Source: a virus
DNA: 36,672 nt
Reading direction: 5' to 3' (one strand)
Virus record (IMG/VR): IMGVR_UViG_3300037245_000820
Span: 1-36,672 of that record
In this document: piece after piece, positions 1 to 36,672 of the stretch
Layout: each line of letters begins with the position of its first letter
How positions within the stretch are numbered: position 1 is the stretch's first letter
Notes under the pieces: model-generated
Told to the model about the DNA's origin: nothing
The model's database searches: none
What the model saw: only the letters and a program-made list of their open reading frames with translations
Made by a program: the position numbers and the translations under genes

Positions 1-51
1 CCAAAAGAAGAGGGTACTGCAAAAAAGATAAAAGCCCCGAAAAAAAGTTAG
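1..51 (+). CDS. 3' end of tail assembly chaperone gpG (partial)
   Basis: The last 16 codons and TAG stop of the gene that begins near the right end of the window. The reading frame starts at base 1 and encodes a lysine-rich tail. It is partial only because the circular map was opened here. Just before the stop lies an A7 run from which translation can move into the overlapping downstream frame. Confidence 0.9.
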   Translation, partial: PKEEGTAKKIKAPKKS

Positions 52-59
52 ATTGGGGC
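34..59 (+). promoter_or_regulatory. Programmed -1 frameshift site, gpG to gpGT
   Basis: In the gpG frame the codons read CCG AAA AAA AGT TAG. Slipping back one base on the tandem AAA codons gives an open frame that runs 110 codons to the end of the next gene. GCCCC at 34-38 can pair with GGGGC at 55-59, so the A run sits in the 16-base loop of a possible hairpin. The heptamer G AAA AAA is not the textbook X XXY YYZ type and needs a G-U pair in the P site. Transcript slippage on A7 is an alternative. Confidence 0.7.
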
Positions 60-377
60 GGTGAAGTAATTTCTTTTGCTTTAGGAGAACTCAGATGTCC
101 AAGTTACGATTATGTAAATGATATGACTTGGGCTGAGTTCCAAATAAGAAGCTTTGCATATAGAAGGATGCAGGAACGAGAGGAAGTATTAACTAGGGAG
201 ATTGCTTGGAATAGTTTAATAGGGTCGCATTATAACCCTAAAAAACTACCAAAATCAAGAGATAAGTTTTGGAAAATAGGAAATAAAAAGAGTGTTTCAG
301 ATGATCGAATGAAGGAAGCAATTAAGAAAGCACAAGACGAGTATTTTAAAAAGAAAAAAGAGTTATTAAATGGCTAA
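45..377 (+). CDS. Tail assembly chaperone gpGT extension (-1 frame)
   Basis: Downstream half of the tail chaperone pair that keeps the tape measure soluble and recruits tube protein during siphovirus tail assembly. The frame is open from the A7 slip site and reads KLDWGGEVISFALGELRCPS, then continues through MTWAEFQIRSFAYRRMQ, a pattern typical of lambda gpT-like domains. An ATG at 123 could start an 84-residue product, but it lies mid-domain with no ribosome site, so expression as a gpG fusion is more likely. It overlaps the tape measure start by 8 bases. Identification rests on position, open frame and sequence style rather than on strong motifs. Confidence 0.75.
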   Translation, partial: KLDWGGEVISFALGELRCPSYDYVNDMTWAEFQIRSFAYRRMQEREEVLTREIAWNSLIGSHYNPKKLPKSRDKFWKIGNKKSVSDDRMKEAIKKAQDEYFKKKKELLNG

Positions 378-2733
378 CGATAATACTTTAAATGTTGAGA
401 TAAAAGCGATAATTACGGATTTAGAAAAGAATCTAAAAAAGGCTACAAAAGGTCTTGAAAAGTTTTCTGCTAAATCTCAGGTTATTGGTAAAAAAATGAG
501 ATCCACAGGAATGGCTATGAGTAAGGCATTTACTGTGCCATTAGCTATTTTAGGTGGTGTAGCATTGAAAGCAGCGGCAGATTTAGAAACTTTAGAAACT
601 TCTTTATCTGTAATGACTGGATCGGCAGAAAAAGGTAAAGAGTTACTAAAAGACTTAACGGACTTTGCGGCTAAAACACCTTTCCAATTAGAAGGAATAG
701 GAAACACAGCTAAAGTGTTATTAGCTTTTGGATTTACGGCTATTGAGGTTAAAGAAAACTTAAAAGCATTAGGTGATGTTGCAGCGGGTTCAGGCACTCC
801 ATTAGGTGAATTAGGTCGTGTATTTGGGCAAGTAGCAGCAGCGGGAAAACTAACGGGTGAGCGATTATTGCAATTTCAAGAAAGAGCTGTACCAATAGGA
901 CCTGCATTAGCCAAAACAATGGGTGTTGCTGAGAGTTCTATTAAAGAACTTGTTAGTGCGGGTAAAGTATCATTTAAAGATTTTGAAAAAGCATTTAAAA
1001 GTTTATCAAAAGAAGGTGGTATTTTTGAAAATGCAATGATAAAGCAATCTAAAACTTTAGCGGGTGTATTTTCAACATTAAAAGATAACGTACAATTAGC
1101 TTTAGGAGAATTAGGGCAAGAAATAGCAACAGCATTTGATTTAAGAGAGATTACAAAATCTTTAATATCTAAAATACAAAGTATTACTAAATGGTTTTCA
1201 GAATTAGATAAAGGCACTAAAAAAACAATAATTGTTATAGCTGGGTTAACTGCTATTGTTGGACCTTTGTTAGTCGCATTAGGTTTTCTGATGACAACTG
1301 TTGTTCCTGGTTTAGTTACTGCATTAGCCTTCTTAAAAGCGTCATTTATCACATTAAATGCGGTTATGTTAGCTAATCCAATAACTGCTATTGCTGCGGG
1401 TGTGGCTATTTTAATAACTGCATTTGTTTTATTAAATAAGGAAACTAAAGAAGTTATAAAATCGCAAAGTATTTTATCTGATATAACTGATAAAGCTGCA
1501 AAATCTATTTCTGGAGAAAAGGCTAAATTAACAGAATTATTAGCAGTAGCTAGAGATGAGCGTATTGCTAAACGAATAAGAATAGATGCTTTAAATGAAA
1601 TTAATAGAATATCTCCTAAATATTTAGGTAATTTAACTTTAGAGAAAATAAACACAGATGAAGCTAAAAAATCAGTAGATTTATATAACTCAGCTTTATT
1701 AGAGTCTGCTAGAATAAGAGCAGCACAAGAAAAATTACGTGATATTACAAGTAAAATAATTGAAGCTGAATTAAAACACGCTAAAGGTCTTAGAGCTGCT
1801 GATAAACAAAGGATAGAGATTCAAAAGATTTCTAACGATTTAGAAGATACTAAAAAATTAAAATTAGCTCAAAATAAAGCATTAGTTATAGCTACTATTG
1901 GAGGTTATAATATGACTATATCTAAGTTAAAAGAAGAGGAGTCTATAATTTTAGATATTATAAAAGCTAATAAATTAAATAACACGGTAGTTTCAGGTGG
2001 GGAAAATTTAGGTGGTGGCGATGACTTAGAAAAAAACACAACAGCTGGTATATTTGCGTTTCAAAAACTATTAACAGCGGGGAAAGATTTTAGTGGTGAG
2101 TTTAAAGATGTATTAATAAAAACAGGTGAAAGCGTTGCCGTAGTACCTCAAAAGGTTGTAGAGGGTTTAACTGCTGCTGAAATGAGATTAAAACAATTTA
2201 GCGATAATGTTAAAAATGTTATAGGTGGTTCATTAGCTAATACTTTTAGTGACTTAGGTAATTCAATAGGTGAGGCATTGGCAAATGGTGAAAATGTTTT
2301 CGCTGCTGCTGGTAATTCTCTTTTAAACTCTATTAGTAATTTCCTAAGCGATATGGGTAGATTACTTATTGAATACGGAACATTAGCAGTTATAAAAGGA
2401 ACATTAGACACGGCTATTGCGGTTGGTGGTCCTGTTGCTATTGCTGCGGGTATTGCTGCGATTGCTGTTGGTACTGCTTTAAGTATTGCGGGTGGTGCTT
2501 TAGGTGCATTAGCTACAAGCGGTTCAAGTGATGCGGGTGGTGGTTTAAGTAGTTCAGGAGCAAGTGGCGGTTCAAGTTTTAGAGGTGGTTCAACACAAGG
2601 AGCTGGAGGTGGTGGTTTTAGTGGTGGTACTGTTGTTTTTGAAGTTGCAGGAACAAAATTAGTAGGAGTTTTGAAGAATACATTAGATAGAAACAGAGCT
2701 TTAGGTGGCTCATTAGGATTTACAAGTAGTTAA
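370..2733 (+). CDS. Tape measure protein
   Basis: Sets tail length and passes through the tail tube on infection. The 787 residues show the order expected of the tape-measure-domain family: a basic helical start, a conserved block at about 60-240 (SLSVMTGSAEKGKELLKDL, then a TPFQLEGIGNTAKVLLAFG stretch), a hydrophobic region at about 280-360 with several potential membrane segments, a helical middle, another hydrophobic stretch near 660-710 and a Gly/Ser-rich tail. At about 0.15 nm per residue the tail would be near 120 nm, an inference from other siphoviruses. It directly follows the gpG/gpGT pair, its usual partner. Long minus-strand open frames inside it are artefacts of its Ala/Gly/Leu composition. 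Confidence 0.93.
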   Translation: MANDNTLNVEIKAIITDLEKNLKKATKGLEKFSAKSQVIGKKMRSTGMAMSKAFTVPLAILGGVALKAAADLETLETSLSVMTGSAEKGKELLKDLTDFAAKTPFQLEGIGNTAKVLLAFGFTAIEVKENLKALGDVAAGSGTPLGELGRVFGQVAAAGKLTGERLLQFQERAVPIGPALAKTMGVAESSIKELVSAGKVSFKDFEKAFKSLSKEGGIFENAMIKQSKTLAGVFSTLKDNVQLALGELGQEIATAFDLREITKSLISKIQSITKWFSELDKGTKKTIIVIAGLTAIVGPLLVALGFLMTTVVPGLVTALAFLKASFITLNAVMLANPITAIAAGVAILITAFVLLNKETKEVIKSQSILSDITDKAAKSISGEKAKLTELLAVARDERIAKRIRIDALNEINRISPKYLGNLTLEKINTDEAKKSVDLYNSALLESARIRAAQEKLRDITSKIIEAELKHAKGLRAADKQRIEIQKISNDLEDTKKLKLAQNKALVIATIGGYNMTISKLKEEESIILDIIKANKLNNTVVSGGENLGGGDDLEKNTTAGIFAFQKLLTAGKDFSGEFKDVLIKTGESVAVVPQKVVEGLTAAEMRLKQFSDNVKNVIGGSLANTFSDLGNSIGEALANGENVFAAAGNSLLNSISNFLSDMGRLLIEYGTLAVIKGTLDTAIAVGGPVAIAAGIAAIAVGTALSIAGGALGALATSGSSDAGGGLSSSGASGGSSFRGGSTQGAGGGGFSGGTVVFEVAGTKLVGVLKNTLDRNRALGGSLGFTSS

Positions 2734-2734
2734 T

Positions 2735-4585
2735 ATGGCTTTAAGATATTTCATAAAATACTTTGATGTTGTAGATATTGAACACAGATTTAATATTTAT
2801 GATGATGATTTTAGTGGTGATTCTGAGCAGATAGACGGTAAAGTGATGCTAGATTATTCTGAAACTGACAACCCATTAGAAGCTATTAGAGGACAAGGTT
2901 TGAGTGTTGAATTAGAAGCGGACCAAAATTTAACGTTTAATGACTTATGGAGTGAAGAAGAAAAGACTTTCCAATGTGAATATAAAAGGGACGGTGTAAT
3001 ATTATTTCAAGGGTGGTTAAATCCTGAAGGCTTTTTTGAGAATTGGGTTAATACAAATTGGATAGTTACGTTTGACTGTGTAGATGGTTTAGGGTACTTA
3101 AAAGACTTAGCATTTATTGAGGATGCAACAGGTTTACCAATAACAGGAAGAAAAACATATTTAGAATTATTAAGTTTAGCATTAATTAGAACGGGTTTAG
3201 CATTAAAGATTAATACAAATGTAGATATTTATTATACGGGTTTATCAGACTCTTTAGATGTATTAGACAACGTTTATGCAAATACTGAAAGGTATATTAA
3301 AGATGACGGAGAAACGATAATGAGTTGTGATGAAGTTATAAGGGATATACTAGAGCCTTATGCGGCTGTTCTAACGTCTTTGGGTGGTGAGTGGTATATT
3401 TACAAGCCTAATCAATTATATGCTAACAGCGAGGCTACATTCTTTAATTATACATATTTAGGTGTTCCAAGTATAACACCAACAAAAGTTATTGAAACAA
3501 GTATATTTATTGGTTCAAATTGGAAAGGTGCAACATTACACCACTGCTCAGGAAACCAACAAATAAGAAATAAAGCGAGTTTAGGAGCTTATAGGATAAA
3601 TTATAAGTATGGTTTATCAACTGATTTATTAGATAATAGATATTTATTTAGTACAGACGGTATTGTTATTGACAATTGGTCTATTGCACAACCATCTTTT
3701 GTTAGTTTACCTGGTGCTGGTAAAAGAGGTGCAACTTTAACTGCTACAACAAGCACAGCACCTCAATTACATATATTAGCATCAGACCCTATTGATGTTG
3801 TAGAGAATATAAAATTAGATATAAGAATAAAATACATATCAAATATGTTTAGTGTTATTGGTTCTAGTAATTCTGATTTCACTGTTCAATTACAAGGCAC
3901 AACAAATACTTATCAATTAGAAGAAAATGGGGAGTGGGTAATTACTGGTGGTGTTGGTTTAAATTATAGTATGTTTCCTTTTCACGAAACCTCAATACTT
4001 TTAACTTCTAATCCTGTACCTGAAGATGGTATAATAATTGTATTTGCGCAAAGACCATTTGTAGAAACAGGAACGGCTACTATATTTTTGAGTTTATTTT
4101 CGATTGTTAATATAACAGAATCACCATCTAATTTAAAAGGTGAATTTCACACAGTACAAAGAGAAGATAAACCCAGTTCAAAAGTAGATGATATAAAAGA
4201 GGTTGCAACAGGTGATAACCCTTCAGATGTTTACGAAGGTACGATTTATAAAACAGATGAAATTACACCAACAGAAACGTGGAACAGAAAAGGAGTAGTG
4301 GAAAGTAAACCTATACTTCAAATAATGGGTGAAGAAACTATGAGAATGTCACAACTACCTGCAAGGGTTTTTAGCGGTGATGTATTTGGTTATTTCAATT
4401 ATTTAAGTACGGTTACGATTGACGGAGTGGATGGAATATTTGAACCTATAAAATACCGTTACGACACAAAAGCAAATGTTATAGCTGCTGAATTTAGACA
4501 AATGTATGCTAATGAATTAACAGATATTGATTATGAAAAGACTTTCGATTATGGTAATACAGTTAAACCAACAATAATAGGATAA
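2735..4585 (+). CDS. Tail tip protein (distal tail or hub-like)
   Basis: Lies right after the tape measure, where distal tail (Dit) and tail-associated (Tal) hub proteins are encoded. The 616-residue protein begins with a beta-rich section (YFIKYFDVVDIEHRFNIYDD) that includes WLNPEGFFENWV, a pattern I associate with baseplate hub proteins of Bacteroidota siphoviruses. It has no signal peptide or membrane segment. The stop codon overlaps the next start (TAATG), so translation is probably coupled. Whether it is Dit alone or a Dit-Tal fusion cannot be decided from the sequence. Confidence 0.7.
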   Translation: MALRYFIKYFDVVDIEHRFNIYDDDFSGDSEQIDGKVMLDYSETDNPLEAIRGQGLSVELEADQNLTFNDLWSEEEKTFQCEYKRDGVILFQGWLNPEGFFENWVNTNWIVTFDCVDGLGYLKDLAFIEDATGLPITGRKTYLELLSLALIRTGLALKINTNVDIYYTGLSDSLDVLDNVYANTERYIKDDGETIMSCDEVIRDILEPYAAVLTSLGGEWYIYKPNQLYANSEATFFNYTYLGVPSITPTKVIETSIFIGSNWKGATLHHCSGNQQIRNKASLGAYRINYKYGLSTDLLDNRYLFSTDGIVIDNWSIAQPSFVSLPGAGKRGATLTATTSTAPQLHILASDPIDVVENIKLDIRIKYISNMFSVIGSSNSDFTVQLQGTTNTYQLEENGEWVITGGVGLNYSMFPFHETSILLTSNPVPEDGIIIVFAQRPFVETGTATIFLSLFSIVNITESPSNLKGEFHTVQREDKPSSKVDDIKEVATGDNPSDVYEGTIYKTDEITPTETWNRKGVVESKPILQIMGEETMRMSQLPARVFSGDVFGYFNYLSTVTIDGVDGIFEPIKYRYDTKANVIAAEFRQMYANELTDIDYEKTFDYGNTVKPTIIG

Positions 4586-5049
4586 TGAGCGATTTTAAGA
4601 ACGGAACTTTTAAATTATTATACATATTTGTAACAGACACCTATTTTCCTATTGGATGCCTTACGAGTAATTCATTTAGCGAACAAGCTGATATGTTAGA
4701 TACTACGACAAGACAAAACGCTGGGGGTTGGAAAACATCAATACCAACGAACCAAAGTTTTAATATATCGTTTAGTGGTTTGATAAGTACAAGTAATAAA
4801 GGCGGTACTATATTAACCTATGATGATTTAAGAATATTAAAGCGAAATAAAACACAAATAAACTGGAAAACTAACAGTGAACAGGCTGGTTTTAGTGATT
4901 TTGGATTGGGATATATCCAATCTTTATCCAATAACGCTGAAGTAGATAGTTTTATAGACTTTAGCTGTGAGATAGTAGGTTATGGTGAACCTGTTACGCA
5001 ATTAGACACGCAAGAGAATTTAAATTACACTTTAAACGTAACGATATAA
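4585..5049 (+). CDS. Second tail-tube-like protein
   Basis: A 154-residue beta-rich protein that resembles the major tail tube protein encoded near the right end of the window. Both start with a short strand (LLYIFVTD here, LLILYVWD there), then a Pro-Ile-x-Cys-Leu-Thr-x-Asn-Ser-x-Ser-Glu motif at about residues 22-33, then a Thr-rich turn. It sits between tail tip and fibre genes, so it may form a specialised ring at the tail tip. Start and stop codons overlap both neighbours by one base, indicating a tightly coupled operon. The tube fold is inferred from the paralog, not shown directly. Confidence 0.65.
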   Translation: MSDFKNGTFKLLYIFVTDTYFPIGCLTSNSFSEQADMLDTTTRQNAGGWKTSIPTNQSFNISFSGLISTSNKGGTILTYDDLRILKRNKTQINWKTNSEQAGFSDFGLGYIQSLSNNAEVDSFIDFSCEIVGYGEPVTQLDTQENLNYTLNVTI

Positions 5050-5735
5050 TGGCACATAAAATAACATACGCTGAAAAAGTAGGTGTAAATCCAAAAGAAA
5101 CTCATATTAACCAAGTGTGGGATGAGGATATGAATGAGATTAAAGATGTTGTAAATACTAATGATGACGAATTAGATGATTTAACTGTTGAAGTAGATGC
5201 AAATACTTTAGATATAATTGATTTACAAGCTGATGTTTCGGATTTAACACCACATAAAGACAAAGTAGGATTCTTTGATTATTCGGATTTAGCAACAGCG
5301 ACAACACCAATAACTATTACAGGAGGTGCGGGGTTTATAGATTTACCAAATGATGAATTAGGGGCGCAAACATTAAAAACATACGCGCCAACGGGTATGA
5401 CTGATGTATGGGATGCAACAGGTGGAGTTTTTGATTGGAGTGAGTTAGTTCTAGGTGATATGATTGATATTAGATTATCGCTTGAATTAGTAACAACCTC
5501 TGTAAACACAGATATAACAGTGGAATTGTTTTTAGGAAGTGCATTCCCTTATACAATACCGTTTATAACAGAATCAAATTTTAAATCTTCTGGTACATAT
5601 CAATTATTAAGATTTAACTCTATGTATATGGGTAACACGGACACTTTGAATAACGGGGGTATATTTAAGGCTTCAGCAAATAACACTTGCACTATTAAGG
5701 TCATAGGTTGGTATTGTAGAATAATAAAAGTTTAA
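5049..5735 (+). CDS. Tail fibre or baseplate protein, short form
   Basis: A 228-residue protein whose first 50 residues match the start of the next, much longer fibre gene: QVWDEDMNEIKDVVNTND here and QVWDTDMNELKETININA there. This shared start is probably the part that binds the tail tip. A short helical linker follows (about 45-75), then a beta-rich domain rich in Thr, Asn and Gly ending in a hydrophobic strand (KVIGWYCRIIKV), consistent with a receptor-binding head. No enzyme motif is visible. Confidence 0.6.
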   Translation: MAHKITYAEKVGVNPKETHINQVWDEDMNEIKDVVNTNDDELDDLTVEVDANTLDIIDLQADVSDLTPHKDKVGFFDYSDLATATTPITITGGAGFIDLPNDELGAQTLKTYAPTGMTDVWDATGGVFDWSELVLGDMIDIRLSLELVTTSVNTDITVELFLGSAFPYTIPFITESNFKSSGTYQLLRFNSMYMGNTDTLNNGGIFKASANNTCTIKVIGWYCRIIKV

Positions 5736-5753
5736 AATAAATATATAAAGCAA

Positions 5754-8042
5754 ATGGCAACATTAAGAATAACTTACAATGATAAATCACACGTTCAACC
5801 GTATGGAACACACGAGATACAAGTGTGGGATACGGATATGAACGAACTAAAAGAAACTATTAATATTAACGCTGACCAAACCGATGAGAATACAGAAAAT
5901 ATTATAGCTCTTACTTCTGGATGGAGAGGTGTTTTATTAATAGCTGATACACCAACTGAAGACGGATTCTATACCGCTGGTGAAAGCGGAACATACACAA
6001 ACGCTGGTGGTTTAGTAATTGATTTAACAGAAGGTGTAAATTATATAAATGTAAGCGGAACACAAACAGTATTTACTAAAACTGTAATTCCTGTTGACAC
6101 TATACCTACTGGAGATATTGCAGAAGGTGAAACTTTATCTGTTAGTGGTGATAAAATAAATGACGTTACAAAATTAAAATCTAATTTAGTGGTCGGTAAA
6201 AATTTATTTGATAAAGATGCAGCTACAATAGGTCAATTCATTTCTAATAGTGGAAGTGTAAGTATAAATGCCACTTATGATTCATCTGATTATATACCAA
6301 TAATTGAGGGGCAAGATTATATATCTAATTGGTTAATGAGATTTACATGTTATTATGATAGTGATAAAAATGTTGTTTCGGGCGGTACAAATTCAGGTGT
6401 AACATCTTTTACACCTCCAGTCGGCGCTTCATTTATTATTGTTTCAATTGCCCATACTGGATTAGATTCTTTTCAATTAGAAAAAGGAATTGCTACAACT
6501 GATTTTGAAAGTTATAAATTAACAATAGTTACAGATGAAAATGAGCCTTTAAAATCTAAAATAGTATTTGATGAAGGTGTTACAAGTGATGAAACTGATT
6601 TCGCTGAAAGAAATTATTATCTATTAAATTTATTTGATTTTGATAATGCAACAATAACAACTGGATTTTTTGTTAATTATGCAAATGGTAATTACGTTGC
6701 AAATGTTTTATATGATGCAACAGGAAAAATAGAATTACCGTCAGATATCACTAAATTAACATTAAGTTTTTTGCATAATATAGCTTTTTATAATTCATCA
6801 GGTGTTTACATTAGTGGTGTTCAGGCTTTTGGTCCTGGTAGCGGAACTGTTGATGTACCTGTAAATGCTAAATATGTTGATTGTACAGTTTTAACAGATA
6901 CAGCAGATATTTTCTATATTGTTGTAGGTGAAACAATAGGAGTTTACCAACCATATACAGTACCTTTTTATAATAAAATGACTAACGCTATTGTTTTTCA
7001 AAGTGAAATTGTGACAGAGGCAGAAGTATTTGAAAGTGTTTGGTTACCTAAAGAAATCTGTATTGCAGTAGATAGACAAGTTGAAATTTACAATAGTCAA
7101 GTTGTATGGGTTGGAAATATTGATAATTATCACTTTGTTTGGTCTGGTATAGGTCATTCAATGGGTAGAAAATGGTATCTTTTAGGTGAGTCTGGCGATG
7201 TAGGTAATCACACATTAACTTTAAAAATATACAATAACGAAAATATTTTATTAGCAACTAAAACTACAACTGTTAAGGTAGTCGCAAACACAGTTACATC
7301 TCCTTTTACGGTAGCTGGGATTGGTGATAGTTTAAGTAATAATAAACCCTGGGCGGGTGAAATTGTGAGTTTAAGCGGTGGAGATATTACTTTTGTAGGT
7401 ACAAGACAAAGTTTGTCTGGTGAAGGTCGTAGTGGAGCTTCAGCAGCTTACTATTTAGGCAATAATAGTTATACTTTTGACGCTACTGGAATTAGTGGAA
7501 TTGATGGGAGAACACAAGATTTAAATCCATTTTTTAACCCCGTTTTAGGCGATGTGGACTATCAATATTATAAAGATAATTATACAAGTCCTAATCCTGA
7601 TGTTTTAATTATTTGGTTAGGTACAAATGGATTAGAGATTGACCCAACTACAAACGCTGGAAATATTAAAACTTTTGTTGATAAAATAAGAGCAACAGGA
7701 GGAGCAACAATAAAAATATTTATTGTTCATACATTATTTAATAGTAATCAGGATGGGATGGGTATAATTGGAACAAGTGGAGTTTATAAATTAAATCAAG
7801 ATTTAAAAGTGTTCAACTTACAAGTTGAATTATACGACTTATTAGAAAGCTATTCAGATTTATATTTAGTGCCAGTTTCAACTTGTCACGATTCAGAATA
7901 TAATTATGGTCAAGTTGTAACTACTGTAAATCCAAGAGCCTCACAAACTGAATTAATACCAAGTGATTATGTACATCCTCAAACACAGGGCTACTTACAA
8001 ATAGCTGATATTATTTATTCAAGTTTAATAGCAAATCAATAA
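5754..8042 (+). CDS. Tail fibre with C-terminal SGNH/GDSL hydrolase domain
   Basis: A 762-residue fibre. The N-terminus shares the QVWDxDMNEL anchor with the preceding gene. The middle holds beta-rich carbohydrate-binding-like stretches with two similar segments (LVVGKNLFDKDAATIGQF and LLNLFDFDNATITTGFF). The last third is an SGNH hydrolase: block I GDSLSNN with Ser526, block III LGTNG with Asn625, and block V DYVH with Asp738 and His741. Such domains often remove acetyl groups or cleave esters on surface polysaccharide, so host capsule or LPS deacetylation is a reasonable inference. The oxyanion glycine of block II is not obvious; GRSGASAAYY may cover it. The gene is preceded by an AT-rich leader. 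Confidence 0.85.
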   Translation: MATLRITYNDKSHVQPYGTHEIQVWDTDMNELKETININADQTDENTENIIALTSGWRGVLLIADTPTEDGFYTAGESGTYTNAGGLVIDLTEGVNYINVSGTQTVFTKTVIPVDTIPTGDIAEGETLSVSGDKINDVTKLKSNLVVGKNLFDKDAATIGQFISNSGSVSINATYDSSDYIPIIEGQDYISNWLMRFTCYYDSDKNVVSGGTNSGVTSFTPPVGASFIIVSIAHTGLDSFQLEKGIATTDFESYKLTIVTDENEPLKSKIVFDEGVTSDETDFAERNYYLLNLFDFDNATITTGFFVNYANGNYVANVLYDATGKIELPSDITKLTLSFLHNIAFYNSSGVYISGVQAFGPGSGTVDVPVNAKYVDCTVLTDTADIFYIVVGETIGVYQPYTVPFYNKMTNAIVFQSEIVTEAEVFESVWLPKEICIAVDRQVEIYNSQVVWVGNIDNYHFVWSGIGHSMGRKWYLLGESGDVGNHTLTLKIYNNENILLATKTTTVKVVANTVTSPFTVAGIGDSLSNNKPWAGEIVSLSGGDITFVGTRQSLSGEGRSGASAAYYLGNNSYTFDATGISGIDGRTQDLNPFFNPVLGDVDYQYYKDNYTSPNPDVLIIWLGTNGLEIDPTTNAGNIKTFVDKIRATGGATIKIFIVHTLFNSNQDGMGIIGTSGVYKLNQDLKVFNLQVELYDLLESYSDLYLVPVSTCHDSEYNYGQVVTTVNPRASQTELIPSDYVHPQTQGYLQIADIIYSSLIANQ

Positions 8043-8045
8043 ATT

Positions 8046-8291
8046 ATGACAAACATTTTAAAAAGTTGGAAAACAACAACAATAGCAGTAGTAAAAGCCG
8101 TATTAGGATTATCACTATTAATAATGTGGTATTTAGGTAAAATTAATAATGAAGGAACGGTTGTTGGATTAGTTTTAATTAACTTTATAGGTAGTATGAT
8201 TTCAGACGCATTATCTAAAGATGCAGATAAAACGCATAGTAAACAAGCTATTGTAGGAGATCATCCACCAACAGATAAAGAAGAGAAATAG
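8046..8291 (+). CDS. Putative holin, two membrane segments
   Basis: An 81-residue protein with two predicted membrane helices, about 12-30 and 36-57, and a charged hydrophilic tail ending in repeated Lys/Glu. This is the layout of class II holins, which open the inner membrane for lysis. It is the first gene after the tail fibre and starts a tight four-gene cluster. Its stop overlaps the next GTG start (TAGTG). The holin role is inferred from topology and position. Confidence 0.6.
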   Translation: MTNILKSWKTTTIAVVKAVLGLSLLIMWYLGKINNEGTVVGLVLINFIGSMISDALSKDADKTHSKQAIVGDHPPTDKEEK

Positions 8292-8635
8292 TGAAAAAAT
8301 CAGATTTGAAATATTATATAGGTATTATATTAATGTTTACCATTGACTCAATACCCTCCATTATATTTGATAATAACGATAAGTATGACGTTTATTTATT
8401 TTATAATCACAGTAGATATTTAACTAATATTTTATTTGATATTTCAAGTCTATTTAATTTTTCAATACTATCTTATTATCTTATTTATTTCAAAAAGGGA
8501 ATTTTTAAACCATTATTTTATTTATCATTATTTAATATATTATCTTATTTTATATTTTATAATCAAATTGGAAGTTTAATATTAATCCCCATCTATGTAA
8601 TATTAGTAATAATTTATAATAAAGTAATTAAATGA
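8291..8635 (+). CDS. Small polytopic membrane protein
   Basis: A 114-residue protein of mostly Ile, Leu, Phe and Tyr with about three or four membrane spans and a basic C-terminus. It starts with GTG directly overlapping the stop of the putative holin gene and overlaps the next gene by four bases, so it belongs to the lysis cluster. It could be an antiholin, a second holin or a protein that blocks entry of other phages. I do not recognise the family, and its composition is even more AT-driven than that of its neighbours. Confidence 0.6.
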   Translation: MKKSDLKYYIGIILMFTIDSIPSIIFDNNDKYDVYLFYNHSRYLTNILFDISSLFNFSILSYYLIYFKKGIFKPLFYLSLFNILSYFIFYNQIGSLILIPIYVILVIIYNKVIK

Positions 8636-8889
8636 ACAAACAAGTAACATTCGGACACATATTATCTTTTCTCGCAATTATAATAATACCCTTATTAATT
8701 TGGGGTGTGAATTTAGAAGTAAGGGATTCAAGACAAGATAAAGATATATTTAATAATAAAGAAGATATTACAGAGATAAAAGAAGATACTAGGATTATGG
8801 TTGAATTAATCCAAATGAATCATAACGAAACTATGAAAGGATTGCATAATATTGAGTTACAATTAAAAGATAAAAAGGATAGAGAATGA
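8632..8889 (+). CDS. Single-span membrane protein with coiled coil
   Basis: 85 residues: one N-terminal membrane helix (about 9-26) followed by a charged heptad-like region with repeated Lys/Glu/Ile spacing that suggests a coiled coil. The shape resembles XhlA-type hemolysin-associated proteins and some spanin subunits, which work with holin and endolysin. Both ends overlap neighbouring genes by four bases. A role in lysis is inferred from the cluster. Confidence 0.6.
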   Translation: MNKQVTFGHILSFLAIIIIPLLIWGVNLEVRDSRQDKDIFNNKEDITEIKEDTRIMVELIQMNHNETMKGLHNIELQLKDKKDRE

Positions 8890-9302
8890 AAATGTTAATA
8901 GCTCGGTATATTACAACAGATACAAAGCAAACTATCGGTAACGGTTTTTTACTTTCAGACGCTGATAATTTTATCAAGTATGAATTTAGGACTTTAGAAT
9001 TAAGTTGGAAGGATAACAAGCGTTCTATTTCTTGCATACCTTGCGGTGATTATACGGTTATTAAACGCAAATCTAAAAAGTATGGAAATCACTTTCATAT
9101 CTTAGATGTTCCTGATAGAAGTTATATTTTAATTCATAACGGAAATTACAACTATCAAACTAAGGGATGTGTGCTAGTAGGTGATGATTTAAGCTACTTA
9201 AACTCAGATAATGATATAGATGTAGTAAATAGTAAAAAGACGCTTAAAAAGCTTTATAGTTTACTTCCTGATAAATTCGATTTAAGTATTGTTGAACGAT
9301 AA
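8886..9302 (+). CDS. DUF5675 family protein, candidate lysis enzyme
   Basis: A 138-residue protein with the DUF5675 signature: RTLEL at 35-39, SCIPCGDYTV at 49-58, a DVPDRSYILIHNGN stretch at 74-87 and KGCVLVG at 93-99. The His84 to Gly94-Cys95 arrangement recalls the catalytic H and GC of L,D-transpeptidase (YkuD-like) folds. That is a visual analogy, not an established activity. It closes the lysis cluster, no other endolysin is visible, and peptidoglycan action is therefore a reasonable guess. The start overlaps the previous stop as ATGA; a second ATG lies two codons later. Confidence 0.75.
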   Translation: MKMLIARYITTDTKQTIGNGFLLSDADNFIKYEFRTLELSWKDNKRSISCIPCGDYTVIKRKSKKYGNHFHILDVPDRSYILIHNGNYNYQTKGCVLVGDDLSYLNSDNDIDVVNSKKTLKKLYSLLPDKFDLSIVER

Positions 9303-9306
9303 TATC

Positions 9307-9332
9307 CCATATTCGAATATAGAATAAAACCC
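9307..9332. repeat. 26-bp direct repeat with 12-bp palindrome, copy 1
   Basis: Identical over 26 bases to 10112-10137. It contains the perfect palindrome ATATTCGAATAT (9309-9320) and ends inside the left arm of a hairpin. Its GAATAAAA part provides the U-rich run of a minus-strand terminator. Confidence 0.9.
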
Positions 9333-9353
9333 TACTCAATTAAGAATAGGGTT
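9328..9353 (-). terminator. Hairpin terminator at the convergence of late and early strands
   Basis: AACCCTA (9328-9334) and TAGGGTT (9347-9353) form a 7-bp stem with a 12-base loop. On the minus strand the stem is followed by TTTTATTC, so it ends leftward transcription of the adjacent minus gene. On the plus strand no T run follows. It sits between two converging genes. Confidence 0.7.
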
Positions 9354-9376
9354 CAGTTCAAAGTAAAAGTACAACA

Positions 9377-10036
9377 CTACTTATTCAAATAATCAACAAC
9401 TTCTTTTAATTCATTTATTTTAATTCCATTCCCTTCAATAGAAAAATGATGAACACCTAATACTTGCATATTTTTATACAATGCTTTAACTCTTGATGTT
9501 GTAAAAGTTTTGCAACCAAATTTAATAGCGTGACCATCTTCTACAAATTCCATTTCAAAACCACAAATCTTAGGTTTTTTATCTTCAATAATTTCTGCCC
9601 AAACACCGTCTTTAAATAATCTACGACCTTTATATGTCCCAAACCAATTACCATTAAAGTTAAACTCATTTCCACTAAGAGTAACATTATTATTAACTTC
9701 ACCCCATTCATTGGGTCTTATAACTGTTATACCATCTTTAAACCCTCGTTTTTTAGCTTCTTTAATCAAAGCGTCTTCAACTTCTTTGTTGGTGGCTGGA
9801 TTCCAATCTTCAGGATCTGAGATAAATGTAAAACCGATTTCTGTGTTATGCCAATTACTATGATTGAAACCATAACCTTTACAAGACTCAAAGGATTCAA
9901 GAAATGTTATCCTTCCATTTTCTGTTTTATACCATTTACCAACTTCAAGTTTAGTTTCTTCTTTAAAGTTATCAATCATTTTTTGGACTTCATTAAGTCT
10001 GTTTTGTAAATCTTCTTTTGTTACTTTTGTTTTCAT
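9377..10036 (-). CDS. Conserved phage protein, unknown function
   Basis: A 219-residue soluble protein with an N-terminal coiled coil (about 1-30), then an EVGKWYKTENGRITFLESF segment and a GTYKGRRLFKDGVWAEI segment typical of small beta-rich phage accessory proteins. The C-terminal 60 residues form a separate alpha/beta part. No enzyme motif is seen. The gene is bracketed by two copies of a 26-bp terminator-palindrome repeat and looks like a self-contained unit. The upstream 75 bases are almost pure A/T. Confidence 0.6.
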   Translation of the reverse strand: MKTKVTKEDLQNRLNEVQKMIDNFKEETKLEVGKWYKTENGRITFLESFESCKGYGFNHSNWHNTEIGFTFISDPEDWNPATNKEVEDALIKEAKKRGFKDGITVIRPNEWGEVNNNVTLSGNEFNFNGNWFGTYKGRRLFKDGVWAEIIEDKKPKICGFEMEFVEDGHAIKFGCKTFTTSRVKALYKNMQVLGVHHFSIEGNGIKINELKEVVDYLNK

Positions 10037-10111
10037 AATTTATATGTTTTATTCTGCTAATGTAATACTTTATTTTTAATAATCAATACTTTTTTTAATT
10101 TATTTTTTATT

Positions 10112-10137
10112 CCATATTCGAATATAGAATAAAACCC
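10112..10137. repeat. 26-bp direct repeat with 12-bp palindrome, copy 2
   Basis: Second copy of the repeat at 9307-9332, palindrome at 10114-10125. It again touches the stem of a minus-strand terminator and lies just upstream of the preceding minus gene's start region, so it could also act as an operator. Confidence 0.9.
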
Positions 10138-10155
10138 CTCACAATGCGCAAGGGG
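10135..10155 (-). terminator. Terminator after the metallophosphoesterase gene
   Basis: CCCCT (10135-10139) pairs with AGGGG (10151-10155) around an 11-base loop. On the minus strand the stem is followed by TTTTATTCTA, the U run supplied by the 26-bp repeat. It lies about 20 bases beyond the stop of the upstream gene. Confidence 0.65.
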
Positions 10156-10176
10156 AAAAACAAAACTAATTACAAA

Positions 10177-10893
10177 CTATAAATCCATTAACTCATTTAT
10201 TGCAGTTTTACCATTTATAACAACTGCACAACCAATAGCTGGTTTTGGAAACCATTTCCCATAAGCGGCTGCATAACTTTTAATATCTAAACCACTTCCA
10301 ACTTGTAACCCGAAAACCTTTTGTATTCTACCCACAAACCAATGCACATACGCTTCGATATGATGGTGACCACAAACTGTTGATTGCATATTTTTTTGTG
10401 CTTTTATATGTGCCTTACTGCCTATTCCGTGACAATATAAAACTAAATCAATTATAACTTCATCTACAAACCGCCATCCTGGAGTTTCTAAAACTTCATT
10501 AAAACTCTTTATCCATTTTTTAGGTATGCCTCCTGTGTGTGCTTTACGCATTACAATAAGGTCGTGATTTCCAATTGTTACATCAGCATCAGGAAACGCT
10601 TTATACCATTTACTTATTTTTTTAATTGCTAAATCTAATTCATCACCCCCACCCATTCCGTCTGGATCTGTTTCGTGGTAACTTGAATAATGAGAATCAA
10701 TTACATCACCAATAAACACCACCTTATTACAGTTATATTTTGCGTAAGTTTTCTTACAAAATTCAAGATAACCATCTAAGCAAAAAGGCTCGTGCAGATC
10801 TCCTATTACTAATACTCTGTTTTCTTCTTTAATAATGTTTAGGTATGCTTTTTTTACATTGCCTTTTAATCTAGGTCTGAAGTCTTTACTCAT
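10177..10893 (-). CDS. Calcineurin-like metallophosphoesterase
   Basis: A 238-residue enzyme with all blocks of the two-metal phosphoesterase fold in order: GDLH (31-34), GDVID (62-66), GNHD (108-111), CHG (154-156) and GHHH (175-178). These supply the Asp, His and Asn metal ligands and the catalytic His. Phage members include Ser/Thr phosphatases, nucleotide hydrolases and DNA-end nucleases, and the substrate cannot be told here. It stands alone between a repeat-rich upstream region and its own terminator. A TAAATTTG -7-like box lies on the minus strand at 11012-11019, but its spacing to a TTG (14 bases) is short. Confidence 0.9.
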   Translation of the reverse strand: MSKDFRPRLKGNVKKAYLNIIKEENRVLVIGDLHEPFCLDGYLEFCKKTYAKYNCNKVVFIGDVIDSHYSSYHETDPDGMGGGDELDLAIKKISKWYKAFPDADVTIGNHDLIVMRKAHTGGIPKKWIKSFNEVLETPGWRFVDEVIIDLVLYCHGIGSKAHIKAQKNMQSTVCGHHHIEAYVHWFVGRIQKVFGLQVGSGLDIKSYAAAYGKWFPKPAIGCAVVINGKTAINELMDL

Positions 10894-11239
10894 ATTGTTT
10901 TATACGTTTTTAAATATAATTTATTAATAATTGTTGTTTTTATACGTTTAAAAGTATAGTTATGGGTTTACTTTGTATCATAAAATGTTAACTTTTAGGT
11001 TTACTTTGTCCCAAATTTATGCTATTATTGTGACAATTAATCGTAAAATATCCGTTTATCAGCTATCAGAGTAGCTATAATCACTATAATCAACCATAAA
11101 TAGCTATCATAGTAGCGTTAATATTATCGTATCATTAACGTATATTGTCGTATCTAATCGTATCATTAGATAGGTTTAATGAGTTTTCTTATCATTGTCT
11201 AATATGCTTGTATAGATAATCAATTTTACTTATCATAGA
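10894..11239. other. Repeat-rich non-coding region, origin or operator candidate
   Basis: No convincing gene in 346 bases. It contains several direct repeats: GGTTTACTTTGT at 10965 and 10998 (33 bases apart), TTTTATACGTTT twice near 10898 and 10938, AGCTATCAgAGTAGC at 11061 and AGCTATCAtAGTAGC at 11102, and ATCGTATCATTA at 11126 and 11157. ACTATAATCA-like units and further TCGTATC copies lie between. Iterated short repeats in a phage's non-coding region fit a replication origin or a clustered operator. No initiator gene is adjacent. Confidence 0.5.
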
Positions 11240-11791
11240 TTAAAATTTAATAGCTGCTCCAATATTAATAGTTGGCTTATCTGTTTTTATTCCATATCCT
11301 AAACCACCCGTTATAAGAAACTTGTTTCTATGGGTGTAATAAACGTTTATAGATGCGTTATTTAAACTCTTATCTAAATCTGATGTAATCATACCGCCAA
11401 CATATAAAGTACTCTTAAAAACGGTTTTAGTAATTGTTGTTGTTTCTGTTTTATTAAACGTTTGGAGAGTAATATCTCTTTTATAAATGTTATCAGCTAA
11501 TATGGTACTTGTTAGTACGCCATTTTTTAACGTGTCCCTATAAGTGTATTTATTAACCTCTTTATCCTTATAAACTATTTTAGTAATAGTATCACTTTCT
11601 TTAATAGTATCTGTAATTCTAATGTAAACCTTTTTTATTTTCTGAGGTTTTGTATTATCAATAGTATTAATGATGGTATCATATTTAATTACTGTTTTAA
11701 TAACTTCTTTTTCTACTACTTCTTTGGAGAAATAAAGCCACAATAAAATACCTATCGATATAATCAGGACTATATTTAGTTTATTTTTCAT
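11240..11791 (-). CDS. Membrane-anchored envelope protein, spanin-like layout
   Basis: 183 residues: one N-terminal membrane segment (about 5-22), a long periplasmic part rich in Thr, Lys, Asp and Ile with a repetitive beta pattern, and a C-terminus of alternating hydrophobic strands ending in NIGAAIKF, like the last strands of an outer membrane protein. One protein that touches both membranes is the plan of unimolecular spanins, but there is no lipobox. Proteins of this form (DUF6808-like) recur in Bacteroidota phages; that assignment is from memory. It overlaps the upstream two-span membrane gene by 11 bases. Confidence 0.6.
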   Translation of the reverse strand: MKNKLNIVLIISIGILLWLYFSKEVVEKEVIKTVIKYDTIINTIDNTKPQKIKKVYIRITDTIKESDTITKIVYKDKEVNKYTYRDTLKNGVLTSTILADNIYKRDITLQTFNKTETTTITKTVFKSTLYVGGMITSDLDKSLNNASINVYYTHRNKFLITGGLGYGIKTDKPTINIGAAIKF

Positions 11792-11996
11792 TTCTATTTA
11801 TTTTATTAAATATTAATATTAATCCAATACCAGCTATTAGAAAAGCTGTAATAATAAAATGTACAAGTGATAATTTCAAAAATACATTTAAAGATTCTGG
11901 TTTTAATTCACTCAGTAATAGCCAAAAATAAGCTACTGAGATAATCGTCAATGACACGTTAAAAACGTAAAAAGATATTTTAATTATTGCTTTCAT
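11781..11996 (-). CDS. Two-span membrane protein
   Basis: 71 residues with two membrane segments (about 5-28 and 42-63) joined by a short acidic loop, and a basic C-terminus (NKINRNEK). The topology fits a holin or antiholin. The gene overlaps the spanin-like gene that follows it, so the two are probably translated together. It is preceded by a promoter-like TAAATTTG box that overlaps the stop of the upstream gene. Confidence 0.6.
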   Translation of the reverse strand: MKAIIKISFYVFNVSLTIISVAYFWLLLSELKPESLNVFLKLSLVHFIITAFLIAGIGLILIFNKINRNEK

Positions 11997-12007
11997 AATT
12001 TTTTGTT

Positions 12008-12025
12008 TTTGCTAATATACAAATT
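12008..12025 (-). promoter_or_regulatory. Shared early-promoter motif, copy 1
   Basis: These 18 bases (TTTGCTAATATACAAATT on the plus strand) recur identically at 23540-23557, each time 12-20 bases upstream of a minus-strand start codon. On the minus strand the overlapping TAAATTTG (12020-12027) matches the Bacteroidota -7 box TAnnTTTG. The nearest upstream TTG is only 14 bases away, so the -33 part is weak. Confidence 0.55.
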
Positions 12026-12258
12026 TAATCGTTATCTATTACAAATTTAACATTAAATATTGTAATTATTTTTCGATTATTTTTCACACCATTATAACTC
12101 ATACTATGAACTTTAGCATAATCAGCTATTGTCATTAAATTTAAATACCCTCCACATAGTTCAATTTGTTGCACTAAGCCATCATTGTCTAGCTCTTCTG
12201 ATTCAAATTTATTAGCAGTAAAACATCTTAACTTCTCAGCGTTTTCAGTGGTTGTCAT
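12025..12258 (-). CDS. Small protein with helix-turn-helix-like C-terminus
   Basis: 77 residues. The segment LMTIADYAKVHSMSYNGVKN (about 41-60) followed by KIITIFNVKFVID is the pattern seen in small HTH-type proteins where a helix reads A-x-x-x-x-x-S-x-x-x-V-K. It may be a DNA-binding regulator of this end of the early block. The evidence is only the local pattern. No partner domain is present. Confidence 0.5.
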   Translation of the reverse strand: MTTTENAEKLRCFTANKFESEELDNDGLVQQIELCGGYLNLMTIADYAKVHSMSYNGVKNNRKIITIFNVKFVIDND

Positions 12259-12304
12259 ATCGGTTCAATTTATTGAATGTTTGTTAATAGTAGTTGTAAA
12301 ACAT

Positions 12305-12520
12305 TTAATCTACGTAATCTTTTGGTATATATTTAAGTGATGTTAAAACTCCAATCAACCAGTATATATGTAAGTTATGGCTAAAAATAGTAATACCATC
12401 ATTATTAGCAACTTCGTAACTATTTTCAGTTATTACAACATTACAAAGGTTATTTGCATAACTATTTTTTTCCATTCTTTTAAATCCATTTCTCTTTAAA
12501 AATCCTATTACACTTTTCAT
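12305..12520 (-). CDS. Conserved small phage protein
   Basis: 71 residues of alpha/beta character with a basic start (FLKRNGFKRM), two strands (NVVITENSYEVANNDG) and a HIYWLIGVLTSLKYI segment. This architecture occurs in many Bacteroidota phages and prophages, as far as I can recall, with no assigned function. It lies in a run of short minus-strand genes, each with its own AT-rich leader. Confidence 0.55.
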   Translation of the reverse strand: MKSVIGFLKRNGFKRMEKNSYANNLCNVVITENSYEVANNDGITIFSHNLHIYWLIGVLTSLKYIPKDYVD

Positions 12521-12567
12521 AATTTATTTTGTATTTAATATTAAACGTTAAACAACTCCAAATATAA

Positions 12568-12768
12568 TTAAGCACTATTTAATCCTTTTTCAATCAGTTT
12601 CTTTTTCTGATATTCAACTATTTTCATTAACGCAAACTCTTCTGCTAATTTTACTATTTGATTTGACTCATATCCAATTCTAAAACTTCCATTTTCACCA
12701 AAATTATCTTGTAATATTAAAGAGTCTGGGTCTGGGTGTCTTTTTTGTATAAATTTTTCAAATGTCAT
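12568..12768 (-). CDS. Small hypothetical protein
   Basis: 66 residues: a short N-terminal helix, a Gly/Asn turn region (NFGENGSFRIGYES) and an amphipathic C-terminal helix with a lysine cluster (EYQKKKLIEKG). No recognised family. It is the last gene of the cassette-like array; a 113-bp inverted-repeat element lies about 50 bases upstream of its start. Confidence 0.5.
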   Translation of the reverse strand: MTFEKFIQKRHPDPDSLILQDNFGENGSFRIGYESNQIVKLAEEFALMKIVEYQKKKLIEKGLNSA

Positions 12769-12816
12769 ATTATTTTATTTTTAGTTTATATTCTCGTGCC
12801 TAATCATATTTTGGCT

Positions 12817-12929
12817 AGTTGGTAGTGATTGCTGTTTACTTTATCTGTTTACGGTAATATTGTCAGTAATCTAAGAGAAGTGACAATTTATAGTTTAAAT
12901 TCATTACCTCAGCAAAACCACAACCAACT
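12817..12929 (-). repeat. Cassette element E1 (113 bp, inverted-repeat ends)
   Basis: Coding-strand ends AGTTGGTTGTGGTTTTGCTG and the complement of AGTTGGTAGTGATTGCTG pair over about 17 positions with a two-base bulge. It starts 17 bases after the stop of the upstream small gene, and the sequence between is TTTATTGAG-like, as in elements E4 and E6. The middle has GTTTACTTT, also found in E4, E5 and the repeat-rich region near 11 kb. Confidence 0.75.
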
Positions 12930-12946
12930 CTCAATAAACAAAATGC

Positions 12947-13123
12947 TTACTTTTCTACCTTAAAATGAAATCCAGTAATCAATATCTCTTCATCTAAATT
13001 TATTCTACTTTCAATAAGTTCGTGTACACTTTGTTTTCCGTTTAAATCTTTCGGTAATTTAACAGTGGTAATTCCCATACCATCAATTATTACTTTACCA
13101 TTTCCGTCTTTGTAAATTTGCAT
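12947..13123 (-). CDS. Small hypothetical protein, 58 residues
   Basis: Read by hand, ATG to TAA. The product begins MQIYKDGNGKVIIDGMGITT and ends with an acidic helix and a basic tail. The start IYKDGNGK resembles MTRIYKDEDKIGIW of another 54-residue gene near 23.7 kb, suggesting a shared small beta fold. It sits between a short solo element and full element E1, as expected for a cassette. Confidence 0.5.
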   Translation of the reverse strand: MQIYKDGNGKVIIDGMGITTVKLPKDLNGKQSVHELIESRINLDEEILITGFHFKVEK

Positions 13124-13170
13124 AATATTTATATTTAATTAATAATTCTTTTTTTTTACTCGCAATTGGT

Positions 13171-13201
13171 TTATTGTGTAAAGTTGATAAGTAATTAAAG
13201 G
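13171..13201 (-). repeat. Short solo cassette boundary S1
   Basis: On the coding strand CTTTAATTACTTATCAACTT followed by TACACAATAA. The TAA stop of the upstream gene lies inside it. The CAACTnnACACAATAA part matches the downstream end of the long elements, so it looks like an element reduced to one end. Confidence 0.65.
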
Positions 13202-13494
13202 TTTGGCTTTATTGCTTCCTTGTATATCTCATAAACTCTTTCTGTTGAGTAAAGTTTTCCTTCTTTTTGCCAACACTGAGAGGTTACGTATGTAAATTTA
13301 TCTTTTACCCAACCCTCGAAAGTCGGTTTGTCTTTGTCCTTTAACTGCTCACAACTATTTGGTAAAAGTGATTTAACTAAGTCTTTTAACTCTTCTGTTC
13401 TTATACTAACACCTGTTAATTCCTCTTCATCAAGTCCTAAATTGCTAATTTCGTATTGTAATTGTGCTATTTTTTGTATTATTTTATTTTTCAT
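13195..13494 (-). CDS. Mosaic small protein with SCEQLK seam
   Basis: 99 residues: an N-terminal helical module (about 1-45), a central SCEQLKDKDKP seam (about 47-57) and a C-terminal module (TFEGWVKDKFTYVTSQCW to VYEIYKEAIKPNL). The seam and the DNA behind it (TTTAACTGCTCACAACTA on the plus strand) recur in two other genes of the array with different flanking modules. The last codons and stop are made from solo element S1. Function unknown. Confidence 0.6.
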   Translation of the reverse strand: MKNKIIQKIAQLQYEISNLGLDEEELTGVSIRTEELKDLVKSLLPNSCEQLKDKDKPTFEGWVKDKFTYVTSQCWQKEGKLYSTERVYEIYKEAIKPNL

Positions 13495-13536
13495 AATTTA
13501 TCTTGTATTTAATTAAACCTCTTTTACCAGCAAAAC

Positions 13537-13652
13537 AGTTGGTAGTGAGTTTTGTTGTCTTTATACTTTTGCGCTAATGCTCTCAATACTATTTTCTTAA
13601 AAGTCTTATAAAGTATCAAAGAGTAAAGGTTTCAAAAAGCCCACAACCAACT
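13537..13652 (-). repeat. Cassette element E2 (116 bp)
   Basis: Coding-strand ends AGTTGGTTGTGGGCTTTTTG and AAAACTCACTACCAACT can pair over about 15 positions, with G-U pairs only possible on the coding strand. It begins four bases after the stop of the upstream gene. The interior is not similar to that of E1, so only the ends are conserved. Confidence 0.75.
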
Positions 13653-13656
13653 CCGT

Positions 13657-13884
13657 TTAACCGCAATTAAAAGTTTTTACAACCTTATATTTTGGTGGTC
13701 TACTATTTGTTCTATCCATCTCAATTAACTCTTCAGCTTTTTCAACACTTATATTTGTATTAATACACATTCCTTCCTCGCTTCTTATTTGTAACCAAAA
13801 TGGGAAATACCATCGTTTTTTTTGTACTTCAAACCCACCAAAATTGTCTGTTACTATTCTATATTGTCTTATACATATTTTCAT
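13657..13884 (-). CDS. Small hypothetical phage protein
   Basis: 75 residues. A beta-rich first half with KKRWYFPFWLQIRSEEG (about 22-38), then a helix starting ISVEKAEELIEMD and a short basic strand (KYKVVKTFNCG). The W-x-x-PFW-x-Q block followed by S-x-x-x-A-x-x-L recurs in phage accessory proteins of Bacteroidota, from memory. No function known. Confidence 0.55.
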   Translation of the reverse strand: MKICIRQYRIVTDNFGGFEVQKKRWYFPFWLQIRSEEGMCINTNISVEKAEELIEMDRTNSRPPKYKVVKTFNCG

Positions 13885-13919
13885 AATCTATTGTTTTATT
13901 TATTTTTAAATTCGGTTAA

Positions 13920-13947
13920 ACTGTAAAGTTGTAAGTAATTAAAGGTT
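13920..13947 (-). repeat. Short solo cassette boundary S2
   Basis: Coding-strand CTTTAATTACTTACAACTTT followed by ACAG, nearly the same as S1. The upstream gene's TAA stop is again part of it. Confidence 0.6.
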
Positions 13948-14232
13948 AATCATTTCATTAATGTATTTTTGCGATACTTCTTGAAAACTCATAATCTTAT
14001 TTTCTTGTGTAAATTTATTGTGTTCAATCTTTCTTATATTATAACAGTCCATCCAAAACATAAAAGTTGGTATTTCTTTTTCCTTTAACTGCTCACAACT
14101 AGCTGGTATGGTTAAAGCTAAATTTAGTTTATCTTCTAACCAATTTATATATCTCTGTTGTGAAGACTTAATAAATAGTAAGTCATTACCAGTTTCTTTA
14201 ATGTAATCTTCTCTAAATTTATTTCTATACAT
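13939..14232 (-). CDS. Mosaic small protein with SCEQLK seam
   Basis: 97 residues. N-terminal module MYRNKFREDYIKETGNDL to a QQRYINWLEDKLNLAL helix (about 26-42), seam ASCEQLKEKEIP (about 45-56), then a C-terminal module with W-x-x-x-Y and FQEVSQKYINEMINL. The seam DNA is identical over 18 bases to two other genes in the array. The C-terminal helix resembles the end of the 99-residue protein two genes downstream (TERVYEIYKEAI). Stop codon inside S2. Confidence 0.6.
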   Translation of the reverse strand: MYRNKFREDYIKETGNDLLFIKSSQQRYINWLEDKLNLALTIPASCEQLKEKEIPTFMFWMDCYNIRKIEHNKFTQENKIMSFQEVSQKYINEMINL

Positions 14233-14282
14233 AATCTATAATTTTTATTAATTTTTAAATTGCTCTAACCATACCAAAATAA

Positions 14283-14355
14283 AGTTGGCAATTAATACAG
14301 CAATGGTATTCTGTTTTGGTTTATGTGGAATAAATATGCTGTACTAATGGCAACT
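14283..14355 (-). repeat. Cassette element E3, compact hairpin (73 bp)
   Basis: AGTTGGCAATTAATACAGCA (14283-14302) and TGCTGTACTAATGGCAACT (14337-14355) form a near-perfect stem of about 17 pairs with one bulge, enclosing 34 bases. The AGTTG ends match the other elements, but the stem is longer and the interior shorter. Confidence 0.7.
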
Positions 14356-14391
14356 ATGTAAATAAAATATAAAGCATTCTAAGCCTTATTT

Positions 14392-14610
14392 CTAACCTAA
14401 TTTAGCAAGTGAACTATCAATGTATTCGGCTTCTTTTTTAAGTTCGCTTAATTTAAGATGTCTATCTTCTTTTGTTCTTCCGTGCAAGTTCCTTAAAATT
14501 TCGTTTTGAATTTCAAGGTTAAAACTCATAAGTCTTTCATAAACTTCTTCAGTAAATTGGTCTTGTTCTGTTCTTACTGGTTCACACGCTTTCATTTTTT
14601 CTTCGTACAT
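14392..14610 (-). CDS. Small hypothetical helical protein
   Basis: 72 residues, almost all helical and charged. It starts MYEEKMKACEPVRTEQDQF; the ACEP segment sits where SCEQL lies in the related genes, then a helix-loop-helix (EEVYERLMSFNLEIQ, LKKEAEYIDSSLAKLG). It may be a shortened relative that lacks the N-terminal module. Function unknown. Confidence 0.5.
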   Translation of the reverse strand: MYEEKMKACEPVRTEQDQFTEEVYERLMSFNLEIQNEILRNLHGRTKEDRHLKLSELKKEAEYIDSSLAKLG

Positions 14611-14674
14611 AATTTTCTTTGTTTTTAATTATTAAAATTTATTTATTCTACTCTTTACTATTTTATTTACTATA

Positions 14675-14846
14675 AGTTGGTAGTGAGTTTGGTTTACTTT
14701 ATGTATTTACAAAAACTTTTTACCGGTAGTTACCGCTTAAATAATTAATCTATTAGAACACAGCTAGTTGTGTTTTTATAATTTACCGTTAATTACCGGA
14801 TAACTTGCAATCAACATTCATTTCCTCCAAAAGCCCACAACTAACT
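14675..14846 (-). repeat. Cassette element E4, long form (172 bp)
   Basis: Same ends as E5 (GTGAGTTTGGTTTACTTT on one side, CCTCCAAAAGCCCACAAC on the other) but about 60 bases longer. The extra part holds nested inverted repeats: TACCGGTAGTTACCG facing TACCGTTAATTACCGG, and AACACA-GCTAGT-TGTGTT at 14757-14774. It may be two fused elements or one with an inserted hairpin. Confidence 0.7.
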
Positions 14847-14862
14847 CTCAATAAAAGTATAA

Positions 14863-14979
14863 CTAAATCCTTTCAATGTCTACACTCCCATTCATCGCAT
14901 TTCCGTTTGCGATTGTTTCTGCTTCTTCAAAACTGTTGCAGTCGGCTATCCAACTGCCATTTAAATATACTTGATACAT
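14863..14979 (-). CDS. Micro-protein, 38 residues
   Basis: Read by hand, ATG to TAG. Product begins MYQVYLNGSWIADCNSFEEA and ends in a short acidic-polar tail. It has a beta hairpin start and one helix, like a minimal version of the small beta-alpha proteins nearby. It is flanked by elements E4 and E5, the cassette arrangement. Without comparison data the coding call is moderate. Confidence 0.4.
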   Translation of the reverse strand: MYQVYLNGSWIADCNSFEEAETIANGNAMNGSVDIERI

Positions 14980-15025
14980 AATTTATAAATTTATTGTTAA
15001 TATTCCGTTATTCTTTTATTGTGTT

Positions 15026-15137
15026 AGTTGGTAGTGAGTTTGGTTTACTTTCTGTATTTAGAGTAACTGTTTTTCACACGTTGTAAGTGTTTTTCATAAA
15101 AACTAAATTCATTCCCTCCAAAAGCCCACAACCAACT
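15026..15137 (-). repeat. Cassette element E5 (112 bp)
   Basis: Coding-strand start GGAGTTGGTTGTGGGCTTTT followed by GGAGGGAATGAATTTAG; end AAACTCACTACCAACT then AACACAATAA. The two ends pair over 11 of 12 positions (AGTTGGTTGTGG with TCACTACCAACT). It is the clearest copy and shares its first and last 30 bases with E4. Confidence 0.8.
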
Positions 15138-15156
15138 CCGTATAAAAAGCAAAAAA

Positions 15157-15378
15157 CTATTTACTAATTCTATCAGCTTCTTTTGTCATTTCTTTTACCG
15201 TCATTATATATCCTTGCTTACAGTGAAAAGTGTCTATAAAAAAATCATCATCAATATCGCTTGGGTCAAACCCAAATCTTTTTTTATATTCATCTTCAAC
15301 TTTTTGTAAAAGGCTAAAATAACGTTGTTTTGCTCTTAAAGTCTTATCTATTATTTCTTGAAATTTTGTGTCTTTCAT
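15157..15378 (-). CDS. Small hypothetical protein
   Basis: 73 residues: an N-terminal helix with basic residues (FQEIIDKTLRAKQRYFSLLQ), a central FGFDPSDIDDDFFIDTFHC acidic loop and a short C-terminal helix. The Asp-rich loop could bind a metal, but there is no known motif. It is enclosed by elements E5 and E6. Confidence 0.5.
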   Translation of the reverse strand: MKDTKFQEIIDKTLRAKQRYFSLLQKVEDEYKKRFGFDPSDIDDDFFIDTFHCKQGYIMTVKEMTKEADRISK

Positions 15379-15400
15379 TTTTTTCGTTTTTTATACTGTT

Positions 15401-15512
15401 AGTTAATCTGTCATTTTTGTTGGTGTAACAACCTCAACGTTTAACGTGTTTGTAAAAGCTGTTTCTTTACTCTCGGTAACTGTTTCTAATCCCTCAAAAT
15501 CGGCAGTTAACT
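15401..15512 (-). repeat. Cassette element E6, diverged (112 bp)
   Basis: Same length as E5 but with changed ends: AGTTAACTGCCG on one side, AGTTAATCTGTC on the other strand. The TTTATTGAG lead-in shared with E1 and E4 is kept. Placed directly after the DNA methyltransferase-like gene. Confidence 0.55.
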
Positions 15513-15555
15513 CTCAATAAAATTAACCTTTTAAAATTTGCCTTTGCGCTTTGTT

Positions 15556-16161
15556 TTAGCACCATTGTGTAGCCATAGCTTGTGCAATACCTTTAAAGGT
15601 TTTAGAAGCTACTTTAGGGCATCTTGTTTTCTTATCATTTAATCCTGTGTAAGCGTTTTTACTTGTGCTACTTGGTAAATAAGTTCCCTTCTTCTCTACA
15701 ATATTTGTAGGTTCTAATTTTGGTAAACCTTTTAGCCATAATCTTGTTTTTTTACTAAATGGATGCCCGAAATGGTAAGGCTCTATTTCTTGTGTCCATT
15801 GTGGCATATCAAAAACTTTTAAAGAAACAGGGTTTTCTACCGCTATTTTATCACAATCAGCGTTTATAAACTGCATAAAAAACGCTTTTGCTTCCACTCC
15901 TTTTTGGTATCTAATTGGATCAATGTTTCCTGCTGTTGGGTATAATCTACAAGCACCTGCTTTACTTAAAAACGTACAAGGTGGAAAAGCAATTATCATA
16001 TCCCATTTTTCTTTTAATAGTTCTGTAACATCTTGTTGTAAATGCCATTCGGGGTGTCCTCCAGAGCATTCCATAATATCACAGCTAAAAGCATCGTGAC
16101 CTCTTAACCTTAATTCTATTGTTACTGTTTGGCTTTCTTCACAAGCTACTAATATTTTCAT
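15556..16161 (-). CDS. DNA cytosine methyltransferase-like protein
   Basis: 201 residues. FPPCTFLS (59-66) is the PPC catalytic-loop motif of C5-cytosine methyltransferases and VENPVS (108-113) corresponds to the ENV motif. CEESQTVTIELRLRGHDAFS at the start matches the cofactor-binding motif region. It is much shorter than the usual 300-400 residues and has no visible target-recognition domain, like other compact phage methylases. It could protect phage DNA from restriction or make a modified base. The ATG overlaps the stop of the upstream 51-residue gene (ATGA). Confidence 0.75.
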   Translation of the reverse strand: MKILVACEESQTVTIELRLRGHDAFSCDIMECSGGHPEWHLQQDVTELLKEKWDMIIAFPPCTFLSKAGACRLYPTAGNIDPIRYQKGVEAKAFFMQFINADCDKIAVENPVSLKVFDMPQWTQEIEPYHFGHPFSKKTRLWLKGLPKLEPTNIVEKKGTYLPSSTSKNAYTGLNDKKTRCPKVASKTFKGIAQAMATQWC

Positions 16162-16313
16162 AAGTATAGTATTTCATTTTTTAATTCAATTATATCTTTT
16201 GCCTTTTTATAGTGTCTATAAATATGTTTTTTATACATAAATCCAAACATAACTTTGTAATTAATCCATTTATTTAGACTTTCTTTTCCTTCTGTTTTTT
16301 CTGCAAGTTTCAT
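16158..16313 (-). CDS. Small basic protein coupled to the methyltransferase
   Basis: 51 residues read by hand (MKLAEKTEGKESLNKWINYK..., ending in a NEILYL tail). It is basic and aromatic (FMYKKHIYRHYKKAKD). Its TGA stop overlaps the ATG of the methyltransferase-like gene, which supports real translation. It might be an accessory or DNA-binding subunit of that enzyme, but this is inference from the coupling alone. Confidence 0.5.
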   Translation of the reverse strand: MKLAEKTEGKESLNKWINYKVMFGFMYKKHIYRHYKKAKDIIELKNEILYL

Positions 16314-16410
16314 TGTGTTTTTTAATATTTTTAGTTTGTTTAATATCTAATTGTTCAATATTTTCATTTAAACTTTCTTCTATTTCTTTTAGTTTTTCAT
16401 CGCTATACAT
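16270..16410 (-). CDS. Possible small protein overlapping the next gene
   Basis: 46 residues read by hand: MYSDEKLKEIEESLNENIEQ, then a very basic tail (CRKNRRKRKSK). Its last 44 bases overlap the following gene in another frame. The N-terminal acidic helix followed by a basic tail is plausible, but the tail may only reflect the overlapping frame. Low confidence. Confidence 0.3.
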   Translation of the reverse strand: MYSDEKLKEIEESLNENIEQLDIKQTKNIKKHNETCRKNRRKRKSK

Positions 16411-16478
16411 TTCGCTGTTTTAAATTTTCAATTTAATTTCCCTTTCTAAATTTCTAAAAGGCTTATTTTATCGTGTAC

Positions 16479-16594
16479 AGTTAGTATGCAATTTAGGTTT
16501 GACTTGCTTTTTTACGATACTTTAGTAATAATCAAAGGTTTGTAGTGTTTTTTACTACTTTGCTCGCATTCCTCCTAAAAAGCTACTAACTCCA
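16479..16594 (-). repeat. Possible cassette element E7 merging into a gene
   Basis: AGTTAGTAGC (coding strand, ending near 16592) and the opposite-facing AGTTAGTATGC near 16479 lie about 110 bases apart, the same spacing as the intact elements. The outer end lies inside the last codons of the upstream gene (GGA GTT AGT AGC, then TTTTTAGGAGGAATG), which match E5's start GGAGTTGGTTGTGGGC and GGAGGGAATG. Confidence 0.45.
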
Positions 16595-16761
16595 AATAAC
16601 TTTGATTGCTCAGTGTGGTAATCATTTATAAGTTCAATAATATCTCGTGTTTTAAACTCCCACCAATCCATTTCTTCCATCCAAAGTTGGTCTTTTAAAT
16701 CAATGTCATATCCTTTTGTATTAAGCCACTCGCCTATTTTATTTAATTCTTTATCTGTCAT
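16555..16761 (-). CDS. Shortened mosaic small protein (QSKLFGV seam)
   Basis: 68 residues. The N-terminal module (GEWLNTKGYDIDLKDQLW to MEEMDWWEF) and helix DIIELINDYHTE lead into QSKLFGVSSFLGGMRAK. QSKLFGV is shared with the 94-residue protein near 18.5 kb, with 23 identical DNA bases. There the protein continues with a further 45-residue module that is missing here. The final codons look like element sequence, so this gene was probably cut short by recombination at the seam. Confidence 0.55.
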   Translation of the reverse strand: MTDKELNKIGEWLNTKGYDIDLKDQLWMEEMDWWEFKTRDIIELINDYHTEQSKLFGVSSFLGGMRAK

Positions 16762-16790
16762 CTTTTTTGTTTTTAATTCGCAAACAAGGT

Positions 16791-16819
16791 TATTCGTGTT
16801 AGTTGTTAAGTAATTAAAT
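16791..16819 (-). repeat. Short solo cassette boundary S3
   Basis: Coding-strand ATTTAATTACTTAACAACTA followed by ACACGAATAA, close to S1 and S4. Here the upstream stop codon lies a few bases before it rather than inside. Confidence 0.6.
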
Positions 16820-16825
16820 GTTTTA

Positions 16826-17113
16826 TTAATTGCCTGGTTTTTGTTTTCGGTAACTTTTGTTCATTTCCTTAACTATTTCTGTTTTATTAATGTATGCTTT
16901 TCCTATCCTATAAAAAGACATATTTTCAAATTCATCGAAATCTGTTTTGTATTTTTCATTTAACTGCTCACAACTAGAGCGTATAACAAAATTTTCACCA
17001 TATTCTTCAATATCGTTAGCTAGTAAAACAACCATAGCGTCATAACTAAGTCCTTTTCTAATTCCCTTCATAAATTCATCTATTCTATTTTCAATATCTT
17101 TTCTTGTTTTCAT
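16826..17113 (-). CDS. Mosaic small protein with SCEQL seam
   Basis: 95 residues. N-terminal helical module (RKDIENRIDEFMKGIRKGL, then SYDAMVVLLANDIEEYGENF), seam RSSCEQLNEKYKTDF (about 46-60), then a C-terminal module with FYRIGKAYINKTEIVKEMNK. Third carrier of the 18-base seam TTTAACTGCTCACAACTA. The C-terminal module is unlike those of the other two carriers. Function unknown. Confidence 0.6.
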   Translation of the reverse strand: MKTRKDIENRIDEFMKGIRKGLSYDAMVVLLANDIEEYGENFVIRSSCEQLNEKYKTDFDEFENMSFYRIGKAYINKTEIVKEMNKSYRKQKPGN

Positions 17114-17184
17114 ATTTATTTATTTTAGTGTTAAATTCTTAAAAATCTTGCCATACTCACAGGTAGTTGCAGGTAATATGCCAC

Positions 17185-17472
17185 TTAGTAAAAGTCGTTT
17201 ATTAGCCAACGATAACAAGTTCTAAACCCTATAATAAAATTTATTTTTTTTTCACATTCTTTAACATCTCCAAATATTACATCAACTAGTCTGTAAACCT
17301 CAATATCACTTTCTTTTTTATTTGGCAAACTTCCAGCAACTCCAAATAAAAGTGATTTAACAACTATTACATCAGTAATATCATTAAACAACTCTCCATC
17401 TATAAGATCAAGGTTATATCCTTTTTCTTTTAATTCATCGTAAATAATTTCTTTAACTTCTTCTTTAGTCAT
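17185..17472 (-). CDS. Mosaic small protein with LLFGV seam
   Basis: 95 residues. N-terminal module TKEEVKEIIYDELKEKGYNL, then a DGELFNDITDVIVV stretch, seam VKSLLFGVAGSLPNKKE (about 54-70), C-terminal module ending in FRTCYRWLINDFY. The end closely resembles FEKCYRWIRDKEK of the 94-residue protein near 18.5 kb, so the C-terminal modules are related while the N-terminal ones are not. The aromatic CYRW box may be a binding surface. Role unknown. Confidence 0.6.
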   Translation of the reverse strand: MTKEEVKEIIYDELKEKGYNLDLIDGELFNDITDVIVVKSLLFGVAGSLPNKKESDIEVYRLVDVIFGDVKECEKKINFIIGFRTCYRWLINDFY

Positions 17473-17515
17473 AATACTTGTTTTTGTATTTAATTAAATC
17501 TCTTTTATTCGTGTT

Positions 17516-17628
17516 AGTTGGTAGTGATATTTGTGTATTAATCTTAAAACCAACCAAAATTATTCTATTCCTTTGTTATTCTTATACTTGCTGTTTACCA
17601 TTCATTGTCTCAAAAACCTCAACCAACT
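17516..17628 (-). repeat. Cassette element E9 (113 bp), close twin of E10
   Basis: About 93% identical by eye to 18705-18816 over its whole length, unlike other members, which match mainly at their ends. Ends AGTTGGTTGAGG and ATCACTACCAACT pair. Contains CCAACCAAAATTATTC; on the coding strand this reads TAATTTTG, a -7-like TAnnTTTG box. Any plus-strand reading frame here is not considered a gene. Confidence 0.8.
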
Positions 17629-17644
17629 ATGCGCAGCCGTTATT

Positions 17645-17839
17645 TTATCCATCTACAACGGTTAAAACCCAATTATCATTAATATGAGTATTTCCTACAC
17701 AATCAAACCAATCTTTTTTATCATTCAGGTTAACCACTCTAACCATATTTTTTTTATCAGCTTCTTTTATAACATATAATTCATCATCTTCAATAAATCT
17801 TAATTTTGTGTTTTTAGGTAATTGATTCCATTTAGCCAT
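17645..17839 (-). CDS. Small hypothetical beta-rich protein
   Basis: 64 residues: MAKWNQLPKNTKLRFIEDDE, then alternating strands with VRVVNLNDKKDWFDCVG and a final NDNWVLTVVDG. The pattern suggests a small SH3-like barrel, but no family is recognised. It directly follows a 56-residue gene by four bases and ends 17 bases before element E9. Confidence 0.5.
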   Translation of the reverse strand: MAKWNQLPKNTKLRFIEDDELYVIKEADKKNMVRVVNLNDKKDWFDCVGNTHINDNWVLTVVDG

Positions 17840-17843
17840 TTTA

Positions 17844-18014
17844 TTAAAATTTTATTTGTTTAACTGTTTTAATATCGCACTCAACCCATTTTGGGAATGT
17901 TTCTCTATGTTTTAAAAATATTCTAAACCCTCCAGTCTTATTTCCTTGTAAAATAGAATCACTCTCAATCCATTTCTGAGTTAAGAGTGTTTTTCCTTTA
18001 AATAATATATTCAT
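17844..18014 (-). CDS. Small hypothetical protein, 56 residues
   Basis: Read by hand: MNILFKGKTLLTQKWIESDS, then a strand-rich stretch containing KTGGFRIFLKHRETFPKWVE and a basic end. Glycine turns between strands suggest a compact beta fold. Tight spacing to the genes on both sides (a few bases) supports translation as part of a three-gene unit with the 63-residue and 64-residue genes. Confidence 0.55.
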   Translation of the reverse strand: MNILFKGKTLLTQKWIESDSILQGNKTGGFRIFLKHRETFPKWVECDIKTVKQIKF

Positions 18015-18015
18015 A

Positions 18016-18207
18016 CTATAAATTTTTTATTGTTTCAATTAAATTTTCAGTTTCATTTATTTCATTAACTAAATCTTCTTTAAGGTTTGTAAATTCTTTA
18101 GTTTCCCAAACTTTAATATCTGATTGGTTTAAACATTCGTTTGTGTAATTTAATTGACCTTTTAAAGATTCTAAGTTTTCGATTTGTATTTTTAATTGAG
18201 TTGTCAT
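18016..18207 (-). CDS. Small coiled-coil protein
   Basis: 63 residues starting MTTQLKIQIENLESLKGQLN, nearly all helical with heptad Leu/Ile spacing, ending ETENLIETIKNL. A longer reading from 18234 is possible, but the promoter -7 box at 18232-18239 lies over that ATG, so the ATG at 18207 is the better start. Likely a small coiled-coil partner or adaptor protein. No specific function visible. Confidence 0.6.
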   Translation of the reverse strand: MTTQLKIQIENLESLKGQLNYTNECLNQSDIKVWETKEFTNLKEDLVNEINETENLIETIKNL

Positions 18208-18231
18208 AATATCTTTGTTTTTAATTATACT

Positions 18232-18262
18232 CAAATATACAACGCTTTTTCAATGTACACAA
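18232..18262 (-). promoter_or_regulatory. Bacteroidota-type promoter
   Basis: Minus strand: TTG, 20 bases, then TATATTTG, matching the -33/-7 layout. The GTTGTATATTTG core is identical to the early promoter at 27466. It gives a leader of about 18 bases before the ATG at 18207. Confidence 0.65.
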
Positions 18263-18339
18263 GTATAAACAAATAAACTTACGAAAACTTTACGAAACTT
18301 ATTTAAAAACAATTCGCCAACGCTCAAACAACGGTTGCA

Positions 18340-18363
18340 CGGTAAAGTTGGTATTCATTACCG
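18340..18363 (-). terminator. Small hairpin after the 94-residue gene
   Basis: CGGTAA (18340-18345) pairs with TTACCG (18358-18363); the loop contains AGTTGGT, the cassette boundary word. It lies two bases past the stop codon. No U run follows on the coding strand, so termination is uncertain. It may be a remnant cassette boundary. Confidence 0.35.
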
Positions 18364-18365
18364 TT

Positions 18366-18650
18366 TTATTTTTCTTTGTCTCTTATCCAACGATAACATT
18401 TTTCAAAACCTTTATTAATAGCATTCCAACTTAATACATCTGTATTGTGAGAATATTTATCAGCCTCTTTTCTAGATTCGATAATCATTTCTTTTTCTGT
18501 CGGTAACGTAATGCCAACTCCAAATAACTTTGATTGCTTTTTAAGTTGTTGTTTATAATGGTCTTGTATATCTGTTAGCAATTCTTTATAATCACTTTTC
18601 ATATACAAACAACCGTGTTTTTTTAAAATATTTATTATCTCTTTATCCAT
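18366..18650 (-). CDS. Mosaic small protein, full-length QSKLFGV type
   Basis: 94 residues. N-terminal module DKEIINILKKHGCLYMKSDY then a YKELLTDIQDHYKQQLKK helix, seam QSKLFGVGITLPTEKE (about 40-55), C-terminal module with a DVLSWNAINKGFEKCYRWIR box. It shares a 23-base DNA seam with the truncated gene near 16.6 kb and its C-terminal box with the gene near 17.3 kb, so it links both groups. Function unknown; the family appears modular. Confidence 0.6.
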   Translation of the reverse strand: MDKEIINILKKHGCLYMKSDYKELLTDIQDHYKQQLKKQSKLFGVGITLPTEKEMIIESRKEADKYSHNTDVLSWNAINKGFEKCYRWIRDKEK

Positions 18651-18704
18651 CTTTATTTATTTAATATGTTAATATTCCTATTCGCAACCAATGTTATTGT
18701 GTAC

Positions 18705-18816
18705 AGTTGGTAGTGATATTTGTGTATTAATCTTAAAACCAACCAAAATTATTCTATTCCTTTGTTTTTCTTGTACTTGTAATTTACCATTCATTGCCTC
18801 AAAAACCTCAACCAAA
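18705..18816 (-). repeat. Cassette element E10 (112 bp), close twin of E9
   Basis: Near-copy of E9 with about eight base changes by eye. One outer end has drifted (ACCAAATCC in place of ACCAACT), weakening the terminal helix. It is followed by CCAAATAAC, which echoes the LFGV seam sequence of nearby genes. Confidence 0.8.
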
Positions 18817-18828
18817 TCCAAATAACCG

Positions 18829-19011
18829 TTAAAAAATATCCCATAAAGCTAATTTGTATGCTTTAAAACAGTCACTAAATGAAACTTCTTTATTGTATTT
18901 CTTCCAAAGCCAATGAATAGCTACATCGCTTGTGACACTTAATACACCATTTACATCAACCCACATTTCATTTAATTCTTTTGCCATTTTCTTAATTGAT
19001 ACAGTTTTCAT
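18829..19011 (-). CDS. Small hypothetical protein
   Basis: 60 residues: MKTVSIKKMAKELNEMWVDV, VLSVTSDVAIHWLWKKYNKE and a FSDCFKAYKLALWDIF end rich in aromatics. The C-terminal helix with C-x-x-A-Y resembles the CYRW box of the mosaic proteins, so it may be a distant relative. The gene lies between E10 and S4. Confidence 0.5.
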   Translation of the reverse strand: MKTVSIKKMAKELNEMWVDVNGVLSVTSDVAIHWLWKKYNKEVSFSDCFKAYKLALWDIF

Positions 19012-19050
19012 TTTTATATATTTTTAGATTAATAATACTCAAGTAATTTT

Positions 19051-19076
19051 ATTGTGTCAGTTGCAAGTAATTAAAG
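19051..19076 (-). repeat. Short solo cassette boundary S4
   Basis: Coding-strand CTTTAATTACTTGCAACTGA followed by CACAATAA. The upstream gene's TAA lies inside. It is the rightmost clear member of the family. Confidence 0.6.
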
Positions 19077-19265
19077 TCGTCTTACATAGTTTCTTAAATT
19101 TCTACAATGTTCAATGTGCATTTTAGATAGTCTATCTTCTTCAAGTTCATATCTAACTAATAGTAAACCTTCTTTTTCTATTTCATCTATCGCTAATAAT
19201 ACACATCTTTTAGCTGGCTCAATGGTCATTCCTATTTTCAAATAACTGTTAACTAATTCTTCCAT
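19071..19265 (-). CDS. Small hypothetical helical protein
   Basis: 64 residues starting MEELVNSYLKIGMTIEPAKR, then AIDEIEKEG and a charged helix with HIEHCRNLRNYVRRL. An in-frame ATG further upstream would overlap another small gene, so the internal ATG is preferred. Its predicted helices and basic end could contact nucleic acid, without direct evidence. Stop codon inside S4. Confidence 0.5.
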   Translation of the reverse strand: MEELVNSYLKIGMTIEPAKRCVLLAIDEIEKEGLLLVRYELEEDRLSKMHIEHCRNLRNYVRRL

Positions 19266-19284
19266 TTTATAAATTTTTGTATTA

Positions 19285-19395
19285 TTAATCCGTTTCCTGT
19301 AAATAGCCACCTCCCCAATCATTAAAGCTGTCTATTTCTCTAAACGCTCTAGATTTCTTCAAATCCTCTTTAAAATCTTCTATTGTAAAATCCAT
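19285..19395 (-). CDS. Micro-protein, 36 residues
   Basis: Read by hand: MDFTIEDFKEDLKKSRAFRE, then a short Trp/Gly-rich end. Acidic helix followed by a glycine turn. It fits neatly between neighbours without overlap if the next gene starts at 19265. Moderate to low confidence because of its size. Confidence 0.4.
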   Translation of the reverse strand: MDFTIEDFKEDLKKSRAFREIDSFNDWGGGYLQETD

Positions 19396-19419
19396 AATAA
19401 TTATTTTGTTTTTTTAAAA

Positions 19420-19521
19420 TTATAATGTATCTCTAAAATTTTTATGGTTGGAGCGTACTTTCCAAATTAATAATGCAATTGCTATTACAATTACTACAAT
19501 TATTATTAATACCGTTTTCAT
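19420..19521 (-). CDS. Single-span membrane micro-protein A
   Basis: 33 residues read by hand: MKTVLIIIVVIVIAIALLIW then a basic tail. One membrane helix at the very N-terminus, basic cytoplasmic end. It is a sequence relative of the adjacent 33-residue protein: same length, same MKTV start. Possible regulator of a host membrane protein, or toxin-like; no direct evidence. Confidence 0.5.
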   Translation of the reverse strand: MKTVLIIIVVIVIAIALLIWKVRSNHKNFRDTL

Positions 19522-19524
19522 AAT

Positions 19525-19626
19525 CTAAGCGTTAAAAAAGTTTATAATTTCACTAATCAAGTATCCTATTACTACTACTAAGGCTACCACTATCACTATC
19601 ACTACTACAATAATTACTGTTTTCAT
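19525..19626 (-). CDS. Single-span membrane micro-protein B
   Basis: 33 residues read by hand: MKTVIIVVVIVIVVALVVVI then a short amphipathic end. Three bases separate it from its sister gene, suggesting a tandem duplication. The DNA is a run of ACT/ATC repeats, so low-complexity slippage could have shaped it. A -7-like TACATTTG box lies about 36 bases upstream. Confidence 0.5.
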   Translation of the reverse strand: MKTVIIVVVIVIVVALVVVIGYLISEIINFFNA

Positions 19627-19661
19627 CTTTTTATATTTAATTGTTAATATTTTAATTTATT

Positions 19662-19669
19662 CAAATGTA
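19662..19669 (-). promoter_or_regulatory. Possible -7 box upstream of the membrane micro-proteins
   Basis: Minus-strand TACATTTG matches TAnnTTTG. No TTG is found 17-23 bases upstream, so this is a half promoter at best. Confidence 0.3.
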
Positions 19670-19699
19670 CACCTTTTATTTTAATAAATAACTATTATT

Positions 19700-20215
19700 T
19701 TAATTTATTTTATTTAATGCTTTTTGATATTCTAAATGAGCTTCATACTCTGTATCAAATGATCCTAAGTGATTTTCTTTACCATCAATATAAATTCTCG
19801 CTCTCCATTTTTTACAGCTTCGACTAATAGAAACACCTAAGTATTTACTTGAGCCACCTTTTTTATCTTTAGATGCGTTTTTTCTTTGCGTTGTTAATTG
19901 TAGATTTTCAACCCTGTTATCTGTTTTAATATTATTTATGTGATCTACAACTATTTTCATACCGCTAGGTATATGGTTTAAAAATGTTATAGCTACAAGT
20001 TTATGTATATCCCAAGCTCTTTTACCACCATCTTTATATAAATAAATAGAATAGTAACCCCTACCATTTACATATAATGTACGTATTCTTTCACTAACTG
20101 TAAAAGTTTTTGTTTGCTTATGTTTAACTACTCTTTTTAAACTTTTTAATCTACCTAAATTACTGATTTGATAAAAACCCTCGTAACCTGGAATATCTTT
20201 AAATTCTTCTTTCAT
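19700..20215 (-). CDS. HNH homing endonuclease with NUMOD4 and AP2-like domains
   Basis: 171 residues: NUMOD4 start (FKDIPGYEGFYQISNLGRLK, about 5-24), HNH core with DIHKLVA (69-75), VDHINNIKTDN (90-100) and RVENLQL (101-107), and an AP2-like DNA-binding end (SKYLGVSISRSCKKWRARIY, about 123-142, and HLGSFDTEYEAHLEY). All catalytic His and Asn residues are present, so it is probably active. Free-standing genes of this type spread by cutting related genomes lacking them. It sits between the replication operon and the small-gene array. Confidence 0.92.
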   Translation of the reverse strand: MKEEFKDIPGYEGFYQISNLGRLKSLKRVVKHKQTKTFTVSERIRTLYVNGRGYYSIYLYKDGGKRAWDIHKLVAITFLNHIPSGMKIVVDHINNIKTDNRVENLQLTTQRKNASKDKKGGSSKYLGVSISRSCKKWRARIYIDGKENHLGSFDTEYEAHLEYQKALNKIN

Positions 20216-20230
20216 AATATATTTTTAATG

Positions 20231-21028
20231 TTAATAATCTAAATAATCTATTACTGGTAATCCGTTTTCATTTAGTGTAAATGAGAAATCTTCTATTTTG
20301 AAACCCCGACAGAAAGGGAATGATACTTTGGTTATATCTCCTTCTCTTTGTAATTCTGTTATTGTTTCACCCTTCTTCATTATTGCGCTTCCCAAGTGCC
20401 CGCTAGCCTTCGATGATCCATAATTAGAATGTATTACAACAACAATATGTATCTTTAACTCACTAGTCCACTTCATTAACTTTTGTATAATCTCATTCGA
20501 CTCAGCTAAACTATTAACATCAGATATTAAATCAGCTATACCATCAATAAAAACAATTCCAGTTTTACCTTTATACTTGTTATAAATACAATACTCTATA
20601 AACTCAACTCTATCTATTGGGTCTAATTCTCTTAACATAAAAGGTATGTAATTTTCGTAATGATTTCCTACAATTTGGTCCACTCTTTTTGCACCCATTT
20701 GACTATGCCATTCCCCTTGCTCAGTATCAAAATCTAATATCATTAAATCACCATCTCTATGCGTTTTAAAATTAGGTGCATAAGCGTTTGAATTACCACC
20801 AATATAAGCGGCTATTAGTAAAGATTTATAATAAGATTTACCCGCTTTAGAACCACCAACCAGCGCTGAAAAGTTTCCATAAGTACCAAAAGGTATTGGA
20901 TATGTATTTTGCCCTAATGTAGCCTCACCAATCGACAAAGCTACTGGGGGGTAATCTATTTTTTTAAGCCTATCTATTTTAAGACTTGCGTGTCTTTTTA
21001 TTAATATTTTCCTATCTTCATCTAACAT
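20231..21028 (-). CDS. RecA-fold replication ATPase (RepA/AAA_25-like)
   Basis: 265 residues. Walker A GGSKAGKS (58-65), a DFDTEQG acidic motif (99-105), Walker B GIVFIDGIAD (157-166) and VVVIHSN (196-202) in the order of hexameric RepA/DnaB-type helicases and related ATPases. It lacks the N-terminal primase-interaction domain of DnaB, and its size fits phage RepA-like or helicase-loader ATPases. With DUF6291 upstream it probably opens the origin or loads the host helicase. Last gene of a tight operon; the HNH endonuclease follows after 15 bases. Confidence 0.8.
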   Translation of the reverse strand: MLDEDRKILIKRHASLKIDRLKKIDYPPVALSIGEATLGQNTYPIPFGTYGNFSALVGGSKAGKSYYKSLLIAAYIGGNSNAYAPNFKTHRDGDLMILDFDTEQGEWHSQMGAKRVDQIVGNHYENYIPFMLRELDPIDRVEFIEYCIYNKYKGKTGIVFIDGIADLISDVNSLAESNEIIQKLMKWTSELKIHIVVVIHSNYGSSKASGHLGSAIMKKGETITELQREGDITKVSFPFCRGFKIEDFSFTLNENGLPVIDYLDY

Positions 21029-21040
21029 ATTTCTTTAATT

Positions 21041-21229
21041 TTAAGCATACCATTTATTAATAGATTCAAACTCATAAACAACATCTTCAAACCCTAATCC
21101 TTTTAATAATTCACACAAAGCATCATCACCTTCAATGTGTGCATTTTCATTATCCCAATTCTTTTGAGCTTCTTTTAATCTTGTTTTAGTAGCTTCCACT
21201 AATTCTAATTGTTTCTTTGTTAATTCCAT
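21041..21229 (-). CDS. Small acidic protein in the replication operon
   Basis: 62 residues: LTKKQLELVEATKTRLKEAQ helix, then ALCELLKGLGFEDVVYEFES and KWYA. Mostly helical and acidic. Lies 4 bases from the upstream gene and 12 from the ATPase gene, so it is likely co-translated. Could be a partner of the ATPase; no family recognised. Confidence 0.55.
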   Translation of the reverse strand: MELTKKQLELVEATKTRLKEAQKNWDNENAHIEGDDALCELLKGLGFEDVVYEFESINKWYA

Positions 21230-21233
21230 AATT

Positions 21234-21758
21234 TTAATGTTTTTTAAGTTTTATATTAGTTATTATTATTTTACAAAATTCCGTTAACATTTCCGATACG
21301 CTTTTCTCACTAGGTATCTTCTCAATCATCTTTTCAACTCGCTCAGTATCGTTATTCTTTTTATAATCTTCATTCATTAAACAATCATAACTTAATCTAA
21401 TTTGAGCCATTACTTTTGACTTAGCAAACGAAGCGCCCCCAGACATTAAATCACCTAATTGTTTTAAATAAAATTCCATATCATAAGGCTTAATTTCAAC
21501 ATCTTCTTTGTATCTGTATTTATGTATTACATTTTCTTGTATCTCTACAACCATACACTTCTCGATATAAGCGAATATAAGCAGTTCTAAGCTATCCGTT
21601 TGCATTGAGTGGTGTAACATTACGTTTAGATTTTTACGAACGCTTACAAGCTGTTTTATTTGTTTTTCAGATTTAGCTTTATTCTTAGAATATTTAAGAG
21701 TATATTTTAAATCTGAGATAATTGAGTCTAAACTTTGGATCATTTCAAATGGTTTCAT
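21234..21758 (-). CDS. Hypothetical protein of the replication operon
   Basis: 174 residues, helical and basic: LDSIISDLKYTLKYSKNKAK, a QMQ-free loop, VEIKPYDMEFYLKQLGDLMS and a C-terminal helix ending in NIKLKKH. No enzyme motif. Its ATG overlaps the stop of the upstream 51-residue gene (ATGA). Position between DUF6291 and the ATPase suggests a role in replication initiation, by context only. Confidence 0.55.
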   Translation of the reverse strand: MKPFEMIQSLDSIISDLKYTLKYSKNKAKSEKQIKQLVSVRKNLNVMLHHSMQTDSLELLIFAYIEKCMVVEIQENVIHKYRYKEDVEIKPYDMEFYLKQLGDLMSGGASFAKSKVMAQIRLSYDCLMNEDYKKNNDTERVEKMIEKIPSEKSVSEMLTEFCKIIITNIKLKKH

Positions 21759-21910
21759 TGTTTATTTATCTTAGCTATTAATTTTCGGTAATCAGATTCC
21801 CATTCCTCATACTTTTTTATATCCTTAGCTCTTCGTAATAATGTAGTCATATCCTTAGCTACTAGAAATGTTAAAAGTTTTTTCTCTTTATCTGTAAATT
21901 CTATAATCAT
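21755..21910 (-). CDS. Small helical protein, 51 residues
   Basis: Read by hand: MIIEFTDKEKKLLTFLVAKD then a basic amphipathic helix (RRAKDIKKYEEWESDYRKLI). Both ends overlap neighbouring genes in the ATGA manner, which strongly supports it as a real gene of the operon. Function unknown; the charge pattern suggests a protein- or nucleic-acid-binding adaptor. Confidence 0.6.
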   Translation of the reverse strand: MIIEFTDKEKKLLTFLVAKDMTTLLRRAKDIKKYEEWESDYRKLIAKINKQ

Positions 21911-22131
21911 AATTTTAAAAATTTATACGCGTTACTTCTTCCGTTTATTACCTCTTCTTTGGTAAGTACTTTTAATAGGTGTCTAATTCTTAGATCACAT
22001 TTATTTACCCAAAAACCAGCTCCATTACTTTTTTGAGTAAGTCTTATAATTTCACATCTATTATTAATAGTTTGTATAATTTTAACCTCAACCATTTCTT
22101 TATCTACTATTCCTTTATAAAAATATATCAT
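21907..22131 (-). CDS. Small protein, possible winged-helix fold
   Basis: 74 residues with start MIYFYKGIVDKEMVEVKIIQ chosen because its ATG overlaps the DUF6291 stop (ATGA); a longer reading would run 24 codons into that gene. The rest (RCEIIRLTQKSNGAGFWVNK, then a HLLKVLTKEEVINGRSNAYK helix) resembles a compact winged helix with basic turn. A DNA-binding role in replication is possible but unproven. Confidence 0.6.
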   Translation of the reverse strand: MIYFYKGIVDKEMVEVKIIQTINNRCEIIRLTQKSNGAGFWVNKCDLRIRHLLKVLTKEEVINGRSNAYKFLKL

Positions 22132-22670
22132 AAATGTGGTATTGTTTCTAATAATGTTCTTTTCCAACTTACTATTGGCTTGTTTGTTCTTCCGTTTATC
22201 CATTCCCCCTCAGTCCAAGCATCAAATTTTAAAAGTAGTTTAGCTCTAACTTTCTGATATGCTTCATCTGTTGTGTATTTGTTTTTAGCAAATATCATAA
22301 ATTCAGCTTTAGTTGGAGGGGTGAAAACCTTTTTAGGTTTCTTTACGTCTTGTACTTGTACTTGTACTTTCTCTTGTACTTGTAGGCTAGGGGTTAAATC
22401 TTTTTTTCCCACCCCTACGGTAGGGGTAACATTTAACTTAGTTTTAGTCTTATCTTCATAGCCTTTAACCTGAGAATCAATACTATTAGTCTGTGATATG
22501 TAAGCAAACTTTGCCATACCTTTTAAGTTAATAGGTTTAACACCTAAAAATTGCCTATCAAATAAAGCATCTATAAAAGCCACCTTATCCTTATCACTAA
22601 GTTCGTTATAAACATCGTAATAAGATCTAAAAAAATTGAATCCTTTTCGTTTTGTTAACTTCATAATCAA
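22128..22670 (-). CDS. DUF6291 replication-associated protein
   Basis: 180 residues. N-terminal block FFRSYYDVYNELSDKDKVAF to the FIDALFDRQFLG helix and FAYISQTNSIDSQVKGYEDK (about 12-75) is the DUF6291 pattern, found in replication-initiator-like proteins of Bacteroidota phages. A low-complexity linker with repeated Val-Gln codons (TTGTAC repeats) follows, then a C-terminal helical domain with FDAWTEGEWINGR. Comparable to DnaD/replisome-organiser architecture, by analogy. The linker DNA has a 7-bp hairpin (22411-22427) upstream of a GGGAAAAAAAG run. Confidence 0.75.
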   Translation of the reverse strand: MIMKLTKRKGFNFFRSYYDVYNELSDKDKVAFIDALFDRQFLGVKPINLKGMAKFAYISQTNSIDSQVKGYEDKTKTKLNVTPTVGVGKKDLTPSLQVQEKVQVQVQDVKKPKKVFTPPTKAEFMIFAKNKYTTDEAYQKVRAKLLLKFDAWTEGEWINGRTNKPIVSWKRTLLETIPHL

Positions 22671-22945
22671 TCGTCTTTTAACAATTCATTTAATCCTATC
22701 TCGTTTAGTTTATCTTCAGCACGTTCTAATGTTCCACAAGTCCAAGCCCAAATTCCAAACGCTTTGTCTGTTGGATAACTTACACAGTCATACATCGTAT
22801 TTTCAACACGCTTAAACACTTCGTAGTGTATTGCGTCCTTTTCCTTTACTTCGTACAAATAACCGTACTCAGTCTTGCAAATTTGATTGAAAATGTACCC
22901 TTTCACTTGTCCGATTCCTGTAAAATACTCTTTTAATTCTCTCAT
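22667..22945 (-). CDS. Small conserved protein, first of the replication operon
   Basis: 92 residues: LKEYFTGIGQVKGYIFNQIC, EYGYLYEVKEKDAIHYEVFK, then VSYPTDKAFGIWAWTCGTLE and an acidic helix ending NELLKDD. Trp-rich and alpha/beta. This type is widespread beside replication genes of Bacteroidota phages from what I recall, with no assigned function. Overlaps DUF6291 by four bases. Preceded directly by a strong terminator hairpin. Confidence 0.6.
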   Translation of the reverse strand: MRELKEYFTGIGQVKGYIFNQICKTEYGYLYEVKEKDAIHYEVFKRVENTMYDCVSYPTDKAFGIWAWTCGTLERAEDKLNEIGLNELLKDD

Positions 22946-22959
22946 ACTAAATATTATTA

Positions 22960-23008
22960 AAAAAAATACCGTTACTTTCGAGGGTGCAGCCTCTACTAAT
23001 AACGGTTT
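22960..23008 (-). terminator. Strong intrinsic terminator between the two early operons
   Basis: ACCGTTA (22968-22974) pairs with TAACGGT (23000-23006), with an inner GAGG/CCTC stem in the 25-base loop, and on the minus strand the stem is followed by ATTTTTTTTAATA. It lies after the 23140-27446 genes and just before the replication operon start, so it could also act as a leader attenuator for the latter. The upstream stretch to 23139 holds no gene. It has ATAAGTACTA and ATAAGTGCTA repeats near 23114-23145. Confidence 0.8.
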
Positions 23009-23139
23009 AAATGTTTTCGTTTTTTATTAAAACCTGCACGTTCTAATAATTATCGCAATATACGAAATATTAACGTATAAACCTAATTTTTTGTTATTTA
23101 AAAGTGTCGCGATAAGTACTAAAAGTATCGACATAAGTG

Positions 23140-23520
23140 CTAGATAGTATTTATATCTATTGCTAAACCTTTTTCAATAAGTCCGAATACATCAAAATGG
23201 TTTCTAATTAAATAATCAACCTCGCTATAATCACAACCTAAAATATCTCTATTACTTTCTATTAATTCTACCATTTTTATTGATGGAAAATAAATAGGTT
23301 CTCCTTCTAAATCTTCATTACTAAGGTCTGATAATGGTCTTAGTATTGGTTTATGTTTTCTAAGTATCAACCCTTCATAAATCAAATGATTATGTCCTAC
23401 TGTTTTTAAATCATAAGTAAAATGTAATAACGTCACTCTTCTTATTTCTTTCGTTTGTGTATCAATAGCTTTCAACCCATAAGGCAAATAAGGCGCTAAG
23501 TGTCTTAATTCTAATTTCAT
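23140..23520 (-). CDS. Conserved hypothetical phage protein
   Basis: 126 residues: LELRHLAPYLPYGLKAIDTQ, then RKHKPILRPLSDLSNEDLEG (about 53-72), and a C-terminal SNRDILGCDYSEVDYLIRNH stretch plus KGLAIDINT. The KPILRPLSDL block makes it recognisable as a widespread protein of Bacteroidota phages and prophages with unknown role. Preceded by the shared early-promoter motif. Confidence 0.65.
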   Translation of the reverse strand: MKLELRHLAPYLPYGLKAIDTQTKEIRRVTLLHFTYDLKTVGHNHLIYEGLILRKHKPILRPLSDLSNEDLEGEPIYFPSIKMVELIESNRDILGCDYSEVDYLIRNHFDVFGLIEKGLAIDINTI

Positions 23521-23539
23521 AATATTGTTTTTTAAATTC

Positions 23540-23557
23540 TTTGCTAATATACAAATT
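23540..23557 (-). promoter_or_regulatory. Shared early-promoter motif, copy 2
   Basis: Identical 18 bases to 12008-12025. The minus-strand TTAATTTG box (23553-23560) differs from TAnnTTTG at one position, with a TTG 22 bases upstream. It lies 20 bases before the start of the 126-residue gene. Confidence 0.55.
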
Positions 23558-23570
23558 AATTCTTAATAAC

Positions 23571-23735
23571 CTAACTTAAATACAATTTATACTCATCAAT
23601 GTATTTATCGAAATTATTTATGTGGCATTGCTTTAAATCAAACCGCTGCCCGTTTCTCCATTTTCTAAGGTTTACAGCCGTTCCGTTAACTATCCATATT
23701 CCTATTTTGTCTTCGTCTTTGTAAATTCGTGTCAT
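23571..23735 (-). CDS. Small beta protein, 54 residues
   Basis: Read by hand: MTRIYKDEDKIGIWIVNGTA, then VNLRKWRNGQRFDLKQCHIN and a Tyr-rich end. ATG overlaps the upstream stop (ATGA). The IYKD start and basic hairpin are shared with the 58-residue gene near 13 kb. Unknown role. Confidence 0.6.
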   Translation of the reverse strand: MTRIYKDEDKIGIWIVNGTAVNLRKWRNGQRFDLKQCHINNFDKYIDEYKLYLS

Positions 23736-23971
23736 AATTTATTTATTTCTTGTTTAACTTCGTACTCATGTTTTATTAATTCATCTAATCTATGCAAATA
23801 AACTTTTTCGCTTTCTATAACTCTGCAAGATCTTAAATTAAATAACAACTCTCTTAATGAATTATACTTAGTTACCAAACAAATTAAAGCACAATTTTTT
23901 GCAAAATACCCGTTTTTCATACCTATTCTAAATGTTTCTACTAAATATTCAGCTTCTTCTTTTACATCCAT
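23732..23971 (-). CDS. Small helical protein
   Basis: 79 residues, helical: VKEEAEYLVETFRIGMKNGY, CALICLVTKYNSLRELLFNL, then a basic/acidic C-terminus. Three cysteines, two near each other (CALIC), but no metal motif. Two bases separate it from the lipoprotein gene, so co-translation is likely. Similar small proteins occur in early operons of many phages. Confidence 0.55.
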   Translation of the reverse strand: MDVKEEAEYLVETFRIGMKNGYFAKNCALICLVTKYNSLRELLFNLRSCRVIESEKVYLHRLDELIKHEYEVKQEINKL

Positions 23972-23973
23972 AA

Positions 23974-24360
23974 CTATTTAATTAAAATTATTACTACATG
24001 TTTATTTATAATTCCTATTCCTATTCCGTTGTAGTGTTCGTTTAACATTTTTATTCTGTGATTATCGCTGTCTAAAAAAGCATTTACAACATCTTCTGGA
24101 GTAGTAACACCAAAAGATAGTATCTCGGCTGTATCCCTACCCTCTACGGGTCTAAACTTATCGTGTGAAAAGTCTGTTAAGATTTCTGTTACTCGCTCTT
24201 CAGCTAATGTATCCGCATCAAAATCACATACTAATTTATTGGTTCGGTATTGGTTTATTAATTCTAGTATCTGCTTTTGTTGACCGTTGTAATAGCATTC
24301 ATAGTTATCGTCTATTTGTCGACAACTTACAATTAAAAATAATATTAAAATTGCTTTCAT
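23974..24360 (-). CDS. CAP (SCP)-domain lipoprotein
   Basis: 128 residues. MKAILILFLIVSC is a short lipoprotein signal with the cleavage Cys at 13. The rest is a compact CAP/SCP domain: ILELINQYRTNK (31-42), SHDKF (65-69, His66), AEILSFG (78-84, Glu79), FLDSDNHRIKML (95-106, His101) and GIGIGIINKHVVIIL (112-126). His66, Glu79 and His101 fit three of the four cavity residues; the second Glu is unclear. An exported lipoprotein in an early operon could alter the host envelope, for example to exclude other phages, by inference. TAATG overlap with the upstream gene. Confidence 0.75.
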   Translation of the reverse strand: MKAILILFLIVSCRQIDDNYECYYNGQQKQILELINQYRTNKLVCDFDADTLAEERVTEILTDFSHDKFRPVEGRDTAEILSFGVTTPEDVVNAFLDSDNHRIKMLNEHYNGIGIGIINKHVVIILIK

Positions 24361-24491
24361 TATTTATGGTATTTGCTTTTGTTAACGTATATTTGTTTTT
24401 CCCTTATACTCATTAAAGCCTCAGATAATTTAATCCAAGATTTAGTAGCCTCAATACAAGCTATCTTTAATTTTTCACCTACGCTTTTCAT
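24360..24491 (-). CDS. Micro-protein, 43 residues
   Basis: Read by hand: MKSVGEKLKIACIEATKSWI, then KLSEALMSIREKQIYVNKSK. Amphipathic helices with basic end. Both ends overlap neighbours (ATGA and TAATG), strongly suggesting a translated gene. No family recognised. Confidence 0.55.
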   Translation of the reverse strand: MKSVGEKLKIACIEATKSWIKLSEALMSIREKQIYVNKSKYHK

Positions 24492-24637
24492 AATTGCTTT
24501 TCTTTTTTATATTTAGGATAATTCTTGTTAAATCTTTGCCTTGCTTTTTCAAATGTTTCAGCGTCTATCCAAATCCTATGTTTTTCTGGACCTGGTACAT
24601 TAAAATAAAACGGCTTCATTTTCTTTTTACGTGTCAT
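24488..24637 (-). CDS. Small basic protein, 49 residues
   Basis: Read by hand: MTRKKKMKPFYFNVPGPEKH then RIWIDAETFEKARQRFNKNY and a Lys-rich end. Very basic, possibly nucleic-acid binding. Overlaps the HNH gene by 11 bases and the next gene by four. Its placement suggests co-translation with the nuclease. Confidence 0.55.
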   Translation of the reverse strand: MTRKKKMKPFYFNVPGPEKHRIWIDAETFEKARQRFNKNYPKYKKEKQL

Positions 24638-25013
24638 AACTCTTAATCTCTTTAATCAATTCTTCTAATAGCTCTTCCTTTTCAAATTTAAACCACTTTT
24701 TAACGCTGTGAGCCTTATCAGATAAACCACCTATAAAATCACTCCCTTTGTATTCTTCAAGCCAATACGTAAAGGCTATGCTATTACCGTGTGCTGAAAA
24801 TTTACTACTCATTGTATGATGCCCAACACATAAGCAAATACCATTATTAACATCCCATCTAGTAGCTGAGTTTTTACGGCTAAAAATATGATGACTGTTT
24901 AGTGTGGGTTTGTGTTTACAGTTTTCAATCTCACACTTCATCCCAGCCCGAAGTTTTACTAATGAACTCCAGGCTTTATCTAATTTTCCATCAACTCCTT
25001 TTTTTGCTTTCAT
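24627..25013 (-). CDS. HNH endonuclease, recombination-module type
   Basis: 128 residues. Zinc and HNH elements in order: C27 and C32, NSHHIFSR (39-46, His pair), NNGICLCVGHH (56-66, Cys and His). Unlike the NUMOD4 enzyme nearer the replication genes it has no homing DNA-binding domains. Placed next to SSB and the annealing protein, it resembles NinG/Rap-like structure-specific recombination nucleases in context, but its fold is only inferred to be the HNH type. ATG overlaps the SSB stop (TGATG). Confidence 0.8.
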   Translation of the reverse strand: MKAKKGVDGKLDKAWSSLVKLRAGMKCEIENCKHKPTLNSHHIFSRKNSATRWDVNNGICLCVGHHTMSSKFSAHGNSIAFTYWLEEYKGSDFIGGLSDKAHSVKKWFKFEKEELLEELIKEIKSYDT

Positions 25014-25363
25014 CAGAAAGGAAGATCATCATCTACTACATTCGTAGTTGGTTCTGTGTTTTGGGTAGTCGTGTTTTCAGACACACCTTCAGCTTTCTCA
25101 ATGCGCCAACCTTGAATAGAATTAAAATACACAGCAACTCCTTCAGGATTAATCCATTCCTGACCTCTAAGATTAATACTAATTTTAACGTCAGCACCCA
25201 CTTTGTAAGAATCTAGTAAATCTACTTTATCCTGTACAAATTCAACTAATAACATTTGTGGATATTGGTCTGTTGTCGTCACTACACATTCACGTTTTCT
25301 AAAACCACTTGCTCCAAATGTTTTAGTTTCTCTAATCAATTTAATTTTTCCTGTTACTTCCAT
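25013..25363 (-). CDS. ssb: Single-stranded DNA-binding protein (DUF3127-like)
   Basis: 116 residues. OB-fold start (MEVTGKIKLIRETKTFGASG, RKRECVVTTTD), a beta-rich middle (VDLLDSYKVGADVKISINLR) and a flexible acidic end with DDDLPF at the very C-terminus, the hallmark tip that SSB uses to recruit partners. The first half matches DUF3127, a Bacteroidota phage SSB-like family. It lies between DUF1367 and the HNH nuclease, as expected in a recombination/replication module. Confidence 0.85.
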   Translation of the reverse strand: MEVTGKIKLIRETKTFGASGFRKRECVVTTTDQYPQMLLVEFVQDKVDLLDSYKVGADVKISINLRGQEWINPEGVAVYFNSIQGWRIEKAEGVSENTTTQNTEPTTNVVDDDLPF

Positions 25364-25366
25364 AAT

Positions 25367-25453
25367 TTAATCTAATTTATTGTTTAAGTTATTCATATAA
25401 ATCATATTTAGATATTCTAAATTTTGCGTTGTTGTTGTTGTTTCGTTTCCCAT
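25367..25453 (-). CDS. Possible micro-protein, 28 residues
   Basis: Read by hand: MGNETTTTTQNLEYLNMIYM then a short Asn/Lys-rich end. Spacing to the SSB gene is three bases. Could be a real small gene or a chance frame in AT-rich sequence. Low confidence. Confidence 0.25.
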   Translation of the reverse strand: MGNETTTTTQNLEYLNMIYMNNLNNKLD

Positions 25454-25463
25454 AATTTATTTA

Positions 25464-25877
25464 TTAAAAATATTGTTCTATATTATCTTCTATTAATTGT
25501 TTGTCAAATTTAAAGTATTTTACGATAACATCCAAACATTTATTGTAATATTCTGAAAATTCGTAGTTATCCATTGAGCCGAATGATATGCTTTTAGCCT
25601 GTTTAATCGGCTCATTCTGCATATTTAAGCGTTCTGTATAATATCCAGCCTCTATTGTAATATCGTTTCTTAAATCGGTTGTGTTTGTATAACGTTCCTG
25701 ATTACTATAAACCATATTAATTAAGGCAAAGAATTTTCTATGAAACATTATGTTTCGTTTCTTTTTAATCTCACACTCGACAAACTCATTAGGCTTGATG
25801 CGTTTCAATTTCTCGTAGTCGCTATCATAAGCTACTTTAAATGAATTATCGAATTGTTTAACTAAAATGATTTTCAT
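25464..25877 (-). CDS. DUF1367-like protein
   Basis: 137 residues: MKIILVKQFDNSFKVAYDSD, FVECEIKKKRNIMFHRKFFA (about 32-51), then a central AGYYTERLNMQNEP segment and a helical end with DNIEQYF. The K-x-R-N-x-x-F-HRKFFAL block is the DUF1367 signature, often found beside NinB-type recombination genes in phages. Probably a recombination accessory. ATG overlaps the upstream stop (TAATG). Confidence 0.75.
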   Translation of the reverse strand: MKIILVKQFDNSFKVAYDSDYEKLKRIKPNEFVECEIKKKRNIMFHRKFFALINMVYSNQERYTNTTDLRNDITIEAGYYTERLNMQNEPIKQAKSISFGSMDNYEFSEYYNKCLDVIVKYFKFDKQLIEDNIEQYF

Positions 25878-26056
25878 TATTTACTAGCTAAAATTATAAT
25901 TCCAAGTATTAAAACCCATATAATTATAACTATCCATATTGGTGATAAAACCCACCACCAAGACCAATCTATTGTATTTGTTAGTTTTAGTATTATAAAT
26001 ACTATTGTTAATAATCCTGTAAATCCTATCCCTGAACTACTACTGTTTTTACTCAT
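25877..26056 (-). CDS. Two-span membrane protein, Fragile-X-F-like phage family
   Basis: 59 residues read by hand: MSKNSSSSGIGFTGLLTIVF, then NTIDWSWWWVLSPIW and a hydrophobic end. Two membrane segments flank the SWWWVLSPIW block. Small phage proteins with this exact block are often annotated as transmembrane Fragile-X-F protein, a label without known function. The recognition is from memory of that family. It sits inside the recombination operon with TAATG overlap. Confidence 0.7.
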   Translation of the reverse strand: MSKNSSSSGIGFTGLLTIVFIILKLTNTIDWSWWWVLSPIWIVIIIWVLILGIIILASK

Positions 26057-26068
26057 AATTAATTGTTT

Positions 26069-26284
26069 TTATCGGTTATGTCTTTGGTTAAATTTCCAGT
26101 CTTTTAATTCTTTATCAGCTTTCTTTTTAGCTTTTCTAAGCTGTTTGAAAACTGGATCATCTTTGTATAACTCATAATCATCAAATAATACTTCAGCTTT
26201 GATGAATTGTAGTTTAAGTTCCGTTGGTATCTCGTGGTAATGTTCCTGTAACATTGTTACGTACATCTTTTTAGTCGCTCCCAT
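26069..26284 (-). CDS. Small helical protein beside the annealing protein
   Basis: 71 residues, helical and highly charged: MYVTMLQEHYHEIPTELKLQ, then VLFDDYELYKDDPVFKQLRK and AKKKADKELKDWKFN. TAATG overlap with the Rad52-type gene upstream. Probably co-translated; may assist the annealing protein, by context only. Confidence 0.6.
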   Translation of the reverse strand: MGATKKMYVTMLQEHYHEIPTELKLQFIKAEVLFDDYELYKDDPVFKQLRKAKKKADKELKDWKFNQRHNR

Positions 26285-26850
26285 TATTTAGTAAATTTAC
26301 CCCAATTAAAACGAGTTGCACCATTATTATCTTGTGCCGCTAAACCTGTTATTTTACCATCTTTAAATTCGCTTATCCATTTCCACTCTTTAAGTTTTAA
26401 ATCCCAAGTAGCTTTTGGATATTTTTTACCGCTAATAGTTTTTAACTCCCATTCATTAGCCAGTAGTTTAACCGATATAACAGGGTAGTCATATAATTCT
26501 CTACCTATACCCCAATTAAAACCAGCACGTTTAAAACTGTCACTTGCCTCACCTTTTTGTTTCTCAGCCATTGATTCAGTTCCAGCATCCCATTTCCAAA
26601 CCCACAAAGGATCAATATCTATTCCAGTTCCATCAGTTACATTTATTCCTATTCCGCAATAAATAACATTCTTAATTTCTTTATGGTTACGTTGCCAACA
26701 ATCAGAACCGCAAACATCATCAAGTCTATTCATATCAACCCTAGCGTCTTTATAAGCCAGTATAGTAGCATAACCACCTTTATTAATACTTTGCACTCTA
26801 AAATCAATATCCTCAATTGTTAAAGGCTCTTTTAATTTCTTTAAATCCAT
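26284..26850 (-). CDS. Rad52-type single-strand annealing protein
   Basis: 188 residues. The Rad52/22 (Sak-like) core is visible: VQSINKGGYATILAYKDARV (about 19-38), NRLDDVCGSDCWQRNHKEI (about 41-59), and WKWDAGTESMAEKQKGEASD to a SFKRAGFNWGIGRELYDYPV block (about 85-124). Such proteins anneal complementary strands during phage recombination and replication. It sits with SSB, DUF1367 and an HNH nuclease, the usual partners. Near the start of the early operon, so expressed early. Confidence 0.88.
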   Translation of the reverse strand: MDLKKLKEPLTIEDIDFRVQSINKGGYATILAYKDARVDMNRLDDVCGSDCWQRNHKEIKNVIYCGIGINVTDGTGIDIDPLWVWKWDAGTESMAEKQKGEASDSFKRAGFNWGIGRELYDYPVISVKLLANEWELKTISGKKYPKATWDLKLKEWKWISEFKDGKITGLAAQDNNGATRFNWGKFTK

Positions 26851-26852
26851 AA

Positions 26853-27095
26853 TTATAGTTTTGAAAATTCATTAATTAATCCAACTGTTTTAATAAAGAA
26901 GGTGTCAAATTCTTCTCTCGTTGCTTCAACACAATCTAGTGTTTTTGTGTAGAACTTATACTCAGCATCTAAACCATCTGATTCGCTTACACTAATTTTA
27001 TTATAATCCACATCCAAAATATTGTCTTCTGTTATTTTAATAACGTAGGTTATTCTCCCTAATCTTACTAATTTTAAATATTTAATAGTTTTCAT
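26853..27095 (-). CDS. Small hypothetical early protein
   Basis: 80 residues: IKYLKLVRLGRITYVIKITE, a strand pair, FYTKTLDCVEATREEFDTFF and a helical end. Alpha/beta, no motif. Two bases before the annealing protein gene. Its segment CVEATREEFDTFF resembles small phage proteins that sit near recombination genes. Unknown function. Confidence 0.55.
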   Translation of the reverse strand: MKTIKYLKLVRLGRITYVIKITEDNILDVDYNKISVSESDGLDAEYKFYTKTLDCVEATREEFDTFFIKTVGLINEFSKL

Positions 27096-27100
27096 TGTAT

Positions 27101-27271
27101 TTAGTTTTTGTATTTATTATAACGTTCTTTTCTATATTCTGTAATTTGTTTATCGTAACTTACACCGCTTTTATTGTGTCCGTAGCTAGAATAATTAAGT
27201 AAGGGTTCATCTCTTAACATTGTAATAGGGTTTAATCCTAAATTCCAAAATAGTGGTTTAGTTTTCTTCAT
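27101..27271 (-). CDS. Small early protein, 56 residues
   Basis: Read by hand: MKKTKPLFWNLGLNPITMLR, then SYGHNKSGVSYDKQITEYRK and a basic end. Overlaps the stop of the first early gene by 14 bases. Basic and Tyr/Asn rich, possibly nucleic-acid binding. It was too short for simple length filters. Confidence 0.55.
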   Translation of the reverse strand: MKKTKPLFWNLGLNPITMLRDEPLLNYSSYGHNKSGVSYDKQITEYRKERYNKYKN

Positions 27272-27446
27272 AATATTCGTAGTTTATTAAATCGTTGTGG
27301 TAAATTACTGTTAATCTATCAGTGTAATAAACAGGTAATAATCCCGTAAATATACTGCCTCTCGTTGGGTATTCTATTACAAACTCTTGACCGTGTCTAT
27401 CTAATAGTATAGTTCCTTCAGGTAGTTTTTCTTTTGGTATCTCCAT
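27258..27446 (-). CDS. First early gene, small beta-rich protein
   Basis: 62 residues: KLPEGTILLDRHGQEFVIEY, GSIFTGLLPVYYTDRLTVIY and an acidic end. Likely small SH3-like barrel. It is the first gene after the strong early promoter, with a leader of only about a dozen bases. Position suggests a host-takeover role, by analogy to other phages. No family recognised. Confidence 0.6.
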   Translation of the reverse strand: MEIPKEKLPEGTILLDRHGQEFVIEYPTRGSIFTGLLPVYYTDRLTVIYHNDLINYEYYEEN

Positions 27447-27465
27447 AATTATCGTTTTGTTTCAA

Positions 27466-27495
27466 CAAATATACAACTCTTTTTTAGATATACAA
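27466..27495 (-). promoter_or_regulatory. Main early promoter, Bacteroidota sigma-A type
   Basis: Minus strand TTG (27493-27495), 19 bases, TATATTTG (27466-27473): an exact match to the TTG-N19-TAnnTTTG layout of Flavobacterium promoters. Start of transcription would be near 27459, just upstream of the first early ATG at 27446. Confidence 0.8.
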
Positions 27496-27585
27496 TGACT
27501 TATTTTAAAGTTGTTAAGATAGTATTATTTAAGGGTAATATAATATTAATGAAAATAAATACGATTTATGTTGCGTATGTCGTTT

Positions 27586-27593
27586 TATTTTTG
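27586..27593 (+). promoter_or_regulatory. Possible late promoter -7 box
   Basis: TATTTTTG matches TAnnTTTG on the plus strand, about 50 bases upstream of the leader hairpin. The nearest upstream TTG is only 12 bases away, so the -33 half is absent or an activator is needed. Confidence 0.4.
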
Positions 27594-27640
27594 TATATTG
27601 CCATTTCATAATTGAGTATGTTTTTTCATAGTTTTAGTTT

Positions 27641-27687
27641 ACTGCTCTCTTAGGTCACTTTGATAACCGAAGATAGGGAGCAGTTTT
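27641..27687 (+). terminator. Leader hairpin before the late operon
   Basis: ACTGCTCTC (27641-27649) pairs with GGGAGCAGT (27676-27684) over 9 positions with one G-U; the loop has GGT and ACC that may pair further. TTTT follows at 27684-27687, then AAAAAAG. It lies 12 bases upstream of the first late ATG and could be an attenuator that late factors must override, or a stabilising 5' structure. Confidence 0.5.
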
Positions 27688-27698
27688 AAAAAAGAAAG

Positions 27699-27920
27699 AT
27701 GTTTAGAATAAGTAACGATACATATATGGAGAAAGGCTATTTAATTGAGATAGTTGATGACATCTATGAGTTTACAGTTATATTAACACAAGAGGATTCA
27801 ATTAACCCCTGCTTTCAATACACATTTAAGTTGTATGGTCACTACGTTGGTCAGATGGATGATCTAGTAGAAGATGCTATTGGAATGTATGAAAGGACAC
27901 TAGAAGATATAAAAATATAA
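27699..27920 (+). CDS. Small protein at the head of the late operon
   Basis: 73 residues, acidic: MFRISNDTYMEKGYLIEIVD, EFTVILTQEDSINPCFQYTF, GHYVGQMDDLVEDAIGMYER. Alpha/beta fold, no motif. First gene after the late leader hairpin and before terminase, a position often taken by regulators or HNH proteins; it has no HNH motif. Unknown function. Confidence 0.6.
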   Translation: MFRISNDTYMEKGYLIEIVDDIYEFTVILTQEDSINPCFQYTFKLYGHYVGQMDDLVEDAIGMYERTLEDIKI

Positions 27921-27928
27921 TTATATAA

Positions 27929-28339
27929 TTGCCAACTAAAAAAAATATCGAAACACCAGAAATACTCTATGATTTATTTGTAGAGTATAAAACCTATGCG
28001 AAAGAAAACCCTAAAAAGGAGAACTTTTACAACGCTAAGGAGGGAAAAGAGATATCTATAACTCGAGAAATACCTTATACAATGGTAGGTTTCGAGAATT
28101 TTGTATTTAGTAAAGGTATTATCTCCACATTGGTTAATTACTTTGCTGACTCTAATAATGCTTATGGTAAATATTCAAGTATCTGTTCGCGTATAAGAGC
28201 AGAAATAAAGCAGGATCAGATAGATGGTGGTATGGTTGGAATATACAACACAAGCATTACACAACGTTTAAATGGTTTAGTAGATAAGCAGGAGCACGTG
28301 GTAATAACAGAACAACCGTTATTTAATACAGATGGCTAA
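27929..28339 (+). CDS. terS: Terminase small subunit
   Basis: 136 residues starting at TTG. Recognises phage DNA and hands it to the large subunit for packaging. It begins with TKKNIETPEILYDLFVEYKT, has a helix-turn-helix-like YTMVGFENFVFSKGI section and ends with a GIYNTSITQRLNGLVDKQEH segment that occurs in small terminase proteins of Bacteroidota phages (from memory). Overlaps the large subunit gene by eight bases. TTG start chosen because no ATG lies near, and the spacing to the previous stop is eight bases. Confidence 0.75.
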   Translation: MPTKKNIETPEILYDLFVEYKTYAKENPKKENFYNAKEGKEISITREIPYTMVGFENFVFSKGIISTLVNYFADSNNAYGKYSSICSRIRAEIKQDQIDGGMVGIYNTSITQRLNGLVDKQEHVVITEQPLFNTDG

Positions 28340-29495
28340 TAATGACTTCATAGTAACGACTGCCTTAAAGAAGTTGCTGAAGTTAAAGAAAAGAATTAAG
28401 GTAGTACCAGGGGGTACAAGTGCGGGTAAAACCTACTCTATACTCCCTATATTAATTGATAAAGCAATAAAAGAAAAGTTCCTTGAAATATCAGTAGTAA
28501 GTGAATCAATACCAAACCTAAGACGTGGTGCATTAAAAGATTTTATTAAAATAATGCAAACCACAAATAGGTGGATAGACAACCATTACAGTAGAACGCT
28601 ATTAAAATACACCTTTGCTAATGGCTCATTTATTGAGTTCTTTGGAGCAGATCAGCCAGATAAGCTAAGAGGTCCAAGAAGGCATATTTTATATATTAAT
28701 GAGTGTAATAACGTAAACTTTGAAAGCTATCAGCAATTGGCTATTAGAACATCTAATGAGGTATGGTTAGACTTTAACCCTACTCACGAGTTTTGGGTTC
28801 ATACAGAATTAGATAATGATGAAGATGTAGATCATTTAAAGCTCACATACTTAGATAATGAAGCTCTTAGTGAATCAATAGTAAAAGAGATTGAGAAGGG
28901 TAAAGCAAAGGCAAATACATCTAAATATTGGGCTAATTGGTGGCAAGTATATGGATTAGGTGAATTAGGATCATTAGAGGGTGTTATATTTAACAATTGG
29001 AGGTTAATTGATACAATACCAAGTGAAGCTAAATTAGTCGGAATAGGGATGGATTTTGGATATACAAATGACCCAACGGCAATAGTAGAGATTTATAGTT
29101 ATAACGGTAAAAGAATATTAAACGAGATTTGTTACAGAACAGGATTAGTGAATCAAGATATAGCAAGGCTACTTCCAAATGGAGTAGTAATTTATGCGGA
29201 CTCAGCCGAACCAAAATCAATAGAGGAGATAAGACGTACAGGCAAAGTGATAAAAGGTGTAACAAAAGGCAAGGATTCAATAATGTTTGGAATATCTACA
29301 ATGCAGGCGCAAGATTACTTAGTAACCAAACAAAGCACTAATATAATTAATGAGTTACGTTATTACTGTTGGGATACTGATAAAAACGGTAAAAAATTAA
29401 ACAAACCTATTGATATGTGGAATCACGCAATAGACGCAATTAGATATCACGAAATGGAAAACATAGGGATAAACAATACAATGTTTTTCTTTTAA
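28332..29495 (+). CDS. terL: Terminase large subunit
   Basis: 387 residues. Packaging ATPase: Walker A-like GGTSAGKT (27-34), Walker B ILYINE (119-124), DFNP coupling region (147-150). Nuclease: Asp241 in GMDFGY, Asp290 in YADSAEP, Asp368 in HAIDAIRY, the RNase H-like triad that cuts concatemers. Layout and length match the PBSX/Terminase_3-type family, which often package by headful, consistent with a permuted genome whose ends join by a short overlap. Followed by the portal gene after 12 bases. Confidence 0.95.
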   Translation: MANNDFIVTTALKKLLKLKKRIKVVPGGTSAGKTYSILPILIDKAIKEKFLEISVVSESIPNLRRGALKDFIKIMQTTNRWIDNHYSRTLLKYTFANGSFIEFFGADQPDKLRGPRRHILYINECNNVNFESYQQLAIRTSNEVWLDFNPTHEFWVHTELDNDEDVDHLKLTYLDNEALSESIVKEIEKGKAKANTSKYWANWWQVYGLGELGSLEGVIFNNWRLIDTIPSEAKLVGIGMDFGYTNDPTAIVEIYSYNGKRILNEICYRTGLVNQDIARLLPNGVVIYADSAEPKSIEEIRRTGKVIKGVTKGKDSIMFGISTMQAQDYLVTKQSTNIINELRYYCWDTDKNGKKLNKPIDMWNHAIDAIRYHEMENIGINNTMFFF

Positions 29496-29507
29496 TATAA
29501 TATACAA

Positions 29508-30911
29508 ATGGCACACAACAGTAGATTTAATAGAATTATTTCAGCAGCTTTTGGAAGAGAGCCTATAAAGTTCACTTATAATAAGTATAACGAAGCGTTT
29601 TTTAGTATGTTGGGTGGTGGTTTTACCAATTACGATACTAATGGGCAAAGCTATTTAGATAATGGCTATAATGTTAATCCTATTGTATTTAGTGTTATTA
29701 AACAACAAGCAACAAAGACCTCATCTATTCCTTATTTTATTAAGAAGGTAGAAGATAAGAAGGCAAAGAGTAAGTTAAATATGCTTTTAAAGGCTACTAA
29801 CAATAATTTAACACCACAGCAACAAATAAAGAAAGTAATATTAGAGAGTAAAGCATTTAGTGATGATATACTAGATATGCCTTTAATAGTGCCTAATCCA
29901 TTACAGACTTGGACTGAGTTTCACGATCTGTATAAGACTTTCTTACGGTTAACTGGTAATGTGTATATGTATATTCTTAAACCTGAATTAAGAGAGGGTG
30001 CTGATCCTATTGCAATTTATTTACTACCTAGTCATTTAACCGAGATAGTATTAAAAGCTAATGTAAGTATGTTGGGTGTTGAAAGCCCTATCAGTCATTA
30101 TATATTGATACAAGGTAATCAATACGTAGATTTTAAGGCTGAAAACGTAATACACGTTAAATTTAGTAATCCTAATTATGATGAAGATGGGAGGCATTTA
30201 TACGGTCAAAGCCCATTACAAGCGGGGTTGCGTAATATGCAAAGTTCAAACAAAGGATTAGACCTAAATATTAAAACATTGCAGTCTGGTGGAGCATTTG
30301 GCTTTATACACGGTACTAAGATCCCTTTAAGTGAGCTACAAGCTAAAGAGATTAAAGAACGTTTAAGTGAAATGAATACGAGTACTGAAGATTTAGCTAA
30401 GATTACGGGTATGAGTGCTGAAGTAGCATTTACACGTATATCATTAACGACTGCTGAATTACAACCGTTTGAGTATTTAAACTACGATCAAAAACAAATA
30501 TGTAATGTATTAGGTTGGGATGACCTATTACTAAATAATGATAGTGGTGCTAAATTCGATAACGTGGATTCTGCACGTAAAAGGGTGGTTACAGATAACA
30601 TACAGCCTGATCTATTGTTGTTACAGGACGCTTTTAATAAATATTTCCTTCCATTATTCAAAGGTTACGAGAATACAGAAATAATCTATGATATAAGTGA
30701 GCTTCCTGAGATGCAACAAGACACAAAAACGATGGTAGATTGGGCTGTACTGTTATTAGATAGAGGTGTGCTGCATAGAAACGAGGTAAGAGATATAGTA
30801 ACGTTTGCACCAGTAGATGATCCTAATATGGAGGTTTACACGGTTGCAAATGATGTGTTAACATTAGAGGAGGCAATAGAAAGTGAATTTAATATAGAGC
30901 CACCTAAATAA
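29508..30911 (+). CDS. Portal protein (HK97-type)
   Basis: 467 residues. Dodecameric ring at the unique head vertex through which DNA enters and leaves. Features: NPIVFSVIKQQATKTSSIPY near 57-76, a LTGNVYMYILK core with LPSHLTEIVLK, VIHVKFSNPNYDEDGRHLYG, then QSSNKGLDLNIKTLQSGGAF and DNIQPDLLLLQDAFNKYF, all typical of HK97-family portals. Located between terminase and MuF-like gene as usual. Confidence 0.93.
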   Translation: MAHNSRFNRIISAAFGREPIKFTYNKYNEAFFSMLGGGFTNYDTNGQSYLDNGYNVNPIVFSVIKQQATKTSSIPYFIKKVEDKKAKSKLNMLLKATNNNLTPQQQIKKVILESKAFSDDILDMPLIVPNPLQTWTEFHDLYKTFLRLTGNVYMYILKPELREGADPIAIYLLPSHLTEIVLKANVSMLGVESPISHYILIQGNQYVDFKAENVIHVKFSNPNYDEDGRHLYGQSPLQAGLRNMQSSNKGLDLNIKTLQSGGAFGFIHGTKIPLSELQAKEIKERLSEMNTSTEDLAKITGMSAEVAFTRISLTTAELQPFEYLNYDQKQICNVLGWDDLLLNNDSGAKFDNVDSARKRVVTDNIQPDLLLLQDAFNKYFLPLFKGYENTEIIYDISELPEMQQDTKTMVDWAVLLLDRGVLHRNEVRDIVTFAPVDDPNMEVYTVANDVLTLEEAIESEFNIEPPK

Positions 30912-31703
30912 TTGGCAAGTATAACGAAATATAGACAAAAATGGATGGGCTACCATAAAGGCTATGAGAAAAGAGCTTTTAAGGAGTTACGAAAAGTGTT
31001 TAATAAATGGAATACAACCGTTATTAACACTGAGTTTGTAAGTGAAGATACAATTAAGCAACAATTAACAGCTTTGATTAGTGCCGAGGATATGTTTAAC
31101 ACATATCAAATGATTTACTTTAATATAGGAGTAAGACACGGTATAAGAGTAGGAAAGTTCATTAACATAGAGTTAACAAAAGAGTTTACAATACCAAAAT
31201 TTATGTTATTGTTTGAACGTAACCTTCCAATGTTTTTGAGAACGTTTGGAATAACACGTATTCAGCAAGTGCATAAGACATATTTAGCTGATGTGTTCCA
31301 ATTGTTTGATAGTAGATTAAAAGCGGGTAAAACACTAAAAGAAACAACAGACGAGGTGTTTAAAGTAATGAAGTCCCCACGTTTTTATAAGTGGCAGGCT
31401 GAAAGGATTGCAAGAACAGAAACAACAGCAGCAGCCAATTATGGAGCAGTACAAAGTGGTGCAGTTAGTGGTTTTGTAATGCAGAAACGATGGATTAGCG
31501 CATTAGATGGAAGAACAAGAGATCCACACGCTGCCGCAAACGGTTTAAGGGTAAACGAAAAAGAACCTTTTAACGTAGGTGGCGAAAGAATGATGTACCC
31601 AGGTGATCCAAGTGCTAGTGCTGGTAATGTTATAAATTGCAGATGTACAATAGCGGTAATACCTAAAAGAGATGTAAACGGTAGATTAATAAGAATTAAA
31701 TAA
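30912..31703 (+). CDS. Minor head protein, MuF/SPP1 gp7-like
   Basis: 263 residues starting at TTG. The C-terminal section is the MuF pattern: WQAERIARTETTAAANYGAV, WISALDGRTRDPHAAANG, then VINCRCTIAVIPKR (about 243-256). Such proteins bind the portal and assist head assembly or DNA delivery. It begins one base after the portal stop. No toxin domain fused to its end, unlike some MuF proteins. Confidence 0.9.
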   Translation: MASITKYRQKWMGYHKGYEKRAFKELRKVFNKWNTTVINTEFVSEDTIKQQLTALISAEDMFNTYQMIYFNIGVRHGIRVGKFINIELTKEFTIPKFMLLFERNLPMFLRTFGITRIQQVHKTYLADVFQLFDSRLKAGKTLKETTDEVFKVMKSPRFYKWQAERIARTETTAAANYGAVQSGAVSGFVMQKRWISALDGRTRDPHAAANGLRVNEKEPFNVGGERMMYPGDPSASAGNVINCRCTIAVIPKRDVNGRLIRIK

Positions 31704-31711
31704 ATAATATT

Positions 31712-32017
31712 ATGGAAAGCAAAAGTGATATTACAAAAAGAAGGGGATGTATAAGGATTTCTAAAGAGTTAATTGATAATTTAGATTTAGGTTTTTTTAA
31801 ATTGCTTTTTGGTAGCTTTTACCCAATAAATACAGAAATAATTGGATTTGGAGATATAATGTATTATGGTTATTCAGAGCATTTTGATATATCTAAAGAA
31901 GGGGAATCTATACGGTATGAAGCTATATTTACAGGTGTCAGTGCTGATATATTTGATGTGACAAGTGTGCATCCTAGTGATGAAATAAAATACACGATAG
32001 AGTTTAGTAAAATATAA
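31712..32017 (+). CDS. Small unknown protein between head genes
   Basis: 101 residues: MESKSDITKRRGCIRISKEL, then LGFFKLLFGSFYPINTEIIG and DIMYYGYSEHFDISKEGESI. Beta-rich, soluble. It interrupts the usual MuF-protease order and may be a recently acquired gene or a decoration protein. AT-rich gaps lie on both sides, unlike the overlapping neighbours. No family recognised. Confidence 0.6.
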   Translation: MESKSDITKRRGCIRISKELIDNLDLGFFKLLFGSFYPINTEIIGFGDIMYYGYSEHFDISKEGESIRYEAIFTGVSADIFDVTSVHPSDEIKYTIEFSKI

Positions 32018-32036
32018 TTAATAAATAATAAATATA

Positions 32037-32693
32037 ATGGATTTTAAGCAAATAAGTTACGATTTAAAAGAACTTGACGAGGCAAAGGGAGTTGTTATAG
32101 CGTATGCGAATGCTTATAACAACAAAGATAGTGATAATGATATATCAGCACCTGGTAGTTTTAATAAGACGGTTACAGAGAACTTTAAACGGATTAGAGT
32201 ACTGAAGGACCACAACCCTACTAAAATGATTGGAGTGCCTTTAAAAATAGACACTAAAGATAGTTATGGTTTATTAACTACTACACAGTTCAATATGAAT
32301 AAGCCTTTAGGAAGGGATATGTTTACTGATGTAAAGTTAATGCACGAGAATAAATTAAATGCTGAGTTATCTATTGGTTATCAAGTATTACAAAGAGATC
32401 AAAAGAACAAAGCGATAATAACTGAGTATAAATTAATGGAATATTCTTTTTTATCTAGTTGGGCGGCTAATGAGTTGGCAACTGTACAAGATATAAAAGG
32501 GATTAAGAAGTATTACGGAATAATTGACATACTTATAAAGGGATATGATTTAGATTATTCAGATGAGAGATTAAAGCAAATAGAAGTAATATTAAAAGCA
32601 CTTTCTACAAAAGAGCCGTTATTAGATAACACTCATAAAGATAAGCCGCTAGATGAACAACAAATTTTTAATAATTTCCTAAAAACATTATAA
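32037..32693 (+). CDS. Prohead maturation protease (HK97 family U35/S78)
   Basis: 218 residues. Cuts the scaffold part of the capsid protein during head maturation. GVVIAYANAYNNKDSDNDIS (about 18-37), VLKDHNPTKMIG with catalytic His59, and LNAELSIGYQV with catalytic Ser112 are the family blocks; LMEYSFLSSWAANELATV follows. A separate C-terminal helix region may act as internal scaffold. Starts after an AT-rich leader and is followed directly by the capsid gene. Confidence 0.93.
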   Translation: MDFKQISYDLKELDEAKGVVIAYANAYNNKDSDNDISAPGSFNKTVTENFKRIRVLKDHNPTKMIGVPLKIDTKDSYGLLTTTQFNMNKPLGRDMFTDVKLMHENKLNAELSIGYQVLQRDQKNKAIITEYKLMEYSFLSSWAANELATVQDIKGIKKYYGIIDILIKGYDLDYSDERLKQIEVILKALSTKEPLLDNTHKDKPLDEQQIFNNFLKTL

Positions 32694-32694
32694 A

Positions 32695-33825
32695 ATGGAA
32701 TTAAAAGAACAATTAGAGGCTTTAACCACTAAATTAGAAGGTAAGTCTAAAGAACAAGCTGAGAACTTAATTAAAGAGTTTAAGCTAGAAAATGAAACAG
32801 CTATTAAAGACGCTGTAAAAGAATCAAATGAGGCAATGCAAGTTAAGTTAGACGCTATACAAGCACACGCTGACAAATTAGACGTTAAACTTCAAGAGAA
32901 AAGTAAAAACGAAGCATCTGGAGGTGACGCTTTAAAAGCTGTTATTACTGAGAATTACGAAACTATATCTAAAGTTCGTAAAGGTGCGGCAGTACAAGTG
33001 AAAGCTGTTGGTGATATGGGTACTGGTAATCTTACAGGTGACGAACCAAGAGATTATAATTTTGATGTTGTTATGTTCCCTAATCAGAAAGTTAATGTAT
33101 CTGATTTAGTTGGTAATGTAATGATTAACGGTGGTACTTATACATTCACTCGTGAAGTAACTGGTGAAGGTTCAATAAGCGATCAAACAGAGGGTTCTAG
33201 TAAATCTCAGATTGATTATGATTTCTTAAATGTAGATGTTGCAACTAACTTCTTAGCTGGTTTTGCACGTTACAGTAAAAAGATGAAAAATAACCTTCCT
33301 TACTTGGAAAGTTTCATACCTAGAGTATTAAGACGTGATTATGCAAAAGCTGAAAATGCCGCCTTTAATACGGTATTAATAGCACAAGCAACTGCATCTA
33401 CTCAAATTATAACGGGTAAAAATAAGATTGAAATGCTTATTAATGACGTTGCGAGATTAGACGGTTTAGACAGAGATGTAAATGCTATCGTTGTAACTCC
33501 TGCTGATTATTGGGATATTTTGATTACTGAAAAATCAACTGGTGCAGGTTACGGTTTACCAGGGATTGTTTCTTTAGAAGGTGGTGTTTTACGTATTAAT
33601 GGTATTCCTTTAGTTAAAGCTACTTGGATGACTGCTAATAAGTATTTTGTTGCTGATTGGAGTAGAATTAATAAGGTAACAACTGAAGGTTTATCTTTAG
33701 ATTTCTCTGAGGAAGAAGGAACTAACTTTGTTAAGAATCAAGTTACTGCAAGAATAGAGGCACAAGTTGCTCTTGCTGTTGAGGATAAATTAGCTATTTT
33801 ATACGGTGATTTTACAGCTGTATAA
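32695..33825 (+). CDS. Major capsid protein (HK97 fold)
   Basis: 376 residues. Charged helical N-terminus (about 1-75, LKEQLEALTTKLEGKSKEQA onward) is the delta/scaffold domain expected to be removed by the protease. The body has GGTYTFTREVTGEGSISDQT, LAGFARYSKKMKNNLPYLES, INDVARLDGLDRDVNAIVVT and LRINGIPLVKATWMTANKYF, matching HK97 gp5-like proteins. A terminator hairpin follows, so the transcript may be enriched for this gene. Confidence 0.95.
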   Translation: MELKEQLEALTTKLEGKSKEQAENLIKEFKLENETAIKDAVKESNEAMQVKLDAIQAHADKLDVKLQEKSKNEASGGDALKAVITENYETISKVRKGAAVQVKAVGDMGTGNLTGDEPRDYNFDVVMFPNQKVNVSDLVGNVMINGGTYTFTREVTGEGSISDQTEGSSKSQIDYDFLNVDVATNFLAGFARYSKKMKNNLPYLESFIPRVLRRDYAKAENAAFNTVLIAQATASTQIITGKNKIEMLINDVARLDGLDRDVNAIVVTPADYWDILITEKSTGAGYGLPGIVSLEGGVLRINGIPLVKATWMTANKYFVADWSRINKVTTEGLSLDFSEEEGTNFVKNQVTARIEAQVALAVEDKLAILYGDFTAV

Positions 33826-33842
33826 TAGATAACAATAACAAT

Positions 33843-33885
33843 GCCCCTCACACCTACTTAGCAATGTGCAAAGGAGGGGCTTCTT
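33843..33885 (+). terminator. Hairpin after the major capsid gene
   Basis: GCCCCTC (33843-33849) pairs with GAGGGGC (33874-33880); loop of 24 bases; then TTCTT. Partial terminator likely letting some transcription through to the tail genes, giving higher capsid expression. The GCCCCTCAC start resembles the hairpin at 10135. Confidence 0.7.
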
Positions 33886-33914
33886 AAAAGAAATAACAAT
33901 TAAATAAATATATT

Positions 33915-34040
33915 ATGGCAAAAGTAAAGATTTCATTCTATTGTATTAAAACACAGAAAACTTATAAAGTAGGAAGTGAATACAAAGGTAAAAGAAAAGA
34001 TTTAGATCATTTAATGGAGGGTTATAAAGAAGATAAGTAA
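33915..34040 (+). CDS. Small protein between capsid and connector genes
   Basis: 41 residues read by hand: MAKVKISFYCIKTQKTYKVG then a basic-acidic end. Preceded by an AAATAAATATATT leader like those of other well-expressed late genes. Beta-hairpin start with Tyr/Lys-rich turn. Many phages carry a small gene at this site; its role is unclear. Likely real given the clean leader. Confidence 0.6.
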   Translation: MAKVKISFYCIKTQKTYKVGSEYKGKRKDLDHLMEGYKEDK

Positions 34041-34084
34041 AACAATATACCGTCTATTAATTTAGGCGGTTTAAAACATAACAA

Positions 34085-34546
34085 ATGGCATTTATAGACA
34101 TCATACCACTAGCAGACGCTAAAATCTATCTAAGAATAGATGATACACTAACAGAAGATGACGCACAAATCACTCGAATGATTAACGCTGCTTTGTCGTA
34201 TGTTGAACGCCATACAAATCACGTGCTATTTGCACAAGATAAAGAATATAGGTTAATTAATGGTTTTGTAAGTGTATATGACCATCCAGTTAATAGTGAG
34301 GTTACAGATGATTTGGTAGTAGTAGATAAAACCTTACATAAAAACTATACATTAGGCTCAGACAATGCTTTAATAGAGTTAAACGTTGGTTATGCAACTG
34401 CTGCTGATGTACCTGATGAATTAGTTGAGATAGCCTATATTATAATTGATATTTGGTATTATGCAAAGGAAACTGGAAAAACAGTTGCAGATTTAACTGA
34501 TTTTGACAAAGCTGTATTAGATAGTTATAAAAGGTTTATAGTATGA
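34085..34546 (+). CDS. Head-tail connector (HK97 gp6-like)
   Basis: 153 residues, first connector ring under the portal. LADAKIYLRIDDTLTEDDAQ then ITRMINAALSYVERHTNHVL (about 8-47) and a C-terminal ADVPDELVEIAYIIIDIWYY helix are the typical all-helical plan with inserted strands. ATG chosen after ACAAA leader. Overlaps the next gene by four bases. Confidence 0.88.
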   Translation: MAFIDIIPLADAKIYLRIDDTLTEDDAQITRMINAALSYVERHTNHVLFAQDKEYRLINGFVSVYDHPVNSEVTDDLVVVDKTLHKNYTLGSDNALIELNVGYATAADVPDELVEIAYIIIDIWYYAKETGKTVADLTDFDKAVLDSYKRFIV

Positions 34547-34890
34547 GAGCAAGAGGGTTTAACAAACGTATAGATATTTACACTATAACAGCCGTTCCAG
34601 ACACGTTCGGTGGTAATACAGTTAGTGAAGCGTTAACCTCTTCTAGTTGGGCTAAGATTGAAACTGTTAAACCAAATAGAGGCGATTTAAGAACGGATAT
34701 TGGAATATTAGACGCAAGTAACAGTATAGTTATAACACTACGTAAAAGATTAGATTTAGTGTATAATATGACTACTATGTTTATAAAGTATAGGGGTGAA
34801 AAGTATATAATTGATAGTTTCCCTGCTAACATAGATTTTGAGGATAGTATAATTAAAATAGTTTGCACAAAAGAAACTAATAACGATTAA
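34543..34890 (+). CDS. Head closure / head-tail adaptor protein
   Basis: 115 residues. FNKRIDIYTITAVPDTFGGN, WAKIETVKPNRGDLRTDIGI, then a MFIKYRGEKYIIDSFPANID block match the head-tail adaptor (SPP1 gp16-like) beta-barrel family, which seals the filled head and docks the tail. ATGA overlap with the previous gene and one-base overlap with the next. Confidence 0.88.
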   Translation: MRARGFNKRIDIYTITAVPDTFGGNTVSEALTSSSWAKIETVKPNRGDLRTDIGILDASNSIVITLRKRLDLVYNMTTMFIKYRGEKYIIDSFPANIDFEDSIIKIVCTKETNND

Positions 34891-35327
34891 TGATTAGGCT
34901 AAAAGTTACAGGTATAAAGAATGTTGAGGCTGCTTTAAAAAAGTACGGTGAAAAGGCTGTTGAAGGTTTTGAAGAGGTGATTTTTGATGAAGCTACTAAG
35001 ATGGCTGAGGTTGCAAAACTTAAAGCACCCGTTGATGATAGTTTTTTAAGAAGTTCTATTAATTGGGCAAAAGTGAATAATTTACATTATGATGTAGGCA
35101 CTAAAATACCTTATGCACCCTATCAAGAGTTTGGAACGGGTGGTTTAGTTGATGTACCAAGGGGTTGGGAGAAAATGGCAATGGAATTTATAGGTAAAGG
35201 CATAAGAAAAGTTAATTTAGAACCTCAACCGTTTATGTACCCTGCATATTTAGAGGGTAAAAAAACATATAGTAAGCAATTAAAGTTAGTAATAAAAGAC
35301 TTAAATAAAGACTTTAACAATGGTTAA
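34890..35327 (+). CDS. HK97 gp10-like tail completion protein
   Basis: 145 residues. VTGIKNVEAALKKYGEKAVE helix, EVAKLKAPVDDSFLRSSINW, PYAPYQEFGTGG and PQPFMYPAYLEGKK are the family blocks. Acts at the head-tail joining step. Overlaps the next gene by eight bases, a compact late operon. Confidence 0.9.
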   Translation: MIRLKVTGIKNVEAALKKYGEKAVEGFEEVIFDEATKMAEVAKLKAPVDDSFLRSSINWAKVNNLHYDVGTKIPYAPYQEFGTGGLVDVPRGWEKMAMEFIGKGIRKVNLEPQPFMYPAYLEGKKTYSKQLKLVIKDLNKDFNNG

Positions 35328-35751
35328 GACATTACCAGATAAATGGGTTAGAAAGGCGGTTTTCACAGCTATAAATGATGTTGTAGTTGACACCAAAACA
35401 ATACCGTGTTATGATAGTAGGTTAACAGGTGGTAATGTAGTTAATTATACATTAATGACTACTCAAAGCAATGAAGTCGATAAACGTACTAAATGTGGTT
35501 ATGACTGGCAAAGTAGCATATTAATAGAGGTTTTTACACGTTATAAGTTAAGCGGTAACACGGGTTCAAGATTATTAGCTGATAATATACTAGATTCTAT
35601 TAAAACCCTTACAGATACGCTTACATTAGATGTTGCAAGTGGTTTAGATATAGTAACACAAATACAATCTTTTCCAAATGACTTAGTAAGTGAAACAAAT
35701 AACGAAATAATAATAAGAAAGTTTATGAGGATCGAATTTCTCATTGAGTAA
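35320..35751 (+). CDS. Tail terminator protein
   Basis: 143 residues. KWVRKAVFTAINDVVVDTKT, IPCYDSRLTG, WQSSILIEVFTRYKLSGNTG and a C-terminal NEIIIRKFMRIEFLIE strand fit the tail-terminator/DUF3168 group that caps the tail tube. Its position directly before the tube protein gene supports this. Family call is by pattern and order. Confidence 0.8.
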   Translation: MVKTLPDKWVRKAVFTAINDVVVDTKTIPCYDSRLTGGNVVNYTLMTTQSNEVDKRTKCGYDWQSSILIEVFTRYKLSGNTGSRLLADNILDSIKTLTDTLTLDVASGLDIVTQIQSFPNDLVSETNNEIIIRKFMRIEFLIE

Positions 35752-35774
35752 TAATAATTAAATAAATAATAACA

Positions 35775-36209
35775 ATGGCAAAAATTAAAGGAGAATTATT
35801 AATACTGTATGTATGGGATAGTTCAATTTATCGACCAATCGCTTGTTTAACTCAAAACAGTTTAAGCGAAACGCAAAACATTATTGAATCACAAACTAAA
35901 TGTGATCCAGGAGTAATAACAAAAATAGCAGGTTCTTATTCTTACGAACTAAGTGCAGAGGGTGAGTACATAGATACTACTTCAGCGGGTGCAGAGGTGA
36001 CAAGTGCATCACACGATTACTTGCATAGTGTTTTTGGAACAGAAGTAACTTGGAAATTAGCAACAGGTTTAACTGATACTGATTTTTACTTTGGAACTGC
36101 AATACTTAATGATTTAAGTATGGATGCAGCAGCAGGAGATGACCTAGCTACGTTTAGTGCATCATTAACGGGTACAGGTTTAATTGTTGAGATTGACCCT
36201 AACGCATAA
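35775..36209 (+). CDS. Major tail tube protein
   Basis: 144 residues, beta-rich. LLILYVWDSSIYRPIACLTQ, SLSETQNIIESQTKCDPG, then YSYELSAEGEYIDTTSAG and FSASLTGTGLIVE match TP901-1-like tube proteins. Preceded by the strongest late leader (TTAAATAAATAATAACA), fitting high expression. A paralog near 4.6 kb has the same start pattern. Confidence 0.88.
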   Translation: MAKIKGELLILYVWDSSIYRPIACLTQNSLSETQNIIESQTKCDPGVITKIAGSYSYELSAEGEYIDTTSAGAEVTSASHDYLHSVFGTEVTWKLATGLTDTDFYFGTAILNDLSMDAAAGDDLATFSASLTGTGLIVEIDPNA

Positions 36210-36230
36210 TAATAATTTAAAGCAAAAGAA

Positions 36231-36596
36231 ATGATTAATAATGCAATAATAACAGTACATAAAACCAAATTTAATTTTCATTTTGGGATGGGTTTTTTAG
36301 GTGAACTTTTAGATGATTTAGATACAGACATCGAAGGAGTGATGGAAAAAGTTAATAAAAATCCTTTTAAAATGATACCTATTATTATGTTTGGAGCTGC
36401 TAAGTATGGTTTTGAACGTAAAGACGAAGAGTGTAAATACACGTTGTATGATTTTATAGATTTTATTGATGCTGATGGTGGTATTCAAGCTAAATCTGTT
36501 CAAAAGTTTTTAGAAGCATTTACAAACAGTGTGATTAAAGATGTGCCAAAAGAAGAGGGTACTGCAAAAAAGATAAAAGCCCCGAAAAAAAGTTAG
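36231..36596 (+). CDS. Tail assembly chaperone gpG
   Basis: 121 residues, helical and acidic then basic at the end. TKFNFHFGMGFLGELLDDLD, NPFKMIPIIMFGAAKYGFER, YTLYDFIDFIDADGGIQAKS and KFLEAFTNSVIK agree with tail chaperones upstream of the tape measure. A -1 slip on the A7 run near its stop gives the gpGT fusion, which continues at the left end of the window. Confidence 0.85.
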   Translation: MINNAIITVHKTKFNFHFGMGFLGELLDDLDTDIEGVMEKVNKNPFKMIPIIMFGAAKYGFERKDEECKYTLYDFIDFIDADGGIQAKSVQKFLEAFTNSVIKDVPKEEGTAKKIKAPKKS

Positions 36597-36672
36597 ATTG
36601 GGGCGGTGAAGTAATTTCTTTTGCTTTAGGAGAACTCAGATGTCCAAGTTACGATTATGTAAATGATATGAC
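36546..36672. repeat. Right copy of the 127-bp terminal overlap
   Basis: Identical to bases 1-127. It contains the 3' end of the tail chaperone gene, its A7 slip site and the start of the -1 reading frame that continues at the left end of the window. Confidence 0.97.
36579..36604 (+). promoter_or_regulatory. Frameshift site (right-end copy)
   Basis: Same sequence as 34-59, with GCCCC and GGGGC flanking the A7 run. Listed because the complete gpG gene lies at this end. Confidence 0.7.

Follow-up and report, generated by a model that had tools for sequence, protein, structure and literature searches.

Shufflons (Rci) exchange alternative segments that code for C termini and are flanked by inverted sequences, a likeness to the array described here. 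Among integrons, attC sites are reported at 57-142 nt (PMC2727003), and for Polaribacter phage P12002L attC sites have been reported and recombination of its attC2 with attI1 through IntI1 has been demonstrated (Qi et al., 2023, PMC9892861). Reports of complete integrons are few for the bacterial group concerned, a passage of one source naming only one Bacteroidetes species (PMC9024848). Here we analysed a viral stretch of DNA (the window, all 36,672 nucleotides of IMG/VR record IMGVR_UViG_3300037245_000820), in which the minus strand of 12293..18817 (~12.3-18.8 kb) consists of alternating paired boxes end to end. With a probability of roughly three in four, we interpret this region as an array of integron-type cassettes carried by a virus whose hosts are marine Flavobacteriia, moved by a tyrosine recombinase at AAC. 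The integron reading had first been dropped, as the GTT..AAC order seemed inverted, and was taken up again after the second helix and P12002S had come to light.

Two sets of paired boxes

The first pair of boxes (AGTTG.../...CAACT) bounds the R'-R'' units, or "elements", and the second (L''/L') bounds each gene. About twenty small genes are kept apart by these repeats. The features are as follows:

12293..18817, minus: cassette array, R'/R'' intervals (elements) alternating with L''/L' intervals (genes); chain search and shuffles
18705..18817, minus: R'-R'' unit, 113 bp, non-coding, degenerate left end (ATTTGG); 94% identical to 17516-17628
18366..18650, minus: 94-aa gene crossing the GTT core at 18518; C-terminal half related to Polaribacter phage P12002S
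18346..18519, minus: R'-R'' unit, 174 bp, codes the C-terminal half of gene 18366-18650
17629..18345, minus: L''-L' interval with small ORFs 17645-17839, 17844-18014 and 18016-18234; L stem -20.8 kcal/mol
17516..17628, minus: R'-R'' unit, 113 bp, non-coding; 78% identical to a unit of G010
17165..17341, minus: R'-R'' unit, 177 bp, codes the C-terminal half of gene 17185-17472
16801..16975, minus: R'-R'' unit, 175 bp, codes the C-terminal half of gene 16826-17113
16479..16591, minus: R'-R'' unit, 113 bp, codes the final 11 residues of gene 16555-16761
15513..16478, minus: L''-L' interval with a DNA methyltransferase gene (15556-16161, PHROG 757) and small ORFs; L stem -19.1 kcal/mol
15401..15512, minus: R'-R'' unit, 112 bp, non-coding, weak stem
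15157..15378, minus: 73-aa gene between L'' GTATAAAAAACGAAAAAA and L' TTTTTTGCTTTTTATAC
15026..15137, minus: R'-R'' unit, 112 bp, non-coding
14675..14846, minus: R'-R'' unit, 172 bp, non-coding, internal insertion
14283..14355, minus: R'-R'' unit, 73 bp
13927..14100, minus: R'-R'' unit, 174 bp, codes the C-terminal half of gene 13939-14232
13537..13652, minus: R'-R'' unit, 116 bp, non-coding; phage G002 has a 91% identical unit with other flanks
13182..13356, minus: R'-R'' unit, 175 bp, codes the C-terminal half of gene 13195-13494
12817..12929, minus: R'-R'' unit, 113 bp, non-coding
12293..12556, minus: weaker R'-R'' unit ending the array, spans gene 12305-12520; chain search

Exact right ends (TCACTACCAACT) occur six times between 12817 and 18716, every one on the minus strand and each preceded, 112-172 bp upstream, by a left end of AGTTGGTTGWGG type. 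When AGTT..AACT hairpins were searched for, the minus strand gave 11, of which 10 lie within the array, and shuffles gave 0-1 each; the remaining units were recovered by chain search, in which the whole array scored 161.5 over 28 paired intervals (18705-12292; shuffles at most 19.0, n = 40), the unit at 18705-18817 being a manual addition. R'-R'' lengths cluster mainly at about 112 and about 174 bp, and the L''-L' intervals measure 176-968 bp. An earlier note on this DNA had described at least eight inverted-repeat elements, and their ends and minus-strand placement are confirmed, while the number of paired units rises to 14-15. Its "solo ends" (13182, 13927, 16801, 17165, 18346 and 16479) are right arms with left arms in the upstream coding sequence, as when AGTTGTGAGCAGTTAAAGG (14100), inside a gene, pairs with CCTTTAATTACTTACAACT (13927). 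The terminal helix pairs as that note proposed, with one U.U mismatch, and its "common leader" is present as well, but is actually the first arm of the second, gene-specific helix, which had been missed.

R'/R'' and L''/L' each pair specifically with their own partner in the window and one related phage (0 of 20,000 permutations). The helix closing each gene, with spacers separating its inverted boxes from the R boxes, has a mean duplex energy of -17.1 kcal/mol versus -7.2 kcal/mol with permuted partners (none of 20,000 as good), and the true partner ranks first in 12 of 13 cases. The terminal helices covary, as the earlier note's reading anticipated: among 26 distinct R boxes from four phages, in which GTT/AAC was set by the search itself, pair 4 is Watson-Crick in 24 and pair 5 in 22, with several pair types. 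The window R boxes include GTTGGTT, GTTGTGA, GTTGGCA, GTTGCTG and GTTAGTA and do not follow the strict consensus GTTRRRY / RYYYAAC, from which the P12002S array boxes deviate too; we infer that these diverged boxes are themselves active. In the phage array the coding strand forms the stronger stems, and the L stem shows by eye no clear bulges (extrahelical bases), G.T pairs on the folding strand rendering that strand the stronger.

Reordered cassettes and the two cores in related phages

The Polaribacter phages P12002L and P12002S have the same boxes, and comparable chains were found in several phages (G010, 199.9; P12002S, 202; P12002L, 117; L088, 101; window, 161.5; shuffles mostly below 25), and the P12002S units, at 116-118 bp, fall within attC site length. 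Phage 11b scored 46.7 versus 22, which is suggestive only. Chain signals from phi10:1 and the window plus strand were set aside because their shuffles scored similarly. The P12002-type pattern had no match in IMG/VR, patterns TCACTACCAACTNNACAC and AGTTNGTTGTNGGCTTTNGG yielded mostly chance loci (L008, L010-L018, L105-L110), and single array proteins used as queries against published phages found little.

Between the related phage contigs L088 and L069, cassette blocks are 97-100% identical (one exact over 387 bp) and stand in the order A..B C..D..E..F versus A D B..E C F. The internal block edges, about ten in number, each lie at an AAC triplet, those of blocks C and E having been placed by eye owing to an indel. 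P12002L and P12002S differ at three R''-L'' cores: two of the edges coincide with AAC, and the third falls roughly 11 nt inside L''. In more distant phages 18 block edges lie within 6 nt versus 6.3 expected, a modest enrichment in a noisy comparison. The evidence for such rearrangement is drawn from relatives (L088/L069, P12002L/S) and not from the window or any near-identical sister. With covarying helices, the same units between different genes in other phages, and relatives' block edges at unit ends, the earlier proposal of recombination elements delimiting cassettes is supported, and we infer site-specific recombination as the cause.

Such edges might instead arise if, in a manner resembling PeSL cassettes, the boxes were short homologies for an Erf/Rad52-type phage annealing protein acting in general recombination with no site-specific recombinase. 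The phage does encode an Erf-like annealing protein (window 26284-26850), L boxes are alike within each phage, and one P12002 breakpoint sits within a 5-nt L'' match. However, annealing has no use for the pairing of both helices or for strand asymmetry, the L088/L069 breakpoints fall at 3-5 nt of TAAC(G) although the flanking L boxes differ there, and bacteria have dense arrays with adjoining integron/XerA-class recombinases, all of which makes this explanation unlikely.

The two cores differ in their relation to genes. ORFs cross 33 of 69 GTT cores versus 4 of 73 AAC cores (p=6e-9), and proteins share N- or C-terminal halves with others whose remaining half differs, the two parts meeting at the GTT core; one 72% homology begins at -6 relative to AAC and stops at +3 relative to GTT. 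Window genes lie inside the L''/L' loop or across the second (L'-R') core, reversed relative to bacterial cassettes. Whole genes and protein halves thus both appear to be tradable among the phages, a sign that protein domains may be shuffled at integron sites. Tentatively, with odds we would put below even, integron sites may have opened and come to lie within genes, one core then shuffling whole genes and the other protein halves, via a Flavobacteriia integron recombinase without the classical IntI insert.

Chromosomal sites and a possible mechanism

The same boxes are present in 52 of 120 sampled Flavobacteriaceae genomes, at sites with 115-121 bp loops, and the architecture is kept across phages and chromosomes; two Winogradskyella genomes have 75-80 copies (reversed-pattern control, 0), and the strict element pattern had no match in bacterial genomes. 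Several chromosomal sites are adjoined by IntI/XerA-like recombinases, which lack the IntI-specific insert and score under the integron-integrase cut-off (TIGR02249). A Winogradskyella recombinase of this IntI/XerA-like kind is encoded at L127 4724-5959. No match to tyrosine recombinase PF00589 was found in G000, G001, G002 or G010, some of which may be fragments, so none of them qualifies as a complete integron.

The chromosomal sites also bear on whether the units are RNA structures in a polycistronic transcript, for example hairpins for processing, stability or regulation, and play no part in DNA recombination. The helices covary, in the phage array the coding strand has the stronger ones, and the R'-R'' units lie at the 3' ends of genes, as such structures would; in the chromosomes, by contrast, the non-coding strand is the stronger at the same sites (12 of 12), related phages reorder whole cassettes with edges at the AAC core, and an Rfam 15 scan of the window gave no match at gathering score. 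Because strand preference tracks site polarity and not transcription, we dropped this reading, whose RNA structure the earlier note had suggested and which we now consider quite improbable. The multiplication between genes of a mobile element resembling a MITE, with terminal inverted repeats, one sense of that note's mobile element, would account for near-identical 111-113 bp units with different flanks (two in the window, two in G001), but is rejected as highly improbable, since most copies' stems differ yet remain paired, a second gene-specific helix surrounds each gene, many units are coding, and no target-site duplication was noticed by eye.

Returning to the integron-type reading, the cassette unit would be L''-gene-L'-R'-element-R''. 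On the folded strand L'' would pair with L' and R'' with R', so that the antiparallel cores R''-L'' and L'-R' would meet as in a folded attC; a tyrosine recombinase, presumably from the host because the phages carry none, could then move whole units by strand exchange at AAC in the R''-L'' core, and rarer exchange at the L'-R' core could swap C-terminal protein halves. Exchange at integron-type sites would give phages that infect an abundant group of marine bacteria a definite way to turn over small accessory genes quickly. Detection limited by length would likely miss this form of attC, since the site has genes within it. Integron-like arrays and candidate recombinases are also indicated for Flavobacteriaceae, a family with few reports of complete integrons.

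Comparison with described systems

The window shares with the PeSL cassettes of T4-type phages small early-type genes, stem-forming intergenic units between them and hypervariable gene content. Its units differ in that their double helices covary and follow the box order of attC, in that edges fall at one fixed trinucleotide core, and in having no promoter: the R'-R'' units hold none, and the sole Bacteroidota promoter consensus in the array is at 18262 (phage-specific promoters may still be present), which leaves the PeSL analogy of the earlier note unsupported. Unlike shufflons, the array has no conserved 19-bp sfx-type repeat, no visible inversion and no adjoining recombinase gene. Sedentary chromosomal integrons (Vibrio-type superintegrons) are matched by the dense arrays of similar sites in Winogradskyella chromosomes, but here the neighbouring recombinases resemble XerA/IntI, lack the IntI-specific insert and do not reach the TIGR02249 cut-off, and the phages carry none. 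Closest are the integrase-less integron attC arrays (CALINs), reported also for P12002L, from which the window departs in its loop (176-968 bp, occupied or crossed by genes, versus ~117 bp), in genes reversed relative to the site, in an R'-R'' interval that is often only a 112-bp non-coding unit, and in R boxes that depart from strict GTTRRRY. With CALINs it shares the box order R''-L''...L'-R', GTT/AAC cores, unpaired spacers, co-oriented cassettes, strand-asymmetric stems and, in its relatives, cassette edges at the AAC/GTT core.

Paired boxes enclosing units and genes

On the minus strand of the window, between about 12.3 and 18.8 kb, small genes alternate with units that start with AGTT and end with AACT. 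Six right ends read exactly TCACTACCAACT, each with its left end 112-172 bp upstream, and a scan for strong-duplex AGTT..AACT arms identified 11 on this strand, ten of them within the array (0-1 in shuffled sequence). The scan also revises the short "solo ends" described in the earlier note: each is the right arm of a unit whose left arm falls within the gene before it, which places the C-terminal parts of six genes inside units:

13195-13494, minus strand, gene with its C-terminal half inside a unit
13939-14232, minus strand, gene with its C-terminal half inside a unit
16826-17113, minus strand, gene with its C-terminal half inside a unit
17185-17472, minus strand, gene with its C-terminal half inside a unit
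18366-18650, minus strand, gene with its C-terminal half inside a unit
16555-16761, minus strand, gene with its last residues inside a unit

The helix closing each unit (boxes R' and R'') is far stronger between true than between permuted partners (-16.7 versus -9.2 kcal/mol; 0 of 20,000 permutations), the true partner ranking first in 11 of 14 cases. A second helix (boxes L'' and L') encloses the genes, the sequence after each right end being complementary to that before the next left end (-17.1 versus -7.2 kcal/mol; 0 of 20,000 permutations; true partner first in 12 of 13), as in these examples:

15157-15378, minus strand, gene enclosed by the complementary GTATAAAAAACGAAAAAA...TTTTTTGCTTTTTATAC
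13657-13884, minus strand, gene enclosed by the complementary CAGTTTAACCG...CGGTTAAACGG

For both helices, own-partner pairing likewise lies far above that of permuted partners in the IMG/VR phage G010. A chain search given GTT, AAC and pairing as its sole input scored the window array at 161.5; none of 40 shuffles exceeded 19.0.

Unit lengths cluster tightly at about 112 bp (110-116) and about 174 bp (170-177), despite unrelated contents. Insertion into a 112-bp unit may account for the unit of 172 bp at 14675-14846, the extra part of which carries the palindrome AACACAACTAGCTGTGTT together with ACCGG/CCGGT arms. An HNH endonuclease gene (19700-20215) lies directly upstream of the array; phage P12002S has one too, but within a cassette (2776-3216 of its locus L026).

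Exchange among related phages

Chains of the window type occur in the isolated Polaribacter phages P12002S (202.3) and P12002L (117.3) and in IMG/VR phages (G010, 199.9; G001, 63.7; contigs L088, 101.4, and L062, 65.1), while G002 has single units in common with others yet a weak chain (17.5), with the proviso that G001, G002 and G010 may be fragments. The non-coding unit at 13537-13652 is 91% identical to a G002 unit, and a G010 non-coding unit is 90% identical to a second unit of G002, the flanks differing in both cases. In G010 (locus L027), complete small membrane-protein ORFs lie inside single R'-R'' units of 172-173 bp (1383-1554 and 4226-4398). Flavobacterium phage 11b has a weak chain of similar paired boxes near an HNH gene (179-3013 of L113; 46.7 versus 17-22 in shuffles), possibly an old array. 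The window portal is 47-51% identical to those of 11b and Cellulophaga phi10:1, and from these relatives and the sites themselves we would place the host in the Flavobacteriia.

Rearrangement is visible in phage contigs L088 and L069, whose common blocks (97-100% identity; block D, 387 bp, zero mismatches) run A..B C..D..E..F and A D B..E C F, respectively. Inside the array, the block edges coincide with the AAC of the R''-L'' core to within a few letters that the sequences have in common by chance. The count covers all these edges other than where A begins on the left and where F ends on the right (a contig end). For C and E the AAC edge was taken from the printed sequences, since a one-base indel misled the automatic edge finder on the left side of A, C and E. 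Three R''-L'' cores distinguish P12002L from P12002S; at two of them the edge is at AAC, and at the third it is about 11 nt inside L''. Among more distant phages, 18 homology edges lie within 6 nt of a core, with 6.3 expected (0 of 1000 rotations).

ORFs cross 33 of 69 L'-R' (GTT) cores versus 4 of 73 R''-L'' (AAC) cores (p = 6e-9), an asymmetry that fits cassette boundaries at AAC. Proteins that span the GTT core show modularity at this point: one G010 gene and one P12002L gene have the N-terminal half alone in common (72%, from -6 of AAC to +3 of GTT), and the gene at 18366 shares with a P12002S gene the C-terminal half alone (41% over 56 residues). Three window genes have a common C-terminal half start (SCEQL) and undetectable N-terminal similarity, weaker evidence than the P12002L case because SCEQL is partly the R' box itself. 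Reading phase at GTT is variable, and half swaps would thus sometimes be out of frame. Loops in core-crossing genes measure about 180 bp, which sets the two cores nearly opposite each other on a ~355-bp unit circle.

Proposed recombination of folded single strands

The best reading of these data is integron-type recombination, in which a host tyrosine recombinase would act on folded single strands and the phage coding strand would cross over at A|AC; no PF00589 recombinase was found in the four phages searched. At canonical attC (integron recombination) sites, recombination of the opposite strand is rarer and uses the other R box (PMC2727003), and comparable events might produce occasional swaps at the GTT core. 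For the window itself, general recombination at the conserved boxes in place of a site-specific recombinase, which the annealing protein encoded at 26284-26850 supports, is less likely; the breakpoint mapping comes from relatives, not from a sister phage of the window.

Virulent phages, P12002L among them, have been reported to carry attC sites, one of which recombined with attI1 via IntI1 (Qi et al., 2023, PMC9892861). The boxes form a series from bacteria (TTATACACGGTGTTG) through P12002S (TTTATACGGTGTTG) and G010 (TTATGCGGAGTTAAC) to the window (TTATACGGAGTTGG and TTATTGAGAGTTGG). The window sites resemble attC and probably derive from it; since they depart from the strict GTTRRRY R box and the usual attC length, we do not file them as canonical attC, and relatives and architecture suggest that they work in an integron-like manner.

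Bacterial counterparts

A pattern derived from P12002S recovered the same type of site in Winogradskyella, Tamlana, Hyunsoonleella and Algibacter. A slightly wider pattern, whose reversed control gave zero in every genome, found at least one site in each of 52 of 120 sampled Flavobacteriaceae genomes, with 75 and 80 copies in Winogradskyella genomes G013 and G018. The bacterial sites have loops of 115-121 bp and genes in the canonical place. At every bacterial locus inspected, the genes run mainly against the pattern, whereas phage genes run with it (P12002S annotation included); cassette genes in phages are thus in the reverse orientation to those of bacteria. L stems are stronger on the pattern strand in both (38 of 40 phage, 12 of 12 bacterial), indicating that the site, not transcription, sets the folding strand, which speaks against an RNA function shared by all these sites.

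IntI/XerA-like recombinases have such sites nearby, most clearly in Winogradskyella vidalii (L127, G018:C50:4000-14000):

4724-5959, integrase gene, followed by three cassettes
3824-3945, site
2827-2948, site
2145-2265, site

Neighbourhoods L126 and L131 are similar, and sites also lie close to recombinases in L129 and L130. The L127 enzyme scores above the cut-off of NF040815 ("tyrosine recombinase/integron integrase") and below that of TIGR02249, whose matches skip profile positions of about 182-240, taken here as the IntI-specific insert. Loci of this type look like an integron platform of the Flavobacteriaceae with an integrase devoid of that insert, and the sites of G013 and G018, in long rows of a single orientation, resemble superintegrons.
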